This document shows, one piece after another, positions 1 through 64,000 of a DNA stretch of 64,000 bases (position 1 is the first letter of the stretch; every line of letters starts with the position of its first letter). Origin of the DNA: Neorhizobium tomejilense (GTDB taxonomy: Bacteria; Pseudomonadota; Alphaproteobacteria; Rhizobiales; Rhizobiaceae). The stretch lies in contig PVBG01000028.1 of the NCBI GenBank assembly GCA_002968845.1, positions 1 to 64,000 on the forward strand, written 5' to 3'. Below the pieces are notes generated by a model. That model saw only the letters and a list, made by a program, of their open reading frames with translations. It ran no database searches and was not told the DNA's origin. A program made the translations under genes and the position numbers.

Positions 1-112
1 CCTGTGATCGCCGCAAGGCACGGCGGACAGCGACGTGCCCGCCTTCAGTGATGGCGTGGATCTGAAAGACCGACTTGGCCAAATCCAGTCCAATTGTGGT
101 AATCTTCTCCAT
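1..112 (-). mobile_element. IS110-family transposase, N-terminus (cut by window edge)
   Basis: The minus strand opens with ATG at 112 and reads MEKITTIGLDLAKSVFQIHA, then continues off the window. The GLDLAKSVFQIH stretch is the first acidic motif of the DEDD RuvC-like domain of IS110/IS1111 transposases, which act through a Holliday-junction-like intermediate and usually lack terminal inverted repeats. Only about 37 residues are visible, so completeness cannot be judged. It lies head to head with an IS3-type remnant, so this edge of the window is an insertion-sequence hot spot. Confidence 0.75.
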
Positions 113-309
113 GGAACGGTTCCCTCTGTCTTGTGGCGATTGGCGTCACCACGATAGGCATCCTGGATGCCGGCGCGAAGGGCCGTTCCACACCATCACA
201 TTTGCTGCTGTTGAGGATGATGCTTTTGCTGATTCATCCGAGGATCAGCTATGCCGCGACGATTTCAGCGGGCGAGCCTCGATGCCGAAGGCGGGACAGT
301 CGTCCATCC

Positions 310-602
310 GACCATGGAGCGCATTATCGCTGGCCCGGCTGGCTCACTCGGATCAGCGATGCGAAGCTGGTACGTTCAATGTCCCGCAAAGGCTGTTCAC
401 AGGATAACGCAGCATGCGAAGGCTTCTTCGGCCGGTTGAAACCGGAACTCTTCTACCCTCGGGATTGGAAGACCATCACAATCGAGCAGTTTGTCCGCGA
501 GATTAATGCTTACATCCGATGGCACAATGAAAAGCGCATCAAATTACCACTGGCTCACGCAACCCGGTCGAGTACCAAGAGAGCCTTGGCTTAACCGTGT
601 AA
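310..602 (+). mobile_element. IS3-family transposase OrfB, C-terminal remnant
   Basis: Reading from about 310, the frame encodes HYRWPGWLTRI, then CSQDNAACEGFFGRLKPELF and INAYIRWHNEKRIK. This is the end of the rve integrase core of IS3-type OrfB; the glutamate of NAACEGFFGRLK is the third residue of the DDE triad. Near 540-560 the frame shifts and the expected ending (NPVEYQESLGLTV) continues in another frame to TAA at 600-602. The first two catalytic aspartates and OrfA are absent, so the element cannot encode its own transposition. Confidence 0.8.
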
Positions 603-606
603 ATTA

Positions 607-630
607 GTCCAACTTTTTATCCGCAGCCCC
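607..630 (+). repeat. Probable right end of the IS3-type remnant
   Basis: Directly after the transposase stop comes GTCCAACTTTTTATCCGCAG and a C-run, resembling the terminal inverted repeats of IS3-family elements (GTCCAACTTTT...). The left partner is not present in the window, so this rests on resemblance and position only. Confidence 0.35.
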
Positions 631-631
631 A

Positions 632-1050
632 AGGGGTCAATATGCCGAGCCGATTGACAATCTGGATTATCTGAAGGTCGCCCCGGAGCCGACAGCCTTA
701 TCGGCGAAGACTTTGAACCGGATTGGGACGCTGCGGGTCACGTCGGGCTTCAGCTTGAAGGCTACCCATATACCGTACGATTTCTCAGGCGGGCATCGGC
801 AGCCCATCGGCATTGGCCGGGCGGTGGCGGTCAATCCGGAATTCCTGATCCTCGACGAGCCGACCTCGGCCGTGGACGTTCGGTCCAGGCGGATGTGCTG
901 AACCTGCTGCACCGGCTGCAGGTCGAGCTCGGCCTCACCTACTTTTTCATCAGCCACGATCTCGGCGTCATCCGCTATATCTGCGACGATGTTGCGGTGA
1001 TCTATCGCGGCAAGGTGGTCGAGCAGGGACCGGTCGCCTATTGCCCGCAA
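632..1050 (+). pseudogene. Peptide-type ABC transporter ATP-binding protein, C-terminal pseudogene
   Basis: A degenerate ABC signature ([14 protein letters not shown], normally SGGQRQRIGIARA) is followed by a Walker B ([13 protein letters not shown]). After a one-base deletion near 882 the next frame continues with [12 protein letters not shown], then [20 protein letters not shown] with the H-loop histidine, and [12 protein letters not shown]. This order matches the C-terminal half of DppF/OppF-type ATPases. The Walker A half is missing and appears replaced by the insertion-sequence debris just upstream. Confidence 0.8.
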
Positions 1051-1483
1051 AAGAGGTGGCTCGACCGTTTTTCCCGTTCGAGCCACCAAGCAGTCTGTTG
1101 GCAAGGCACATAACAACCTTGCCGTCAATCGAGCGTGACACGGCCGTCAAATGTAACGGCTTCACGCTTTGTAGGTCATTATTTTCCGCATTTCGGACAG
1201 CGGTTACGTGGTGCGAGACCGCAAACCCAACGATTTCGTCGAATTCGAGGTTGGACCGTCAGCGTGAGCGGTTCCGCCGAAGATCCCGATCGAGCCGTCG
1301 ATGCGGCCTCCAGGGTAGCACTTGGAGCTGGTTGAGGCATGTGCCCAGCCGTCATGGAAGCCCATTTCCTCGTGGTTCTGCCGGTCGGCGTCGGGGCCTG
1401 TGCCGCACCAGCGCCTGGTGGAAATTTTGGACGGGCTGCAGGTTCGTGTCCCTTGACGGCGTGGCCTTCAATACACCCGCACG
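1051..1483. other. Decayed region without an intact gene
   Basis: Between the ATPase pseudogene and the LysR gene no open frame has a credible start and family match. A short coding-like stretch reads FRISDSGYVVRDRKPNDFVE on the plus strand around 1186-1245 and then meets a stop. It may be the tail of a gene destroyed by the same rearrangements. Confidence 0.4.
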
Positions 1484-2437
1484 TCACGCTGCAATATCCG
1501 CGACGTTGCTCCCGTTCGTCCTCAGCATCGCGTCACGGATTTGCTGCCGCAACCATGCGCAGCCAAGATCGCTGTCCATCTGAAGCGGCCAGACCATAGC
1601 CACCGGTGGAAAAGAAAGCGCCAGTGGCACCGGGCTGACCTCTAGTCCCAACAGTGGCCCATAACGGGCCGCGATGCGCGATGATACGGTGGCGATCACC
1701 GCAGACGAACGCGCCGTGGCCAAAATCGACATGAAATCGGGTGCTGCCGCCACCACTTCCAGTTCTGCACCCGCATGCTCCAGAGCATCCTTGACGCAGC
1801 CATGCAGGCTGTCGGTCTGGGAGATCACCGCGTGTTGTGCGGCCATATAGGCATCAAGGCCTACCGGATTGGAGAGCTTCAGCAATTGCGGATTAAAACA
1901 GCACAATACGCTGGACTGATACAGCGGTTCGCAGTGGTGCCGTGAGTCCGGCAGATAACTGCACCCCACAGACAGATCGACGACGCCTGCATCGAGCATC
2001 GCGTCGACCTCCTGCGCATCACCACCGCGGGCCAGAATACGGATGCCCGGCGCGATATCCCGCAGACGCGCGGTCAGATCGGGCAGCAGTAATAGTTCCA
2101 CCTCGCTGGAAAGTCCCAGCCGGAATGTGCGTTGTTCGGTGGCCGGATCGAATGCGTCCGCCGTCAACACGGCCGCCTGCGCCTGCCGCAAGGCCTGCCG
2201 CACCGGACCAGACAAGTTGAGCGCACGTGCCGTGGGTTTCATCACCTGTCCTACGCGGATGAAAAGCTCATCCTGAAACAGCGTGCGCAGGGTGGAGATA
2301 TTGTGGCTCATGGCAGGCTGCTGGATTTTCAACCGCTGGGCCGCACGGGTCACACTCATCTCTTCCATCATTGCGTCGAAGGCAACGAGGAGATTGAGGT
2401 CGAAGGAACGTAGATTGAAATGATCGATGACTTGCAT
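1484..2437 (-). CDS. LysR-family transcriptional regulator
   Basis: This 317-residue protein has the LysR winged helix-turn-helix at about residues 8-67 (NLLVAFDAMMEEMSVTRAAQ, QQPAMSHNISTLR), followed by the two-lobed effector-binding domain (RTFRLGLSSEVELLLLPDLT onward). I chose ATG at 2437 because it places the HTH at the usual distance from the N-terminus; a longer frame to 2515 would overlap the divergent upstream region. It faces the exported metallo-hydrolase gene at 2531 across about 90 bp, the usual arrangement for a LysR protein controlling its neighbour. The effector is not predictable. Confidence 0.9.
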   Translation of the reverse strand: MQVIDHFNLRSFDLNLLVAFDAMMEEMSVTRAAQRLKIQQPAMSHNISTLRTLFQDELFIRVGQVMKPTARALNLSGPVRQALRQAQAAVLTADAFDPATEQRTFRLGLSSEVELLLLPDLTARLRDIAPGIRILARGGDAQEVDAMLDAGVVDLSVGCSYLPDSRHHCEPLYQSSVLCCFNPQLLKLSNPVGLDAYMAAQHAVISQTDSLHGCVKDALEHAGAELEVVAAAPDFMSILATARSSAVIATVSSRIAARYGPLLGLEVSPVPLALSFPPVAMVWPLQMDSDLGCAWLRQQIRDAMLRTNGSNVADIAA

Positions 2438-2530
2438 GAATGGTATCGATTTGATTGCTGACCAAGGCATCCTTAGCTGATGGGCAGGAACTTGCAAGCC
2501 GTTCCGAACCATCACCCATGGAGTAAACCA

Positions 2531-3490
2531 ATGCCATCCCGTCGTTCTATTCTCAAAACTGCTCTAAGCGGCTTGATCGCCGCACCCTTCGTCGCACCGT
2601 CAATCGCCTTCGCCAAGGCACCCTATGCCGTTGATCACGCACCTGGTTTCTACCGGCTTAAAATAGGCTCCGCAGAGGTCACGGCCCTGTCGGACGGCAC
2701 TGTAGCTCTGCCGCTGGCCAAGCTGTACACCAACACCAGCGAACAACATGCGCAGAGCGCCTTGAACGATGCCTTTCTGCCGGAACTCGTTCCAACCTCC
2801 GTCAACGCCTTCCTCGTCAACACCGGGGAAAGACTGGTACTGATCGACGCGGGCACCGGTACCTATCTAGGGCCATCGCTCGGCAAACTCGTGTCCAACA
2901 TCGAGGCGTGCGGTTACAAGATGGATGACATCGATGATGTCGTCCTCACCCATATTCACACCGATCATTCCGGCGGGTTGATGAGCAATGGCAAGCGCAC
3001 CTTCCCGAACGCCACATTGCGGGTCAATGAGCGGGAGGCCAAATTCTGGCTGAGTGCGGCGAACGCCACGGCGGCGACCGGCATCGTCAAGCAGCATTTT
3101 GGCGAGGCGGATCAGTGCGTGACGCCCTACGTCGAAGCCGGAAAATTCGTCACCTTCGCGGATAACGCAGCGCCCGTTCCCGGTCTTGGCTCCATTCTTT
3201 ATGCGGGGCATACGCCGGGTCACAGCGCCATCACGCTGGAAAGCGAAGGCCAGAAGATTGTATTCTGGGGCGACATCACCCATGGCGATATTCTGCAATT
3301 CGACGAACCCGGCGTCGCGATCGAATTCGATATCGACCAAAAGGCCGCCGTGGCTGCACGCGACATTGCGTTCAAGCGGGCGGCGGAAGGCAAATATCTA
3401 GTGGCAGGTGCGCATATCGCCTTTCCGGGCATCGGGCATGTGCGGAAAGACAGCACGAATTTCGACTGGCTGCCGGTCAACTACACTTAA
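2531..3490 (+). CDS. Exported MBL-fold metallo-hydrolase
   Basis: The 319-residue protein begins with a twin-arginine-like signal (PSRRSILKTALSGLIAAPF, cleavage probably near AFAKA), so it is likely periplasmic. The metallo-beta-lactamase metal site is complete: HIHTDHSGG, the later GHTPGHS histidine and the aspartate in FWGDITHG. Relatives include periplasmic hydrolases and lactonase-like enzymes, but nothing here fixes the substrate. The start at 2531 directly precedes the RR signal. The divergent LysR gene is the probable regulator. Confidence 0.88.
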   Translation: MPSRRSILKTALSGLIAAPFVAPSIAFAKAPYAVDHAPGFYRLKIGSAEVTALSDGTVALPLAKLYTNTSEQHAQSALNDAFLPELVPTSVNAFLVNTGERLVLIDAGTGTYLGPSLGKLVSNIEACGYKMDDIDDVVLTHIHTDHSGGLMSNGKRTFPNATLRVNEREAKFWLSAANATAATGIVKQHFGEADQCVTPYVEAGKFVTFADNAAPVPGLGSILYAGHTPGHSAITLESEGQKIVFWGDITHGDILQFDEPGVAIEFDIDQKAAVAARDIAFKRAAEGKYLVAGAHIAFPGIGHVRKDSTNFDWLPVNYT

Positions 3491-3643
3491 GGTCTGGCGA
3501 CCGGCCTGGGTTGGCTTCATCAGACGTGCAGCTGAACACCTGGAGCCCCTGAACCGCGTCGCGCGTCGCCTGCTCTGAACTCTGTTGAACGGGGCCGCAT
3601 AACTCAGATATCCCTCAGCACGCTCAGGGCGATATATTCAGAG

Positions 3644-3666
3644 GCGTCCCGCCATCGACGGGACGC
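3644..3666 (-). terminator. Hairpin downstream of the polyol operon
   Basis: GCGTCCCG and CGGGACGC form an 8-bp perfect stem with a 7-nt loop, 25 bp beyond the stop of the last gene of the leftward operon. There is no clear T-run, so it may be a weak terminator or a 3'-end stabiliser. Confidence 0.5.
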
Positions 3667-3691
3667 AATCATCGGTCCAACAACAACGATC

Positions 3692-4741
3692 CTAGTTTAA
3701 CCTCAGTCCGGTGCCGGGATCGAATACGTGGATGTCGGAGGAAGCCACTTCAACACCAAGCACCTCACCGATTGCAGGCCTAATGTGCGCCGGAACTGAG
3801 ATATTGATCTCGTGACGCTCATTTTTCAGACTGATGAGGCGTGTTTCTCCATGAAACTCGTTGCGTTCGACCGTACCGCGAAATGCCTGGGCTTCCTCGC
3901 TCACGCGGAATGAGCCGGGCCGGATCCCAACGGTTACCTCTCCCTGGCGAATTCCGCCAGGTGCTGCGAATTTGACGAGGTTGTCGCCGAGCCATTCTTC
4001 CGTCAACTGCAATTGCAGAAAGTTCATGTTCGGCGTGCCTATGAACCCGGCGGCGAAGACCGTCGCCGGTGCCTGGTAGATCTCCTCGGGTGTGCCCATC
4101 TGCTCGATGCGGCCGTCCTTCATCAGCACGATCCGATCAGCGAGCGTCATCGCTTCGAGCTGATCGTGGGTGACATAGATGCTCGTCGTCTTCAGGTCAC
4201 GATGGAGCCGCGCGATCTCGACCCGGAGGCTGCCGCGCAGCTTGGCATCGAGGTTGGAGAGCGGCTCGTCGAAGAGAAACACCTCGGGCGTCTTGATCAT
4301 CGCGCGTGCGATCGCAACGCGTTGCTGCTGGCCACCCGACAGTTCTGCCGGCTTACGGGCGAGGTAGACACCCAGGCCCAGGGCCTCAACCACCGGAACG
4401 AGCCGGTCGTCGATCGCGGCCTTGCCGACGCCGGAACGCTCAAGGCCAAAGGTTATGTTCTCGCGCACGCTCATATGCGGATAGAGGGCGTAGTTCTGGA
4501 AGACCATCGCGATGCCCCGGTCCCCGGGATCGCGGTCATTCATCCTCGCGCCACCGATCAGAAGCTCGCCGCCCGAGATCTCCTCGAGCCCCGCGATCAT
4601 CCGCAGCATGGTGGATTTTCCGCAACCTGACGGACCGAGGAAGACAACGAATTCATGATCGTCGACCTTCAGGTCGAAATCGCGCATGACTTCAAGTGCG
4701 CCGTAGACCTTGCGGATGGCCCGGCATTCGACGATGGCCAT
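3692..4741 (-). CDS. ABC transporter ATP-binding protein, MalK/UgpC type
   Basis: This 349-residue ATPase has Walker A GPSGCGKSTMLR, Q-loop VFQNYALYPHMSV, signature [14 protein letters not shown], Walker B VFLFDEPLSNLDAKLR and switch histidine YVTHDQLEAMTLADR. A C-terminal regulatory TOBE-like domain follows (about 235-349, VTVGIRPGSFRV). This is the architecture of sugar, polyol and glycerol-phosphate importers of the CUT1 class. It is the last gene of the leftward operon; its ATG overlaps the stop of the dehydrogenase gene by one base. It powers the two permeases encoded upstream. Confidence 0.95.
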   Translation of the reverse strand: MAIVECRAIRKVYGALEVMRDFDLKVDDHEFVVFLGPSGCGKSTMLRMIAGLEEISGGELLIGGARMNDRDPGDRGIAMVFQNYALYPHMSVRENITFGLERSGVGKAAIDDRLVPVVEALGLGVYLARKPAELSGGQQQRVAIARAMIKTPEVFLFDEPLSNLDAKLRGSLRVEIARLHRDLKTTSIYVTHDQLEAMTLADRIVLMKDGRIEQMGTPEEIYQAPATVFAAGFIGTPNMNFLQLQLTEEWLGDNLVKFAAPGGIRQGEVTVGIRPGSFRVSEEAQAFRGTVERNEFHGETRLISLKNERHEINISVPAHIRPAIGEVLGVEVASSDIHVFDPGTGLRLN

Positions 4742-5787
4742 CAGTTTCCCTCCCTGTCCACGACGATCTGCAGCTTGACGTCTTCCGGCCGCCCTTCGGC
4801 AGCGCGTTCGAAGGCAGCGATCGACTGATCGAAGCCGTAGGTGCCCGATATCAGGGGCTGGAGATCCACCTTGCCGGCGGCAATCAGGGCGAGGGCACGG
4901 TCAAAGACGTTGGCGTAGCGGAAGACCGTTTCGATGCGGCATTCGCGGAAGCAGGCCGCTGCAAGGTCGACTGCGACGGGTTCCGGCGGCAGGCCAACGA
5001 GCACGACGGTGCCACCTGGCCTGACCACCTTGAACAGATCGCGGATTGCTGCCGGCGCGCCGGAGCATTCAAAGACGATGTCTGCCCCCCAGCCTTCGGT
5101 CGCGTCGTTGACCGTCTCAATGAGATCTACCTGCCTGAGATTGACACCGGTGATGCCGCCATAGCTTTCGGCAAGCTTCAGCTTCGTCTCGGAAATGTCC
5201 GAGATCAGGACGCGCGAGCAGCCGCCGGCAAGCGCCGCCAGCGCCACCATGATGCCGATCGTGCCGCAACCGGTGACCACCGCCGTGTCGCCAGGGGTGA
5301 TTTTCGCCCGGGCAGCCGCCTGCATGCCGACGGCGAAAGGTTCGACCATGGCGCCTTCGGCAAACGAGACATTGTCCGGCAGCTTGTAGGTGAAGCTTGC
5401 CGGATGCACAGTCTCGGGGCAGAGCACGCCATGCACGGGCGGCGTTGCCCAGAAGGTGACGGCGGGATCGACATTGTAAATGCCAAGCCGCGAGGCCCGC
5501 GACTTGGGATCGGGGATGCCAGGCTCCATGCAGACACGGTCTCCAGGCTTCAGATGGGTGACGTTGGCACCGATTTCCGTGACGGTTCCAGCTGCCTCAT
5601 GGCCGAGAACCATGGGCTCGTTGACGATGAAGTCACCGATGCGGCCATGGGTGTAATAATGCACGTCGCTGCCGCAGACTCCGACTGTGTGTATGCGGAT
5701 GCGAACGTCGTCCGGTCCCATCTGCTGTGGCAGTTCGATGTCGCGCAGGGAAAGTTCGCCGACACGTTCGAGGACAAGTGCTTTCAT
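4741..5787 (-). CDS. Zinc-dependent polyol (xylitol-type) dehydrogenase
   Basis: The 348-residue medium-chain dehydrogenase starts [20 protein letters not shown] and carries the catalytic-zinc motifs [14 protein letters not shown] and GHEAAG, plus the Rossmann NAD motif [20 protein letters not shown]. The sequence is of the xylitol/sorbitol (L-iditol) dehydrogenase group, which oxidises a polyol to the ketose with NAD. The structural-zinc cysteine cluster typical of alcohol dehydrogenases is not evident, as in sorbitol dehydrogenases. ATG at 5787 is chosen over TTG at 5796. Its place inside the ABC operon implies that the transported solute is its substrate. Confidence 0.9.
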
Positions 5788-5792
5788 GAAGG

Positions 5793-6611
5793 TCAACCTT
5801 GATCAGTTTTCTTGGAGAATGCGGCGTTGAGCCCACCGGCAAGGACCCCGAGAAGGATCAGCGGTGGCAGAGACAAAAGGACGACGGCAGCGTTCAGGAT
5901 GCCCCAGGGCACGTTCATGCCGAGCTGCGACATTTCGGAGGCGATGATCGGCAGGGTCTTCGCCTTCGAGGTCGTGAGCATCATGGCAAGCAGAAACTCG
6001 TTCCAGACCAGGACGAAGGAGAAGGCGATGGCGCCGAAGACCTGGAAACGGGCGATCGGCAGCGCGACGCGGAAGAAGGTCGCGTATGGGCCAAGTCCGT
6101 CGACACGGGCGGCCTCCTCGACATGTAGGCTGACGCGCTCGAAGGCCGGCACTGACAACCAGATCGTGATCGAGGCGGTCACGATGAGATAGGTCACGAT
6201 CAACGACAGGCGGGTGTCGTAGAGATCGAGGCCGAGCCAGATGACCAGCATGGGGATGGCGATTGCGACTGGGGGGAGGAAGCGGAGGGACAGGACGAAG
6301 AACCGCGCTTCCGCCGTGATACGGTTCTTGAACCGGGCGATCACATAAGCCGCTGGCACTCCGAGGACGGCACCGAGCAGCACGGCGCTCGAGCAGATGA
6401 TCAGAGAATTGGTGAGCGCCCGTGCAACCGAGCGGCGGTTCAGGACATAGCTCATATTGTCCCAGACCGGTTGGAAGACCAGTTTCGGCGTCGAAACCAG
6501 GAGATCTGCATTGGTCTTGAAGGCGTTGAGCAAGGTCCATAGCAGCGGCAGCACGACCAAGGCGGCGGCAAAAAGGAGCAAAAGCTTGAGCAGGAGGGTC
6601 GAGAGCTTCAT
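5793..6611 (-). CDS. ABC transporter permease, MalG type
   Basis: This 272-residue inner-membrane protein has about six hydrophobic segments and the EAA loop for docking the ATPase ([22 protein letters not shown], about residues 165-186). The N-terminal segment ([21 protein letters not shown]) is a typical signal anchor. Its start overlaps the stop of the upstream permease by four bases (ATGA), which implies translational coupling. Confidence 0.93.
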
Positions 6612-7471
6612 CGATTGAGCCTCTTCCAGGTGAAGGTGAAGGTGACGATAGTCAGCACCATCATGATGACGGCCATGGATGAGGCGTAGGAGATCTTGCC
6701 CGCTTCGATGAAGCCTTGGGAATAGGCGTACATGTCGAGAGTCTCGGTGGAGATGCCGGGACCACCGCGCGTCATGACATAAACCAGATCAAAGGAGCGC
6801 AGGCTTTCGATTGCCTTGACAAGCAGCAGGCTGATCAGCGGCGCCTTCAGCATCGGCAGGGTGACAAAACGGTGAATCTCGAAGCGGGTCGCCCGGTCGA
6901 TCCGTGCAGCTTCAAGCGGCTGCGGCGGCAGGGATTCGAGAAGCTTCAGGATGATGACCGCGAAGAACAGACCCCATTGCCAGACATCGACGAAGGCGAC
7001 GGCGAGAAGTGCGCCAAGCGGGGTCGAGAGAATGTCCGGCGTGATACCGGTGAGTTCCCTGACCGGCCAGGTCAGCGCGCCATAGAGCGGGTGAAAGGCG
7101 AACTTCCAGACAAAAGCAGCGCAGACGCGGGGCAGAAGGACCGGAATGATGAAGAGCACGCAGAGGATGTTGCGCATGCGCGGGCTCGCTGCCTCGAACA
7201 TCGCAATCCCAATGGCGAGCCCCGTCACCATGGTCGCAGTCACGCTGATGATCTCCCACTTGAAGGAGACCCAGAGCGCATTGAGGAAGCGGGCGTCCGA
7301 AAACAGCGCGAGGTAATTGGCGAACCAGACATAGTCTGCATTGGGGGCCGAAAGGGTGCGATTTTGGAGCGATATGTTGATCGCGTAGATCGTCGGCACG
7401 AGCGCGAGCACGATCAGGATACCCAATGTGGGTCCCAGAAAAACGTAGGGCAGCGAGCGGCCGCGGCGCAT
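6608..7471 (-). CDS. ABC transporter permease, MalF/UgpA type
   Basis: The 287-residue membrane protein has six predicted transmembrane segments and the EAA-type loop LEAARIDRATRFEIHRFVTL near residue 185. It pairs with the MalG-type permease encoded directly downstream to form the membrane channel of a CUT1 sugar or polyol importer. It follows the binding-protein gene across a hairpin, so it is probably made in lower amounts than the binding protein. Confidence 0.93.
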   Translation of the reverse strand: MRRGRSLPYVFLGPTLGILIVLALVPTIYAINISLQNRTLSAPNADYVWFANYLALFSDARFLNALWVSFKWEIISVTATMVTGLAIGIAMFEAASPRMRNILCVLFIIPVLLPRVCAAFVWKFAFHPLYGALTWPVRELTGITPDILSTPLGALLAVAFVDVWQWGLFFAVIILKLLESLPPQPLEAARIDRATRFEIHRFVTLPMLKAPLISLLLVKAIESLRSFDLVYVMTRGGPGISTETLDMYAYSQGFIEAGKISYASSMAVIMMVLTIVTFTFTWKRLNR

Positions 7472-7494
7472 GGCAAATCCTCGGATGGGAAAAG

Positions 7495-7516
7495 GGGCGC
7501 GTCAACAGACGCGCCC
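7495..7516 (-). terminator. Intercistronic hairpin between binding protein and permease genes
   Basis: GGGCGCGTC and GACGCGCCC form a perfect 9-bp stem with a 4-nt loop. On the minus strand it is followed by CTTTTCCC, a short T-run. It sits between the binding-protein stop (7537) and the permease start (7471), where partial termination or 3'-end protection would favour binding-protein synthesis. Confidence 0.65.
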
Positions 7517-7536
7517 GCTAGAGGGCTCAGGAAGTG

Positions 7537-8787
7537 TCAGAGCTTGGCGGCGAAGGCTTCAAGTTCGGTCAGCGTCGCCTTGATGTCGGTGCGGCTGCCG
7601 GTGATCAGTTCTTCCAGCATGATGCCCCACTGGTTACCCAGTTCCTGCCAGCGCGGATCCTGCCAGAAGGTGACAGTGGTTTTCTCGCCTGTCGCAGCCA
7701 TGGCGTCGGCAAGGTTCTGGCCGAAGGTCTTGGCATATTCCGGGCTCTGATAGGTGCTGGTGCGCGTCAGTTCGCCCGGCTGCCCTGCGGCGAGGCGACG
7801 GGCCTCCTGCTCCTTGGACGTGGCCCAGGCGACAAAGAGACCGGCGCAGGCCTTTTCCTTATCCGTCGCGTTTGCCTTGGACGCGATGGCAAAACCATGG
7901 GCGTAGCCGCCACCCGGCAGTGGCGAGGGCGGTACGGAGAAGGCGACCTTGTCGGCGACCTGGCTCTGCGCCTTGTCGACGGACATGCCGCCGAGCGGGG
8001 CGGATTCGATGATGATTGCCACCTTGCCGGAGCGGAAAGCGCCGGTGGATTCGTCCCAGGAACCGGTCTGCGTGCCAGGTGCCGAATACTTGAAGAGCTC
8101 GAGATAGGTCTTGGTCGCTTTCAAGGCGGCATCCGAGTTGAAGGACGGCTTGCCGTCCTTGAACCACTCACCGCCATTGGCCTTAAAGAAGGGCATCCAG
8201 CGCCACACGTTAGCGCCTGAGCCACGTTGGCCGCGCAGGGCGGTTCCGTAGACGCCGTTCGCCGGGTCATGCAGCTTCTGTACGGCCGCGAGATATTCGT
8301 CCCACGTCTTTGGTGGCGCAATGCCGGCCTTTTTCAGGAGATCGGTGCGGTAGACCATCAGGTCGCCGCCGCCCTGCACCGGCGCAAACCACTGCTTGCC
8401 ATTATAGGTGGCTGCAGCCCGCATGCCGGCATCGAAGTCGTTGTAGTCATATTCGGCCGGGTAAAAGCCCCCGAGGGGGACGATCCAGCCGGACGAGGCA
8501 AAAAGTGCGAGGTTAGCTTCATCGACGTAGTAAACGTCAAAGCTGCCAACGGTCGAGGCGTCGGCCTGCGACTTTGCGCGGCGGTCATTTTCGTTGAGAT
8601 AGCTGATCTCGAAGCCCGCGCCCGAGAGCTCTTCGAACTCGTCCACATAGTCCTCGAGAAGTGTGAGACCGTCACGCGGCTGTGCCAGGACGCGCACGTC
8701 GTCGGTGCATTGTGCGGCGGCAAGAGCATTGGATGCGGCAAGCATGGCGATGACCGCGCAACCGGCACGGAGAGCATTGAGTGTCAT
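7537..8787 (-). CDS. Extracellular solute-binding protein (family 1) for polyol or sugar
   Basis: This 416-residue protein has a Sec signal peptide (MTLNALRAGCAVIAMLAASN, cleavage near ALAAA) and the fold of family-1 solute-binding proteins (FEISYLNENDRRAKSQADAS, KQWFAPVQGGGDLMVYRTDL, KVAIIIESAPLGGM). It is the first gene of the leftward operon and is preceded by a GGAGG ribosome site; ATG at 8787 is preferred over the longer frame to 8835. It should capture the polyol in the periplasm for the MalFGK-type system encoded next to it. Confidence 0.92.
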   Translation of the reverse strand: MTLNALRAGCAVIAMLAASNALAAAQCTDDVRVLAQPRDGLTLLEDYVDEFEELSGAGFEISYLNENDRRAKSQADASTVGSFDVYYVDEANLALFASSGWIVPLGGFYPAEYDYNDFDAGMRAAATYNGKQWFAPVQGGGDLMVYRTDLLKKAGIAPPKTWDEYLAAVQKLHDPANGVYGTALRGQRGSGANVWRWMPFFKANGGEWFKDGKPSFNSDAALKATKTYLELFKYSAPGTQTGSWDESTGAFRSGKVAIIIESAPLGGMSVDKAQSQVADKVAFSVPPSPLPGGGYAHGFAIASKANATDKEKACAGLFVAWATSKEQEARRLAAGQPGELTRTSTYQSPEYAKTFGQNLADAMAATGEKTTVTFWQDPRWQELGNQWGIMLEELITGSRTDIKATLTELEAFAAKL

Positions 8788-8856
8788 GATTTCCTCCCTC
8801 AGATGGTAAACTCCCTTACCATCGACAGGGGGCATTTTTGCGCAGGCTATCAGCGC

Positions 8857-8886
8857 GAACTAGTTTGTCTTCGTCGCAGAACTAGT
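8857..8886 (-). promoter_or_regulatory. Direct repeats, candidate AraC-family operator
   Basis: GAACTAGT occurs at 8857-8864 and again at 8879-8886, in the same orientation and 22 bp apart, that is about two helical turns. It lies in the 138-bp gap between the divergent binding-protein and AraC genes. Tandem same-face repeats are the usual binding pattern of AraC-family activators. Confidence 0.55.
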
Positions 8887-8925
8887 ATTATTTTGACATC
8901 TGTGCGCAACAACATGAGTCTGTGA

Positions 8926-9861
8926 ATGCCTATTGCATCAGATTTTCCGCAGTCGATCTCCGAAACCTTCACTGCCACGCGCGAGCAGATCGTCCTGCCA
9001 GGAGGCGCCTCCTATCTGATCCGGCGGGACGACTATCCCAATCCGATCTGCATCTGGAACTATCATCCGGAATGGGAGATCCATTTCATCCCGGGTGCGA
9101 GTGGCTTCGCCTACGTCGGTGACTATATTGGCCCCTTTCGGCCGGGACACCTCATGCTCACAGGCACCAATCTGCCGCATAATTGGATTACACCCGGCGC
9201 ACCGGAGATCCCCGGCCGCGACCTGGTCCTACAATTCGACGCGGATGCCCTGATTGGCGTCCGTGCGATCTGTCCCGAGTTTGACGTGCTCCATCGACTG
9301 AAGCCACTCGCTCAGCGCGGGATTGAGGTTTTGGGTCCAGAGGCCTTCGCCATCGGGGCCAAGATCCTTGAACTGCACGCCGTCGGCCACCGGGGCGGAC
9401 TAGGGCTCTTTCTGGAAATTCTGCAGGACATCGAGGCTGCATCGCCGAAGCGCCTGCTTGCGAGCGAACACTTTCTCTCAGTCTATAATCAGGTGTCGGA
9501 CCGCAGGCACCGTCGGATCGACCAGGCGATACAGATCCTGCAATCGAATCCCGGCGCGCAGATGCACGAGGTGGCGGAACAGGTCGGTTTCGAGCCCTCT
9601 GCCTTCTCGCGCGCCTTTCGGCGTCTCACGGGCATGAACTTCTCCGACTACAGCCGTTCGGTCCGCGTCTGGCGAGCCCGCACACTGCTTGCGGAGACAG
9701 AGACAACGATCACCGACGTCTGTTTCGAGGCCGGCTTCAACAACCTGTCCAACTTCAATCGCTACTTCCGGATGGAAACGGGCCTCACACCTCGAGCCTA
9801 TCGCAAGGCCGCGCGCATCAGAGCGAAGTCGGTTATCGCTGGCTCGCTAAAACAAGCCTAA
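8926..9861 (+). CDS. AraC-family transcriptional regulator of the polyol operon
   Basis: The 311-residue protein has an N-terminal cupin-like sensor region (about 1-180, WNYHPEWEIHFIPGASGFAY) and two C-terminal helix-turn-helix motifs (MHEVAEQVGFEPSAFSRAFR and TITDVCFEAGFNNLSNFNRY), ending with the family motif GLTPRAYRK. It is divergent from the transport operon, with a pair of direct repeats between them. It most likely activates that operon when the polyol is present. Confidence 0.92.
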   Translation: MPIASDFPQSISETFTATREQIVLPGGASYLIRRDDYPNPICIWNYHPEWEIHFIPGASGFAYVGDYIGPFRPGHLMLTGTNLPHNWITPGAPEIPGRDLVLQFDADALIGVRAICPEFDVLHRLKPLAQRGIEVLGPEAFAIGAKILELHAVGHRGGLGLFLEILQDIEAASPKRLLASEHFLSVYNQVSDRRHRRIDQAIQILQSNPGAQMHEVAEQVGFEPSAFSRAFRRLTGMNFSDYSRSVRVWRARTLLAETETTITDVCFEAGFNNLSNFNRYFRMETGLTPRAYRKAARIRAKSVIAGSLKQA

Positions 9862-10347
9862 GCCGTGAGAAGAAAGTCATGTACCGACGAGCTGAAGGAA
9901 GTGCAGCCATGGCGCGACGTGTCTTGGAGCGGTAGAACCGCTACTTTCTCGACGCGCGAGATCAGGCAACGAAAACCTGAGGGAAAAATAACCAGGGCTA
10001 ACTCGCCGGCCACATCGTCACTGGCGAGTTAGCCATTCCTGATGATGCTCTTCGACCGGCCGAGCGCACGCCTACGTCCCTCCCTGAACGCGCACTTTCC
10101 TCTACCGCAGGCCGTCCCGTCTGTTCATCGAAGATCGGCATCGTGTCCACAAATCATCTGTAACATGGGGATTCCGCCATCAGCTGTCCCTCCTCAGCAA
10201 GGGAGTGGAATCGGAGAAGAAGCACAGACGGTTGTGTCTTCCTGTGTTAAAGTCCCCCGCGGTCGCGGGCCGTCTAGGCAAGCTTTGCAAGCGTAGCTGA
10301 GGCGATGCCACGCGGCTTAGCTGCCGTGCCTACCTCTGGCCCCATGA
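9862..10347. other. Intergenic stretch, no gene recognised
   Basis: About 490 bp follow the AraC gene. Short frames occur (for example plus 10042-10296), but none has a ribosome site or family match. No promoter, terminator or repeat stands out. Confidence 0.5.
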
Positions 10348-10689
10348 TCAAGCTCCATTGACATGGTCATTCTCGATCTGAAAAACTTTTATGATGGTAG
10401 AGCAGTTCGGGTCGCCTTCGTCGAGAAGCTGTACCGGCGAGATCCAGCCGACTGCAACGCTCACGGCCGTAGCGACCGCCCAACCGGGTTCTTCGCCGGC
10501 GCGTTGCAAAAGCCGCGGTCCATGTGACTCGACGCACTGGCGAGATTGCTGGATTGCGGCTACGGGAGCATTGGCGCGTTCCAGATGCGCGCTTATCTCA
10601 GCCTGAAGAGGATCGATGACAAAAAGAGCGAACAGCCAGGCTGCGATATCCGAGATCATCAAAAAACCTATCACTGGTTCGGCAAACAT
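10348..10689 (-). CDS. Hypothetical protein with N-terminal hydrophobic segment
   Basis: The 113-residue frame starts with a hydrophobic N-terminus (VIGFLMISDIAAWLFALFVI), which could anchor it in the membrane. An amphipathic alanine- and glutamine-rich part and a second weakly hydrophobic stretch (WAVATAVSVAVGWISPVQLL) follow. I recognise no domain. The composition and codon pattern look coding, but the ribosome site is weak and there is no operon partner. Confidence 0.5.
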   Translation of the reverse strand: MFAEPVIGFLMISDIAAWLFALFVIDPLQAEISAHLERANAPVAAIQQSRQCVESHGPRLLQRAGEEPGWAVATAVSVAVGWISPVQLLDEGDPNCSTIIKVFQIENDHVNGA

Positions 10690-11042
10690 GTCGGAAACGG
10701 TCCGACATCACGAAAGCGCCGAAGACTTCGCCAGAGGGGCCCGGACCAAGGGTCGTTGTTAAAATAGATAGTGTTCGCTAGCGTTCAAGGCTCGCCGGTC
10801 GACGACCAGTATGGCAACGCCTTTCGTATGTTCGGTTGGCGGCGGTGGCCTTCCTCCCAACGCCCGCCAACTCGCCACTGGCCTTAGGTGAGCCTAATGC
10901 ATGCACGGAATACATGGCGGCCATGATTTGCTCGCTTGCTCTCGGCACCCCATATACTCTGAGACTATCCAGGTGAGTTTCAAGTATGATGCCGTTCCGT
11001 CGCCGCCAGTGGCTGAGCGACGGCGTGCGCGAAGGAGACAGC
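10690..11042. other. Intergenic stretch, no gene recognised
   Basis: About 350 bp separate the minus-strand hypothetical gene from the small plus-strand gene at 11043. A minus frame covering 10778-11113 overlaps the latter and looks like a shadow. No regulatory motif was recognised. Confidence 0.45.
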
Positions 11043-11324
11043 ATGGAAGAAATTGCCAAAACCCTTGTAGAAATGGATCCCGTCGAGCGGTTCCAACTGC
11101 TTGACACCGTCACCGACGCGCTGAGGCAAGCTGCTGGTCAAGCCGAAGAACAGGGCGACACTTGCTTCGCCGCCAATTCGAGATGTCTGGCGGGTTCGAT
11201 CGTAGGATGCGCTAATGATCCGGAAGGAGAAAACCTAGCGGCCGCCGAGCTTTTGCTGAGGCAGGGCGTCATGCTCCTGCACTTATATTCGAACAGGTCG
11301 AACGCGCGGTCCGTGCTTCATTAG
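11043..11324 (+). CDS. Small hypothetical protein
   Basis: The frame from ATG 11043 (93 residues) follows GAAGGAGACAGC, a good ribosome site, which is why I prefer it to the in-frame start at 10986. It begins MEEIAKTLVEMDPVERFQLL and is helical and acidic, with two cysteines (DTCFAANSRCLAG). I recognise no family. Confidence 0.55.
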   Translation: MEEIAKTLVEMDPVERFQLLDTVTDALRQAAGQAEEQGDTCFAANSRCLAGSIVGCANDPEGENLAAAELLLRQGVMLLHLYSNRSNARSVLH

Positions 11325-11539
11325 GTCAATCCGCGAACTGTGCGAGCAGAGCTCCGGGAACCGAGTACATTTCCCTCGGTTTGGAGGCGATGAAACCGAT
11401 CCGACCGCACCAGCCCATCCATCCGTGCGCAACCAAACCGATGACTTCCAAGACGACACCGGCGTGACAGACGAGATCATCGTCGTGGTTCAGGCTCGGT
11501 CGGGCACGTGTCTAACGTAAACTCCGAAGAAGCGCGGTG

Positions 11540-12109
11540 ATGCCCATGCAGGCCGATTTGTTTAAGGAGCAGGCGCCCTTTTTTCCCGCCGGCTTCCGTT
11601 ACTTGCCAGATGTGGTTCCTGCGGGGATGCAGGCCGACCTGGTGCGCCTTATCAAGGAAATGCCGCTGAAGCCCTTCGATTTCCATGGCTACGAAGGCAA
11701 GCGGCGCGTTGCCTCCTTCGGTTGGAAGTTTGATTTCGATACGCAGCGCCTTCGTCAGACTGAAGCGATACCCGACGATCTGCTGCCAGTCCGCGACATC
11801 GCTGCCCATTTCGCCGGCATTCGGCCTGACAGTTTGCAGCAGGTATTGGTGACGGAATATGAGCCTGGCGCGCCGATCGGCTGGCACAGGGACAAAGCGG
11901 CCTTCGCCCATGTTGTCGGCCTGTCGCTTCTATCTAGCTGTAGGTTCAGGCTGAGACGGCGAGCTGGTAGCAAATGGGAACGTTTTTCTATATCAGCGGA
12001 ACCCGGCTCGGCCTATCTGCTGTCAGGGCCAAGCAGGAATGAATGGGAGCATTCCATCCCGCCTGTCGATCGGCTGCGCTACTCGATCACCTTTCGTGAG
12101 CTCAGGTGA
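11540..12109 (+). CDS. AlkB-like 2-oxoglutarate/Fe(II) dioxygenase
   Basis: The 189-residue protein has the catalytic set of the AlkB fold: iron ligands in IGWHRDKAAF (HxD) and in NEWEHSIPPV (distal H), and the 2-oxoglutarate-binding arginines in RLRYSITFREL. An earlier segment (KRRVASFGWKFDF) matches the nucleotide-recognition lid region of bacterial AlkB-like proteins. The length is normal for the family. Such enzymes reverse alkyl damage on nucleic-acid bases by oxidative dealkylation. GTG-ATG occur together at 11537-11542; I take the ATG at 11540. Confidence 0.9.
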   Translation: MPMQADLFKEQAPFFPAGFRYLPDVVPAGMQADLVRLIKEMPLKPFDFHGYEGKRRVASFGWKFDFDTQRLRQTEAIPDDLLPVRDIAAHFAGIRPDSLQQVLVTEYEPGAPIGWHRDKAAFAHVVGLSLLSSCRFRLRRRAGSKWERFSISAEPGSAYLLSGPSRNEWEHSIPPVDRLRYSITFRELR

Positions 12110-12153
12110 CGCCCTTGCCAGCGAGCGGGAGTGCCATAACAACTTGCCGCCCG

Positions 12154-12381
12154 CTATCTGAGCGGGTTCTCAGCGCAATTTCGTTTGCGGTTTCGCAAAC
12201 CGCACGCCATCCCCCCGTCGTCTTCGGAGATGAATTCCACTCCGGCATTCTTGAAGGCGATACGTATCACTCCTAGCGTCGAGGCATGCCTGGACCAGCC
12301 TCCCTCCCGATCCTCACATCCAGCGTCGGCTTCAGCTGGAGCGCGCTTTCGGGTCCAACGCCCAACCTCCTGGTTGGACAA
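12154..12381 (-). pseudogene. Remnant resembling the tail of an XRE-type regulator
   Basis: A 75-residue minus frame contains STLGVIRIAFKNAGVEFISE followed by DDGG. This resembles the tail common in rhizobial helix-turn-helix proteins (TL-x-IRRALEAAGVEFI-x-ENG-GGPGVRL). No HTH precedes it, and the closing GVRL is degraded to ACGLR. I read it as a fragment rather than a gene. The sequence between its stop and the downstream dinB end holds nothing else. Confidence 0.4.
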
Positions 12382-12391
12382 GACTGGCGGT

Positions 12392-13480
12392 CTAAAGCGC
12401 CAGCCTTAGCTGCGGTTCCGCAGACGGTGCTTGCCGCTCCAGCGAGGACAGGGTGACGCCGAGCAGACGTATCCCTTTTTTCAGTGGGAAAATCGGCGTG
12501 AGAAGCAGGCCGATCAGATCCTGAAAATCAGTGATCGCCGACAGGGGTGCAGGGACCGTCTTGCTGCGGGTGACTTGGGTAAAGTCGGCATATTTGACCT
12601 TTAGCGTCACCGTCTTGGCGCCAATGTCATTGGCCTCGCAGTAACCCCACACTTTTTCGATCAGCGGCTGAAGCCCTTCGCGGGCAGGCTCAAAGGCGTG
12701 GAGGTCTTGCGAGAATGTGTCTTCCGCGCCGACGGATTTGCGCACCCGATCCGGCTTGACCTGGCGATTGTCGATACCGCGGGCGATGCCATGGAAATAC
12801 GGTCCTGACTTGCCGAAATGCTCCACCAGGAACTCAAGCGTCTTCTCTTTCAGATCCGCGCCCGTTTCGATTCTGAGCCGATGCATCTTTTCGGCCGTTG
12901 CCGGTCCGACACCATGGAATTTATTGACCGGGAGGACTTCAACGAAGGCCGGCCCGTTCCTCGGCGTGATGACTGCCTGTCCATTGGGCTTGTTGAGGTC
13001 GCTCGCCATCTTGGCGAGGAACTTGTTGTAGGAAATCCCGGCCGAGGCGTTGAGGCCGGTGACCAGCTTGATCCTGGCGCGGATCTCCAACGCAATCTCG
13101 GTGGCGATCTCCATGCCCTTGAGGTTTTCGGTAACGTCGAGATAAGCCTCGTCGAGCGAAAGCGGCTCGATGAGGGGCGTGTATTCGGCGAAGATTTCGC
13201 GGATCTGCTGCGACACAGCCTTGTAGACGTCGAAGCGCGGAGGCACGAAAATCAGCTCGGGACATTTGCGCTTGGCAGTCACAGATGGCATTGCCGAGTG
13301 AACGCTGAACTTTCGTGCCTCATAGCTTGCCGCTGCCACTACACCGCGGGCGGCCGAGCCACCGACGGCAATCGGTTTGTTACGTAGGTCCGGATTATCG
13401 CGCTGCTCGACCGAGGCATAAAAGGCATCCATGTCCACATGTATAATTTTCCGGACCGGGGTTGAGTTCATCTCGTCCAT
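12392..13480 (-). CDS. dinB: DNA polymerase IV (Y-family translesion polymerase)
   Basis: The 362-residue protein has the Y-family catalytic motifs IIHVDMDAFYASVEQRDNP and LSLDEAYLDVT, and the finger motif AVGGSAARGVVAAASYEARK. Helix-hairpin-helix (NKFHGVGPATAEKMHRLRI) and little-finger regions follow. It copies past damaged template bases. ATG codons at 13480 and 13471 are both possible; a longer frame to 13531 is less likely because it would overlap the SOS-like box at 13526-13540. Rhizobia often carry extra dinB copies on accessory replicons. Confidence 0.95.
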   Translation of the reverse strand: MDEMNSTPVRKIIHVDMDAFYASVEQRDNPDLRNKPIAVGGSAARGVVAAASYEARKFSVHSAMPSVTAKRKCPELIFVPPRFDVYKAVSQQIREIFAEYTPLIEPLSLDEAYLDVTENLKGMEIATEIALEIRARIKLVTGLNASAGISYNKFLAKMASDLNKPNGQAVITPRNGPAFVEVLPVNKFHGVGPATAEKMHRLRIETGADLKEKTLEFLVEHFGKSGPYFHGIARGIDNRQVKPDRVRKSVGAEDTFSQDLHAFEPAREGLQPLIEKVWGYCEANDIGAKTVTLKVKYADFTQVTRSKTVPAPLSAITDFQDLIGLLLTPIFPLKKGIRLLGVTLSSLERQAPSAEPQLRLAL

Positions 13481-13525
13481 GGCGGCTTTAGGATCACGAT
13501 AGATCGGCCCTCGGAATTCGAGTCG

Positions 13526-13540
13526 AAACAAAAAGAGAAC
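13526..13540 (-). promoter_or_regulatory. Candidate LexA (SOS) box upstream of dinB
   Basis: On the minus strand the sequence reads GTTC-TCTTTTT-GTTT, one base away from the alphaproteobacterial LexA consensus GTTC-N7-GTTC. It lies about 46 bp upstream of the dinB start, a position suited to SOS repression. Confidence 0.6.
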
Positions 13541-13656
13541 ATAGCAGGCTTACGTGCGATATCAACCGAATTCGACGGCGTCTTCTCACTGCGATCGAAA
13601 CCAGCCGCCACCGAAGGCATTCACATCCTGTGGAAATCAACATCGGGAGACACCCA

Positions 13657-13965
13657 ATGGCGGACGACAGCACTACGACAATCCGGGCCACTTTCGAAAC
13701 ACGCGAAGCAGCCGATCTTGCCGTCGAACATCTGGTTCAGCAGCACGGCATATCGAGGCCGGACATCTTTATTCAGTCGGCAACCGACCGCAATTCCGTC
13801 GGCTCGGCGCCGTCGGGCGGCGATGTCTCCCATGAAGAGGGCGCCCGTCGCGACGTGCCTCTCGAAGGCGAGATCGAGGTCTCGGTGGATATCGCATCCA
13901 GCCAAGTCACCGCCGTCGAGCGCAGTCTTGGAGACGCCGGTGCGCTCCGTGTGTCGAGCCGCTGA
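13657..13965 (+). CDS. Small conserved-looking stress-type protein
   Basis: The 102-residue protein starts MADDSTTTIRATFETREAAD after a GGGAG ribosome site. It reads as a ferredoxin-like alpha-beta fold (TIRATFETREAADLAVEHLV, then EIEVSVDIASSQVTAVERSL), ending in an I/V-rich strand (GALRVSSR). I do not recognise a named family. It is followed two bases after its stop by the ligD fragment, so both may come from one former operon. Confidence 0.65.
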   Translation: MADDSTTTIRATFETREAADLAVEHLVQQHGISRPDIFIQSATDRNSVGSAPSGGDVSHEEGARRDVPLEGEIEVSVDIASSQVTAVERSLGDAGALRVSSR

Positions 13966-13967
13966 GC

Positions 13968-14223
13968 ATGGGCGACAATCTCTCAAAATACCGTGCCAAG
14001 CGTGATTTCAAGAAGACCAGCGAGCCGAGAAGCGAGGCGCAGGTCAAGCCGTCGGACCGCCGGCGGTGCGTTATCCGGAGGCACGACGCCACACGGCTCC
14101 ATTATGATCTGAGGCTCGAACTTGACGGAGTTGTTTAAGTCCAGGGCAGTAACCAAAGGGCCGTCGCTTGATACCCACGACAAGCGACTGGCAGTCGAGG
14201 TCGAAGATCACGCGCTCGACTAA
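13968..14223 (+). pseudogene. ligD: LigD N-terminal (3'-phosphoesterase domain) fragment, frameshifted
   Basis: ATG 13968 opens MGDNLSKYRAKRDFKKTSEP, then VIRRHDATRLHYDLRLELDG, the start of the LigD phosphoesterase domain (RHDATRLHYDLRLE carries metal-binding histidines). An extra base near 14131-14135 creates a stop at 14136-14138. The next frame continues the same domain (KSRAVTKGPSLDTHDKRLAV, EVEDH) and then ends at TAA 14221-14223. The rest of the ATP-dependent ligase and polymerase used in Ku-dependent end joining is missing. This is a decayed leftover. Confidence 0.88.
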
Positions 14224-14380
14224 CCTTGTTTCATTTGCAGTTTTCCGCGTAGGCTTCTACTCGTTTGAAAATCTCAACCGTGAGAATTCTCCAGGCTTGA
14301 AGGCCGGTAACCATTTCAGATCAGCCTAGTGAACCGGTAAGGCCATAACGCTACTTCAACTGGAATATTACCGGCTGGGT

Positions 14381-15322
14381 TTACGACAATGTCCGGTTGA
14401 TCCAGTCCGCCATGAATTGCCGGGTTTTAGCAGCCAGCCGGGTCGGTAGCCGTTCGAAGCCATGAGGGCCTTCGGGCACGACAAGGAGGTCCGACCTGCC
14501 GGCTTGGCGTTGCCAGCGGTCATGCATGCGGATGGTATCCTCTACTATGGGATCAAGCGCTCCCGCAATGAATAGGGCAGGGGGCATTGCTGACAGATCC
14601 GCGAAAACTGGCGAAAGGTCCGCGTCGGACGCTAAATTGGCGGTCAATCTGTCGAGGTTCCTCTCAGCCGATTTGGGCTCGATGATCAGACTGCCCTTCG
14701 CTGTCCTGAGGCTTTTCGATCCGCCCAGGTCGAAGGCTCCGCACAACGAGACAAATCCGGCTACCTCTTCGAGCGAGCGATGTCTGGCGAGGCGGGTCAG
14801 CGCACACGCGGCAAGGTGTGCACCAGAAGATTCGCCTTCGATGATCAGCTGATGCGTTTGGAAGTCCGCAACATGATCCAGGGCCCACCCGGTGATGGCG
14901 ACGGCGTCCTCTATCGTCCGCTCAAGATCGTCATCCACCGCAAGATGAAAATCGCCGCTGGCGACGGTGACGCCGCACGATTTCGCCATCCGCATGTTCC
15001 AGCCATCGTCGAGCCGGGAATTGCCCAAGACCCACGCCCCACCGTGAAAGTGCAGGAGAAGAGCTTTGACTATCGGTCGAGGTCGGAGAATGCGGATCAT
15101 CGTCTGATGGTTACCGACCGGCAGCTCGATAGTCTCGATCGATATGTCCGGCCATCGACTTCTCGGCAGGAGACGCTGGCCAATCCCGATAACGCTGTCA
15201 ATCAGCCTGGCGTTCAGCCGTCTGCCCGCGTGGTAACGCGGCATCCATGACAGGACACGGTTGAGACGCCGTGCGCTGGCAAAGTCGCCTGGGTTGAAAA
15301 TGTCGGCAGGGTCGATCTTCAT
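14381..15322 (-). CDS. Alpha/beta-hydrolase (hormone-sensitive-lipase type esterase)
   Basis: The 313-residue protein has the oxyanion-hole motif FHGGAW, the nucleophile motif IEGESSGAHLAA, the acid in GALDPIVEDT and the catalytic histidine in GPHGFERLP. These define the HSL/bacterial esterase family (alpha/beta-hydrolase fold 3). No signal peptide is seen, so it is probably cytoplasmic. ATG 15322 is chosen over the in-frame TTG at 15412. An EcfG-like promoter lies about 120 bp upstream, suggesting stress or stationary-phase expression. Confidence 0.88.
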   Translation of the reverse strand: MKIDPADIFNPGDFASARRLNRVLSWMPRYHAGRRLNARLIDSVIGIGQRLLPRSRWPDISIETIELPVGNHQTMIRILRPRPIVKALLLHFHGGAWVLGNSRLDDGWNMRMAKSCGVTVASGDFHLAVDDDLERTIEDAVAITGWALDHVADFQTHQLIIEGESSGAHLAACALTRLARHRSLEEVAGFVSLCGAFDLGGSKSLRTAKGSLIIEPKSAERNLDRLTANLASDADLSPVFADLSAMPPALFIAGALDPIVEDTIRMHDRWQRQAGRSDLLVVPEGPHGFERLPTRLAAKTRQFMADWINRTLS

Positions 15323-15441
15323 GGTATTACTCGGGCGGCGGCGCCGCAGACCGCAGGCGACACATCTGTCGATCAACACCGATGACGTGCCTGGGGAAGG
15401 GACACTGCCCAATCATGGCAGGCTCCCCCAGAGAGCCGGCA

Positions 15442-15466
15442 AACCAATTCAGCCCGCCAAAGTTCC
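15442..15466 (-). promoter_or_regulatory. EcfG-type promoter for the esterase gene
   Basis: The minus strand reads GGAAC, 16 bases, then GGTT, against the alphaproteobacterial EcfG consensus GGAAC-N16/17-CGTT. The -10 end is about 120 bp upstream of ATG 15322. Confidence 0.6.
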
Positions 15467-15701
15467 GCGTGCCATGCGCATTCTTCCATTCACATCTCAG
15501 ATGCTTGCTCCTTTCCCTCTGCTTCATGCTGCTCCCAAGAAACGAGCGTTGATGTTTCCCTCAGAGCCTGAGCAGCCGTATCCGGTGTAGGTGAGGTTTG
15601 ATCCAGCGGGAAATGCCAGCGAAGTTCCGGTCTTGCTGCCGTCAGATCGACGTGCGCCCGTAGCAAACAGCCTGCCCGTTCCTTCCTCGCCCCCGCCCCC
15701 A

Positions 15702-15726
15702 GGAACAATATTACCCGTTCCCGGTT
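15702..15726 (+). promoter_or_regulatory. EcfG-type promoter for the 15.8-17.8 kb operon
   Basis: GGAAC at 15702-15706, a 16-bp spacer and GGTT at 15723-15726 match the general-stress sigma factor promoter. The first start codon is at 15785, leaving a leader of about 50 nt. Confidence 0.68.
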
Positions 15727-15784
15727 GGAGCTCCGATGACTGCGATGGTTCGCGGTGAAGCCGATTTCAATTCGGGAGGATCCT

Positions 15785-16405
15785 ATGACTGAGACTGGTA
15801 CGGGCCAGGGCGGCCAGGCCGCTTCGTCCTCGAGTTACGCCGCGGCTAAGGGAGATCGATTGGCTGGCAACGCTGCCGCCGTTGAGCCCTCGGGTGCAGC
15901 CGACGACTTGCGGCAGACGCTTTCGGAAGACGTGCAAACAATCAAGGAAGTTGCCCAGGATCAAATTTCAAGCGTCAGCGACAAGGCAAAGGACGCTGCT
16001 GCCGACCAGAAGAATTTCCTTGCGAAGCAACTTGCTGGGGTCGCCGCTGCCCTTGAAAAGGTCGGAGGTGAACTCCAGACAGGCGATCAGGCGGATATCG
16101 GCCGGATGACCAGAGGCATTGGCTCGAGTATCCAGCGGTTCGCGAACGATATCCAAGACCGAAAGATGAGCGAAGTCGCCGGCATGGCAGAAGACTTCGG
16201 GCGCAAACAGCCTTTCGCCTTCCTTGGCATGGCGGCTATCGCCGGATTGGCCGCAAGCCGCTTTCTGACTGCTTCGGCTCGCCGCGGCGACAGCCCGACG
16301 GAGAGAACTCCGTCCTTTGCGGCCTACGGAGAAACAGGCGGGGGCAACGCGTCGAACCGGACTCCATCAGATGAGCAAAGATCGGAAGGAAATTTCAATG
16401 GCTAG
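15785..16405 (+). CDS. Nutrient-deprivation-induced protein family
   Basis: The 206-residue protein is alanine- and serine-rich with long amphipathic helices (DVQTIKEVAQDQISSVSDKA, FANDIQDRKMSEVAGMAEDF). It has one hydrophobic segment near residues 150-172 (QPFAFLGMAAIAGLAASRFL) followed by a disordered polar tail. This organisation matches rhizobial proteins annotated as nutrient-deprivation-induced. ATG 15785 follows GGGAGGATCCT. It is the first gene of a three-gene overlapping operon with a holin-like and a DUF3618 protein. Confidence 0.8.
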   Translation: MTETGTGQGGQAASSSSYAAAKGDRLAGNAAAVEPSGAADDLRQTLSEDVQTIKEVAQDQISSVSDKAKDAAADQKNFLAKQLAGVAAALEKVGGELQTGDQADIGRMTRGIGSSIQRFANDIQDRKMSEVAGMAEDFGRKQPFAFLGMAAIAGLAASRFLTASARRGDSPTERTPSFAAYGETGGGNASNRTPSDEQRSEGNFNG

Positions 16406-16814
16406 TTCATCGGAAAATTCGTCGCTCCCCCAACTCATCAGCGGATTGGTGGAAGATATAACTGGCCTGTTCCGCAAGGAGATTAACCTGGCCAAAACCG
16501 AGGCTGCGGAAAAAATGTCCTCTGCGGTCACCGGAGTGGAAGCGTTTGCAGCCGGATTGGTGTTCGCCATCGCAGCGATCGGTGTTTTGCTCGCGGCGCT
16601 GGTCAGGGGGTTGACGGCGTTCCTCGTCACTCGTGGCATGTCGGAACCGAGTGCAGACGCGATCTCTTCCGTCGTCGTCGGAATCGTCGTGGCGCTGGTT
16701 GCCTGGGGCCTGATGTCTCGCGGCCTGGCCGCTTTCAGGGGCAACAATCTCAATCTCGACCGGACGTCTGCATCGCTGAAGCGGGATGCACAGATCATCA
16801 AGGAGAGAACATAA
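16398..16814 (+). CDS. Phage-holin-like (Holin-X/DUF1469) membrane protein
   Basis: The 138-residue protein has an N-terminal amphipathic helix (LISGLVEDITGLFRKEINLA) and two transmembrane segments (AFAAGLVFAIAAIGVLLAAL and AISSVVVGIVVALVAWGLMS), then a basic tail. This is the layout of the putative holin superfamily III / DUF1469 proteins of rhizobial stress operons, which are not phage lysis genes. Its start overlaps the upstream stop by eight bases. Confidence 0.82.
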   Translation: MASSSENSSLPQLISGLVEDITGLFRKEINLAKTEAAEKMSSAVTGVEAFAAGLVFAIAAIGVLLAALVRGLTAFLVTRGMSEPSADAISSVVVGIVVALVAWGLMSRGLAAFRGNNLNLDRTSASLKRDAQIIKERT

Positions 16815-17791
16815 TGGCCCACACTTCGGGAAAACCAGACGCGGCCGATATCGAGCGCGAGATAGAGGAAGATCGTCAGCGCATCGAGAAACGGATTGAT
16901 GCCATTCAGCAGCGCATGTCACCGGGCCAGTTGGTGGACGAGGTTTTAGCCTATGCGAAGTCCAGCGGCGGTGGCGAATATGTCGGCAATCTTTCGAATG
17001 CGCTGAAAAGCAACCCAATTCCGGTCGCGTTGATGGGAGTTAGCCTTGCATGGCTGATGGCGGGTCAAAAAAACACGGCCGGCCCGAGCAGCGATAGCGG
17101 CCCCGATTATCCGTTGGCTGTCGTCGAAGGCGGGATCCGACGGATCGGCCCTGTCGAGAGCAACGGCGGCGATCGGTACAGCCACTTCGCAGACAGTACC
17201 GGAAGGCGCTTCAAGGCGCTGACGGACGAAGGTGGGCGCCGAGCCGGGCACTTCATCGACGACAGTGGGAAAACGTTTCGGGGCTTTGCAGATGCCTCCG
17301 GGCGGCAGATTAACGATCTGCGTGACGAGGCGGGTAAGCTTTTCGACCAGGCATCCGGATGGGCCTCGGAAACATGGCAGGCCGTGTCAGGCTCCGCCGG
17401 AAAGATGCGCGACGCGATTTCCGGCGCAGGACGCAACTCGCTGGATACCGGCGCTCAGTTCAACGAGGCAATCCTCAGGCATTTCAAGGACCAGCCGTTG
17501 ATCGGCGGCGCGCTCGCCTTCGCGGTCGGCGCCGCAATTGGAGCGGCCCTGCCACACACCAGCGAGGAGGATGAAGCGGTCGGCGCGGCGGCCGACACTG
17601 TAAAGGACGGGCTGTCGTCCGGGGCGTCGAGGGTATTGGATAGAGCTGAAGACTTGGCCTCGGACGCCGTTCACAAGGCAGTCTCCATCGCCACCGAGGT
17701 TCATGACGTGGCTCGCGACAGGATCGTAGAGGAAGCGTCGTCGCTGGGAGGAAATGGTCGGCCCGACGGGGGGACCAAATCCGCGACATGA
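16814..17791 (+). CDS. DUF3618-domain protein
   Basis: The 325-residue protein begins with the DUF3618 segment (AADIEREIEEDRQRIEKRID, then a hydrophobic patch NPIPVALMGVSLAWLMAGQ). A middle part has repeated short modules (GRRFKALTDEGGRRAGHFID, GKTFRGFADASGRQINDLRD) and a glycine-zipper-like hydrophobic segment (IGGALAFAVGAAIGAALPHT), followed by another helix-rich tail. It shares a base with the preceding stop (TAATG). It is probably membrane-associated and part of the stress response; no enzymatic role is visible. Confidence 0.82.
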   Translation: MAHTSGKPDAADIEREIEEDRQRIEKRIDAIQQRMSPGQLVDEVLAYAKSSGGGEYVGNLSNALKSNPIPVALMGVSLAWLMAGQKNTAGPSSDSGPDYPLAVVEGGIRRIGPVESNGGDRYSHFADSTGRRFKALTDEGGRRAGHFIDDSGKTFRGFADASGRQINDLRDEAGKLFDQASGWASETWQAVSGSAGKMRDAISGAGRNSLDTGAQFNEAILRHFKDQPLIGGALAFAVGAAIGAALPHTSEEDEAVGAAADTVKDGLSSGASRVLDRAEDLASDAVHKAVSIATEVHDVARDRIVEEASSLGGNGRPDGGTKSAT

Positions 17792-17884
17792 TTTTGCTGA
17801 GGTAAGGGCCACGGACAATCTGCCCGGCAACCGCCCTATGAGATCGGCGGTCTCAGTCGGCCGATCCGGCGGTTCATTTTTGCC

Positions 17885-18505
17885 TTAGTATTGGAAGCCC
17901 TGTGGCGCGGCTGCTCTTTTAAGGCCAGCGAATGCGGTGTCGCGGCGCGCAGCAAGCTCTGCCCGCTTCCCCGCCGTATGTTGGCGCATATCGGCCATGC
18001 GGTCGGGCTCCAGGTTGATTTTCACGGCCATGATTATACCGGTAAAGGAGGCATCGAGGATTGCGGCTCCGGCGTGGAGATCGCTCGCGACCGAGTGATC
18101 CACCAAGGAGGATATCTCGTTCAGGTGTTCTAGCGCCTCGACGATCAGACGGGCTGCATCGAGAGGTTGGGCAGTTGCGCCGGATTCCGCCTCGCGGACA
18201 GCGGAAACATCAGCTTGCTTGCCTTCCACGGCGCAGCGGTCCCGCAAAACCTCCATGTAGTTCAAGAAGTTGCTGCGGTCTTGTTCTGCTGCTTGCAAGA
18301 GATCGCACGACAGTCGATCGATTTTTTCCACGGCCGCGCGCAAACAGGGATCGTTTATGGGATGATTGGAGACAAGGATGGCCATTTTTGCCATCGACAG
18401 TCCCATCAACCCCGCGAGGATTGACGCAGTACTGCCAGGGATGTCGGGGGAGCGTTTTCCGATTGACCCAAGGATATCGTCAAGCGTGCGCTCTGTTTGT
18501 TTCAT
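17885..18505 (-). CDS. Cyclodeaminase/cyclohydrolase family protein (FTCD_C-like)
   Basis: The 206-residue helical protein resembles the formimidoyl-THF cyclodeaminase / methenyl-THF cyclohydrolase fold: an N-terminal helix, a glycine/alanine segment (PGSTASILAGLMGLSMAKMA), then DLLQAAEQDRSNFLNYMEVL (family signature around the conserved D) and a late segment SDLHAGAAILDASFTGIIMA. These enzymes act on tetrahydrofolate-bound one-carbon units; the exact reaction cannot be assigned from sequence alone. It lies six bases downstream of the zinc-finger mini-gene and is probably cotranscribed with it. Confidence 0.78.
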   Translation of the reverse strand: MKQTERTLDDILGSIGKRSPDIPGSTASILAGLMGLSMAKMAILVSNHPINDPCLRAAVEKIDRLSCDLLQAAEQDRSNFLNYMEVLRDRCAVEGKQADVSAVREAESGATAQPLDAARLIVEALEHLNEISSLVDHSVASDLHAGAAILDASFTGIIMAVKINLEPDRMADMRQHTAGKRAELAARRDTAFAGLKRAAAPQGFQY

Positions 18506-18511
18506 CAGAGC

Positions 18512-18685
18512 CTAGCCTGCCCCTCCAACAGGTGTGTTGACCTTGCCCGTTCCATTGCAGTCGGGACATCGCGCCCCACCGACCTGGCCTTTGCCGCTGC
18601 ATTTCCGACATATATTTTCGGCGGAAAACGGGGTTGTGGCGGGTACCTCGTCGGAGTTTCTCTGCTCGTTTCCGGTTTTTTCCAA
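18512..18685 (-). CDS. 57-residue CxxCxGxG zinc-finger protein (TTG start)
   Basis: On the minus strand a TTG at 18685, preceded by AAAGGGA, opens a 57-residue frame. It contains ENICRKCSGKGQVGGARCPD followed by CNGTGKV: two CxxC pairs in the DnaJ-type CxxCxGxG arrangement, which binds one zinc ion. An in-frame stop lies just upstream of the TTG, so the start is bounded. The stop is six bases before the cyclodeaminase gene, consistent with one operon. A role as a small chaperone- or nucleic-acid-related zinc ribbon is possible but unproved. Confidence 0.75.
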   Translation of the reverse strand: MEKTGNEQRNSDEVPATTPFSAENICRKCSGKGQVGGARCPDCNGTGKVNTPVGGAG

Positions 18686-18837
18686 AGCAAGTCCCTTTCA
18701 ATCATTTTGGCTCCCGGTCGGGGCATTGACGCTTCTGACCCTGGATACTGGGCCGGCGTGGCGCTCGGTGCGGCACCGCTGCTTCGCGAACGCCGTTCTG
18801 CGTCTCGGCGAATAACCAGCCTGCGCGTCAGGAAATG

Positions 18838-18862
18838 AACTGCAAAAGTGCCGCTTCGTTCC
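18838..18862 (-). promoter_or_regulatory. EcfG-like promoter for the zinc-finger/cyclodeaminase pair
   Basis: The minus strand reads GGAAC, 16 bases, AGTT. The -10 deviates from CGTT by one base. It is about 150 bp upstream of the TTG start at 18685, with no other gene between. Confidence 0.5.
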
Positions 18863-18961
18863 TGTGGGGGCCGCTGATTTCGCACTGAGGTGATTTCGCT
18901 TGCTTAAGCAGCTATCGAAATCCGCACCGTCGCCTTTTGCCCTTCTTCGACCGATGGCTTG

Positions 18962-19750
18962 CTAAGTGGAGGGCGCGGGAGTGGCGCTGAAGCATCCCAT
19001 GCCGAACACCGAACCACTGACGTAGAGGGCGCCGTAACGGTAGAAGGACCATCCGTCGAAACCGCTTTTTAAGGCGATCGCCCACACGTCGCCATCAGCG
19101 TTGCTCCACAAAATCTGACCATTGGCATTTTCCACGGCGGCGAGAACAGCGGCCGGGCTGATGCCCTGCTTGAATACGACCGTCACCGGCCGCGGATTTG
19201 ACCACGGGGACGCAGCGACAGCGCCCGCCGCGAAAGCTATGATCCCGACGCTCGAGGCTACCGTGTTGCTCAGGCGGCGGCGGCCACCAAATCGGTCGAA
19301 GGTTATGCCGAGGCCCGCGCACACCAGACCGAGGACAAGGAACGCCAAGTCCCACAACAGCCAGTTTCGGCTGTCCTCCTTGATGTGATGCAGACCCAGG
19401 AGCCAATGGTTCAGGACGGCATCGGTCAGATGCCAGACGCCGAATCCGAACAGCAACGCTGAAGCGAACCGCTTTCCGGATCCGTCCGAGGCGAATTCAT
19501 AGCGACCGCGCCAGAGTAACCACAGCCCAACAAGTCCAATGCCGTACATTGCGGCGTGGAAAGCCCCGTCCGTCAGCATCCGAAACCGGAGGTCTTGATA
19601 AACCTGGCCATCGAGTGAGCTGAAGAGGCTATGCCACTGCAGGATTTGGTGGAGGAGGATCCCATCGAAAAACCCGGCCAAGGCGAGGCCGATGAAGAAG
19701 CCGGCAGGCCCGCAGCCGCGCCGCAACGACCGGAAGATGTGGTTCAGCAC
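18962..19750 (-). CDS. DUF2243 membrane protein
   Basis: From GTG 19750 the protein has 262 residues. It has several transmembrane segments (AGFFIGLALAGFFDGILLHQ with the family H in LLHQILQWH, AAMYGIGLVGLWLLW, LLFGFGVWHLTDAVLNHWLL, LLWDLAFLVLGLVCAGLGI). Conserved histidines in FDGILLHQ and HLTDAVLNHW are typical of DUF2243. I moved the start from ATG 19789 to GTG 19750 because GGAG precedes it and because the EcfG-like promoter spans 19780-19804, over the ATG. A soluble C-terminal extension (about 170-262) follows the membrane part. Confidence 0.82.
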   Translation of the reverse strand: MLNHIFRSLRRGCGPAGFFIGLALAGFFDGILLHQILQWHSLFSSLDGQVYQDLRFRMLTDGAFHAAMYGIGLVGLWLLWRGRYEFASDGSGKRFASALLFGFGVWHLTDAVLNHWLLGLHHIKEDSRNWLLWDLAFLVLGLVCAGLGITFDRFGGRRRLSNTVASSVGIIAFAAGAVAASPWSNPRPVTVVFKQGISPAAVLAAVENANGQILWSNADGDVWAIALKSGFDGWSFYRYGALYVSGSVFGMGCFSATPAPST

Positions 19751-19779
19751 TACGCGCTCCAAAAACAATGTTAGGCGCG

Positions 19780-19804
19780 AACAATCCATATCGGCGACAG
19801 TTCC
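19780..19804 (-). promoter_or_regulatory. EcfG-like promoter for the DUF2243 gene
   Basis: The minus strand reads GGAAC, 16 bases, TGTT. It overlaps the first ATG of the open frame, which supports the downstream GTG start at 19750. Confidence 0.55.
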
Positions 19805-19910
19805 ATCTTAGAGCATTTGCGACGCAGAGGCGCTCCGCGCGCCAGTGCGGTCATCCTCTATCTTTGCGAGAGACAACGTTGTTCAACCGAGGAGTTAGAG
19901 CCGGAGGTGT

Positions 19911-20057
19911 CTAGTTGTTTGCGGGCGGCGCGACAGCAGGTGGAGGGTTCGAGGCCGGGGCACCCGAGTTTGGCTGGCTTGGGCCGCGCATCATAAATGC
20001 CGCGAGCAAGATTATCACGACCACGCCAAGGAGGCCGATCATTGCATTTTTCCGCAT
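19911..20057 (-). CDS. 48-residue single-pass membrane protein
   Basis: ATG 20057 follows a GAGG ribosome site and encodes a short basic N-terminus (MRKNA) and one transmembrane helix (MIGLLGVVVIILLAAFMM). A proline- and alanine-rich tail with PPPAVAPPANN ends the protein. It begins 11 bp after the stop of the 34-residue gene, suggesting a two-gene mini-operon. I recognise no named family. Confidence 0.65.
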   Translation of the reverse strand: MRKNAMIGLLGVVVIILLAAFMMRGPSQPNSGAPASNPPPAVAPPANN

Positions 20058-20067
20058 CTGACTGGCC

Positions 20068-20172
20068 TCAATTTAAAGCAAGCCAGACGGCGCCAGCGAT
20101 AAGGCAGCCGAGCGCAACGGTCTGCAAGATGTAGAACAGGAATTCGTGCCGGTGGGGCGGGCTGCGGTGCAT
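20068..20172 (-). CDS. 34-residue single-pass membrane protein
   Basis: ATG 20172 is preceded by an excellent ribosome site (AGGAGGAGATCAG). It encodes a basic, histidine-containing N-terminus (MHRSPPHRHEF) and one transmembrane helix (LFYILQTVALGCLIAGAVWL). An EcfG-type promoter sits about 25 bp upstream. The spacing of promoter, ribosome site, frame and following gene argues that it is real despite its size. Confidence 0.68.
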   Translation of the reverse strand: MHRSPPHRHEFLFYILQTVALGCLIAGAVWLALN

Positions 20173-20194
20173 TCTGATCTCCTCCTGCAGATCA

Positions 20195-20219
20195 AACCAT
20201 CCCGCGCATCCAAAGTTCC
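20195..20219 (-). promoter_or_regulatory. EcfG-type promoter for the two small membrane-protein genes
   Basis: The minus strand reads GGAAC, 16 bases, GGTT, identical in form to the promoters at 15442 and 15702. Transcription would start near 20188, about 16 nt before ATG 20172. Confidence 0.65.
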
Positions 20220-20579
20220 GGCGGCCCAGTGTAGACGGGACGGTGCCATCGTGGCCAAGGTTTTACCGACAGAAATCGCCTAGCCACCTTGCGGGCGCCG
20301 CCGAGCCCATCGAGGTAACCATGTTACACTCGCTGCATGCTCGGCGGTGGCACCGATGTCAAGATCTTCCGAATTTTGGGACCTGTTGTTTTGGACAAGC
20401 CTTGCCCTGGGGCAAAAAAATTTACCGCCGTATCGCGCGCGACTGCTTTTCAGCCGGCTGCGGAATATTCCACGAGCCGACCTCTGCTTTTGCCTTGGCT
20501 CAGGTTTGGAAGGCGAAGGTAGGGAGATCATTGTCGCGTAGCGGTGGAGTGAGACGGCTGGGACTGATAAGAAAGCGCA
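20220..20579. other. Intergenic stretch before the DUF6929-like gene
   Basis: About 360 bp with no convincing gene. Overlapping short frames occur on both strands without ribosome sites or recognisable motifs. Confidence 0.45.
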
Positions 20580-21497
20580 ATGATCAACGCTACAGAGATA
20601 CGAGCGCTCGACGTCTCCCCGAAAGTGCCGACCGCGCGGCCCTCTTATATCAGCGCTGCAAGCGGGCTCGTCTGCGTCTGGTCGACCATGTATGTGGTTG
20701 CTGATGACGAACTTCACCTCGGGGTGTTTTCAAAGGATACGTCCGAACCTGGCCATCTGATCCGACTGTTTACCGGTGAGCTGCCCAGCGGCAAGGCTGA
20801 GCGAAAACGGCAGAAGCCGGACCTTGAGGCGATCACCTTTGTTCCGGCTTTCGACCACCTTCCGCATGGCGCGCTCCTGGTTATGGGATCGGCATCCAGG
20901 CCCAACCGCGGTCGCGGGGCGCTGCTGGCACTCGACGCGCATGGTGCGGTCTGCGGTTCACCCCATGAATTTGACATGTCCCCGATTGTCGGTCCGCTTC
21001 TCCAAGCGTTCGATGAACTCAATATTGAAGGTGCGGTTGTCGTTGGTAACGAGTTGCGCCTATTCCAGCGCGGCAACAAGCGACATGCCGACAACGCGAT
21101 CATCCGCTATCCGCTGCGGCAAGTTCTCGATGCCTTACAAAGTTCGCAAGCCGATGCCGTCGCGCCAGTCGCTATCGATCGGCTGGATCTTGGTCTTATC
21201 GAGGGAATTCCGCTCTGCTTCACCGACGCCGCAGTTCTTCCCGGTGGAGAAATGGTGTTCTGCGCCGTGGCGGAAGATACTGACGACGCCTATCACGATG
21301 GGCGCTGCGTCGGGGCTACGATTGGGATCGCAGACAATGACGGGCATCTGCTCTCCCTTCACCTACTTGACCGGCCATACAAGGTGGAGGGCATCAGCGC
21401 ACGGCTTGAAAACGACAGGCTGGAACTTCTCCTTGTTACGGATGCGGACGACAACTCGATACCGGCAAAACTGTTGTCTGCATCCATTGCGAAATAG
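20580..21497 (+). CDS. DUF6929-type beta-propeller-like protein
   Basis: The 305-residue protein has repeated beta-strand units typical of a propeller (YISAASGLVCVWSTMYVVAD, DELHLGVF, KPDLEAITFVPAFDHLPHGA, LLVMGSASRPNRGRGALLAL, NIEGAVVVGNELRLFQRGNK). A late segment reads PYKVEGISARLENDRLELLL. The content matches cytoplasmic proteins grouped as DUF6929. No signal peptide or catalytic residues are recognisable. The ATG at 20580 is the first in frame. Confidence 0.7.
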   Translation: MINATEIRALDVSPKVPTARPSYISAASGLVCVWSTMYVVADDELHLGVFSKDTSEPGHLIRLFTGELPSGKAERKRQKPDLEAITFVPAFDHLPHGALLVMGSASRPNRGRGALLALDAHGAVCGSPHEFDMSPIVGPLLQAFDELNIEGAVVVGNELRLFQRGNKRHADNAIIRYPLRQVLDALQSSQADAVAPVAIDRLDLGLIEGIPLCFTDAAVLPGGEMVFCAVAEDTDDAYHDGRCVGATIGIADNDGHLLSLHLLDRPYKVEGISARLENDRLELLLVTDADDNSIPAKLLSASIAK

Positions 21498-21977
21498 GGC
21501 AGGGCTGTTGCGGTCGTGCAATTATTGCGAGTCGATAGCTCGCGAGCGGCGAGACGTATTCCCAAATCGGTGCCTTGGTGCAGCGCCTACTCGGTGGCTA
21601 AGACAAGGTCGAGCGCCAAAGCATAGAGCGGAACAATCCAAAGCAAGGTGGAAAAATCCGAAGAACTAGAACCTCCGCGCTCGTTTCGGGACGGGGAGAA
21701 ATATCATTTGGATAGGCAACAGGTAATCCTTGCAATCCCTTGTGCCGGAGCTTCGACTTCGGTGGAAAGCTTGGTGGAAGCATGGGGGGCGGGTCTCAGA
21801 GGCGCGCAGTATTTGGTCTCAAGGAAATCTGGACCGTCAAGTTGCAGCGGCAGATCGCGAATAGCAACTTGATGGCTGCCCTGATCGAAGCCGGCGGGGG
21901 TCGCGAGGGCATATTCGTGGGGAGCGAACAATCTAACGTGGGGACGGGGTTTGCCCTCGCGACTTCAAGCTCGGCAA
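21498..21977. other. Intergenic stretch, no gene recognised
   Basis: About 480 bp between the convergent DUF6929-like and cupin genes. Short frames on both strands lack starts with ribosome sites. No hairpin with a T-run was identified. Confidence 0.45.
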
Positions 21978-22385
21978 TCAGACCGGATCGGCAAACGGCG
22001 TTTCGGGGTCGCTGATGTAGAACAGAACCATAACCGCCGGACTGTCGGAACTGAGATTCCGGCCCGTCATTCTCACGCCCGAGGGTTCGACGAAAACTTC
22101 ACCTGCTCCGATAGGGATCGGGTCGTGGCCGTCCAGCTCGAGGGTAAAGACCCCCTCGAGCATGTAGACGGTGACTGGAAAACGATGGGAGTGGTACGGG
22201 GTGCTGTCGCCGGGCTCGAGCCTGGCGATGATCACCCGAATTTCCTGAATGCCCCCGGTCGGGAGTGCATCCGTCAACTGCTTGTGGAGGACCGTGAGTT
22301 TCGCCACACCGGTGATCCCGGCGGAGGTGGTCACCCCCAGCTGTGTTCCGGCAATTGCTTTGTCGACGTCCATAACCTTGTGCAT
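21978..22385 (-). CDS. Cupin-domain protein
   Basis: The 135-residue protein from ATG 22385 (after GGGAGACACGCG) has a single cupin barrel: IIARLEPGDSTPYHSHRFPV with metal-ligand histidines (HSH), then VTVYMLEGVFTLELDG and IPIGAGEVFVEPSGV. The N-terminus is not clearly a signal peptide. It is divergent from a LysR gene 98 bp away that probably controls it. The function could be enzymatic or ligand sensing. Confidence 0.85.
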   Translation of the reverse strand: MHKVMDVDKAIAGTQLGVTTSAGITGVAKLTVLHKQLTDALPTGGIQEIRVIIARLEPGDSTPYHSHRFPVTVYMLEGVFTLELDGHDPIPIGAGEVFVEPSGVRMTGRNLSSDSPAVMVLFYISDPETPFADPV

Positions 22386-22483
22386 CGCGTGTCTCCCTGA
22401 GTGTGAGACAAATCTACGCCTGATCCCAGGATACCGGGAGCCGCAGACTTGCAAAGGCTCGCCGCAAAAGCGCATAACGAAAC

Positions 22484-23377
22484 ATGTTCGACTGGAACGA
22501 TCTCAAATACTTTCTTGCCGTGGCCCGTCATGGCAGCACGACGGCTGCCGCCAAGGCAACCGGAGTCAACCAGTCAACGGTGCAGCGCCGAATGGTCGAA
22601 CTCGAACGCCAGATAGGGCAGCCTCTCGTCCACAGGCACGCCAGCGGCTACCAGCTCACGGAGTTCGGGCAGCTGCTTCTGCCGAAGGCGCAAGAGTTGG
22701 AGCAGGCGGCGCTCGCGATCGAGCGGCAGACACAGCTTTATGTCAGCGAATTGAGCGGCGTTGTCCGGCTGACCTGTCCCGAGCCGCTGGTGTCACGCAT
22801 CAACGGATCGCAACTACTGGAGCAGTTTCAACTGCAATATCCGGAAATTCGCGTGGAGTTCGTGATGAGCGATGGCTATCTCGATCTTTCAAAAGGAGAG
22901 GCCGATGTCGCCTTGCGCTCGGGCGAACCTTCAGATGAAAATCTTGTAGGCAGGAAAATCGCCGACTCGATCTGGGCGGTCTATGCGAGCCGGACCTACG
23001 TCGAGCATCACGGCGCGCCGAATACCGCAGCAGACATTGGGCGACACGCCATTGTCGGATTCGACGGGGCGCTTGCCAACCATCGGGCTGCGAAATGGTT
23101 TGCGTCAGTGGCTCCAACTGCAAGAGTCGGCGCGCGGAACAACAGCGTTTTGGGTGTGCTTCACGCGGTCAAGTCGGGATTGGGCGTAGCCCCGCTGCCG
23201 ACCACGATTGCGCAAATGCATGATGACCTCGTGCAGGTGCTTCCTCCGGTAGAGGAATTGAACCGGGGCTGGTACCTTCTGGCTCATCCAGACATCCGGA
23301 AAACGCCGCGGGTTAGAGCCTTCTTCGAGTTCGTCAGCAATCATAATTCGCTGGTCCGCCCCATACTCATGGGCTAG
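22484..23377 (+). CDS. LysR-family transcriptional regulator
   Basis: The 297-residue protein carries the LysR HTH (DLKYFLAVARHGSTTAAAKA, NQSTVQRRMVELERQIGQPL) and the substrate-binding domain (LVSRINGSQLLEQFQLQYPE, then VALRSGEPSDENLVGRKIAD). It resembles the short-effector-domain LysR group that controls neighbouring cupin or quinone-type genes. It is divergent from the cupin gene. Confidence 0.9.
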   Translation: MFDWNDLKYFLAVARHGSTTAAAKATGVNQSTVQRRMVELERQIGQPLVHRHASGYQLTEFGQLLLPKAQELEQAALAIERQTQLYVSELSGVVRLTCPEPLVSRINGSQLLEQFQLQYPEIRVEFVMSDGYLDLSKGEADVALRSGEPSDENLVGRKIADSIWAVYASRTYVEHHGAPNTAADIGRHAIVGFDGALANHRAAKWFASVAPTARVGARNNSVLGVLHAVKSGLGVAPLPTTIAQMHDDLVQVLPPVEELNRGWYLLAHPDIRKTPRVRAFFEFVSNHNSLVRPILMG

Positions 23378-23612
23378 GTTCACGGGATCCTGTTGGCCGG
23401 GCGACAGACGAGATGGAATAGCCATAGAGCTTCAAATCCTGAGTCTCGATGTTTTTCTCCGGTTCTCAAGATCGTTTTCATCGGTATCTCCACAGGCTGA
23501 ATTCGTGCGTCCGCTAATTGAGAATTACCGTCATGTGTCGTGGTCCAGGGCCACAACCTCCATCTGAGCGTTGGCAAATCCGGACATGAGTTCAGAGCCG
23601 CGCGAAAGGAAG

Positions 23613-23831
23613 CTAAATCGCGCAGCACGCTGCCCCAATGGGACGGTCGTTTCTCGACGAAGCTCGGGTTACCGTGGCATCGAGGTCGCCGGGCTCACGC
23701 TTCAGCTCTTTCGATGCCCAAATCATCTCCTCTCGAAACTCGGCCGTCGACCATCCGTCCGCGCGAGCCAATAAGAGGATCATCGGGTCGGAGAGGATTT
23801 GGTTGAGCGTCAGATCGTCATGTCGTGCCAT
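23613..23831 (-). CDS. Small hypothetical protein
   Basis: The 72-residue frame from ATG 23831 (AGAGGA eight bases upstream) starts MARHDDLTLNQILSDPMILL, followed by LARADGWSTAEFREEM. Such short DDLTLNQILSDPMI proteins occur in rhizobia without assigned function. It is divergent from the TetR gene and may be under its control. Confidence 0.6.
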   Translation of the reverse strand: MARHDDLTLNQILSDPMILLLARADGWSTAEFREEMIWASKELKREPGDLDATVTRASSRNDRPIGAACCAI

Positions 23832-23872
23832 TTTCAATCCTCTCCCGATCCTTGACTGAGCTATGGTGGGGT

Positions 23873-23912
23873 GTTACCGGTAAGTAACATCAGAACGTTA
23901 CCGACCGGTCAC
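23873..23912. promoter_or_regulatory. Tandem near-palindromes, candidate TetR operator
   Basis: GTTACCGGTAAGTAAC (23873-23888) and GTTACCGACCGGTCAC (23897-23912) are two 16-bp imperfect palindromes sharing GTTACCG, 24 bp apart start to start. They abut the TetR start codon at 23917, the usual place for autoregulation. Confidence 0.6.
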
Positions 23913-23916
23913 ACCC

Positions 23917-24534
23917 ATGTCAAGTTCGAAATCTCCAGATAAAGCCGCCGATCCTTCCTCTCCGACGGCCATTCCTCCCCGTGAGCGCATCGTGTCTTCA
24001 GCAGCGGACCTTTTTCGAAAATTCGGGATTCGAGGGATTGGCGTAGACGCCATTGCGGAGGCCGCCCAGACGAACAAGATGACGCTCTACCGAAAATTCG
24101 GTTCAAAAGACGAGCTTCTTTGCGCAACTCTGCGCCAGGTGACGCAACGGGCGGGGGCCATCTGGGACGAGCTGGAGAGAGATTTCGCAGGAGACGCTGC
24201 CGCGCAGTTGAAGCGATGGGTCGAATTCCAGGTGGACCGTCTGGAGCAGGAACCCGGCGGTTGCGACCTGGCGAACGCTGCCGTCGAGTTGCGTGACAGC
24301 GATCACCCAGCCCACGCGGTTGTTCAGGAATTCAAGAATTCCCAGCGCAACCGACTCGCGGCGGTGTGCGAGGCAGCAGGTTCGTCGAACCCAGAGCTGC
24401 TGGCGGACACGTTATCCCTTCTGCTTGAAGGCGCTCGCGTCAGCGTCCAGACAAGTGGGCCTGAAGGGTCGAGCCGACGGTTCAGGGAGTCGTGCGAGGC
24501 GACTATCGCGGCGTTTCATCGAAGTAGGGTTTGA
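23917..24534 (+). CDS. TetR/AcrR-family transcriptional regulator
   Basis: The 205-residue protein has the TetR HTH (RERIVSSAADLFRKFGIRGI, GVDAIAEAAQTNKMTLYRKF, then GSKDELLCA) and an all-helical ligand domain (LEQEPGGCDLANAAVELRDS). It may repress itself and the small divergent gene through the operator-like repeats just upstream. The ligand is unknown. Confidence 0.9.
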   Translation: MSSSKSPDKAADPSSPTAIPPRERIVSSAADLFRKFGIRGIGVDAIAEAAQTNKMTLYRKFGSKDELLCATLRQVTQRAGAIWDELERDFAGDAAAQLKRWVEFQVDRLEQEPGGCDLANAAVELRDSDHPAHAVVQEFKNSQRNRLAAVCEAAGSSNPELLADTLSLLLEGARVSVQTSGPEGSSRRFRESCEATIAAFHRSRV

Positions 24535-24569
24535 CGACAAGTTCTCGATCGCCGTCAACTCAGTATCGA

Positions 24570-24896
24570 CTAGTTCGCCAGATATTCTTCGGTTGACACT
24601 ACCCGCCCGTAACCAAAGGCCAGCGCGGACATGTACGCGGCGTGGACCTTGTCGGCGGACACGACTTCGCCTCTGAACTCCAGGTCGCGCTCCGCTCCCT
24701 CCGTGCCCACGGCAAAGAAAGGGCCGTCGGCTGCGCTCTCGTGGCGAACATTGATGACGAGATCACCGGACCGGCGAGCGGCGTCGACGACGCGTGCTGC
24801 GTTTTCCAGTGCTGCATCTATTCCTACCAAAGGAAACCTTCCCGCCGCCAGATAGTCATTCTGCAGGTCAACAACGATGATTGCTCTCTTGCTCAT
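24570..24896 (-). pseudogene. Isochorismatase-family cysteine hydrolase with internal deletion
   Basis: The 108-residue frame begins MSKRAIIVVDLQNDYLAAGR with the family's catalytic aspartate (VDLQNDY). After VRHESAADGPFFAVGTEGAE it jumps directly to RDLEFRGEVVSADKVHAAYM and the normal C-terminus (VVSTEEYLAN). The central part that carries the catalytic lysine and the VCGMMTHMCVDAT cysteine, roughly 80 residues, is missing at about 24687-24690. The deletion is in frame, but the enzyme should be inactive; intact relatives have about 180-200 residues. Confidence 0.85.
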
Positions 24897-24923
24897 AGGA
24901 CGTCCTTTCAAAGAAGCGGGCGT

Positions 24924-26030
24924 ATGGACAAACCAGTAGATTTTACGGAAATCGCAATTCTCGCCTACGAGGGCGCTCAAACTGCGGCTGTGCTGGGCAT
25001 GACTGATTTGCTGACTGCCGCCGCAGGCATCGCCTGTCAGCGACATGGCGTCAGCGAGCCTGCCCTCGGTGTGAGCCATTGGACACGTGCAAACGGAGAT
25101 GATGCGCCCGCGAGAGTGTTCTCTTCCGACCCTGCCGGACAAGCGGGCCATCCGACTGTAATCGTAGTCCCTCCGGGCCTGGGGGATCCCTTGCCGGAGA
25201 CGGAGGCGCGGTACTACGCAGCTTGGCTTCGCTCCGAGCATTCGCGAGGAGTGGGCCTGTGCTCAATCTGCAAAGGCGCATTCTTGCTAGGGGAGACAGG
25301 GCTTCTCGCCGGCCGAACGGTGACGACCCACTGGACCTACGAGGAGAACTTCGTCGCGCGTTTTCCCGACGTCAACCTGAACACCGACCGTCTAATCATC
25401 GACGATGGAGACATACTAACGGCTGGCGGCGTAATGGCCTGGGTCGATCTTAGCCTGATACTGATCGAGCGGTTTCTCGGATCGATGATCATGCTCGAAA
25501 CCGCGAGAGCTTTCCTTGTTGATCCGCCCGGCAGAGAACAAAGCTACTACAGCGCCTTTTCTCCTCGGCTCAACCATGGTGACAGTGCAATCTTGAAGGT
25601 TCAGCACTGGCTTCAGGCCAGCGGCGGCAAGGAAATGAGCCTCGCTGGCTTGGCAGGCCATGCTGGGCTAGATCCGCGAACCTTCATGCGAAGATTCAAG
25701 AAGGCAACTGGTCATATAGCAGGCGAGTATATTCAGCGTTTGCGTATAGAATCGGCTCGTGACCTTCTCCAGTCTTCTCGCGAGCCGGTGGACGCCATTG
25801 CGTGGAAGGTCCACTACAGCGATCCCAGCTCCTTCCGGAAATCTTCACCCGCATTATTGGTCTCACCCCCGCCGAATATCGTCAGCGTTTTCGCATGCGC
25901 TCGCTTCGGAACCTGGCTCGGGGTTGAAGGTGCCTCCGCTGTCCGAGCAATGCCTGTAGATAGACATGAGCTCAGTCAGCCTCCCGGCCGTGCCGCCGAT
26001 CCAGCCAACGCATCGCGGGCGTCACAGTGA
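24924..26030 (+). CDS. GlxA-type regulator (DJ-1/PfpI + AraC domains), C-terminal frameshift
   Basis: ATG 24924 opens a DJ-1/PfpI-like sensor domain (about 1-190, GVGLCSICKGAFLLGETGLL with the nucleophile-elbow cysteine). An AraC HTH pair follows (LAGLAGHAGLDPRTFMRRFK and VDAIAWKVHYSDPSSFRK). One A appears missing at the AAA run 25839-25841: the expected ending (IFTRIIGLTPAEYRQRF) continues in another frame to TGA 25925-25927. The open frame instead runs on to 26030 and overlaps the 3' end of the antiporter gene. It is divergent from the isochorismatase-like gene, its probable former target. Confidence 0.82.
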   Translation: MDKPVDFTEIAILAYEGAQTAAVLGMTDLLTAAAGIACQRHGVSEPALGVSHWTRANGDDAPARVFSSDPAGQAGHPTVIVVPPGLGDPLPETEARYYAAWLRSEHSRGVGLCSICKGAFLLGETGLLAGRTVTTHWTYEENFVARFPDVNLNTDRLIIDDGDILTAGGVMAWVDLSLILIERFLGSMIMLETARAFLVDPPGREQSYYSAFSPRLNHGDSAILKVQHWLQASGGKEMSLAGLAGHAGLDPRTFMRRFKKATGHIAGEYIQRLRIESARDLLQSSREPVDAIAWKVHYSDPSSFRKSSPALLVSPPPNIVSVFACARFGTWLGVEGASAVRAMPVDRHELSQPPGRAADPANASRASQ

Positions 26031-27228
26031 GCCCGTGCATTAGGATCGAGACGAAGACGACGAGCGAGAGGATGACCCACAACCGGCCGCCGTCCTCGAA
26101 CCGCCCGTGATTGAGGCCATAGGCGAGATAATAGAATGAACCGACGCCCCGAATGCCGAAGAAGGCGATGGTGATTTTCTCGGTGAGCGTCGCGCGAACC
26201 CCGATAAGCGCTAGCAAGCCGGTTACAGGGCGAACAACCAGCAATATGAGCACGACGGCGACAATCTCTATCCAGCCGATACTGGACAGCAAGCCATTGA
26301 CGATAGCGCCGCCAAAGGCGAGCAGCAGGAGCATCATTGCGATGCGTTCGATCTGCTCGGTGATGTCGTGCATGTCGCGCTGGAAGTCGTGGCTCCGATG
26401 GGAGTTGCGCAGTGTCAACGCGGTAACGAAGACGGCGAAGAAGCCATAGCAGTGCAGCAGCTCGGACACGCCATACGACACGAAGGTCGCTGCTATCGCT
26501 ACCAATCCGTCGCCTGTCTTTGCCAGCGTATCACCGGGCATTTTGAAGGTTGCCCAACCAAACACACGGCCGACAAGCCACCCACAGCCAACGCCAGCGA
26601 TCGTCTCCCAGAGGACATTCAAGGTCAGCCAGCGAGCGAACCAGGGTTCTCCCGTTGTGGCCGCAAGGCTTAAAACGATGGCCAGATGCACGAATGGAAA
26701 CGCGAAGCCGTCGTTCAGGCCCGCCTCCGACGTCAGCGCAAAGCGAACAGTGTCTTCACCCCCTTCCTGTGGGCCTGCAACCTGGATGTCGGCCGCAAGA
26801 ACAGGATCGGTGGGCGCAAGGCTTGCTGCCAGCAGCAGCGCGGCCACAACGCTTAGGCCAAGGATTGTCGTGCCGATGAACGCTATCGCGATGATGCTCA
26901 TCGGCATCGTGATCAACAACAGCCGCCAAGTGGTTCCCCACCCTTTAAATGAGAACCGGCGGTCAATCTTCAGGCCTGCGCCCATCAACGCAACAAGAAC
27001 CACGAACTCCGTCAAACGTTCGGTGGCGTAGGGGTATGCACCTGGCGATGGGTCCAACGTCACATACGGGGAGGTAAAGATCAGGCCACCAATCGCCAGA
27101 CAGACGATTGGAAGCGAGAGCGGAAGTCGGCGAAGAGCCAGCGGCAGCCACGCCACCAATGCGATGAGAAGCCCCGCGCCTGTAAGCGCCACTGCATAGG
27201 GGTCTGGTTCCCAGCCGTGAATCAACAA
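25972..27228 (-). CDS. CPA1-type sodium/proton antiporter
   Basis: The 418-residue membrane protein has about 12 hydrophobic segments and the CPA1/NhaP-type core (ASLAPTDPVLAADIQVAGPQ and SEAGLNDGFAFPFV, containing the ion-translocating TDP and ND aspartates). It should exchange Na+ or K+ for protons across the inner membrane and support pH or salt tolerance. It stands alone, tail to tail with the GlxA-type regulator. Confidence 0.93.
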   Translation of the reverse strand: MLIHGWEPDPYAVALTGAGLLIALVAWLPLALRRLPLSLPIVCLAIGGLIFTSPYVTLDPSPGAYPYATERLTEFVVLVALMGAGLKIDRRFSFKGWGTTWRLLLITMPMSIIAIAFIGTTILGLSVVAALLLAASLAPTDPVLAADIQVAGPQEGGEDTVRFALTSEAGLNDGFAFPFVHLAIVLSLAATTGEPWFARWLTLNVLWETIAGVGCGWLVGRVFGWATFKMPGDTLAKTGDGLVAIAATFVSYGVSELLHCYGFFAVFVTALTLRNSHRSHDFQRDMHDITEQIERIAMMLLLLAFGGAIVNGLLSSIGWIEIVAVVLILLVVRPVTGLLALIGVRATLTEKITIAFFGIRGVGSFYYLAYGLNHGRFEDGGRLWVILSLVVFVSILMHGLTVTPAMRWLDRRHGREAD

Positions 27229-27292
27229 GGGTTGGACCTAACTCGCCGTTGCATGAGGTGTGACCCCTTGGGCCATGCAAACCGTGAAATGG

Positions 27293-28024
27293 TCACTTGG
27301 GGGCAGCATCAAGACGTTGCTTCAACAACCAGTCCCATAATTCTGGATCGTTTAGAGTCGCCCATTCGATGTCCGAGTGGTCCACGCCTTCCAGGACACT
27401 CAGTCGAGCACTACGTTTCAGCGCCTTGAGGCGTTCGTACATGATGACGGAATCTGATAGGAGGATGACGTCGTCGTCTGTCCCGTGGAAGACCCAGAAG
27501 GCAGCCTTCTCATTCGTCCTGCTGAGATAGTGACGATTGCCACCACCTGCAATCGGAACCACTGCGGCAAACTTGTTCGGAAACTGTTCTGCCATGGCCC
27601 AAGCCCCAAAGCCGCCCCGACTGTAGCCGACGACGTAGATACGGGAGCGGTCAACCCGGTACTTTGAGATTACCTCCTCAAGTGCCGCTTCTACCTTCTC
27701 GATGGGGTAGAGCAGTTCCTCGCTCGGGTTTTGAGGCGAGAAGACCAGGAACGGGAACTGCTTGCCGTCTTCGATCAGTTTCGGCATGCCGCTCGATTTG
27801 ACCTTCTCGATATCGCCTCCACCTTGGTCACCTCCATGAAGCCATACGACGAGCGGGTAGGAGTCGTTGGACGTCTCATATCCGTTCGGCGTGTACATCA
27901 GATACTTGAGGTCGTTTTTCACGGTTGCTGTCGAGGTCATGGCAATTTGATCAGCATGTGCCGCACCAAGCGTACATATCGCCAGCGCGGCGACCAAAGC
28001 TGTAGACAAAATCCTTCTCGTCAT
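27293..28024 (-). CDS. Exported carboxylesterase/phospholipase-like alpha/beta-hydrolase
   Basis: The 243-residue protein has a Sec signal peptide (MTRRILSTALVAALAICTLG, cleavage near AAHA) and a hydrolase core: LVVWLHGGDQGGG (oxyanion loop), VVGYSRGGFGAWAMA (nucleophile S), FHGTDDDV (acid) and GVDHSDIEW (histidine). It resembles the esterase-D/LpqC and PHB-depolymerase-like group. ATG 28024 follows GAGGAGTG. It is probably periplasmic and single. Confidence 0.87.
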   Translation of the reverse strand: MTRRILSTALVAALAICTLGAAHADQIAMTSTATVKNDLKYLMYTPNGYETSNDSYPLVVWLHGGDQGGGDIEKVKSSGMPKLIEDGKQFPFLVFSPQNPSEELLYPIEKVEAALEEVISKYRVDRSRIYVVGYSRGGFGAWAMAEQFPNKFAAVVPIAGGGNRHYLSRTNEKAAFWVFHGTDDDVILLSDSVIMYERLKALKRSARLSVLEGVDHSDIEWATLNDPELWDWLLKQRLDAAPK

Positions 28025-28162
28025 CCGTTCACTCCTCAATGGCGGTTAACAATGGTCGCATGTGGACCTGCACCCGAACACTCAGCCTCCGTAGGTTGCT
28101 TTCCCGGACTTCGACTAGTCATACGGGAAATCGATTATGCTGCCGACAACCCGGCTAGGTCG

Positions 28163-28381
28163 TTACCCTGGGTTTATGTTCGGGAGGTTCGTCTCAATCT
28201 CTCGACGTTTGCTTTCCGGCAAACTGTCGATCTTGTCACGCCAGAAAGCTGCCGCCTCGTCCGGTTCGTCATCCCACAGTCTGGTGTCGACGATGTTGTC
28301 ATCGAGCTTGGCTCGGCGCTTACCACCAAGCCGAACATATTCGGCAGCGAGGCGAGCGGCTTCCGTCGATGGCCCCGTCAT
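28163..28381 (-). CDS. Small hypothetical protein, coupled to the ElaB-like gene
   Basis: The 72-residue acidic and basic protein (MTGPSTEAARLAAEYVRLGG, then DTRLWDDEPDEAAAFWRDKI) has no recognised domain. Its ATG overlaps the stop of the upstream membrane-protein gene as ATGA, which indicates translational coupling and argues that both are real. Confidence 0.68.
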   Translation of the reverse strand: MTGPSTEAARLAAEYVRLGGKRRAKLDDNIVDTRLWDDEPDEAAAFWRDKIDSLPESKRREIETNLPNINPG

Positions 28382-28680
28382 CGTGCAATCCCATAAACAA
28401 AGCCGACGATTGCCGCCAAGGCAACCGACGCTATTGGCTGAAGGCGAATCTGATACTCCACTTCCTCACGCATTGTGCGTGGGGCACCGGCAACGGCTGG
28501 TGACCGTGGCGTGATTGGACGGCGACGCACTGCCCTCTGCAGACTCCGAAGCTCGGCCTGCAACTCTTCGAGTTCCTTGCGCTGCTCGTAGGCAGGAGAT
28601 GTGCCCGCCTGCGTTCCCATACTTTCATCGACTTCGTTTGAGGAGGCGGTGACGATTGTCTTGTCGGAGGTACTAGCCAT
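28378..28680 (-). CDS. ElaB/YqjD/DUF883-like tail-anchored protein
   Basis: The 100-residue protein from ATG 28680 (AGGAAGG ribosome site) has a coiled-coil stretch (YEQRKELEELQAELRSLQRA), a basic linker and a C-terminal transmembrane segment (IASVALAAIVGFVYGIAR). This is the architecture of ElaB/YqjD/DUF883 tail-anchored proteins, which bind ribosomes at the membrane in stationary phase in E. coli. A perfect EcfG promoter lies 30 bp upstream. Confidence 0.72.
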   Translation of the reverse strand: MASTSDKTIVTASSNEVDESMGTQAGTSPAYEQRKELEELQAELRSLQRAVRRRPITPRSPAVAGAPRTMREEVEYQIRLQPIASVALAAIVGFVYGIAR

Positions 28681-28709
28681 TTCGAACCCTTCCTGAGCGT
28701 TGCGTGGAG

Positions 28710-28734
28710 AACGGTGCTTCGAGCGGAGAGTTCC
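28710..28734 (-). promoter_or_regulatory. EcfG promoter, exact consensus
   Basis: The minus strand reads GGAAC, 16 bases, CGTT, an exact match to the alphaproteobacterial general-stress consensus. The -10 end is 30 bp upstream of ATG 28680. Confidence 0.75.
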
Positions 28735-29462
28735 GGGGACGGAACGCTTCTTCATACAGGGACGGATTGGTGCTACCCCGGATGTGGCTCCCCGCGATGG
28801 GAAAACATTCACGACCGCCTATAATGGAACAGAGAGGGATGCCGTTTCGATTGAAGAACCCATTCGATCTCGATAGCAGTTATACACGCTGGCGACGGGA
28901 TCGATCGGCTCAAGCAGCCCTCAGGTAGAGGTTAGGCAGATAAGTCAGAACTGCCCGATTTGCCTTCATTTCTGGTCGAGCCGGGTTCGCATCCAGGGCG
29001 AACTTGGTCACCTTGACGGTCTAGTCCGCCGTGACCCTATCCGCAACCCGAGCCATGGACTCACCATCGCCCGCGTCGTCCTGAAGACCTGCCTGTGTTT
29101 GACGCTCTGACGGGGCGGTCCTCATCGTTGACGGCTTATGGGCACGCAACAAAGCGGATATTTGTGTCGTGACAGACGGTATCGAAACGGAGTCACAACC
29201 CAGCCGGCTTTCCCTCATTTGGTAGATGGGACAAATGGATGCGAACCCTTCGGCAATCACTCCGGGCTCGGCCTTTGAAGAAGTTAAAGTTACAACACGG
29301 TGAGCGCCCCTGCGGCAATCAAAGCTGAATTGCTTGCCGCCGGCGATCACGCAATGACGGTTACCTCGCACGTCCAGTTGAGCTAAACGCTGTTGCAGTC
29401 GAACAGGAACATGTTGCTCCGCCAGAGAGTTTGCTTGCGTGACACAGATCAGATCGGTGCAA
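28735..29462. other. Long intergenic region with one possible 29-residue frame
   Basis: No clear gene is seen in about 730 bp. One short plus frame, 28839-28928, starts after GAGAGGG and encodes MPFRLKNPFDLDSSYTRWRR followed by DRSAQAALR. It may be a small protein but has no other support. A minus frame 29021-29719 overlaps the receiver gene and looks like a shadow. Confidence 0.4.
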
Positions 29463-29474
29463 ATGGTGCAAATA

Positions 29475-29834
29475 ATGTCGCGGACGACCATACTGGTGAT
29501 CGAAGATGAGCCATTGATACGCATGGCGATAGCGGACGATTTGCGCGACGCCGGCTTCCACACCCTGGAGGCAGCAAATGCTGACGATGCCCTTGGTATT
29601 CTTTCTACCGAGGCATCGATCGGCGCGATCTTCACCGACATCGATCTGCATGGCGAGTTGGACGGGTTGACGCTTGCCTGGATTGTCAAGGATCGGTGGC
29701 CGCCGATCGGGATCATCATAACATCTGGAAAGCGGCGGGTAGAACGGGACCAGATGCCGGACCAGTCGCTTTTCTTTCCGAAGCCCTATGCCCATCGAGC
29801 AATCATTGCGGCATTGGCGCGGCTAGTGTCGTAA
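29475..29834 (+). CDS. Stand-alone receiver-domain response regulator
   Basis: The 119-residue protein is only a REC domain: acidic pair in TILVIEDEPLIRMAIADDLR, phospho-acceptor aspartate in FTDIDLHGELDG, switch threonine in IIITSGKRR and the conserved lysine in FFPKPYAHR. The in-frame ATG at 29463 is also possible. With no output domain it should act by protein contact or as a phosphate sink. It sits 87 bp upstream of a HisKA_2-type kinase, a likely partner. Confidence 0.9.
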   Translation: MSRTTILVIEDEPLIRMAIADDLRDAGFHTLEAANADDALGILSTEASIGAIFTDIDLHGELDGLTLAWIVKDRWPPIGIIITSGKRRVERDQMPDQSLFFPKPYAHRAIIAALARLVS

Positions 29835-29921
29835 GCCACCGATCGTTGTGCGATAAATCCCCTAGCCCTTTCTTTTGATGGCGTGTTATGGACTCCCGCT
29901 GCCCGACACTGCGGATACTCC

Positions 29922-30995
29922 ATGACAAAGCCTGACGATCCGAACCCGCCGTCTCCGACCCCTTCCGATCTCCCGCATCTCGCGGAAGCGCTCGACGACA
30001 ACCGGTTTCGGCAGTTTCTCGATCACGTCCCTTTCGCGGTCGCGGTGGCGGAACTTGGTCACAATGAAACCCTCATCTATGGAAACATCGAATTCGAACG
30101 CCTGACCGGAATTTCGGCTGAACAGCTGCAGGGGAAAACCTGGTCTGTCCTTCCCCCGGCTGCCCCCCTTGCAAATGGACCGGAACTCGCTGAGGCTTTG
30201 CTCGAAACCGAAGAATACCTCGGTGCTTTCAGCCTCCCGGGCGCCGCGGAAAACCGGGTCGTCGACGCCTGGTCGAATACGATAGTCGATGACGCCGGCC
30301 AGCCTCTCTTTCGGCTGTTGGCGATGTCGGCGCGCGACCGCTCCGAGGACCAAGCGGCCATGACCGAGGCGCTGGCGGAAAAGGATGTTTTGCTGAAAGA
30401 ACTTCAGCATCGTGTCAAGAACAACCTGCAGATGATCACGGCGTTGATCCGGATGGAGGCGCGAAACGCACAGCGTCTCGAAGAGAGTGAACGCTTTCAT
30501 GGCCTAGCGGGGCGGATCGAGGCGCTGTCGATCCTGTACCGGTCACTCTATGCCGGCAACGACACCGAAACCGTCGATCTCGGAACTTATGTCAGCCAGA
30601 TAGCTTCATCGGTGATGGCGGTCCATGCGGTCGAGGGCATTCGCCTGGACATGAAGGTCGATACGTGGCCGGTCTCGGTCAATGTCGCCATGCCGGTAGG
30701 CCTTGTTGTCAATGAGCTCATGACAAATGCCCTGAAACACGCTTTCAGTGGTCGTGACGGCGGTGAGATCAAGGTGCGCTGCACCGTCGATGATGAAGGC
30801 TGTAAGGTTCTCGTCGCTGACGATGGTGTTGGACTTTCGGATAAAGCCGATTGGCCGAGACGAGGCAAGCTCAGCGCCATGATTGTTCAGTCGGTTAAGC
30901 ACAACGCGAATGCCGAGATAGAAGTAGATTCTGGACCCGGCAAGGGCATGGCGGTAACGATTGCGTTTAGACGGCGGGACGCGGTAGACGCCTGA
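29922..30995 (+). CDS. PAS-containing HisKA_2/HWE-type sensor histidine kinase
   Basis: The 357-residue protein has an N-terminal PAS domain (about 25-150, RFRQFLDHVPFAVAVAELGH, IYGNIEFERLTGISAEQLQG). The HisKA_2 phospho-acceptor box follows (VLLKELQHRVKNNLQMITAL), then a HATPase core with N-box VVNELMTNALKHAFSG and G-boxes VADDGVGLS and SGPGKGMAV. No transmembrane segment is seen, so it is a cytoplasmic sensor. Kinases of this group commonly feed PhyR or single-domain receivers in alphaproteobacterial stress signalling. ATG 29922 is chosen over GTG 29883. Confidence 0.92.
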   Translation: MTKPDDPNPPSPTPSDLPHLAEALDDNRFRQFLDHVPFAVAVAELGHNETLIYGNIEFERLTGISAEQLQGKTWSVLPPAAPLANGPELAEALLETEEYLGAFSLPGAAENRVVDAWSNTIVDDAGQPLFRLLAMSARDRSEDQAAMTEALAEKDVLLKELQHRVKNNLQMITALIRMEARNAQRLEESERFHGLAGRIEALSILYRSLYAGNDTETVDLGTYVSQIASSVMAVHAVEGIRLDMKVDTWPVSVNVAMPVGLVVNELMTNALKHAFSGRDGGEIKVRCTVDDEGCKVLVADDGVGLSDKADWPRRGKLSAMIVQSVKHNANAEIEVDSGPGKGMAVTIAFRRRDAVDA

Positions 30996-31267
30996 CTAGG
31001 GCATCCTCCGTCCATCGCGGGTGCAGTGGATCACGCGGCGGTTCGCCATGCCGCGCGCGCTTCTAGCAGTTTATACGCTGCTCCTAAAGATATCATGATG
31101 CGCCAATTTCCAATCGCCGCCGCCCCTGTCTTAGTCAAGGAAGCGGGCGAGAGCGCAAAAGTCTGATCCACGCGGCGCAACTCTCATGTTCGAATCCGGA
31201 CAGGAAGCGGCAACTGATCCCGCAGGACGTTCTGCCTTACTGAAGGACCCCGCTCGCGGGCGACCGC

Positions 31268-32257
31268 TCATCTGCCAGTATCGCGTGTCCCGCTGAACTG
31301 GTTCAAGACGCTCTTCCCGAAAATATTGATGAATTCACGCTGATTGCGCCCGACATTGTGGATATAGATCTGTTCGAAACCCATGGCGATATCGGCCTCC
31401 AGCCACTCGACATGCTGCCGCAGATCGGCCGAGATGCGTGCATGCTTGTCCATGTCCTCGGGCCGCACATTCGCACAGGCACCGTCGAACTCCTCCGGCA
31501 ACCGAAGCGTTTGCGACACGGCTGCAGACACAGCATTGCTTCGCCATTGATCGAAGGCGTTCGCCCGGGCCTCATCCTCGGAATCGGCATAGGATACATG
31601 GACCTGCAGGTAGAGCGGCTTTCCTATCCCGCCCCCTCTCCGGAAGGCATTGATGATGTCGCTGAGGTTTTCCCGCGGCTGGTTGATCGTGATCAGCGCA
31701 TCTGCCCAGCGTCCCGCCCATTCCGCGGTCTCGGGCGACAAAGCGCCCGCCACGAGGCGAGGCAGCTCCCCGGGAAGAGTGTGAATTCGCGCCTCGTCCA
31801 CCTTGATCGGACCATCTCGGTTGACAAGCTTGCCCGACCACAGATCGCGTATGATCCCGACTGCAGATTCCAGCCGTTCATTGCGCTCCCGTTTTGAAGG
31901 CCAGCGCTCGCCGGTGACGTGCTCGTTCATTGCCTGGCCGCTGCCGACAGCCATCCATGGCAACCTTCCGGGAAACATCTCCGCAACCGTGGCGGCCGCT
32001 TGCGCCGTAATCGCGGGATGATAGCGCCAGCCCAAGGGAACGGTGATGATGCCGAATGGAATGGATTGCGTTGCCTGCAGCGCTGCACCCAGCCACGCCC
32101 ATGCGAATCCCGATTGACCTTGTCGCTCGCTCCAGGGTGTAAGGTGATCGGAGGACATCACCGCTTTGAAACCTGCGGCTTCCGCAGCCTGGACATAGGT
32201 GACGAGTTCGCTTGGCGAAAACTGCTCATGGGAAGCGTGATAGCCAATGAGCGTCAT
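31268..32257 (-). CDS. LLM-class flavin-dependent oxidoreductase (TIGR03885-like)
   Basis: The 329-residue protein has the luciferase-like TIM barrel (MTLIGYHASHEQFSPSELVT, AAEAAGFKAVMSSDHLTPWS, YHPAITAQAAATVAEMFPGR). It belongs to the non-F420 subgroup that often neighbours glycosidases. Its start overlaps the stop of the upstream alpha-amylase-family gene by four bases (ATGA), so the two are translationally coupled. The substrate is unknown. Confidence 0.87.
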   Translation of the reverse strand: MTLIGYHASHEQFSPSELVTYVQAAEAAGFKAVMSSDHLTPWSERQGQSGFAWAWLGAALQATQSIPFGIITVPLGWRYHPAITAQAAATVAEMFPGRLPWMAVGSGQAMNEHVTGERWPSKRERNERLESAVGIIRDLWSGKLVNRDGPIKVDEARIHTLPGELPRLVAGALSPETAEWAGRWADALITINQPRENLSDIINAFRRGGGIGKPLYLQVHVSYADSEDEARANAFDQWRSNAVSAAVSQTLRLPEEFDGACANVRPEDMDKHARISADLRQHVEWLEADIAMGFEQIYIHNVGRNQREFINIFGKSVLNQFSGTRDTGR

Positions 32258-33915
32258 GATCCGTTACCCTCCGAAATAAGCCAGCGATAAGCATAGGGCT
32301 CAAGTTCCAGGCGCGGATTCTTGGCGATGTCGAATTCAAAGTAACCAATCAGATCACGGAAATGTCTGGGCTGCATGCCGCCGAAATTGATTTCGACCCT
32401 GCTCGTTCGGCCAGCCAGATTGTGCACGAGCAACAGCAGGTCGCCCGCATCCTCAAAGCCGTGAACGAGAACTGCTGGATCGGTCGCGCCGAGCCTCACC
32501 GACCGTCCCTTCGCGAAAATCGGCTGGTTTCGACGAAGCGTGATGAACCGTCGAACCCTGTTCAACAGAGAATTGGGGTCGTTCTGCTGATCGGCTACAT
32601 TCACTTTCCGGTAGCAAAACGGTCCGTCTGTCAGCACCGGCTGACAAAGCTTTCCGGAATTCGCGGTTGAGAATCCTCCATTTTTCCCACCCGACCACTG
32701 CATCGGTACCCGAACCGAATTCCGTCCGGTTTGAGAAAGATCCTCGCCGATACCGATCTCATCCCCATAAACGATAAGAGGCGGTCCCTTCAGCGAGAAA
32801 ATGATGCTCAAGGCCAGTTCGATCCGGCGCTGCTCGCCATTCAGCATCGGGGCGACACGGCGCCGGATGCCACGTCCGAAGACCTGCATTTCTTCTTTCG
32901 AGGCGAAGGCTTCGAATACCGACTGCTTCAGATCAGAGGGGACGCGAGAAAAATCGAGTTCGTCGAGATTGCGAAGGAAATTGACCCAATCGCAACCGGG
33001 TGGCGGCTCCGGAAGAAGGCTCAGCCCTTGGTTGATGGGGGCGGCTTCTTCTCTGGCAAACCCTGCGAACAGATAGCAGGCAAGCATGAAGTTGAGCAGA
33101 AGCTGGAGCTGCTCACCCTCACCAAAGAAGGAGTCGGACGCCTGCGGCGGAAGATTGACCTCTCCGAGAAGAACCCCACCCGGTCGGCGGTCCTGAACGT
33201 ACGCCCCGATTTGCCTAAGAATGCCGTGCGGATCGCGGGGATTGGCGTGTTCAAGCCCCTTATCCGCAATGATAAGCGGAGCTGCATCCAGCCGAAACCC
33301 GCTGACGCCGAAGGCAATCCAATAATCCACGATGCGGAGGATTTCTTCGCGCACCTGGGGATTGGCGGCGTTCAGCTCCGGCTGAAATTCGTAGAAATTG
33401 TGAAAATAGTAGGCTCGCGCTACCTCGTCATAGGTCCAGAGACTATCCACCTCGCCGGGAAAGATTGACTTGGCGCCTGCTGCGACGGGCGGAGGGTCGC
33501 CGCTCCAGACGTAATAATCGCGATAGCGTGTCTTATCGTCTCGCCGGGCCGCCTGGAACCAGGGATGCTGATCGGAGGTGTGATTGACGACCAGATCGAT
33601 GATGACGCGGATGCCGTGTTCCCCAGCGTTGTGCAGAAAGGCCAGGAAATCATCAAGCGATCCGACCTTGGGGTTAATGCTATAGAAATCGCTGACGTCG
33701 TAACCGTTGTCGCGGTCGGGGCTGCGGTAGAACGGCAGGAGCCAGATGCAGGTGATGCCAAGTTCGGAGAGATAAGTCACCTTCTCGGTGAGCCCTATGA
33801 AGTCACCGATACCATCACCATTTCCGTCGGCGAACTTCTCGACATCGACGCAGTAGATAACGGCTTCCTCATACCAGCTGTTGCCTCTGTCCGGCACGCC
33901 TCCGTCTCCTGTCAT
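32254..33915 (-). CDS. GH13 alpha-amylase-family protein (trehalose-synthase-like)
   Basis: The 553-residue protein contains the GH13 conserved regions: DLVVNHTSDQHPWF (I), GFRLDAAPLI (II, catalytic nucleophile D), LLGEVNLP (III, acid/base E), and a position-IV segment around NFLRNLDELD. The N-terminal WYEEAVIYCVDVEKFADGNG resembles trehalose synthases and alpha-glucosidases. ATG 33915 is chosen because an exact EcfG promoter ends about 20 bp upstream, which makes starts at 33954 and 34041 unlikely. It may modify maltose or trehalose in stress. Confidence 0.9.
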   Translation of the reverse strand: MTGDGGVPDRGNSWYEEAVIYCVDVEKFADGNGDGIGDFIGLTEKVTYLSELGITCIWLLPFYRSPDRDNGYDVSDFYSINPKVGSLDDFLAFLHNAGEHGIRVIIDLVVNHTSDQHPWFQAARRDDKTRYRDYYVWSGDPPPVAAGAKSIFPGEVDSLWTYDEVARAYYFHNFYEFQPELNAANPQVREEILRIVDYWIAFGVSGFRLDAAPLIIADKGLEHANPRDPHGILRQIGAYVQDRRPGGVLLGEVNLPPQASDSFFGEGEQLQLLLNFMLACYLFAGFAREEAAPINQGLSLLPEPPPGCDWVNFLRNLDELDFSRVPSDLKQSVFEAFASKEEMQVFGRGIRRRVAPMLNGEQRRIELALSIIFSLKGPPLIVYGDEIGIGEDLSQTGRNSVRVPMQWSGGKNGGFSTANSGKLCQPVLTDGPFCYRKVNVADQQNDPNSLLNRVRRFITLRRNQPIFAKGRSVRLGATDPAVLVHGFEDAGDLLLLVHNLAGRTSRVEINFGGMQPRHFRDLIGYFEFDIAKNPRLELEPYAYRWLISEGNGS

Positions 33916-33934
33916 TCTCTTATCGAAAGTGCTT

Positions 33935-33959
33935 AACGGCCGGGAGGTTGGCATGTTCC
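33935..33959 (-). promoter_or_regulatory. EcfG promoter, exact consensus, for the GH13/LLM pair
   Basis: The minus strand reads GGAAC, 16 bases, CGTT. Transcription would begin near 33928, leaving a very short leader before ATG 33915. Confidence 0.72.
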
Positions 33960-35082
33960 ATGGGGACGTTCGCCCATGTCGATCAATGCCCTGCTCAGGC
34001 CTGGAGCCAAGGTGGCCAGAAAATGTTCTCCGCTCAGGCATGGTTCCCCAAGACAGAGGAATAATCAGGCCTCGGCGTCCGGCTATGGAGCAGTTCGCCC
34101 CGCTCCTTCAGAACCAAGTAGGCTGCTGCAGCAACCAGATCTGCCTGAGATCGCGGATCAGTCGAGATGCAGAGAACTGCGCAGAGAACCCGGCCGGCCC
34201 CGCCATCGCCTGCATCGACGCAGCAATCGCGCTGGCAGAATTCTTGAGCCACTACCCGATCAAACAGCGAAGGCGGGCGCATCCAAAGGATTCGTGGTGC
34301 TGCGCGGTATCGGACCGAAGTCGCAGAGCGCTGGGAAGCCTTGCGAAGCAAGTAGCTGTGTCTAGAGCCGATTGGGTTTCAGACTCCACACCCCGGCAGC
34401 AGCACTGGAGCCATCCTCTGAACGGCAGCGGACGATCGAATTTGTTTCTCTCATCCGTAGGCCACTGCTGGAGCGGTGATCATTTGAAGCAAGACCTATA
34501 GTCCGCATTGACTAGTAGTAGCATCTCCGCGATTTCGCGCTACTAGATCTTCGCGAAAAGCGTTGACGAGCCGGCGGCCGGGGGAGTGTGGATCCTTGGG
34601 TCGCCGATCCATTTTGGCGTTAGCCTGCACTCCAGCACCTTTAAGCAAAAGCGCCTTCGGCAACGACGCCCACGAGATCGGTTGACGAAGGCCGACGCTG
34701 ATGCTGGTATCAGCCAGTCGGTCATTCAGTAGCTTAGGAAAGTGACGAGTGGGTCGACGGTTCGAGTCGGTTCAAGAACTTGGATTCCTTCCATTTGTCA
34801 AAAGCTGCTCGGCTTGGCGGTGTGATGGAAAGATGCACAATTTTGTTTTCGCTTCGCTCCGGATACCCCTCCGCTGAGGATCAACTAAGCCAGTTCCGGT
34901 GCCAATGAGCGAAGGTTCAGCAGTGCCTGCGTGACCTCACACCTCCTCCATGCCGCAATCCGGCGTGCTACCTTGTTTTGGTTCTGGTTTCAATCAGTCG
35001 CCATGTGGATTTCAGATAGTCATTCCTTGACTTTCAATCGGTCATCTCCATAGTTTCAAACGGTTATCGAAGGAACGAAGCT
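33960..35082. other. Gene-poor region, about 1.1 kb
   Basis: No frame with a family match was found. Overlapping frames at 33881-34501 (plus) and 34034-34351 (minus) are mutually exclusive and unconvincing. The composition changes and becomes more AT-rich toward 34500-35080, just before the AAA ATPase gene, which may mark an acquired segment. Confidence 0.45.
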
Positions 35083-36306
35083 ATGCCGCTGTATCCAAGG
35101 CTCGTTGAGCAACGCGTTGCCGACGCCATGTCAGACACGCGAGTCGTGCTGATCGTGGGTCCCCGACAATCCGGAAAAACAACGTTGGCGAAGAAGATGG
35201 CCAACGAAGGGATGGAGTATTACACGCTGGACAATGCGACGACGCTCAGTGCCGCGCGACGGGATCCAGTTGGCTTTGTAAGAGGAATGGATCGCGCCAT
35301 TCTCGATGAAATTCAGCGCGCTCCCGAGCTGTTGTTGGCGATCAAGGAAAGCGTGGATACTGACAAGCGTCCAGGGCGTTTCCTCCTGACCGGTTCAGCC
35401 AATCTCATGACGCTGCCACGCGTCGCAGACTCGCTCGCGGGGCGTATGGAGGTCGTCCGCTTGCTGCCGCTCGCTCAAAGCGAGATCAGAACGGCCGGTG
35501 GGAGTTTTTTGGTCGACGCCTTCCGAAACGAAGCTAAAGCCGGACAACCAACCGTCGGTGACGACCTGGTGGCTGCAGTTCTGGCAGGTGGATATCCGGA
35601 GGCATTGGGTCGCAAAACCTTGAACCGCAGACAGGACTGGTATGGGGATTATATCCAAGCGATCGTTCAACGCGACGTTCGCGATGTCGCGCAAATCGAG
35701 CAGATCGCGCAGATGCCGCGCCTGCTACGCATTCTGGCGGAACATTCGGGACAACTCGTGAACTATTCCGGAATTGGCGCCGCCATCGGGATGAACCACG
35801 TCACCACGCAAAAATACGTTGCCATATTCGAAAGCCTATTCCTCGCCAGAACGATCCAACCCTGGTTTTCCAACAAACTGAAACGCCTGACTAAGACCCC
35901 CAAAATACATTTCCTCGATTCTGGTCTTCTCGCCTCCCTTCGCGACCTCTCTCTCGAGAGACTCCGGGATGACAGAGGGCCGTTCGGAGCGTTGCTAGAG
36001 ACTTTCGTCTTTGCCGAGGTCCTTAAACTCGCCAGCAGCGGACATACCCGCTTTGAGTTTTCACACTTTCGCGACAAGCAGCAGAACGAAGTCGATATCG
36101 TCATCGAAGACAGAAGAGGGAGGGTTGTCGGTATCGAGATAAAAGCGGCAGCATCCGTCTCGACTTCCGATTTTTCCGGATTGCGAATGTTAGCCGAAGC
36201 ATGTGGAGAGCGGTTTGTTTCAGGCATGGTCCTGTACGACCATGACAAGGTGGTCCCGTTCGGGGAGCGCCTGTCCGCCGTGCCAATTTCGGCATTGTGG
36301 CGTTAG
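35083..36306 (+). CDS. AAA_14/DUF4143 ATPase
   Basis: The 407-residue protein has Walker A VGPRQSGKTTLAKKM, Walker B DRAILDEIQRAPELL and sensor FLLTGSANLMTLPRVADSLA. The C-terminal DUF4143 domain follows (ILAEHSGQLVNYSGIGAAIG, HFLDSGLLASLRDL, FVFAEVLKLAS, FSHFRDKQQNEVDIVIEDRR). The last motif resembles a PD-(D/E)xK nuclease-like core (E-V-D-I-V, then GIEIKAA). Such solitary ATPases are scattered in accessory DNA and are often carried by mobile regions; the role is unknown. It is flanked by gene-poor DNA. Confidence 0.92.
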   Translation: MPLYPRLVEQRVADAMSDTRVVLIVGPRQSGKTTLAKKMANEGMEYYTLDNATTLSAARRDPVGFVRGMDRAILDEIQRAPELLLAIKESVDTDKRPGRFLLTGSANLMTLPRVADSLAGRMEVVRLLPLAQSEIRTAGGSFLVDAFRNEAKAGQPTVGDDLVAAVLAGGYPEALGRKTLNRRQDWYGDYIQAIVQRDVRDVAQIEQIAQMPRLLRILAEHSGQLVNYSGIGAAIGMNHVTTQKYVAIFESLFLARTIQPWFSNKLKRLTKTPKIHFLDSGLLASLRDLSLERLRDDRGPFGALLETFVFAEVLKLASSGHTRFEFSHFRDKQQNEVDIVIEDRRGRVVGIEIKAAASVSTSDFSGLRMLAEACGERFVSGMVLYDHDKVVPFGERLSAVPISALWR

Positions 36307-36445
36307 CGCGTAGGAATTTAGCTTCAGCCTCCAGACTAGAGCATTCTTGAAACTTCGACCGTTTCGATAAAAAATGGACCTCCGGTTCGGTTCCCGTCAA
36401 CTGCAAGCAAGATGTAGAATGACGGGGTCGCAAGTTCTACTCCCA

Positions 36446-37366
36446 TCAAGGTGGGAGATAGTCTTGTCGGGGTGATTTCGCGCAGAGTGCTTCCAGTTCC
36501 TTGGCAAAGGACATCACCACCGGCCGCAGGACGCTCCGGCGTCGGTAGGCTATGCCGATATTGCGGGTCCACGTCCGGCTGTCGAGCTTCAGGGCCACAA
36601 ACTGCGCATCGCGTCCCTGCACAAACACGCTGGTGCGGGTGAGATAACTGAGCCATTTTGAGCCGGCGATCATCGACATCTGGAATGTCGATGAGGTTGT
36701 TTCGCAGATCGCGAGAGGGCGAGGAAGCTGCGCGGTAGCAAACAGGGCCTCGAGCGCCAGCCGGTCCGGTTCCGGCCGGGCAGGGATCACCCAGCGATAT
36801 TCTATCAGATCGACAAGGCTCACTTTGGCAAGCTTCACCAGTTCATGATCGCGGTCCGCGACGATGTCGACTGGAATTTCAAGCAAATTGAGAAACTCGA
36901 TCTCTTCGGAAATCTCCTTCGGCCGAGCCATCACGGCAATGTCGATGGCGCCATTGAGCAGGGAAGCGTAAAGCGCTGAGCTGAGTTCCTCGTTGAGTGA
37001 AACATCGACTTCCGGCTGGGCTTTGAGAAATCGCTTGATCGCGGTCGGCACGATTTCCCGCATTGCCGTTGCAACCGCACCGATGCGTAGCCGGCCTCGA
37101 CGGGCACCCCGCATCGCGTCCAATTCGTTCCGCGCCTCGTCCGTCAAGGAGAGCACGAGCTCTCCATATTCAATCAGCCGCAGTCCGTAGTCAGTTGGTT
37201 TGACGCCCCAGGGACCACGATCCAGGAGACGAACGCCCAACGACTCTTCCAGTGCGCGAATGCTCTTGCTGAGCGCGGGCTGTGTCACATTTAATCTCTC
37301 GGCTGCGACCCCGAAGCTGGCATAACGCGCCACCAGAACCAGATTTCTCAACTGCCTCAGATCCAC
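36446..37366 (-). CDS. LysR-family regulator of the peptide-transport operon
   Basis: The 306-residue protein has the LysR HTH (MDLRQLRNLVLVARYASFGV, RLNVTQPALSKSIRALEESL) and an effector domain (RRGRLRIGAVATAMREIVPT). It is divergent from the MmgE/PrpD-ABC transporter operon. A perfect ATAAC-N5-GTTAT palindrome lies 23 bp upstream of its start, a typical autoregulatory LysR site. Confidence 0.92.
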   Translation of the reverse strand: MDLRQLRNLVLVARYASFGVAAERLNVTQPALSKSIRALEESLGVRLLDRGPWGVKPTDYGLRLIEYGELVLSLTDEARNELDAMRGARRGRLRIGAVATAMREIVPTAIKRFLKAQPEVDVSLNEELSSALYASLLNGAIDIAVMARPKEISEEIEFLNLLEIPVDIVADRDHELVKLAKVSLVDLIEYRWVIPARPEPDRLALEALFATAQLPRPLAICETTSSTFQMSMIAGSKWLSYLTRTSVFVQGRDAQFVALKLDSRTWTRNIGIAYRRRSVLRPVVMSFAKELEALCAKSPRQDYLPP

Positions 37367-37388
37367 GGTCTCTCCAATCGCATGTCCA

Positions 37389-37403
37389 ATAACTTCCGGT
37401 TAT
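37389..37403. promoter_or_regulatory. LysR-type box between divergent genes
   Basis: ATAAC-TTCCG-GTTAT is a perfect 15-bp interrupted palindrome that fits the LysR T-N11-A pattern. It sits in the gap between the LysR gene and the operon beginning at 37611. Confidence 0.6.
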
Positions 37404-37610
37404 CCAAATAGCTTCTGGCATCGTCTATTCTCTCGAAGGCCGCAGTTTTTGTGGCGCGTCGCTCTCATATTGGGAGGTTCAAAGCCCGTCCGCAGTCATT
37501 CTATTATAACTAAAATTCATCATGCACGACCATTTAGTTTCTTGCCGATGCCTATCCCTTTGGCCAAGATCGACCTCAATAACCGGCAACAAGGCCGGAT
37601 GGGAACGACG

Positions 37611-39023
37611 ATGCACGCGGTGACGGCGCAAAGAGCCTCTCAAACGGGCGACCAACGAAAACCAGCATTTCGGGCATTGTCCGAATGGGCGGCCGGTGCT
37701 TGCCACTTCAGTCCGTCTGCCTACCGTCGCGGTGAAGGCGCGTTCTTGGATATCTCGGCGTGTATGATCGCCGGAATGAATGACGTTTCGACCCGTTCCG
37801 TCGTCAACGTGATAGCCGAAGATGGCCTGGGGCAATGCTTCGCGTTCGGAGCATCCGGCAGAGTGAGCGCGCCCTGGGCGGCCCTGATCAATGGAACCGC
37901 GGCGCACGCACTCGATTTCGACGACAATTTCGCGCCAGCTTTTACTCATGCGACGGCGGTCCTCGCTCCCGCGCTTCTATCTTTGGTGAACGATCGTAAG
38001 GTCGGCGGGACCGCGCTCATCGATGCATTCATCGTCGGGTTGGAACTCCAGGGGCGCATTGGCCGCCTGATGCAGCCTGCCCACTATGAGCGCGGCTGGC
38101 ATTCCACCTCGACAATCGGAGCTATCGGCACTGCCGGAGCTTGCGCGCGGCTGCTTGGCGCCACTCCGGACCAGGTGCTCGCTGCAATGAGCGCGGCAAC
38201 CAGCATGGCTGCCGGTTCGAAGCTGCAGTTCGGTTCCATGATGAAGCCGATCCATGTCGGGCTCGCAGCGAAAAATGCCGTTCTTGCGGCTCGGTTTGCC
38301 ATGGCTGGCATCAGCGCAAATGACGACCCTCTTGCCGGCGACTGGGGTTTTGCCGCGCTGACCGGGGCGGGCGACATTGGCGCCGAGGTCATGATCGAGG
38401 GTCTGGGCGAAACGCTGGAAATCGAGGTGAGCGGATTGCTCGTAAAGCGTTTCCCCTGCTGCGGAGCGGCCCATCGCAGCGTCGATGCCTTGGAAGTCCT
38501 GCAAAGAGAGCCGGGTTTTTCGATGGAGGCGATCGACCGGATCGAGACGTCTCTGCCCGAGATGGCAAAACGGAACCTGCGCTTCGACAGTCCCACCGAT
38601 GAAATGGAAGCGCGGTTCAGCGGCACCTATTGCATGGCGCGAATGCTGGTCGACGGAGGGCTGGAACTCAAGCACTTCACGCCGGAAAGCGTTAGGGATG
38701 AGCGGATTGCCGCGTGGCTGCCTCGCATCCGCCTGATCGCCTACGACAATGCCCTGATGGTCGACGGCGCGAATTTCAAGACGATCACACGAGTATATCT
38801 GAAGGACGGCGGGGTCATGGAGGCGACGGTCAGCCATCCGAAAGGTTCGCCGGAGAACCCGCTGAACGAGGATGATCTCTTGGCAAAGTTTCAGGCGTGC
38901 TGCGCCTGGAGCGGCCACGCCGCAGCGGCTGAACCGCTCTTCGAGCTCGCCAGCGCGTTGGGAGCGGCGACCGACGTCGGTGACGTCATGGCGAGGATTG
39001 AAAGGATCCTGCGCATCCAATAG
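37611..39023 (+). CDS. MmgE/PrpD family protein
   Basis: The 470-residue protein shows the MmgE/PrpD fold motifs: ALINGTAAHALDFDDNFAPA, VGLELQGRIGRLM, GWHSTSTIGAIGTAGACARL, MKPIHVGLAAKNAVLAARFA, and KRFPCCGAAHRSVDALEVLQ. Known members include 2-methylcitrate dehydratase and cis-aconitate decarboxylase, but many operon-borne relatives are of unknown reaction. ATG 37611 follows GGGAACGACG; in-frame 37599 is an alternative. It is the first gene of the LysR-controlled operon, so it probably acts on the transported compound or a product of it. Confidence 0.88.
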   Translation: MHAVTAQRASQTGDQRKPAFRALSEWAAGACHFSPSAYRRGEGAFLDISACMIAGMNDVSTRSVVNVIAEDGLGQCFAFGASGRVSAPWAALINGTAAHALDFDDNFAPAFTHATAVLAPALLSLVNDRKVGGTALIDAFIVGLELQGRIGRLMQPAHYERGWHSTSTIGAIGTAGACARLLGATPDQVLAAMSAATSMAAGSKLQFGSMMKPIHVGLAAKNAVLAARFAMAGISANDDPLAGDWGFAALTGAGDIGAEVMIEGLGETLEIEVSGLLVKRFPCCGAAHRSVDALEVLQREPGFSMEAIDRIETSLPEMAKRNLRFDSPTDEMEARFSGTYCMARMLVDGGLELKHFTPESVRDERIAAWLPRIRLIAYDNALMVDGANFKTITRVYLKDGGVMEATVSHPKGSPENPLNEDDLLAKFQACCAWSGHAAAAEPLFELASALGAATDVGDVMARIERILRIQ

Positions 39024-39101
39024 CCGGCCCATCCGGGTCGATCGGTAAAGGGAACTTCTTCGAAGAAATACAAAAACGAAGACAGAAAACGGAGTGAAAT
39101 C

Positions 39102-40682
39102 ATGAATAGCGTGAAAACCAGGCTGGCCGCTTCCGCAGTCTTCCTGCTTATGGGTGCATTTTCTCTTTCTGCGGCGGATCTGAAGATCGGTGTCAAATCG
39201 GAGCCCTCTTCGCTCGATCCGCAGTTCCACGTTCTCGTGCCGAACGTGCAGGTGACCTTCGCCATGTTCGATCCGCTTGTGATGATGGACCCGAAGCTGG
39301 TGCCCCAGCCTGCGCTGGCCGAGAGCTGGAAGCCGACCAGCGACACGGTCTGGGAATTTACCCTGCGGAAGGATGCAAAATTCTCCGATGGTTCGCCGCT
39401 GACCGCCGATGACGTGGTTTTCACGTTCGACCGCATTCCGAAAGTTCCGAACAGCCCCACGGCTTTCACGCTGTTCACCCGCCAGATCGCCAAGGTGGAG
39501 GCAGCGGATGCGCACGCGGTGCGCATCACTACAAAGCAGCCCTATCCGCTGCTGGTCACCGACATTGCCAACCTGCCGATCCTGTCAAAGGCCGCCGCAT
39601 CCGGCCCGGCTCCGGAAGGCAAGACGACCGTCGAGTTCAACCGCGGCGAAGGACTTGTCGGCACCGGGCCGTTCAAGTTCGTTTCCTGGCAAAAGGGCGC
39701 GGATCTGGTTCTGGAGCGCAATCCGAATTATTGGGGCAAGCCGGCGGCATGGGACAAGGTGATCTATCGTCCGATGACCAATCCGGCGGCCCGCGCGGCT
39801 GCCCTCCTGTCCGGCGACATTGACATGATGGAAGACCCGCCGACGACGGACCTGGAACAGTTCAAGACGAACCCCAAGCTCTCGGTCGCGGAAGCTCCCG
39901 GCACCCGTATCGTCTATATCGCTCTGGACCAGAAGGGCGAACCAAGCCCCGGCATCCCCGGCCAGGGCAACAAGAACCCGTTGATGGACAAGCGGGTCCG
40001 CGAAGCGCTTTCGCTGTCCATCGATCGCAAGGCGATCGCCGAACGGGTGATGGGCGGGGTCGCCGTCGCAACGGGAGACCTGCTGCCCGAGCCGATGTTC
40101 GGCGCGGTCAAGGCACGGCAGGCCGCACCGGCGGTCGACACCGCCAAGGCCAAGGCGCTGCTTGCCGAAGCCGGTTATCCCAACGGCTTCCAGATCACGC
40201 TCGGCACTCCGAACGGCCGCTACGTCAATGACGCCCGCATCGCGCAGACGATCGCCGCCATGTGGACGCGTGCCGGCGTCAAAGCCGAAGTCGCCGCCGC
40301 CGCTCCGCCGGTGTTCTTCAAGAGCCGCGACAATTTCGAATACAGCGCCTATCTCGCCGCCTGGGGAAATTCCACGGGCGAGATCTCTACGACGCTGCGG
40401 TCGCTGGTCGGAACCCGCGAACCGTCCAAGGGATCCGGCACGTCGAACGGTGGGCGCTATTCCAATCCGGACCTCGACGCGCTTCTCGACAAGGCATCCG
40501 CCACGATGGATGACAAAGCCCGCAAAGAGCTGCTGCAGAAGGCCGACGAGATGGTTCTGTCCGACTACGGCATCATTCCGGTACATTTCGAAGTGCCGGT
40601 CTGGGCGCTGCGCAAGGGCCTGAGCTACGCTGCCCGCGCCGATCAGTATACCCTGCCTCAGGACGTCACGTCCGCGAAGTAA
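39102..40682 (+). CDS. Dipeptide-type ABC transporter substrate-binding protein (family 5)
   Basis: The 526-residue protein has a signal peptide (RLAASAVFLLMGAFSLSAAD) and family-5 signatures (LAESWKPTSDTVWEFTLRKD, AKFSDGSPLTADDVVFTFDR, NPLMDKRVREALSLSIDRKA). It binds peptides or peptide-like compounds in the periplasm for the permeases encoded next. The 12-bp hairpin that follows may raise its yield relative to the permeases. Confidence 0.94.
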   Translation: MNSVKTRLAASAVFLLMGAFSLSAADLKIGVKSEPSSLDPQFHVLVPNVQVTFAMFDPLVMMDPKLVPQPALAESWKPTSDTVWEFTLRKDAKFSDGSPLTADDVVFTFDRIPKVPNSPTAFTLFTRQIAKVEAADAHAVRITTKQPYPLLVTDIANLPILSKAAASGPAPEGKTTVEFNRGEGLVGTGPFKFVSWQKGADLVLERNPNYWGKPAAWDKVIYRPMTNPAARAAALLSGDIDMMEDPPTTDLEQFKTNPKLSVAEAPGTRIVYIALDQKGEPSPGIPGQGNKNPLMDKRVREALSLSIDRKAIAERVMGGVAVATGDLLPEPMFGAVKARQAAPAVDTAKAKALLAEAGYPNGFQITLGTPNGRYVNDARIAQTIAAMWTRAGVKAEVAAAAPPVFFKSRDNFEYSAYLAAWGNSTGEISTTLRSLVGTREPSKGSGTSNGGRYSNPDLDALLDKASATMDDKARKELLQKADEMVLSDYGIIPVHFEVPVWALRKGLSYAARADQYTLPQDVTSAK

Positions 40683-40688
40683 TCAAGT

Positions 40689-40723
40689 TTCCGGCCTGCT
40701 TCGCGATGCGCAGCAGGCCGGAA
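40689..40723 (+). terminator. Intercistronic hairpin after the binding-protein gene
   Basis: TTCCGGCCTGCT and AGCAGGCCGGAA form a perfect 12-bp stem with an 11-nt loop, between the binding-protein stop and the GTG start of the first permease. No T-run follows, so 3'-end protection or partial termination is likely. Confidence 0.65.
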
Positions 40724-40745
40724 CACGCGAAAGAAGGACAGGCGA

Positions 40746-41717
40746 GTGCCCGTTTTTATCATCAACAGACTGTTTCAGGCGCTCGGCGTGATCCTTGTCA
40801 TGTCGGTCCTGGTCTTCGTCGGCCTTTACCTGATCGGTGATCCGACGTCGATGCTGGTGAGTCCCGAGGCAACGGAGATCGAACGGCAGGCGCTGCGCAA
40901 GGCGCTTGGTCTCGATCAATCGATATGGCTTCAATACCTGACGTTTCTTGGAAATGCCGCGCAGGGTGATTTCGGTCGCAGCTTTCTCACCGGCCAACCG
41001 GCGCTGCAGCTGATCATCGAGCGCATGCCCGCGACCGTCGAACTCGTGATCGTCGCCATGACATTTTCCGTCGTCGGCGTTCCCCTGGGCATACTGGCCG
41101 GGTTGCGGCCAAAGGCGCCGTCCAGCAAGGCGATCATGACGGGCTCGATTCTCGGCTTCAGCCTGCCGAATTTCTGGATCGGCCTCATGCTGATCATGCT
41201 GTTTGCGGTCTATCTCGGTGTCCTGCCGGCCTCGGCACGCGGAGAAACCGTCAATGTCGGTCCGGTCGCATTCAGCATATTGACGATCGATGGCTGGCAG
41301 CATCTGGCGCTGCCGGCGCTCACGCTCGGTCTGGCCAAAGCCGCGCTGATGATCCGCGTCACCAGAGCTGCCACCCGCGAAGTCCTGCCGATGGATTACA
41401 TCAAATTCGCCCGCGCCAAAGGACTGCGCCCCTCTCGCATTCTCAACGTCCACCTGCTGAAGAACATCCTGATCCCGATCATCACTGTCGCAGGTTTGGA
41501 ATTCGGCCAGGCCATCGCATTTGCGGTGGTCACCGAGAGCGTCTTCTCCTGGCCCGGGATGGGCAAGCTGCTGATCGATTCCATCATCACCCTCGATCGT
41601 CCCGTGGTCGTCGCCTACCTGATCATGATGGTGTTTTTCCTGGTGATCCTGAACCTCGTCGTCGACATTCTCTACATGGCGATTGACCCGAGTGCCCGCG
41701 AAAAGGTGCGCGACTGA
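40746..41717 (+). CDS. ABC transporter permease, DppB type
   Basis: The 323-residue membrane protein begins with GTG after an AAGGA site. It has six hydrophobic segments, a large periplasmic loop after the first (LIGDPTSMLVSPEATEIER) and the cytoplasmic EAA-like loop VLPMDYIKFARAKGLRPSRI. It pairs with the DppC-type permease, whose ATG overlaps its stop. Confidence 0.94.
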   Translation: MPVFIINRLFQALGVILVMSVLVFVGLYLIGDPTSMLVSPEATEIERQALRKALGLDQSIWLQYLTFLGNAAQGDFGRSFLTGQPALQLIIERMPATVELVIVAMTFSVVGVPLGILAGLRPKAPSSKAIMTGSILGFSLPNFWIGLMLIMLFAVYLGVLPASARGETVNVGPVAFSILTIDGWQHLALPALTLGLAKAALMIRVTRAATREVLPMDYIKFARAKGLRPSRILNVHLLKNILIPIITVAGLEFGQAIAFAVVTESVFSWPGMGKLLIDSIITLDRPVVVAYLIMMVFFLVILNLVVDILYMAIDPSAREKVRD

Positions 41718-42631
41718 TGAGCACGCCAACCACCGTTTTACCCACGACAACCGTCGAGGAATCGCCCTTCCGCCGTTTTGTGGTCCAGTTCAGGGAAAAC
41801 AAGCTGGCTATGGCGGGACTGATCCTGATGATCCTGCTTGCGATTCCAGCCTTTGGGGCGCCGTGGATCGCTCCTCAGAACCCCTATGATATCGGTGCGC
41901 TTGATATTCTGGATTCGCAGATGCCGCCAGGCAGCGTCGCCGAGGTTAGCGGCATCACCCATTGGCTCGGCACGGACAGCCAGGCCCGCGACGTCCTCTC
42001 CGCCGTTCTCTACGGCATGCGGACGAGCCTGCTGGTTGCGTTCTTGTCCGTCACGGTTTCACTTCTGATCGGCTCGACGGTCGGCCTCTGCGCGGCCTAT
42101 TTCGGCGGCTGGCTGGACGCCCTGCTGATGCGCATCGTTGACATCCAGCTTTCCTTCCCGGCGATCCTCGTGGCGCTGGTGATGCTTTCGGTCCTCGGCC
42201 AGGGACTGGACAAGGTGATCATCGCGCTCATCATCGTGCAATGGGCTTATTTTGCCCGGACCGTGCGCGGCACCGCCCTTGTGGAGCGCAATCGCGAGTA
42301 CGTTCTCGCGGCCCGCTGTCTCTCGCTCGGCTGGCGGCGCATCATTGCCCGCCACCTGTTGCCGAACTGTCTTCCGCCGCTGATCGTCATCGCCACGATC
42401 GATCTTGCGAACGCCATCGCACTGGAGGCGACGCTTTCCTTCCTCGGCGTTGGCGTTCCGGTCACCCAGCCGTCGCTTGGCATGCTGATTGCCAACGGTT
42501 TCGAATTCATGCTGTCCGGTCAGTATTGGATTTCGTTCTTCCCGGGGATCGCGCTCGCTCTCGCCATCGTCGGCATCAATCTCGTGGGCGATCATCTCCG
42601 CGACATTCTCAACCCGAGGAATGCCCTGTGA
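41717..42631 (+). CDS. ABC transporter permease, DppC type
   Basis: The 304-residue protein has the N-terminal OppC_N segment ([20 protein letters not shown]), then [20 protein letters not shown], followed by the transporter core with EAA-like loop [20 protein letters not shown]. Start and stop overlap the neighbours by one base each, as in a tightly coupled transporter operon. Confidence 0.94.
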
Positions 42632-43431
42632 TGGACGTAAGCAGCATGCAAGCAACCGCGACGGCCAGACGGGAGCCGCTGCTCTCGATCAAGGGGCTGA
42701 AAACCCATTTCACCACGAGAACAGGCGTTGTGAAAGCAGTCGACGGGGTCGATATCGAACTCGGTCGCGGCGAAATCCTCGGCCTTGTCGGCGAGTCCGG
42801 TTCCGGCAAGTCGATCACCGGCTTCTCCATTCTGGGTCTGATCGATCCGCCCGGCCGTATTGTGGACGGCAGCATAGACTATGACGGCCTCAACCTGGTT
42901 TCGATGGGCGAGGAGGCGCGCCGGCAACTGCGCGGCAACGACATCGCGATGATCTTCCAGGATCCGTCGATGACGCTCAATCCGGTTCTACGCATCGACA
43001 CGCAGTTGATCGAAACGGTCCAGGCCCATGCGCAGGTCAGCACGGCGGAAGCCCGGCAGCGGGCCAGGGATGTGCTCGTGCAGGTCGGCATTCCATCTCC
43101 CGATGAACGCCTGAAAGCCTATCCCTACGAACTCTCCGGCGGCATGCGGCAGCGTATCGCCATCGCCATCGCTCTTATCAACAAGCCGAAGCTCATCATC
43201 GCCGACGAGCCGACGACCGCGCTCGACGTGTCGATCCAGGGCCAGATCATCTATGAGGTGAAGCAGCTTTGCCGCAAGACTGGCACCGCGCTTATCTGGA
43301 TCACCCACGACCTCGCGGTCGTTGCCGGTCTCGCCGACCGTATCTCGGTCATGTATGTCGGCCGCATCGTCGAGACGGGCGCTACTGCCGACGTAATCAG
43401 AGGCCTTTGCACCCCTACACGCAAGGGCTGA
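42631..43431 (+). CDS. ABC transporter ATP-binding protein, DppD type, truncated by frameshift
   Basis: The open frame gives 266 residues with complete nucleotide-binding motifs: Walker [14 protein letters not shown]-loop [11 protein letters not shown], signature [15 protein letters not shown], Walker [14 protein letters not shown] and switch [13 protein letters not shown]. One base is missing near 43399-43403; the natural C-terminus continues in another frame to TGA 43629-43631, where it overlaps the start of the next ATPase (ATGA). The full protein would have about 333 residues. The lost part includes the cysteine-containing oligopeptide-transporter tail, so activity may persist or the base may be a sequencing error. 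Confidence 0.88.
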
Positions 43432-43631
43432 TCGATTCCGTCCCTTCGCATGCCACGCGTGGCCACCGACTTCACCAGATCAAGGGCATGACCCCGTCAC
43501 TGCTCAACCTGCCACAGGGCTGCGCCTTTCGCGAACGATGCGAGAAGGCGACACCCGAATGTCTGGTCGCACCCGAACCGACGCCGTTGCCGGGCGGGAG
43601 ATCGGTGCGTTGCTGGAATCCAGCTCTATGA
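43402..43631 (+). other. Detached C-terminal coding part of the DppD-type ATPase
   Basis: In the frame ending at TGA 43629-43631 the sequence reads [20 protein letters not shown], then LLNLPQGCAFRERCEKATPE and CWNPAL, the usual C-terminal domain of DppD/OppD. It lacks its own start and belongs to the upstream ATPase gene. Confidence 0.85.
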
Positions 43632-44656
43632 GACAGGACATGACGACAGAAAAAAACCAGCAGGAACCGATGCTGGAACTTCGTTCCCTCGCCAAGACGT
43701 TCACCAAGCCGGTCGGCGTGGCCGGGCACATCGCCAACCTCTTTGGCGCCGGGGTCAAGAGGATCGACGTGCGCGCCGTCGCAGGCATCGATCTTTCCGT
43801 CAGAAGGGGGGAGGTCGTCGGGATCGTCGGCGAGTCCGGCTGCGGCAAGTCCACCGTCGCAAGGATGATCGCCGGTATCAGCAGTATCAGCGCCGGCACC
43901 ATCAGCTACAAAGGGGTTCCGTCCGCGACGATGACGCCCCAGCAGCGCCAGGATTTTGCGCTGAGCGTCCAGATGATTTTTCAGGACCCGTTCGCCTCGC
44001 TTAATCCGCGAATGCGCGTGATCGACATCATCGGTGAAGCGCCCGTCGCCCACGGGTTGATCCGCAAGGCCGAGCAGCGGGCCTACGTCGTCGACCTCAT
44101 GGAAAAGGTTGGACTTTCCGGCGCCTATGCCAATCGCTACCCGCACCAGTTTTCCGGCGGTCAGCGGCAGCGCATCGGCATTGCCCGTGCTCTTGCGGTC
44201 AAGCCATCATTGATCATCTGCGACGAGGCGGTCGCGGCACTCGACGTATCGATCCAGGCGCAGGTGCTGAACCTCTTCATGGATCTGCGCGACGAGCTGG
44301 ACCTGACCTATCTGTTCATTTCGCACAATCTCGGGGTCGTCGAACATATCTCCGACCGTGTGGTCATCATGTATCTCGGCCGGGTGGTGGAAATCGCACC
44401 GACGGAAGAGCTCTTTTCCACGCCCAGCCATCCCTATACGCGGCTGTTGCTGGAGCAGTTGCCGGTGCTTGAAGCCGGGGAACGCGACTACAAGCCGATC
44501 CAGGGCGAGCTCCCGTCGCCGCTCAATCCTCCATCGGGTTGTCCGTTCCATCCGCGCTGCCCGCGCGCGATGGATCGCTGCAAGCGAGACATTCCCGAAC
44601 TCAAAGCGATTGGCCCTGGGCGCCTTTCAGCCTGTCATCTCAACGAAGCGGCCTGA
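43628..44656 (+). CDS. ABC transporter ATP-binding protein, DppF type
   Basis: The 342-residue ATPase has Walker A GESGCGKSTVARM, Q-loop IFQDPFASLNPRM, signature FSGGQRQRIGIARALAV, Walker B LIICDEAVAALDVSIQAQ and switch FISHNLGVVEHIS. The cysteine-rich C-terminal tail GCPFHPRCPRAMDRC is intact. The usual DEP is DEA here, an unusual change after the catalytic glutamate. ATG 43628 is preferred over the longer frame from 43538. Confidence 0.93.
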   Translation: MRQDMTTEKNQQEPMLELRSLAKTFTKPVGVAGHIANLFGAGVKRIDVRAVAGIDLSVRRGEVVGIVGESGCGKSTVARMIAGISSISAGTISYKGVPSATMTPQQRQDFALSVQMIFQDPFASLNPRMRVIDIIGEAPVAHGLIRKAEQRAYVVDLMEKVGLSGAYANRYPHQFSGGQRQRIGIARALAVKPSLIICDEAVAALDVSIQAQVLNLFMDLRDELDLTYLFISHNLGVVEHISDRVVIMYLGRVVEIAPTEELFSTPSHPYTRLLLEQLPVLEAGERDYKPIQGELPSPLNPPSGCPFHPRCPRAMDRCKRDIPELKAIGPGRLSACHLNEAA

Positions 44657-44658
44657 CC

Positions 44659-45906
44659 ATGCAAATCTTTAAAACCACCCCGCTCGCCGGAGACACCTTG
44701 ATCCCGGCGCTCCTCGTCAGCGCGCCTTTCAGGGCTGCAGTCAATTCACTCGCACAAACGCATGATCGTTTCATCAGCGAGCTCGTAACACTCACCGAAA
44801 TTCCGGCACCTCCCTTCAAGGAAGAAGTCCGCGGGCGGGCGTACCGGGACATGCTGGAGGCTGCGGGCTTGAAGGATGTCGCGATCGATTCCATCGGCAA
44901 TGTCACGGGCGTTCGCCGGGGAAAGGCTTCGGACGGGCGTATGATCGCGGTTTCCGCTCACGTCGATACCGTGTTTCCCGAGGGGACCGATGTTACCGTC
45001 CGGCGTGAGGGTTTTCGTCTTTCCGCACCGGGCGTGGGCGACAACACCCGTGGCCTTGCCGCCATCCTGGCCTATCTCCGTGCTCTCGATGCCGTCGGAA
45101 TGGAAACTCGGGACGACATTCTTGTTCTGGCGAGCGTTGGCGAGGAAGGCGAAGGCGATCTGCGTGGCATGCGGCACTTCTTTGCCAACAGCGCCTATCG
45201 TGGCCGAATTGCCGCTCTCATATGCCTTGATGGCCCGACGCCGGCCGATACTATCGTTTCCGCGGGAACGGGATCGAAACGCTACCGGGTGACGTTCCGA
45301 GGGCCGGGTGGCCATAGCTTTGCTGATCATGGCATCGTCAATCCGATGATTGCCGCAGCCCGTGCTGTTGTCGAACTCGGGCGTCTTTCCTTGCCGGACG
45401 ACCCGAAGACCACGTGCAGTTCCACGGTCATAAAAGGCGGCAGTTCCGTCAATGCCATCCCTGCTGAGGTTTCGCTGATGGTGGACCTGCGTTCCAATTC
45501 GGCATCTGAACTGGTGGACCTCGATACCCGTTTTCGCCAGATCGTGCTGCAATCCTGCCATGTCGAGAACGATAGCCGCTCTATCGAGAAGGGCTCAATT
45601 GCTGTCGAGATCGTGCTGATAGGCGATCGGCCGGCCGGGTTCACCACCGATGGTGAACTGACGCGATCTGCAGCGGCCGCCATCGCAGCGATTGGCCAGA
45701 CCCCGGTGTTCAGCTCGTTTTCGACAGATGCCAACGTCGCCATGAGCCTCGGCGTTCCAGCCGTTACCCTTTCGTGGGGAGGGAAGGGCGGCGACGCCCA
45801 TACGCTGGGCGAGTGGACGGACGTGGATCCGGCGACGACTCTTCCGGAAATGTCCGTCGGACTGGCCGTGCTGCTCGCCTGCGCGGGCGCCGATATTCTG
45901 AAGTGA
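44659..45906 (+). CDS. M20-family peptidase (peptidase-T/carboxypeptidase-like)
   Basis: The 415-residue protein has the M20 metal site: VSAHVDTVFPEG (first H and D), GVGDNTRGLAAILAYL (bridging D), SVGEEGEGDLRGMRHF (catalytic E pair), and a dimerisation-domain histidine (GPGGHSFADHGIVNP). A final metal-ligand-like segment is GGDAHTLGEW. It probably removes residues from peptides or acyl amino acids brought in by the transporter. The ATG is two bases after the dppF-type stop. Confidence 0.9.
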   Translation: MQIFKTTPLAGDTLIPALLVSAPFRAAVNSLAQTHDRFISELVTLTEIPAPPFKEEVRGRAYRDMLEAAGLKDVAIDSIGNVTGVRRGKASDGRMIAVSAHVDTVFPEGTDVTVRREGFRLSAPGVGDNTRGLAAILAYLRALDAVGMETRDDILVLASVGEEGEGDLRGMRHFFANSAYRGRIAALICLDGPTPADTIVSAGTGSKRYRVTFRGPGGHSFADHGIVNPMIAAARAVVELGRLSLPDDPKTTCSSTVIKGGSSVNAIPAEVSLMVDLRSNSASELVDLDTRFRQIVLQSCHVENDSRSIEKGSIAVEIVLIGDRPAGFTTDGELTRSAAAAIAAIGQTPVFSSFSTDANVAMSLGVPAVTLSWGGKGGDAHTLGEWTDVDPATTLPEMSVGLAVLLACAGADILK

Positions 45907-45913
45907 TCGAGGA

Positions 45914-47380
45914 ATGACCGATATGCAGGACAAGGCTGAAGCGACACGGCGCAACGACGTTCTCGACGCCGACCATATTTCACGCTGCGCCGACGCCAAG
46001 GCTCCGGCCTTCATCGATCTCAGCGATCGCGTCTGGGGCATGCCGGAGCTGCGTTTCGAGGAGTTCCGATCGGTGGAGGAGCATATTGCCGCTATGGAAG
46101 CCGAAGGCTTTCGTGTCACCCGCGGGATCGCAGGAATGAAGACCGCCTTCGTGGCCCAAGCAGGCGAAGGTGACGTCACGATCGGGTTCCTTGGGGAGTT
46201 CGACGCTCTGGCCGAGCTTTCCCAGGAAGCCGGCATCACGGAGCAGCGGGCTGCCGAGCCGGGCGCCAATGGCCACGGATGTCATCACAACCTCCTGGGC
46301 GCCGCATCGCTTCTTGCGGCAGTCGCCCTCCGGGACGCTTTGGCCGAAAGCGGTGTGAAGGCACGGGTTCGATATTATGGGTGCCCTGCCGAAGAGGGGG
46401 GATCGGGTAAGACCTATATGGCGCGCGCAGGCGCATTTGATGATCTGGATGCCGCCTTCTGCTGGCACCCTTGCGTCTACAACGCCGTCATGTCCTCTTC
46501 GACGCTCGCCAATATCCAGGCCTATTTTCGCTTCAGCGGTCGTGCGGCGCATGCCGCGATGAGCCCGCAGGTCGGTCGCAGCGCTCTCGACGCCGTCGAG
46601 CTGATGAATGTCGGCATCAACTATATGCGCGAGCATATGCCCTCGGACGCCCGCGTGCATTATGCGATTACCCAGACTGGCGGCATTTCTCCCAATGTCG
46701 TGCAGGCTTCCGCAGAAGGTCTCTACCTGGTCCGTGCGCCAAGCCTCGGTGATGTCCGCAGCCTTTTTGAGCGGTTGCGCAAGATCGCCGAGGGTGCTGC
46801 GCTCATGACCGAGACGAAGGTCGAGATGGTGTTCGACCGCGCCACTTCGAATATCCTCCCCAACCGTACCCTGGAGGAGGTGATGCATGAGCAGTTTACG
46901 AGGCTGGGTGCCCCCGATTTCGATGAGGCGGACTTCGACTTCGCCGACAGGTTACGGGCCGCCGCACTGACGGATGACGACGTCCGCGCGAGCGCCGAAG
47001 CCTTTGGCGGGCCGGCCGATTATCCGAAAACTCTGCATGATGGGATTCTGCCGCTGCCAGAAAAGCCCGGCCTGCTCTTTGGTTCGACGGATGTGGGCGA
47101 TGTCAGCTGGGTTGTGCCCACCGCGCAGTGCCTGACAGCGACCGCGGCGATTGGCACGCCGTTTCATGCCTGGCAGACCGTAACACAAGGCAAGCTGCCG
47201 GCCGCCCACAAGGCCATGGTCACGGCCGCCAAGGTGATGGCGGCAACCGCTGCAAGGGCGATTGCCAATCCGGCATTGTTGTCGCGCGCCAAGGAAGAAT
47301 TGCACGGACGGCGTGGTGGGCTGGCGTATCGGACCCCGCTCCCCAAAGACAGTGAGCCACCGATCCGAGCCGACCGATAG
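45914..47380 (+). CDS. M20D-type amidohydrolase (AbgB-like)
   Basis: The 488-residue protein has the M20 motifs IGFLGEFDALAELSQEAG, GANGHGCHHNLLGAASLLAA and YYGCPAEEGGSGKTYMARAG, then CWHPCVYNAVM. Its length and motif spacing resemble the AbgB subunit of p-aminobenzoyl-glutamate hydrolase and related N-acyl-amino-acid amidohydrolases. It closes the operon that starts at 37611. Confidence 0.88.
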   Translation: MTDMQDKAEATRRNDVLDADHISRCADAKAPAFIDLSDRVWGMPELRFEEFRSVEEHIAAMEAEGFRVTRGIAGMKTAFVAQAGEGDVTIGFLGEFDALAELSQEAGITEQRAAEPGANGHGCHHNLLGAASLLAAVALRDALAESGVKARVRYYGCPAEEGGSGKTYMARAGAFDDLDAAFCWHPCVYNAVMSSSTLANIQAYFRFSGRAAHAAMSPQVGRSALDAVELMNVGINYMREHMPSDARVHYAITQTGGISPNVVQASAEGLYLVRAPSLGDVRSLFERLRKIAEGAALMTETKVEMVFDRATSNILPNRTLEEVMHEQFTRLGAPDFDEADFDFADRLRAAALTDDDVRASAEAFGGPADYPKTLHDGILPLPEKPGLLFGSTDVGDVSWVVPTAQCLTATAAIGTPFHAWQTVTQGKLPAAHKAMVTAAKVMAATAARAIANPALLSRAKEELHGRRGGLAYRTPLPKDSEPPIRADR

Positions 47381-47484
47381 GTAGTTCTAAATAGAAGCGG
47401 CTCACCTGGTCGCCGGCAGCTCGTGAGGTTTCCGCTTCGATCACGGCAGCAGCGGTGGTCGTCCCTCGATGACAATGGCCACGT

Positions 47485-48369
47485 TCACCCCATGCGCTCG
47501 GAGGCATAGGAACCCGGGCTCGCCGGGAAGACGACGGTGCGATGTCCGTTAATGAAGGTGCGGTGGTGGATATGGGCGTGGATGGCGCGCGCCAGCACCT
47601 GGCTTTCGACGTCGCGGCCGAGAGAGACGTAGTCATCCGGAGACTGCGCATGAGTGACGCGCACGGTGTCCTGTTCGATGATCGGACCTTCGTCGAGATC
47701 GGCGGTGACGTAATGGGCCGTGGCGCCAATCAGCTTTACGCCACGTTCGAAAGCCTGCTTGTAGGGATTGGCGCCCTTGAACGACGGCAGGAAGGAATGA
47801 TGGATGTTGATGATCCGGCCGGACATCTTCTGGCACATCTGATCGGACAGGATCTGCATGTAGCGGGCAAGCACGATGAGTTCGGTGCCGGTCTGCCCGA
47901 CGAGGTCCATGATGCGCGCTTCGGCCTCAGGCTTGTTGGCCTCGGTCACCGGAATATGATGGAAGGGGATATCGTGATTGACCACGACCTTCTGGTAGTC
48001 GAAGTGGTTGGAGACCACGCCGACGATCTCGATCGGCAGTGCGCCGATCTTCCAGCGGTAGAGCAGGTCGTTCAGGCAGTGGCCGAAACGCGATACCATC
48101 AGCAGGACCTTCTCCCGCTTGGCGGCATCATGCAGGCTCCAGGTCATGCCGAAACGCTCGGCGATAACGGGGAAGCCCTGTGCGAGCTTCGCTTCATTGG
48201 CCTCTTCCTCGGAGATGAAGGAGACGCGCATGAAGAACCGACAGGTGCCGAGGTCGTCGAATTGGGATGAATCGACGATGTTGCAGCCCTGATCGGCGAG
48301 ATAGCCGGAGACCGCAGCGACGATGCCGCGGGTCGACGGACAGGAAATGGTCAAAACATAGGTCTTCAT
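47485..48369 (-). CDS. purU: Formyltetrahydrofolate deformylase
   Basis: The 294-residue protein has an N-terminal ACT domain (VLTISCPSTRGIVAAVSGYL) and the formyltransferase-like catalytic domain (INIHHSFLPSFKGANPYKQA, VTADLDEGPIIEQDTVRVTH), with the catalytic HHSFLPSF motif. It hydrolyses 10-formyl-THF to formate and THF. PurU genes often accompany oxidative demethylases that load C1 units onto THF. It is the last gene of the leftward cyclitol transporter unit, and demethylation of a methoxy group would supply its substrate. Confidence 0.95.
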   Translation of the reverse strand: MKTYVLTISCPSTRGIVAAVSGYLADQGCNIVDSSQFDDLGTCRFFMRVSFISEEEANEAKLAQGFPVIAERFGMTWSLHDAAKREKVLLMVSRFGHCLNDLLYRWKIGALPIEIVGVVSNHFDYQKVVVNHDIPFHHIPVTEANKPEAEARIMDLVGQTGTELIVLARYMQILSDQMCQKMSGRIINIHHSFLPSFKGANPYKQAFERGVKLIGATAHYVTADLDEGPIIEQDTVRVTHAQSPDDYVSLGRDVESQVLARAIHAHIHHRTFINGHRTVVFPASPGSYASERMG

Positions 48370-48429
48370 GGTCATCTCGCGAATGGCCTGTGACGGCGTC
48401 ATCTGAATTGTAGGACGGGTGCATAGGGG

Positions 48430-48465
48430 GAGGCGGTGCAGGTTGCTCGCAACCAGCACCGCCTC
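48430..48465 (-). terminator. Long hairpin between permease and purU
   Basis: GAGGCGGTGC and GCACCGCCTC form a 10-bp stem enclosing a second stem (GGTTGC/GCAACC). It lies just past the permease stop. With no T-run after it on the minus strand, it may limit but not block transcription into purU. Confidence 0.55.
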
Positions 48466-48483
48466 GGCGCCTGGGGAGGTTCT

Positions 48484-49566
48484 TCAGGCGCGGGATTTCT
48501 TGCGTTGGCGGTGCACGTCGATGACGACTGCCGCGACGATGATCGCGCCCTTGACGATCTCCTGGTAGTAGGCGCCGACCTTGAGGAAAGTGAAGCCGGA
48601 GGTCACCACACCGAGAATAATGGTACCGATTACCGTCCCGGTGATCCGGCCGACGCCGCCGGAGAGCGAAGCGCCGCCGATGACGGCCGCCGCGATGGCG
48701 TCGAGTTCGAAGGAGACGCCCATGTTCGGCTGGCCGGACTGGGCGCGGGCAGCGAGCATGACGCCGGCGAGGCCGGAGAGCAGGCCGGCCACCGCATAGA
48801 CCTTGATCAGGTGCTTGCCGATATCGATCCCCGAGACGCGTGCAGCCTGGCTGTTGGCGCCGATGGCATAGGTGAACTTGCCGTAGCGGGTATAGGACAA
48901 TGCGACGTGGAAGATGATTGCCACGGCGAAGAAGACGATGACCGTTCGCGGGACGGGAAAGCCCCAGAGACTGAAGCTCTGGCCGAGCCAGGCGAAGTTT
49001 TCGTTGAGCAAAGCGACGGGTTGGCCTTCGGTATACCATTTGGCCAGGCCGCGGACTGAAACCATCATGCCAAGAGTGGCAATGAAGGGCGGAATGCCTG
49101 TCTTGGCGATGAGAAGGCCGTTCAGATAACCCAGGAATGCGCCGAGCAGCACGCCGACCAGAAGCGGCCAGAACGGGCTTGAATCGATGAACCAGTCCAG
49201 GCCGAAAGCGGCGTATTCCGGTTGCAGGAAAACGGCCCGAGCATTCAGCGAGGTCTGGGCGAAGCTCGCAGCCACCATGGCGATAAACCCGACCATGGAG
49301 CCGGACGAGAGATCGACCCCGCCGGTGATGATGACCTGCGTCACGCCGACGGCGATGATCCCCGTGACGGCGACCTGCAGGACGATGATGGACAAGCGCT
49401 GCTTGTTCGCCAGAAAGCTTTCGCCCACGACGTACCAGCCGATCACTTCGAAGATAAGGGCGATCCCGATCAGGACGGCCAGGATCGAGAATTCCGGTGG
49501 AAGTCGCCGAATTTTCTTCAAGCCCGTCTTGGAGGTCTCCCCCAGTTCGTTGATGGCATCAGACAT
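48484..49566 (-). CDS. ABC transporter permease, RbsC type
   Basis: The 360-residue membrane protein has about ten hydrophobic segments and the RbsC/BPD_transp_2 signature (GFIAMVAASFAQTSLNA, LNGLLIAKTGIPPFIATLGM). An internal GGASLSGGVGRITGTVIGTI segment is characteristic of sugar and inositol permeases. It forms the channel for the solute bound by the neighbouring binding protein. Confidence 0.94.
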   Translation of the reverse strand: MSDAINELGETSKTGLKKIRRLPPEFSILAVLIGIALIFEVIGWYVVGESFLANKQRLSIIVLQVAVTGIIAVGVTQVIITGGVDLSSGSMVGFIAMVAASFAQTSLNARAVFLQPEYAAFGLDWFIDSSPFWPLLVGVLLGAFLGYLNGLLIAKTGIPPFIATLGMMVSVRGLAKWYTEGQPVALLNENFAWLGQSFSLWGFPVPRTVIVFFAVAIIFHVALSYTRYGKFTYAIGANSQAARVSGIDIGKHLIKVYAVAGLLSGLAGVMLAARAQSGQPNMGVSFELDAIAAAVIGGASLSGGVGRITGTVIGTIILGVVTSGFTFLKVGAYYQEIVKGAIIVAAVVIDVHRQRKKSRA

Positions 49567-49587
49567 GATATCCTCCCGGCTGTGCCG

Positions 49588-51141
49588 TCAGCGCGACGCC
49601 AGCTCCATTATCTTGACTTGATCGGCTTCGGCCCTGTCCAGGATGCCTGTGACCCGCCCCTCATGCAGCACGACGATGCGATCACTCATGCCGAGCACCT
49701 CAGGCATCTCCGACGAGATCATGATGATCGCCACACCCTGGCCCGCGAGCTGCGAGATCAGCCGGTGGATCTCGGCCTTGGCGCCGACATCTATGCCGCG
49801 GGTGGGTTCGTCGAGGATCAGGATCTTCGGATTGGTCATCAGCCAGCGACAGATCAGGACTTTCTGCTGGTTGCCACCCGACAGGTTGATGATCGGCTCC
49901 CGCATGTCTGGCGTGCGAACCCTGAGGCGGTTGGCCATGTCGGTGGCCGCCTTCCGCAGCTTTTCCTGCTCTACGAAGCCGAGCTGCACATAGCGCTGTT
50001 GCAGCACCGCCATCTGCGCGTTTTCCTGGATGTCGAGCAGCAGGAAACAACCGGTTTCCTTTCGATCCTCCGTCAGAAACGCCATGCCGTGCGCCATGGC
50101 GACGGACGGCGAGGAGACGGTCAGTTGCTTGCCGAAGAGCTCGATCGTCCCGGAATTTGCGGGCGTCACGCCGAAGATCGTCTCCGCGACGTTGGACCGG
50201 CCCGAGCCGACGAGGCCGGCAAAGCCGAGGATCTCGCCGGCCCGGAGATCGAACGACACGTCGCGGAAGACGCCGTTCAGCGTCAGCCCTTTTACCGACA
50301 GCACGACGTCGCCGATCTGCGCCGGTTCTTTCGGGAACATCTGGGTGATCTCGCGCCCGACCATCATGCGGATGATGTCTTCGCGGGTCACCTCCGAGGA
50401 ATTGCAGGTCGCAACGTACTTGCCGTCGCGAAAGACGGAGAACTCGTCAGCGATCTCGAAGAGTTCGTTCATCTTGTGGGTGATGTAGATGATGCCCTTT
50501 CCTTCCTCGCGGAGGGAACGGATGATCCGGAAGAGGTGGTTCACCTCCCTCTCGGTGAGGGCCGATGTCGGTTCGTCCATGATGAGGACATCGGAATCGA
50601 AGGATACGGCCTTGGCGATCTCCACCATCTGGCGGTTGGCCACGCTGAGCTTGCCGACCTTGATTTCAGGATCGATCTCGATCCCGAGGCGCTCAAACAG
50701 CGCGTCCGTCCGACGGTTCATTTCGGCATGGTCCACGATACCGAAACGTCCGAGCGGCTCACGGCCGATCCAGATGTTTTCCGACACGGTCATGGGCGCC
50801 ATCAGATTCAGTTCCTGATGGATCATCGCGATTCCGTTCTGAAGCGCGTCGAGCGGATTCTTGAGGCGGATGTCGACGCCGCGCAGTTTGAACGAGCCGC
50901 TGTCGGGCGTGTAGATGCCCGCGAGGATCTTCATCAGCGTGGACTTGCCGGCGCCGTTCTCGCCCATGAGGGCATGCACCGTCCCGCGTTTCAGCTTCAA
51001 CTGCACGTTGTCCAGAGCAACGACCCCTGGAAATTCCTTGCGCACGTCCTCGACTTCGAGAAGATATTTGCTGCCCGGAACAGCGCCGCTCCTGCGAACG
51101 GCCTCCATGGTCTGGGGACTGATGATGCGTTCAGCCGACAT
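49588..51141 (-). CDS. ABC transporter ATP-binding protein, RbsA type (two ATPase domains)
   Basis: The 517-residue protein has two tandem nucleotide-binding domains. The first carries Walker [13 protein letters not shown], signature [15 protein letters not shown] and Walker [14 protein letters not shown]. The second carries a variant Walker [15 protein letters not shown], signature [14 protein letters not shown] and Walker [20 protein letters not shown]. This duplicated layout is that of RbsA/XylG. ATG 51141 follows GTGGAGGAGGACCACC. Confidence 0.95.
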
Positions 51142-51163
51142 GGTGGTCCTCCTCCACGAGAGT

Positions 51164-51191
51164 GATCCGCTGCCTCGCAAGGCAGCGGATC
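51164..51191 (-). terminator. Intercistronic hairpin between binding protein and ATPase genes
   Basis: GATCCGCTGCCT and AGGCAGCGGATC make a perfect 12-bp stem with a 4-nt loop, in the gap between the binding-protein stop and the ATPase ribosome site. No T-run follows it on the minus strand. It probably keeps ATPase and permease expression below that of the binding protein. Confidence 0.65.
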
Positions 51192-51204
51192 GGCCCGTTC
51201 TCGG

Positions 51205-52128
51205 TCAATTCTTCGTCGTGAACTTGGTCATGTTTTCAGGCGTCACGAGCTGGAACGGGATCCAGACCTTGGCGTCCACCTTCTCACCCTTGGCGAGCTT
51301 TATGGCAGCGGCGACCGCACCCGAGCCCTGGCCGAAGGCATCCTGGAACACGGATACATCCAGATTGCCTGCCTTCATGTAGGCGAGCGCTTCCTGGGTG
51401 GCATCGATGCCCGCAACGACCACGTCCTTCATATTCCAGCCGGCGGATTTCATGGCGTTGATCGCGCCAATCGCCATGTTGTCGTTGTTGGCGATGACAG
51501 CCGCCGGCTTGTGACCGGCCGCGATCCAGTTGGTCATCAGGTCCTGCGCCTTGACCGGATCCCATACGGCGGTCTGCTGGTCGAGGATCTTGATGCCCTT
51601 GCAGTCCGGCGTTGCGATCACGTCGTGGATGTCCTTGGTGCGCTGGACGGCAGCCTGGTTGGCAAGATCGCCGACCATGACAAGGATATCGCCCTTGCCG
51701 CCCAGGAGGCGACATACTTCCTTGGTCTGCAGCGTGCCGGACTGAACTTCGTCGGAGGCGACGAATGCCCCCTTGGGGCCAAGCTTGTCGACGTCTGCCG
51801 GCATCCGGTTGACGTAGACGATCGGGATGCCGGCATCGTTCGCCAGCTTCGTCATCGGCGCCGTTGCCGTGGTATCGACGGCATTGACGATGATCGCATC
51901 GGCCTTCGAGGCGATGAAGTTCTGGATCTGGGAAAGCTGCTTCTGAACGTCATCATCCGCGATTTCGATCTGGACCGGCTGTTTTGCGTCGGCCGCAGAC
52001 TTCTCGATACCCTTGCGCAGAACGGTCAGGAACGTGTCGGAATTGGCCATGGACACGCCAATATTGCCTGCATAGGCGCTCGATGCCATCAGAACGCCGA
52101 GCGCGGCACCCGCCAAAAATTTCTTCAT
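51205..52128 (-). CDS. Periplasmic sugar/cyclitol-binding protein, RbsB/MocB-like
   Basis: The 307-residue protein has a signal peptide (KKFLAGAALGVLMASSAYA) and the type-I periplasmic-binding fold (NIGVSMANSDTFLTVLRKGI, SKADAIIVNAVDTTATAPMT, AVIANNDNMAIGAINAMKSA). The sequence resembles the ribose/inositol group, which includes the rhizopine-binding protein MocB. This, together with the mocDEF genes, is why I infer a cyclitol ligand. It starts at ATG 52128, inside a longer frame. Confidence 0.9.
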   Translation of the reverse strand: MKKFLAGAALGVLMASSAYAGNIGVSMANSDTFLTVLRKGIEKSAADAKQPVQIEIADDDVQKQLSQIQNFIASKADAIIVNAVDTTATAPMTKLANDAGIPIVYVNRMPADVDKLGPKGAFVASDEVQSGTLQTKEVCRLLGGKGDILVMVGDLANQAAVQRTKDIHDVIATPDCKGIKILDQQTAVWDPVKAQDLMTNWIAAGHKPAAVIANNDNMAIGAINAMKSAGWNMKDVVVAGIDATQEALAYMKAGNLDVSVFQDAFGQGSGAVAAAIKLAKGEKVDAKVWIPFQLVTPENMTKFTTKN

Positions 52129-52240
52129 CTCTTCCTCCTCTGAAACGGTGCCCGGCGAACACCTCAAAAAGCCGGTCGCCTCCTCCCCGAAGGCAATCTT
52201 ACGAACCAGTCCGGTCACTGCCACCGGATCGGTGAAGACG

Positions 52241-53053
52241 TCAAAGTCTGTCCCGGATCAGCTCCATGCTATTGCGGACCATCGCTTGCGGATCGCTCGA
52301 TGCGTGAACGGATGACGCGAACGGTTCGAACGAGAACGGGCCGGGATAACCAGCGTCGACGAGCGCACGGATTTGACCGATATTGTCCAGCCGGTCCCGT
52401 GCCGTCACCATCACGCGATGCGGGTCGCGCATGGCGTCGATTCTGACGTCCTGGTCATCGACGCCTGAAATGTGCACCAGCCCCGTCAAATCCGGGAAGA
52501 TATCCGGCTCGCCAGCCAGCACGTGGTGGAAAGTATCATGAACCAGCTTGAAGCTCTGGCGGCCATTGATCGCGGCAATCGCTTCCGCTGCTTCTTTCTT
52601 GGAGCGAAGCGAGCAGATCTGGAAACCGAGCGGCTCCACGAGGCCGATGAGGTTATTGGCCTGCAGGATGGGTTTCAGTGCCTTGAGCGCAACGCGCAAA
52701 TTCCCCTGACGCTCACCCTCCAGCCTGCCGCTTCCGTCGTTGACGGGTACCAGAACCAGAGCTTTTGCGCCGCAGGCAGCGGCATAAGCGGCCAGTTCCC
52801 GGGCTTCCGCTTCCCGTTCCGGCGTCCATTCGTTGAAGCGCTGCAGGGCATTGATCGAAATGATCTCGGTTCCGCGCGTCTTTGCCAGGTCGCGGACCGT
52901 CTCGGGTGAAGTCCCGTCGAGTATGGCATTACCCGCAAGATCGTTGCGGATTTCGAATTGCCGAACACCGAGCGACATGCCCAGTTCGAAAAAAGCGCCG
53001 AGCGGCATGTGTGGCGCAACCATGTGGTTGAGCGCGAAGGTAAGCGCGGCCAT
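52241..53053 (-). CDS. TIM-barrel sugar isomerase/epimerase, IolI-like
   Basis: The 270-residue protein has the xylose-isomerase-like TIM barrel with metal ligands in order: GLVEPLGF (E), KLVHDTFHHV (D), LVHISGVDDQ (H) and FSFEPFA (E). These match 2-keto-myo-inositol isomerase IolI of the inositol pathway; SINALQRFNEW also parallels the IolI region. It may isomerise inososes from cyclitol breakdown. It is the first gene after the regulator in the leftward unit, preceded by GGGAGAACTC, with palindromes upstream. Confidence 0.85.
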   Translation of the reverse strand: MAALTFALNHMVAPHMPLGAFFELGMSLGVRQFEIRNDLAGNAILDGTSPETVRDLAKTRGTEIISINALQRFNEWTPEREAEARELAAYAAACGAKALVLVPVNDGSGRLEGERQGNLRVALKALKPILQANNLIGLVEPLGFQICSLRSKKEAAEAIAAINGRQSFKLVHDTFHHVLAGEPDIFPDLTGLVHISGVDDQDVRIDAMRDPHRVMVTARDRLDNIGQIRALVDAGYPGPFSFEPFASSVHASSDPQAMVRNSMELIRDRL

Positions 53054-53139
53054 GAGTTCTCCCGAAGTTTGGCGCGGCCGGCTTTCCTCCTCCGTCCCGC
53101 CGAACGAAGTCATCAGGTTTCGTGGCGTTGGTCAAAGAA

Positions 53140-53170
53140 GAAATAGCAATATTCTATTTCATTCATGAAA
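53140..53170 (-). promoter_or_regulatory. Two palindromes upstream of the IolI-like gene, candidate LacI operator
   Basis: GAAATAG-N7-CTATTTC (53140-53160) is a perfect 21-bp interrupted palindrome. It overlaps TTTCATTCATGAAA (53157-53170). They lie between the LacI stop and the start at 53053. On the minus strand the core reads ATAGAATAT, which also occurs upstream of the LacI gene. Confidence 0.6.
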
Positions 53171-53210
53171 GAATTTGCAGATTGTTATGATGGATTTCCA
53201 TCATCGCGGC

Positions 53211-54242
53211 TCAGATGTTTTCCGGCACATAAATTTCGAGCGGCAGGAAAGTCTGGCCTGGCGCCGTCGCGGGGCCGGTATCCACCGCCTCGACCATCAG
53301 CTGGACGAGTTCGCGGCACAGATTGGCAAGCGGTGTCGCAATCGCCATGGTCACGATCTCATCGGCCAGCGCTGCGCGGGAAATTGGCGTCAGTTCGTTG
53401 ACGACGATAACATGCTTGCCGCCGAGCTTTTCTTCCCGGATGGCGGAAATGGCGCCTTCCATTCCGCCGCCGGCAACATAGAAACCCACAAGATCCGGAT
53501 GGCGGTGCAACAGATCCAGCGTTGCCTCGTGGGTGATTTCCACCGTTTCCAGGTTCACCAGCGTGTCGAGAACCTCGAAGTCGGGGGCGTGTTCGCGGAA
53601 GTAGGACCGAAAGCCGATCTCGCGCAATTCGTGACCGTGAAAGCGGTGACTGCCGACGAAAACAGCCACTTTCCCAGGGTTTTTTGCAGCCCTCGTGATC
53701 ATCCAGGCTGCCGTCCGGCCGGCCTTGCGGTTGTTGAGCCCGACATAGCCCTCGCGGATGCCGGAGGCGAAATCGGACAGGAGTGAGAATACCGGGATGC
53801 CCTTTGCCTTCAGTTCTTCCGCTGCCACCGTCAGGGCCGGATAGTCCGGGGATGTCATGGCGACCGCCTGATTCCTGACACCTACCTCTCTCAGCTTGTC
53901 GGCCAATTCGCTCGGTGTCTGGTTGGCGCAGAATTCGATCTGCGCCACGCCGCGAATGCCGGGATGATTCTGGACGGCGATCTCGAGTTCCCGCTTGAAG
54001 CTCTGGTAGAAATGGTGGTTGGGCTTCTGCAGGATGAAGCCCAGCCGGTATTGCGGCAGCCCCTCGAACACTCGCTGCCGCAGCAATCCTACGGCATGGA
54101 AGCCAATCTCGTTTGCCGCGTCATAGACGCGCCGCGCCGTGTCCTCGCGCACCTTGTGCCGCCCGTTCAGCACGCGGTCCACGGTTGCGACGCTCACTCC
54201 CGCAGTCTTGGCCAGATCCGCGATCGTCGGTCTTGATCCCAT
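53211..54242 (-). CDS. LacI-family transcriptional regulator of the cyclitol locus
   Basis: The 343-residue protein has the LacI HTH (TIADLAKTAGVSVATVDRVL) and a periplasmic-binding-like effector domain (YRLGFILQKPNHHFYQSFKR, VGFYVAGGGMEGAISAIREE). The hinge has KVREDTARRVYDAANEIGF. ATG 54242 follows GGGAGGAACAG. It sits between the two divergent halves of the locus and may control both through the palindromes upstream and downstream of it. An inosose or cyclitol could be the effector. Confidence 0.93.
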   Translation of the reverse strand: MGSRPTIADLAKTAGVSVATVDRVLNGRHKVREDTARRVYDAANEIGFHAVGLLRQRVFEGLPQYRLGFILQKPNHHFYQSFKRELEIAVQNHPGIRGVAQIEFCANQTPSELADKLREVGVRNQAVAMTSPDYPALTVAAEELKAKGIPVFSLLSDFASGIREGYVGLNNRKAGRTAAWMITRAAKNPGKVAVFVGSHRFHGHELREIGFRSYFREHAPDFEVLDTLVNLETVEITHEATLDLLHRHPDLVGFYVAGGGMEGAISAIREEKLGGKHVIVVNELTPISRAALADEIVTMAIATPLANLCRELVQLMVEAVDTGPATAPGQTFLPLEIYVPENI

Positions 54243-54268
54243 CTGTTCCTCCCTCAAGTGAGAGGTTT

Positions 54269-54316
54269 CTATCATGGAATAAATCAAGAATGATAGCTTT
54301 TGATAGAATATATCAT
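54269..54316. promoter_or_regulatory. Cluster of TATCAT/ATGATA half-sites between LacI and mocD
   Basis: CTATCAT (54269-54275) and ATGATAG (54290-54296) are an inverted pair. TGATAGAATATATCA (54301-54315) forms a second palindrome with the ATAGAATAT core. All lie in the gap between the divergent LacI and mocD genes, as expected for operators. Confidence 0.55.
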
Positions 54317-54414
54317 GCGTGGATTGTGATCCGTCAGAACAACGATAATCCTCAAGATCAGATTCCATGCGGCGCCTTTGATGGCGACCGCATCGAAACC
54401 GATGGAGGAGATCT

Positions 54415-55506
54415 ATGGCGAGGACAGCGGCAAAGCGTGACTACAGCCTGCTTGGGCGCGATGCGCAGGCGGCGGTGGCCAATGGGCTCGCGGCGGCGCA
54501 GTGGTATCATACCGAGGTTCCGCGCAAGCAGATGAAGGAATTGATGAAGCGGGAGGATGGGCCAGCCCTCCGGGACACGGCGATCTGGCTTGGCTGTATA
54601 GTCGTCTTTGCAGCGCTTGGCATCTATTTCTGGGGCAGCCTCTGGGCGATCCCTTTCTTCCTCGCCTACGGCGTGTTCTACGGGTCCGCCTCGGACAGCC
54701 GCTGGCATGAATGCGGTCATGGCACGGCATTCAAGACGATGTGGATGAACAACTTTGTCTACCAGATCGCCTGTTTCATGATCATGCGCAATCCGGTGAC
54801 CTGGCGCTGGAGCCATACCCGGCACCACACCGATACGGTCATTGTCGGCCGGGATCCGGAAATCGCGGTGATGCGTCCGCCGGATCTCCTGCGGCTGATC
54901 CTCAATTTGTTCGGCCTGCTGGATGCCTGGCATGCGGTGATCGACATGGTCCGAAACGCGTTTGGCGTCATCAGCGCCGAAGAGAAGATCATCATTCCGG
55001 AGACGGAGCAGCCGAAGGCGATCCGCGTCGCGCGCATCTGGCTCGCGATCTATGTGGCGACCGTTGCGCTCGCGATCGCCCTGAATTCGATCCTGCCGCT
55101 GATGCTGATCGGCATGCCGCGCCTTTATGGTGCCTGGCACCATGTCATGACCGGCCTGTTGCAGCATGGCGGCCTTGCCGACAACGTCACCGACCACCGG
55201 CTAAACAGCCGCACGGTCTACGTGAACCCGATCAGCCGCTTCATCTACTGGAACATGAACTATCACGTGGAGCATCACATGTTCCCGATGGTGCCCTATC
55301 ACGCGCTGCCGAAGCTGCACCAGACCATCAAGGACGATCTGCCGGCACCCAATCCGTCGATCCTCGACGGTTATCGCGAGATGATCCCTGCCTTCCTGCG
55401 CCAGCTCCGAAACGAGGATTATTTCCTGAAGCGCGAGTTGCCGCCGACGGCAAAGCCCTATCGCGAAGACTTCCATAGCGACGCAATGGCGCCAGCGGCG
55501 GAGTGA
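54415..55506 (+). CDS. mocD: Membrane-bound desaturase-family oxygenase (MocD-type)
   Basis: The 363-residue protein has the di-iron histidine boxes of the fatty-acid desaturase/AlkB-hydroxylase superfamily: WHECGHG, HTRHHTD and HVEHHMFP, with further HH in AWHHVMTG. There are several transmembrane segments (LGCIVVFAALGIYFWGSLWA, LYVATV-like region near 205-225). In rhizobial rhizopine catabolism MocD is the oxygenase that works with the MocE ferredoxin and MocF reductase, and it is thought to remove the O-methyl group of 3-O-methyl-scyllo-inosamine. The ribosome site GGAGGAGATCT is excellent. Confidence 0.88.
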   Translation: MARTAAKRDYSLLGRDAQAAVANGLAAAQWYHTEVPRKQMKELMKREDGPALRDTAIWLGCIVVFAALGIYFWGSLWAIPFFLAYGVFYGSASDSRWHECGHGTAFKTMWMNNFVYQIACFMIMRNPVTWRWSHTRHHTDTVIVGRDPEIAVMRPPDLLRLILNLFGLLDAWHAVIDMVRNAFGVISAEEKIIIPETEQPKAIRVARIWLAIYVATVALAIALNSILPLMLIGMPRLYGAWHHVMTGLLQHGGLADNVTDHRLNSRTVYVNPISRFIYWNMNYHVEHHMFPMVPYHALPKLHQTIKDDLPAPNPSILDGYREMIPAFLRQLRNEDYFLKRELPPTAKPYREDFHSDAMAPAAE

Positions 55507-55550
55507 CGCCGGCATCCGACAAAACAAGCTATAAAGGGGAGGAGAGCCCG

Positions 55551-55865
55551 ATGAGCACCTGGATCGACGTCTGCGACAAGGACGAGATCGACGAAGAGGA
55601 TGTCATCCGCTTCGATCACGCCGGCAAGAGCTACGCCGTCTATCGCAGCCCGGAAGACAGTTTCCACGCGACCGACGGACATTGCACGCACGAGAATGTC
55701 CATCTGGCCGATGGTCTGGTGATGGACGATATCATCGAATGTCCGAAGCACAACGGCCGCTTCAACTACAAGACCGGCCAAGCCAAGGGCGCGCCCGTCT
55801 GCGTCAACCTCAAGACTTATGCGGTCAAGGTCGATGGTGGCCGCGTCTTCATCCAGGTCGGCTGA
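55551..55865 (+). CDS. mocE: Rieske-type 2Fe-2S ferredoxin (MocE family)
   Basis: The 104-residue protein has the Rieske cluster ligands CTHENVHLADG and ECPKHNGRFN (C-x-H and C-x2-H). It matches the size and layout of MocE-family ferredoxins, which pass electrons from MocF to MocD. The ATG at 55551 follows GGAGGAGAGCCC. It is the middle gene of mocDEF. Confidence 0.92.
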   Translation: MSTWIDVCDKDEIDEEDVIRFDHAGKSYAVYRSPEDSFHATDGHCTHENVHLADGLVMDDIIECPKHNGRFNYKTGQAKGAPVCVNLKTYAVKVDGGRVFIQVG

Positions 55866-55866
55866 G

Positions 55867-57087
55867 ATGGGTGACAAAGGCATGGTGATCGTCGGCGCCG
55901 GCGAAGCGGGCGTGCGCGCGGCCTTTGCCCTGCGGGAGCGGGGTTACCAGGGGACCGTCACGCTGATCGGCGACGAACCGCATCTCCCTTACGAACGTCC
56001 GCCCCTGTCGAAGGGGAGCGAGGAAGCCGGGACCGTCCGGGCGATCGTCGCAAGCGAACGTTTTGCCGAGGCGGGGATCACCTTCCTGCGAGGGCAGCGG
56101 GCTATCTCGCTCGACCTGGCACGCCATGCGCTGCGACTGGAAGCGGGCGAAATACTGTCCTACGAACGGCTGCTGCTCGCAACCGGCGCCGCGCCGCGCC
56201 GGTTTCCAGGCCTTGCCACGAGCGATCGTATCCATGTGCTGCGGACCGTCGAGGACGCGTCCGCCATTCGTCGCCACATGCGGGAGGATGGCCGCGTGGC
56301 CATTCTCGGCGGCGGCTTCATCGGGCTCGAACTGGCCGCGATGGGCCGGAAACTCGGGACGGCCGTCACCTTGTTTGAGGCGCAACCGCGCGTGTTGATG
56401 CGCGGTGTTCCCGAAAAGCTTGCGCTCGCCTTGCAGGCACGGCACGCGGCAGAAGGCGTGGAACTCCTCTGCGGCGTGGGGATCGAGACCATCGCCGATG
56501 GCGAGAGCGGCGTTACCATCGGGTTCGCCGATGGTCGCCGGATCGAGGTCGATGCGGTCGTGGTCGGGATCGGTGCCCAACCCAACACCCGTCTTGCCGC
56601 AGAAGCAGGGCTTGCGATCGACAACGGCATAGCCGTCGATCGCCATCTGGCGACCAGCGATCCGCACATTTTCGCAGCCGGCGACTGCTGCTCCTTTCCC
56701 GTCACCGCCTATGGCGGCCGGCGCGTCCGGCTTGAATCCTGGCGCAACGCACAGGAACAGGGCAGCGTCGCGGCGGCCAACATGCTGGGAGAGGCCGCAT
56801 CCTTCGATGCGGTGCCCTGGTTCTGGTCGGACCAATACGACCTGACGCTGCAGGTGGCCGGCCTGTCCGACGGCGCGACATCGACCGTCGGCCGGACGCT
56901 GTCGCCGGAGGCCGAGATCCTGTTTCACCTCGACGCGGAGGGGCGATTGCTGGCAGCCAGCGGGCTTGGCCCCGGCGGTGCCGTTGCCCGCGACATTCGA
57001 CTGGCCGAAATGCTGATCGCCAGGGGCACGCGCGCCGATCCTGCGGCACTCGCCGATCCTTCCGTCAAACTGAAATCCCTTCTGTGA
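55867..57087 (+). CDS. mocF: FAD-dependent ferredoxin reductase (MocF-type)
   Basis: The 406-residue protein has FAD-binding VIVGAGEAGVRAAFALRERG, an NAD-binding second Rossmann (VAILGGGFIGLELAAMGRKL) and the FAD motif IFAAGDCC. A C-terminal reductase domain follows (LESWRNAQEQGSVAAANMLG). This is the putidaredoxin-reductase-like family that reduces small iron-sulfur proteins. It begins one base after the mocE stop, so reductase, ferredoxin and oxygenase form one operon. Confidence 0.93.
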   Translation: MGDKGMVIVGAGEAGVRAAFALRERGYQGTVTLIGDEPHLPYERPPLSKGSEEAGTVRAIVASERFAEAGITFLRGQRAISLDLARHALRLEAGEILSYERLLLATGAAPRRFPGLATSDRIHVLRTVEDASAIRRHMREDGRVAILGGGFIGLELAAMGRKLGTAVTLFEAQPRVLMRGVPEKLALALQARHAAEGVELLCGVGIETIADGESGVTIGFADGRRIEVDAVVVGIGAQPNTRLAAEAGLAIDNGIAVDRHLATSDPHIFAAGDCCSFPVTAYGGRRVRLESWRNAQEQGSVAAANMLGEAASFDAVPWFWSDQYDLTLQVAGLSDGATSTVGRTLSPEAEILFHLDAEGRLLAASGLGPGGAVARDIRLAEMLIARGTRADPAALADPSVKLKSLL

Positions 57088-57112
57088 GCGCCTGGCGCCA
57101 AAGGATGCATCG

Positions 57113-57907
57113 ATGAAATCCAACCGTCCCACCGTTGCCGATATCCTGGCGCTCAAGGGCAAGCGCCAGCTCAGCATGCTTCGTGTCGTCACGCTCGAGG
57201 AGGCGGAAGCCGCCGACAAGGCCGGGATTGAAATGGTCTCCGTGCCGCCAGCGCTCCTGGGGCCTGCGTTCCGCGAGGTGGCGCCAAGTGTCTTTGCCGT
57301 GCCGGGGCTCGAATATGGCGACTTCGTCACGACGGAGGAATATCTGCGGGGGGCCTTCAAAGCGATGCGCGCCGGTGGCGACGCCGTCTATTGCGCGGCG
57401 AACCTCCGGATCATCCGCGAGCTCAGGGACGAGGGCATTCCCGTCTGCAGCCATGTCGGCCTCATTCCCTCGAAGGCGACCTGGACCGGTGGCTTCAAGG
57501 CGGTCGGCAAGACCGCCGACAGCGCGATGGCGATCTGGAATGCCGTCAAGGCCCTCGAGGAGGCTGGCGCCTTCGCCGCCGAGATCGAGGTGGTTCCTGC
57601 CGAAGTTGCCTCGCTGATCAGCGCCCGGACGTCTCTCTTCATGATCTCGATGGGGGCGGGCGCCGGTTGCGACGCGCAATATCTCTTTGCCGATGACGTG
57701 CTCGGACAGAACCGCGGGCATGTGCCCCGACATGCGAAGACCTATCGCAACTTTGCCGCAGAGTTCGACCGCCTGCAGCACGAGCGCATCGCAGCGTTCC
57801 GGGAATTCCGTCAGGACGTCGAGAGCGGAGCCTATCCGGCGGAGCCGCACAATGTCGGCGTGGCGAGCGAGGAACTTGCCCGCTTCCGCGATATGATCAA
57901 CGGCTGA
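57113..57907 (+). CDS. PanB-like 3-methyl-2-oxobutanoate hydroxymethyltransferase homologue
   Basis: The 264-residue protein is a KPHMT/PanB-family TIM barrel: VADILALKGKRQLSMLRVVT, SHVGLIPSKATWTGGFKAVG, KALEEAGAFAAEIEVVPAEV, and SMGAGAGCDAQYLFADDVLG, where the family has GAG..CDGQ. PanB transfers a hydroxymethyl group from 5,10-methylene-THF. Many catalytic positions differ from housekeeping PanB (for example the usual KGHMGLTPQS-type segment), so it may use another acceptor. Lying in the mocDEF operon, it may consume the C1 unit released by demethylation. Confidence 0.8.
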   Translation: MKSNRPTVADILALKGKRQLSMLRVVTLEEAEAADKAGIEMVSVPPALLGPAFREVAPSVFAVPGLEYGDFVTTEEYLRGAFKAMRAGGDAVYCAANLRIIRELRDEGIPVCSHVGLIPSKATWTGGFKAVGKTADSAMAIWNAVKALEEAGAFAAEIEVVPAEVASLISARTSLFMISMGAGAGCDAQYLFADDVLGQNRGHVPRHAKTYRNFAAEFDRLQHERIAAFREFRQDVESGAYPAEPHNVGVASEELARFRDMING

Positions 57908-58063
57908 TCGGACGCCGGCCGCCTACGCGCTCCAGAAACTCCTCGTGGCTCTACGGCGCTCGCGGCGTTACGAACGGTAGCTGATCCAGAACGCGCAGCT
58001 TCCAAGTCAAGCAACCGAAACCAGCCTCGTGTTCGTGACTGCCGTAACACGAAGGTCCGGTTG

Positions 58064-58093
58064 TGAAAAGGCCGCGGGATGCCGCGGCCTTCT
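58064..58093 (-). terminator. Rho-independent terminator of the amino-acid transport operon
   Basis: AAGGCCGCGG and CCGCGGCCTT form a perfect 10-bp stem with a 4-nt loop. On the minus strand it ends in a short T-run (CCTTTTC), right after the stop at 58104. Confidence 0.75.
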
Positions 58094-58103
58094 GATTGGA
58101 AGA

Positions 58104-58952
58104 TTATTGCGGTGTCATGTCGAAGCCGAACCACTTCATGGACAGCTTCGTCGTCGTCCCGTCCGCCTTGGCGGCGGCGATCGCCTCGTCGAATTTCTGC
58201 TTGAGCCCAGTATCCCCCTTGCGAAGACCGACCGAGCTGCCGGCGCCGAGGAAACCACCCTGGAAGCGAGGGCCGACAATCGTCAGGTCGCTGTTTGTCG
58301 GCTTCTGCACGGCGGTCATCAGGTAACCCATTGATGCCATGACAAAATCGACGCGGCCGGAAACGAGATCGAGGTCATGCTGTTCCGTGGTCTTGTACTC
58401 GCGAACCTGCACGACGCCCTTCAGATATTCGTCGATAAAGCGTGCGGCGATCGAGGCCGTCTGGACGCCAACCGTCTTGCCCTGCAGCAGCGGCTTCAGC
58501 TGTTCGACAGCCTTGCGGGCGCCGGCCTCATTGGAGGCGAGCGAAAAGAGTTCGTCCTTCATGGGCATTTTTGCCAGGGGGCTGTCCTTGAGCGTCGCGA
58601 AGGACTGGCCGGTGCTACCGTAGGACATGGAGAAGTCGATGACTTCCTTCCGCTTTTCCGTGGCCGACATGCCGGCCATGATGGCATCGAACTTGCCGGC
58701 ATTGAGGGCAGGGATGATGCCGTCGAAAGCTTGCGCGACGAACGCGCACTTGATTTTCATGCGCTCGCAGAGGTTCTTGCCAAGTTCGATGTCGTAGCCG
58801 TCCAGCGTGCCGTCCGGTCGGGTCAGATTGTAAGGCGGAAAGGCGCCCTCCGTGGCGATGACGATTTCCGTTTTGTCCTGCGCCGCGGCGGCCGTCGCCA
58901 TCAGCGTCATGGCGGTGAAAGCAGCGGCGATTGCCGTGTTGACGAATTTCAT
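58104..58952 (-). CDS. Polar amino-acid ABC transporter binding protein (family 3)
   Basis: The 282-residue protein has a signal peptide (MKFVNTAIAAAFTAMTLMAT, then AAAQ) and the family-3 fold (EIVIATEGAFPPYNLTRPDG, FDAIMAGMSATEKRKEVIDF). It is the last gene of the leftward operon and is the second binding protein in it. Two binding proteins sharing one permease pair would broaden the solute range. Confidence 0.93.
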   Translation of the reverse strand: MKFVNTAIAAAFTAMTLMATAAAAQDKTEIVIATEGAFPPYNLTRPDGTLDGYDIELGKNLCERMKIKCAFVAQAFDGIIPALNAGKFDAIMAGMSATEKRKEVIDFSMSYGSTGQSFATLKDSPLAKMPMKDELFSLASNEAGARKAVEQLKPLLQGKTVGVQTASIAARFIDEYLKGVVQVREYKTTEQHDLDLVSGRVDFVMASMGYLMTAVQKPTNSDLTIVGPRFQGGFLGAGSSVGLRKGDTGLKQKFDEAIAAAKADGTTTKLSMKWFGFDMTPQ

Positions 58953-58994
58953 CTGTCAGTTCCCTCTCTTTGTTTGGGTAGAATGTCGAGCGGC

Positions 58995-59777
58995 TCAGCC
59001 GCTGATGAATTTCCGGAAGCGCTCGGACTTCGCGTTGGTGAACATGTCCTGCGGCCGGCCTTCCTCCTCGATCGCGCCCTGGTGCAGGAAGATGACCCGG
59101 CTCGAGACATCACGCGCGAAGCCCATTTCGTGCGTGACGACCAGCATGGTCCGGCCTTCTTCGGCAAGCGCCCGCATGACACGCAGCACTTCGCCGACAA
59201 GTTCCGGGTCAAGCGCCGAGGTCGGCTCGTCGAACAGCATCACCTTCGGCCGCATGGCGAGCGCGCGGGCGATGGCGGCCCGTTGCTGCTGCCCGCCGGA
59301 AAGATGCGCCGGATAGTGATTGCGCTTTTCGGCAATGCCAACCTTGGCAAGCAGAGCTTCCGCCTCCTCCAGGCATTCGGCGCGCGAACGCTTCTGCACG
59401 TGCAGAGGCGCTTCCATGATGTTTTCGAGCACGGTCTTGTGGGACCAGAGATTGAAGCTCTGGAACACCATGCCGAGTTCGGAGCGGATACGCTCCACCT
59501 GCCGGCGGTCGGCAATGCGGCTCTTGCCGGAGCCGGTCGGCTTCATGCGGATGGTTTCGCCGGCAACGGTGATTTCGCCGGCATCGGGTGTCTCCAGCAT
59601 ATTGATGCAGCGGAGCATGGTAGACTTGCCAGAGCCGGAGGAGCCGAGGATCGAGACGACCTCGCCCTCGCATGCTTCCATGTCGATACCCTTCAGCACT
59701 TCGATGGGACCGAAACTCTTGCGAAGCCCGCGCACGGTGATCGCCGCCGGTGCGGGTGGATTGGTCGAACGCGTCAT
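58995..59777 (-). CDS. Polar amino-acid ABC transporter ATP-binding protein
   Basis: The 260-residue ATPase has Walker [15 protein letters not shown]-loop [13 protein letters not shown], signature [17 protein letters not shown], Walker [16 protein letters not shown] and switch [13 protein letters not shown]. The sequence is HisP/GlnQ-like. ATG 59777 overlaps the stop of the permease gene by four bases. Confidence 0.95.
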
Positions 59778-60499
59778 CTAGTGGCTCCCGTGGACGTGCT
59801 GGGCAAGGCCGCAGGCTGGCGCAGGTGCGGGCTCAATTGATACTCGGCGAGGGCGACAAGCCGGGTGAGGATGAAGTTGATGGCGAGATAGATGGCGCCG
59901 GCGACGACGAAGACTTCGATCGCCCGATAGGTCTCGGAGATCAGTTTGGCCGCGACGCCGGTCACCTCCATGATGGTGATGATCGAGGCAAGCGACGTCG
60001 CCTTCACCATCGAGATCATCTCGTTGGAATAACCGGGCAGAGCCTGGCGGATCGCGAGCGGCAAGGCAATGCGCCGAAAGGCCATGAAATGGGACATGCC
60101 GCAGGCGCGCGCCGCTTCGATCTGGCCGAACGGGACCGAGAGCAGGCCGCCACGAATGATTTCGGCGGAATAGGCGGCGGTGTTCAGCATCAAGGCGATG
60201 ACAGCGCACCAGTAGGGATCGCGCAACACCACCCACAGCATGCTCTGGCGGACATCACGGAACTGGCCAAGGCCGTAATAGATCAGGAAGATCTGGACGA
60301 GCAGTGGCGTGCCGCGGAAGACGAAGATATAGGCCCTCGCGAACCAGTCGAGCGGCAGGATACCGGACAGCCGGCTGAGTGCCAGGCCAAGGGCCAGGAA
60401 CACGCCGAGTACGATTGCGCTCGCGGCAAGCTGCAGCGTCAGCGGTACGGCAGCAATCAGGCTGAGGAAGGTTTCCCAGAGAAACGGCAGATCCATCAA
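59774..60499 (-). CDS. Polar amino-acid ABC transporter permease (HisM type)
   Basis: The 241-residue membrane protein has five predicted transmembrane segments and the family motif [20 protein letters not shown]. The EAA loop reads [20 protein letters not shown]. It pairs with the permease encoded upstream and shares a four-base overlap with it. Confidence 0.94.
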
Positions 60500-61215
60500 C
60501 CCCTCCTGACGCCGCGCGTGAAGCGCTTTTCGCTGAATTGCAGGAGACCGCCGGAAACCGTTGAAATAGCCAGGTAGACGGCAGCGGCGATGACATAGAA
60601 ATTAAAGGGCAGGCCGGTGGAGCCGGCGCCGATCTGCGACTGCCGAAGGAGCTCGACGACGCCCGTAACCGAAACCAGCGCGGATTCCTTCAAGACGACC
60701 TGCCAGACATTCCCCATGCCGGGAATCGCGTGGCGCAGCGTCAGCGGCGCGAGGATCCTGCGAAACCGCAGGGAGCGCGACATGCCGCAGGCGATCGCCG
60801 CCTCCAACTCGCCGGAATGGACCGCTCGATAGGCGCCGCGAAAGACCTCCGTCTGCTGTGCGCCGGAGGTAATGCCGACAGCGAGTGCGCCGGCCAGGAA
60901 GCCCGGAAACCCGATGAAGCCTTCAGCGCCGAATAACCTGCCGATCGCTGTCACGGCAGCACTGCCGCCGAAATAGAAGAGATAGATGACCAGAAGATCG
61001 GGTATGCCGCGCAGAACGGTGGTGTAGAAACCCGCGATCCCGCGCGTCAGCGGGCCGCCCGAAACTTTTGCCCAAGCACCGAAGACGCCGATCACCGCAC
61101 CGATCGCGAAACCGGCGATGGCGATCAGGACGGTCATGACGGTGGCCGCGGCGAGCGCCATGCCCCAGCCATTCGGGCCGGTTCCGATCAGATCCAGTAT
61201 TGTCGGCTGGTTCAT
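60496..61215 (-). CDS. Polar amino-acid ABC transporter permease (HisQ type)
   Basis: The 239-residue membrane protein has the family segment FYTTVLRGIPDLLVIYLFYF and the EAA loop ELEAAIACGMSRSLRFRRIL. ATG 61215 is chosen because GAGG lies eight bases upstream; in-frame ATG 61230 has no ribosome site. It is coupled to the second permease. Confidence 0.93.
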   Translation of the reverse strand: MNQPTILDLIGTGPNGWGMALAAATVMTVLIAIAGFAIGAVIGVFGAWAKVSGGPLTRGIAGFYTTVLRGIPDLLVIYLFYFGGSAAVTAIGRLFGAEGFIGFPGFLAGALAVGITSGAQQTEVFRGAYRAVHSGELEAAIACGMSRSLRFRRILAPLTLRHAIPGMGNVWQVVLKESALVSVTGVVELLRQSQIGAGSTGLPFNFYVIAAAVYLAISTVSGGLLQFSEKRFTRGVRRG

Positions 61216-61309
61216 GGAGACCTCATCCATATGGAGGTTTGTTCGTATCCAGACGCCGGCGTCACGGCACGGGGACGCAACTTTCGTACCCCGCGCCGGG
61301 TCCACAGGG

Positions 61310-62155
61310 TCAGAACGATGGCGTCAGGTCCAGCTTGCTCCATTTTTCGGAGAGCTTTTTGATGACGCCATCCGCGGCCGCCGACTTGATGGCTGCGTCG
61401 AACTTCTCCTTCAGATCGGTCTCGCCCTTGCGCATGCCCATGGCGACCTCCGTCGCCAGCATGGCGCCCTTCATCAGCGGTCCGGCCATCGCCAGATCCT
61501 CGTTCCCAGGTTTGGCAAGTGCGGTGGTGCCGTAGACGCCGCTATCGAAACCGGCGTCGATGCGGCCGGCCTTGAGGTCGAGATCGCGTTCGCCGGAATT
61601 CTTGTAGGTGCGAACGGTGACGTTTTTGCCGAAATAGGCATTGATCAACTGCTCTTGGCTGGTCGATTGCACGACGCCGATCGTCTTTCCGGAGAGAACA
61701 CCGCCGATCGTCTTCATCACTGGATCGGCCTTGTCCTTGTCGTTGAGGCTCAGTCGTTCGCCGGTCATCGGCAGCTTGCTGATCGGGCTGTCCTTCAGCG
61801 TGATGAAGGTCGCCACGCCGCTTGCATAAGGCACCGTGAAATCGACGACTTCCTTTCGCTTTTCGTTGATGCCGAGCGTCATGATAAGATCGAACTTGCC
61901 GGCATTGACGCTGGGGATCATGGCGCTCCATTCACCGGCGATCAGCTCGCATTCGACCTTGGCGCGCTGGCACAGGTCGTTGATGAGGTCGATATCGAGT
62001 CCGGTCAGGTTGCCCTTGGAATCCAGTGCGTTCCATGGCGGAAAGGCGCCTTCGATACCGACCTTTACACGGGTCCAGTCCTTGGCTTCTGCGCCCGGCA
62101 GCATGATGGTGAGAGTGGCAGCCAGCGCGGCCGCCCAGAGTTTCCCGGTTTTCAT
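61310..62155 (-). CDS. Polar amino-acid ABC transporter binding protein (family 3)
   Basis: The 281-residue protein has a signal peptide (KLWAAALAATLTIMLPGAEA) and the family-3 fold (KVGIEGAFPPWNALDSKGNL, FDLIMTLGINEKRKEVVDFT, LKAGRIDAGFDSGVYG). It precedes the permeases and is probably the main binding protein of the system. It shares the overall fold and start motif with the second binding protein at 58104. Confidence 0.93.
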   Translation of the reverse strand: MKTGKLWAAALAATLTIMLPGAEAKDWTRVKVGIEGAFPPWNALDSKGNLTGLDIDLINDLCQRAKVECELIAGEWSAMIPSVNAGKFDLIMTLGINEKRKEVVDFTVPYASGVATFITLKDSPISKLPMTGERLSLNDKDKADPVMKTIGGVLSGKTIGVVQSTSQEQLINAYFGKNVTVRTYKNSGERDLDLKAGRIDAGFDSGVYGTTALAKPGNEDLAMAGPLMKGAMLATEVAMGMRKGETDLKEKFDAAIKSAAADGVIKKLSEKWSKLDLTPSF

Positions 62156-62196
62156 GTCGTTGTTCCCTTATTTGTTCGTTGTGCTGGAGAGGAAGG

Positions 62197-63879
62197 TCAT
62201 ACTCCTTCGAGTGCAAGCACCGAGCAGGCTTGTCGGAGCACGGAGAGAAGCCGGTTGCGCGTCTGGCGCCCATGAACCGTGAAGAACGCGATATCGGCAT
62301 GCCCTTCCGGCAGGGCGGCCAGTTCGCGAAGCCCTGATAGCGACGGCCAGGCCGGATGCGGAAGCGCATTGTCGTGATGGAAACGGTCACCGTACGTGTA
62401 GTTCAACGGAACGAGAAGGCGGGAGGCCTGCCGAAGGCGGTCGTTGATGATCTCGGCGCGACCCGGATCGGTTTCCTGCTGCGCGGCCCGGTTGATCGCC
62501 TCGGCACGCCGGCGCAGTTCATCCACCACCAATGTCAGGCCGTTCATATCCATCCGCCCCGCCAGATCCGCGGCCAGGCCGTCGAGTTCATGTTTGAGAG
62601 ATGCTGCGTAGGCGGTGTAGTCGAGCGGCAGAACGCGGGCATCGAGCAATTCACCGAGCACGCGTAACACGATCTCGGTGTCGCGCTGAAGATTGGCCGG
62701 ATCGATATGCTCTTCCGTATCGTGCGGCGTGTGCCACCACCACCCGAGCGCCGTCAGCATCTTCACAGGCCCTGGGGGCTGATGGCTGAGGCTGCCGAAC
62801 ATCGAGGGAATACCGACGCCCCAGAAGGACTGGTCGGCAGCGCGCCCGTGACGACGGCCGCGATGCACCTGGCCGGTCACCGTTTCGACGGCCCTTGCCG
62901 CGACCGCCTTCAATTCGTCGATGACGGTCGAATTCGTCAGGATGTCCGCGCCTGCACCGCCGGTGGAATCGACATTCACATGCGCCACGCAGCGCTGTTC
63001 CAGCTCATCCCAATATTCGTCCGCGTACCAGGCGGAGCCGGAATAACGGCCGTGGGAATGGCCGGACCAGAAGCAGATGCGCAGGCCCCGCTGCCAGTTT
63101 TCGCGCCGCTCGGCCAGGAGGCGCGCGGCCTCCAGCATCGTGGCGTTGGCTCCACCATTGTCCATCACGCCGTAATGCCAGGTATCGTGATGGCCGGAAA
63201 ACAGGATGAAAGGTGCATCCGGCCGGTTTCCCGGGAAAAGCTCCGCGACCAGGATAGGCGTCTTGCGCCAGCCCGTACCCACCTCGGTCGTCAGGCGGGC
63301 GACAGGCGCCTTGCCTGCGCGGCAGGCCTGACGGAGCCGTGCGCCGTCGTCGTGGGCGATCGTGCAGATCGCGGTCCTTGGCAGCTGCTTGCGGGTATGT
63401 TGCGACGGACTGCCCCAGACAGGCGAGACGCACATTTCGTAAAGATGTTCGTTGGGGCTGACATGAATCTGTCCAATCGCGCCGCGGGCACTTGCAAGGG
63501 CCGCGACGTCTTCGGTCGCGATGCCGTCGACAAGGATGATGTGCCCCTCGACATCGATCCCCTCCAAATCGGCTTCAGCGCCTTCTGCGACATAGATGAC
63601 TTCCGCCGAGATGCCTTCTCCAGGCGTCGAAACCGACATGGAATGGGTGATGCAGCGGACAGCGTTTCCACCGATTTCGACCGCTGCGCTGCCCGGCAGG
63701 CTAATATAGGCGTCGTGCAGGAGAAGCTCGGTTCGATAGCCATAAGAGGCTATCTGCCTTTCCAGATATTTAAAGCTTTCCAGCTCTTCCGCCGTGCCCG
63801 AGAGTTTCACCCGTTTGCCAAACTCGCGGATGTGGCCCATCAGGATCTGGCGGTCGGGCTGGAGTGGCGCGTCAGACAT
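62197..63879 (-). CDS. M28-family metallopeptidase with PA-like domain
   Basis: The 560-residue protein has the M28 zinc site: LFSGHHDTWHYGVMDNGGAN (first H and D, bridging D), then SGHSHGRYSGSAWYADEYWD and HVNVDSTGGAG, and a late histidine near WWWHTPHDTEEHID. The N-terminal half has a protease-associated-type insertion. No signal peptide is visible. It likely cleaves peptides or amide-linked amino acids taken up by the neighbouring transporter. The ATG overlaps the upstream partial gene by eight bases. Confidence 0.88.
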   Translation of the reverse strand: MSDAPLQPDRQILMGHIREFGKRVKLSGTAEELESFKYLERQIASYGYRTELLLHDAYISLPGSAAVEIGGNAVRCITHSMSVSTPGEGISAEVIYVAEGAEADLEGIDVEGHIILVDGIATEDVAALASARGAIGQIHVSPNEHLYEMCVSPVWGSPSQHTRKQLPRTAICTIAHDDGARLRQACRAGKAPVARLTTEVGTGWRKTPILVAELFPGNRPDAPFILFSGHHDTWHYGVMDNGGANATMLEAARLLAERRENWQRGLRICFWSGHSHGRYSGSAWYADEYWDELEQRCVAHVNVDSTGGAGADILTNSTVIDELKAVAARAVETVTGQVHRGRRHGRAADQSFWGVGIPSMFGSLSHQPPGPVKMLTALGWWWHTPHDTEEHIDPANLQRDTEIVLRVLGELLDARVLPLDYTAYAASLKHELDGLAADLAGRMDMNGLTLVVDELRRRAEAINRAAQQETDPGRAEIINDRLRQASRLLVPLNYTYGDRFHHDNALPHPAWPSLSGLRELAALPEGHADIAFFTVHGRQTRNRLLSVLRQACSVLALEGV

Positions 63880-64000
63880 CTCGCTTCTCCCGAATGTCGG
63901 GCTGAACGTCATCGGGAATCGGATTGATGAAGGGAGTACCTTCGAGCCGCGCCGTAAAGTCGGCTTTCGCTTCTGCGATCAGTTCCGGCTTCAGGATGAG
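63872..64000 (-). CDS. M20/AbgB-like amidohydrolase, C-terminus (cut by window edge)
   Basis: The minus strand reads LILKPELIAEAKADFTARLE, GTPFINPIPDDVQPDIREKR and DV before TGA 63874-63872. The ELIAEAKADF...PFINPIPDDV pattern is typical of the end of AbgB/M20D amidohydrolases, such as the one at 45914. Only 42 residues are in the window. It is the first visible gene of the leftward amino-acid transport operon. Confidence 0.72.
   Translation of the reverse strand, partial: LILKPELIAEAKADFTARLEGTPFINPIPDDVQPDIREKRDV

Follow-up and report, generated by a model that had tools for sequence, protein, structure and literature searches.

A PanB-fold protein lacking the PanB metal site is encoded beside oxygenase genes in many rhizobia and related bacteria

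PanBL, a PanB-fold protein of Neorhizobium tomejilense, belongs to a clade distinct from PanB which is widespread in many rhizobia and related bacteria, where its gene is located beside oxygenase genes. The likely role of these oxygenases is the removal of methyl groups from plant sugars. PanB transfers the one-carbon unit carried by methylene-tetrahydrofolate (methylene-THF) to a metal-bound keto acid; FolD makes 10-formyl-THF, and PurU releases formate and frees THF. We propose, tentatively, that PanBL is a PanB paralogue which makes no ketopantoate and loads the formaldehyde arising from demethylation onto THF ahead of FolD and PurU, a role that we regard as quite possible and still short of probable. 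The role of PanBL is undescribed in the open-access literature matches listed, the fold family itself being known. The stretch of DNA analysed, referred to as the window, comprises 64,000 nt (contig PVBG01000028.1, positions 1 to 64,000).

Locus organisation and substrate

The window contains two divergent gene runs (Table 1), with mocD, mocE, mocF and PanBL read from one strand and the LacI-family regulator, the TIM barrel protein, the binding protein, ATPase and permease of a sugar ABC transporter and, last, PurU from the other. PanBL starts 25 nt past the mocF stop codon and its ORF is preceded by an AAAGGA motif, while the start assigned to mocE, chosen by reading the sequence, is the ATG behind GGGGAGGAG. 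A MocE-family ferredoxin, a desaturase-type oxygenase and a ferredoxin reductase occur in a single run, the combination by which we define a MocDEF-type locus. The first-pass annotation of this DNA had described a PanB-family protein as the fourth gene after mocDEF and PurU as the last gene of the divergent unit, and both descriptions are borne out by the ORFs and family matches; membership of PanBL in a demethylation-type operon is likewise supported. The gene order is far beyond chance, as mocD, mocE and mocF were detected in 78, 78 and 77, respectively, of the 80 closest loci; these are the best 80 among 495 matches and do not represent independent observations. ORF translations read by eye indicate that 41717-47380 of the window encodes an ABC transporter for oligopeptides along with peptidase-like proteins, and that 58104-63912 encodes ABC transporter components for polar amino acids along with one peptidase-like protein.

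Table 1. Features of the PanBL locus in the window.
Feature	Position	Strand	Evidence
PurU, formyltetrahydrofolate deformylase	47485-48369	-	TIGR00655 334.1 bits, cut-off 285.95
Sugar ABC transporter permease	48484-49566	-	ORF; annotation of relatives, no profile scan
Sugar ABC transporter ATPase	49588-51141	-	ORF; annotation of relatives, no profile scan
Sugar ABC transporter binding protein	51205-52128	-	ORF; annotation of relatives (substrate-binding protein), no profile scan
Sugar isomerase-like TIM barrel protein	52241-53113	-	PF01261 83.7 bits
LacI-family regulator, divergent from mocD	53211-54242	-	PF00356 49.3 bits, PF13407 109.3 bits
mocD, membrane di-iron oxygenase, fatty-acid-desaturase family	54415-55506	+	PF00487 127.4 bits; HECGH, HTRHH and HVEHH histidine boxes in translation
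mocE, MocE-family Rieske ferredoxin	55551-55865	+	TIGR02377 168.8 bits, cut-off 136.15
mocF, ferredoxin reductase	55867-57087	+	PF07992 238.5 bits, PF14759 77.9 bits; start read in sequence
PanBL, PanB-fold protein without PanB metal site, 264 aa	57113-57907	+	PF02548, alignment, residue counts

MocDEF removes an O-methyl group, and the substrate in the window is expected to be an O-methyl inositol, MocDEF function being predicted from family membership. The rhizopine mocDEF genes of S. meliloti and rhizobia belong to the same mocD, mocE and mocF families as those in the window. Rhizopine loci carry mocR, however, which in the window is replaced by a LacI regulator and a ribose-type ABC transporter, suggesting that the substrate is possibly an O-methyl inositol other than rhizopine. 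Where plasmids of S. meliloti and Phyllobacterium carry mocR- and mocA-like genes, PanBL and PurU directly follow mocF. iolG is located directly downstream of PanBL in several loci, and PanBL often has iolG, Gfo/Idh or TIM-barrel isomerase genes as neighbours.

According to passages of PMC10107442, mocC and mocDEF take part in the catabolism of rhizopine, which induces the mocD promoter, and passages of PMC3538637 report that fixV-like LacI genes adjoin mocDEF and suggest inositol derivatives as substrates. Both articles name mocDEF; panB, purU and hydroxymethyltransferase have 0 occurrences in their full text, from which the word stem demethyl is also absent. The accessible portion of PMC12857756 holds no passage on PanB or PurU. 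Among the open-access matches listed, a coverage that leaves aside subscription papers, no PanB-like protein linked with rhizopine or moc genes was found, and pairing ketopantoate hydroxymethyltransferase with rhizopine gave no open-access match; nor was an open-access article on PanB active-site residues found.

Sequence, predicted structure and distribution of PanBL

PanBL matches PF02548 with 138.5 bits (gathering cut-off 28.7), a match which covers profile positions 78-259 only, the last two thirds, and it scores below both NCBIfam PanB cut-offs, with 101.5 against 207.55 bits for TIGR00222 and 123.2 against 272 bits for NF001452. PF02548 was the sole family returned by a Pfam scan at E 0.001, in which no match to a Fae/Gfa-type family was observed. 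Across 398 genomes of the phylum, PanBL proteins score 160-482 bits, the 160-bit one being partial, compared with at most 133 bits for all others. A single branch with support of 100/100 splits PanBL (52) from PanB (14) in a tree of 66 representatives, for which no root was inferred and in which long branches leave details within the PanB side unsure. PanBL is distributed in Alphaproteobacteria, with the addition of two betaproteobacterial records (L012, L017).

Residue conservation was compared in an alignment of 121 PanBL sequences, 119 of them distinct and many close to one another, with 18 PanB sequences, reduced to 17 ordinary ones for the conservation comparison by dropping the odd intermediate L149; D45, D84, K112, E114, H136 and E181 are given in E. 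coli PanB numbering. D45, D84 and E114, which we take to be the Mg2+ ligands of E. coli PanB, and K112, which presumably holds metal and keto acid with them, are present in 17/17 ordinary PanB sequences and 0/121 PanBL. Also lost is the PanB 48-67 segment, 20 residues belonging to the keto-acid half, for which 112 of the 121 PanBL sequences have no residue and nine have one to four. In contrast, H136 and E181, the latter presumably serving PanB as the base that acts on its keto acid, are retained in 121/121 PanBL, as are D209 and numerous C-terminal-half glycines in general. The N-terminal half of PanBL retains 4 of 22 PanB-conserved columns and the C-terminal half 17 of 29. Other residues are new and fixed, E157 being found in 121/121 PanBL and 1/18 PanB (the odd L149) and H207 in 121/121 and 3/18, respectively. 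The kept H114 and E159 are found in all 121 PanBL and D187 in 120.

The view of PanBL as a PanB homologue other than the housekeeping enzyme, which the first-pass annotation had put forward, is thus supported by the alignment and by the scores below cut-off. The difference that it located around SHVGLIPSK is confirmed in part, since Q142 is lost there, but H136, G138 and P141 are kept and the larger change lies upstream, in the N-terminal half. A degenerate pseudogene was ruled out by the open frame and by 30 columns conserved at ≥97% over the 121 sequences; one PanBL relative, in genome G035, is listed with an internal stop. The PanB-like protein at L149:8978-9847 is midway between PanB and PanBL, keeping D45 and K112 with D84C, E114Q and a new Glu at 179, and its gene adjoins a PF04116 oxygenase gene.

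The AlphaFold2 model of PanBL has a mean pLDDT of 83.8, with residues 119-126 poorly predicted. Over model residues 5-249 it aligns with E. coli PanB (1m3u) at Z 27.9 for 235 residues with an rmsd of 2.6; the next unrelated fold is at Z 14.8, and many of the nearest folds after PanB are aldolases and lyases. VIA-align of the model lists PanB as the closest relative, a listing in which the absence of others excludes nothing. As modelled, PanBL has the barrel of PanB, in which half of the active site has been remodelled, and the position of H114 and E157 on strands of the model suggests that a pocket is retained.

No PF02548 protein other than PanBL was found in its own genome (G000; completeness 99.99%), in which 0 matches to PanC (PF02569) or PanD (PF02261) were obtained. 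The first-pass annotation held that a sole panB which complements a panB mutant should be read as a pantothenate gene; PanBL is indeed the sole PF02548 protein found, yet a pantothenate role does not follow from this because the genome has no PanC or PanD match. With no match to an ordinary PanB, PanC or PanD, N. tomejilense should need external pantothenate. Within the genus, full-length PanB (333-352 bits) is present in 16 of 57 genomes, all 16 of which have PanC, the total with PanC being 17, whereas PanBL (126-139 bits) is present in eight, five of them without full-length PanB and without PanC; short PF02548 fragments in G010, G041 and G046 were counted neither as PanB nor as PanBL. PanBL distribution is therefore independent of the pantothenate genes. 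PanBL also has oxygenases and not panC for neighbours. Housekeeping PanB was rejected as an identity for PanBL by the low NCBIfam scores, the lost metal residues, the lack of PanC and PanD matches and the distribution in the genus, and we conclude from these sequence comparisons that PanBL is no pantothenate enzyme. Many public plasmid records label PanBL 3-methyl-2-oxobutanoate hydroxymethyltransferase, several with a pantothenate-synthesis GO term, and this database label looks like a systematic misannotation.

Oxygenase and PurU neighbours

In 113 of the 121 loci, a gene for an oxygenase of one of three unrelated families is found no more than 8 kb from PanBL, the nearest being of the mocD type in 90, the sterol-desaturase type in 17 and the PhyH type in 6, with mocD also present in nine of the loci scored as sterol-desaturase type. 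The remaining eight comprise two contig ends and six loci with none of the three oxygenases (L012, L133, L141, L159, L170 and L171), among which PurU lies 114 nt away in L012, mocE and mocF are present in L171, mocE is 7.4 kb distant in L133, and L159 is 13.6 kb from mocDEF. For part of the loci the gene calls relied on ORF length and on GC by codon position, and those of L163, L164 and L170 contain errors. On Bradyrhizobium plasmids a sterol-desaturase-family oxygenase, a Rieske protein and a reductase accompany PanBL, and related sterol-desaturase-type oxygenase genes adjoin it in L137, L140, L168 and L173. The PhyH-type Fe/2-oxoglutarate oxygenase of six loci was detected with Pfam in L165, L167, L169, L172 and L174 and with tblastn in L166; a DeoC/LacD-type aldolase gene adjoins PanBL in two of these, L169 and L172, the Pfam scan covering L169. 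In L165, L166, L167, L169 and L172 the PhyH set includes a ribose-type ABC transporter, ribokinase, RbsD and PanBL, the substrate being perhaps a methylated pentose.

Oxygenase type switches at least four times on the tree (44 labelled rows, with L136 omitted and L019, which has both oxygenases, scored as mocD). The three families and these switches suggest that PanBL is tied to the oxidation step and not to one oxygenase. The partners are of inositol type (iolG) in some loci and of pentose type (ribokinase/RbsD) in five, which favours a step common to different skeletons. It is thus likely, judging from the neighbourhood, that PanBL serves a product shared by the exchanged oxygenases, for which the methyl carbon set free in these oxidations is the most evident candidate.

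A sample drawn evenly from the family (101 genomes, roughly one per genus) contained 31 mocD and 36 PanBL matches; when these were paired by eye, 23 mocD lay within 3.1 kb of PanBL and eight did not, suggesting that PanBL is dispensable for some mocDEF. Thirteen PanBL of this sample are without mocD, nine of which lie no more than 8 kb from a gene of the sterol-desaturase or PhyH type; the rest are L171 with mocE and mocF only, G500 at 13.6 kb from mocDEF, L175 at a contig end and L170 with none. Operons with a mocD-type oxygenase were also observed in L158, L160, L161 and L162, with no PanBL, PurU or FolD found nearby. The PanB control loci sample PanB neighbours hardly at all, 15 of 18 being shorter than 4 kb; among the long ones, L148 and L150 have no oxygenase and L149 has one.

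PurU occurs in 29 of the 89 loci examined; FolD was found in the flanking sequence of seven, each of which also has PurU. In 20 of 78 loci with room, PurU is directly 3' of PanBL on the same strand within 300 nt, and S. meliloti, Agrobacterium and Mesorhizobium are among those in which it directly follows PanBL. Its placement is otherwise at the far end of the divergent run in the window, on the other strand beside PanBL in L012, and between mocF and the sterol-desaturase-type oxygenase beside PanBL in L173. No PurU or FolD occurs within 10 kb in any of the six PhyH-linked loci. In the even sample PurU lies within 10 kb of five of 36 PanBL, compared with 0.1-0.2 expected from gene number and genome size. 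Genome-level counts, made by eye at E 1e-60, gave a PurU match in 16 of 27 PanBL genomes (that of G521 partial and under cut-off) and in 50 of 74 others; none was found in the other 11 PanBL genomes, seven of which were scored as lacking PurU from absence in the match list. The N. tomejilense genome encodes two PurU above cut-off, one being that of the window, and one FolD above cut-off which lies elsewhere, no FolD being seen beside PurU among the window ORFs. The pairing of PanBL with PurU claimed in the first-pass annotation therefore stands as a recurrent association but not as an obligate one, the latter being rejected by the 5/36 frequency and by the lack of raised genome-level co-occurrence. 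The link to PurU supports a one-carbon reading and is insufficient by itself.

Possible roles of PanBL

In the pathway that we propose, the ABC transporter would import an inositol-like substrate bearing an O-methyl group, which MocDEF would oxidise to a hemiacetal and so to formaldehyde. PanBL would join this formaldehyde-level carbon to THF, yielding 5,10-methylene-THF in what would be the one-carbon/folate half of the PanB reaction reversed, without a metal-bound keto acid. FolD would then convert methylene-THF to 10-formyl-THF and PurU, where present, would produce formate and free THF. Action on the one-carbon/folate part alone is the simplest reading, since the keto-acid and metal half is lost and much of the other half is kept. 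Disposal of the methyl carbon by PanBL and PurU, as envisaged in the first-pass annotation, would be retained, with PanBL placed before FolD and PurU and not as a second sink beside PurU. The wider proposition, that PanBL arose from PanB minus the keto-acid half as a THF-dependent formaldehyde-activating enzyme, or one transferring the hydroxymethyl group of the hemiacetal to THF, and acts as a general capture part for desaturase-, sterol-desaturase- and PhyH-type demethylases, is a doubtful possibility.

Comparable routes are described in the accessible parts of several articles. The nicotine MABO-FolD-PurU system (PMC3891541) also passes demethylation carbon via methylene-THF, FolD and PurU but differs in that the oxidase itself is said to form methylene-THF; in the same source, involvement of P. 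putida J5 panB in nicotine catabolism concerns another route and is explained via pantothenate synthesis. Fae, with H4MPT, and Gfa, with glutathione, speed condensation of formaldehyde with its carrier (PMC8879981), as proposed for PanBL, whereas for PanBL the only Pfam match is PF02548 and the proposed carrier is THF. Condensation of formaldehyde with H4F is described as spontaneous in PMC8879981 and, in the passages of PMC7073904, as very slow in vivo and too slow for growth, with an unknown enzyme left open. The latter considered PanB as a promiscuous catalyst, and an E. coli strain living on formaldehyde-THF condensation grew no differently once panB and ltaE had both been deleted, suggesting that the activity, if real, was gained by PanBL, E. 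coli PanB showing no such side activity. Points against a one-carbon role are the 6/121 loci without an oxygenase, the 8/31 mocD without PanBL nearby, the proximity of PurU to 5/36 PanBL only, the 11/27 PanBL genomes with no PurU match and the lack of PurU and FolD near the six PhyH-linked PanBL. Retention of E181 counts against a simple formaldehyde-THF condensation, in which no keto-acid base is needed.

The same residue, as its equivalent in PanBL is suited to proton abstraction, is among the features consistent with the main rival to a one-carbon role, a lyase, aldolase or isomerase acting on the post-oxidation skeleton, a keto-inositol or keto-sugar, with the kept H114 and E159 and the new E157 and H207 as acid-base groups. 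We rate this only slightly below the one-carbon role, and it agrees with the aldolases and lyases that follow PanB among the nearest folds, with the frequent iolG, Gfo/Idh and TIM-barrel isomerase genes and with the aldolase gene adjoining PanBL in L169 and L172. However, occurrence of the same clade in inositol-type and ribokinase/RbsD-type operons makes a single skeleton substrate unlikely, and known iol enzymes would probably take most demethylated products without an extra step. Tight operon linkage combined with loss of the metal residues could also reflect a non-catalytic protein with formaldehyde, folate or an oxygenase as its binding partner and a protective or regulatory function in the pathway, although invariance of H114, E157, E159 and H207, near-invariance of D187 and the pocket apparently kept in the model render this unlikely.

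The fold, with its close match to 1m3u, and the kept H136 and E181 would suit a hydroxymethyltransferase that draws its one-carbon unit from methylene-THF and uses as acceptor a 2-oxo acid other than that of PanB, as suggested in the first-pass annotation. That suggestion is not supported, in view of the disappearance of the metal ligands and K112 from 121/121 PanBL, together with the missing 48-67 segment and the few N-terminal columns left; a 2-oxo-acid acceptor appears unlikely, and we give an enzyme of this kind a decidedly small chance. That PanBL is the panB of N. tomejilense, as its status as the only PF02548 protein of the genome and the annotation of its relatives in public records might indicate, is extremely improbable and close to refuted, given its NCBIfam scores, its lost metal residues and the association of PanB with PanC in a genus where most PanBL genomes have neither.

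These findings would call for a new name for a widespread protein family that now bears the label of a vitamin enzyme. If formaldehyde loading onto THF is indeed the role of PanBL, it would fill a published gap, formaldehyde-THF condensation being too slow unaided for real flux in the passages of PMC7073904. PanBL would then be a part for synthetic methylotrophy, and its activity would suggest how rhizobia handle the formaldehyde expected from methylated inositols such as rhizopines.
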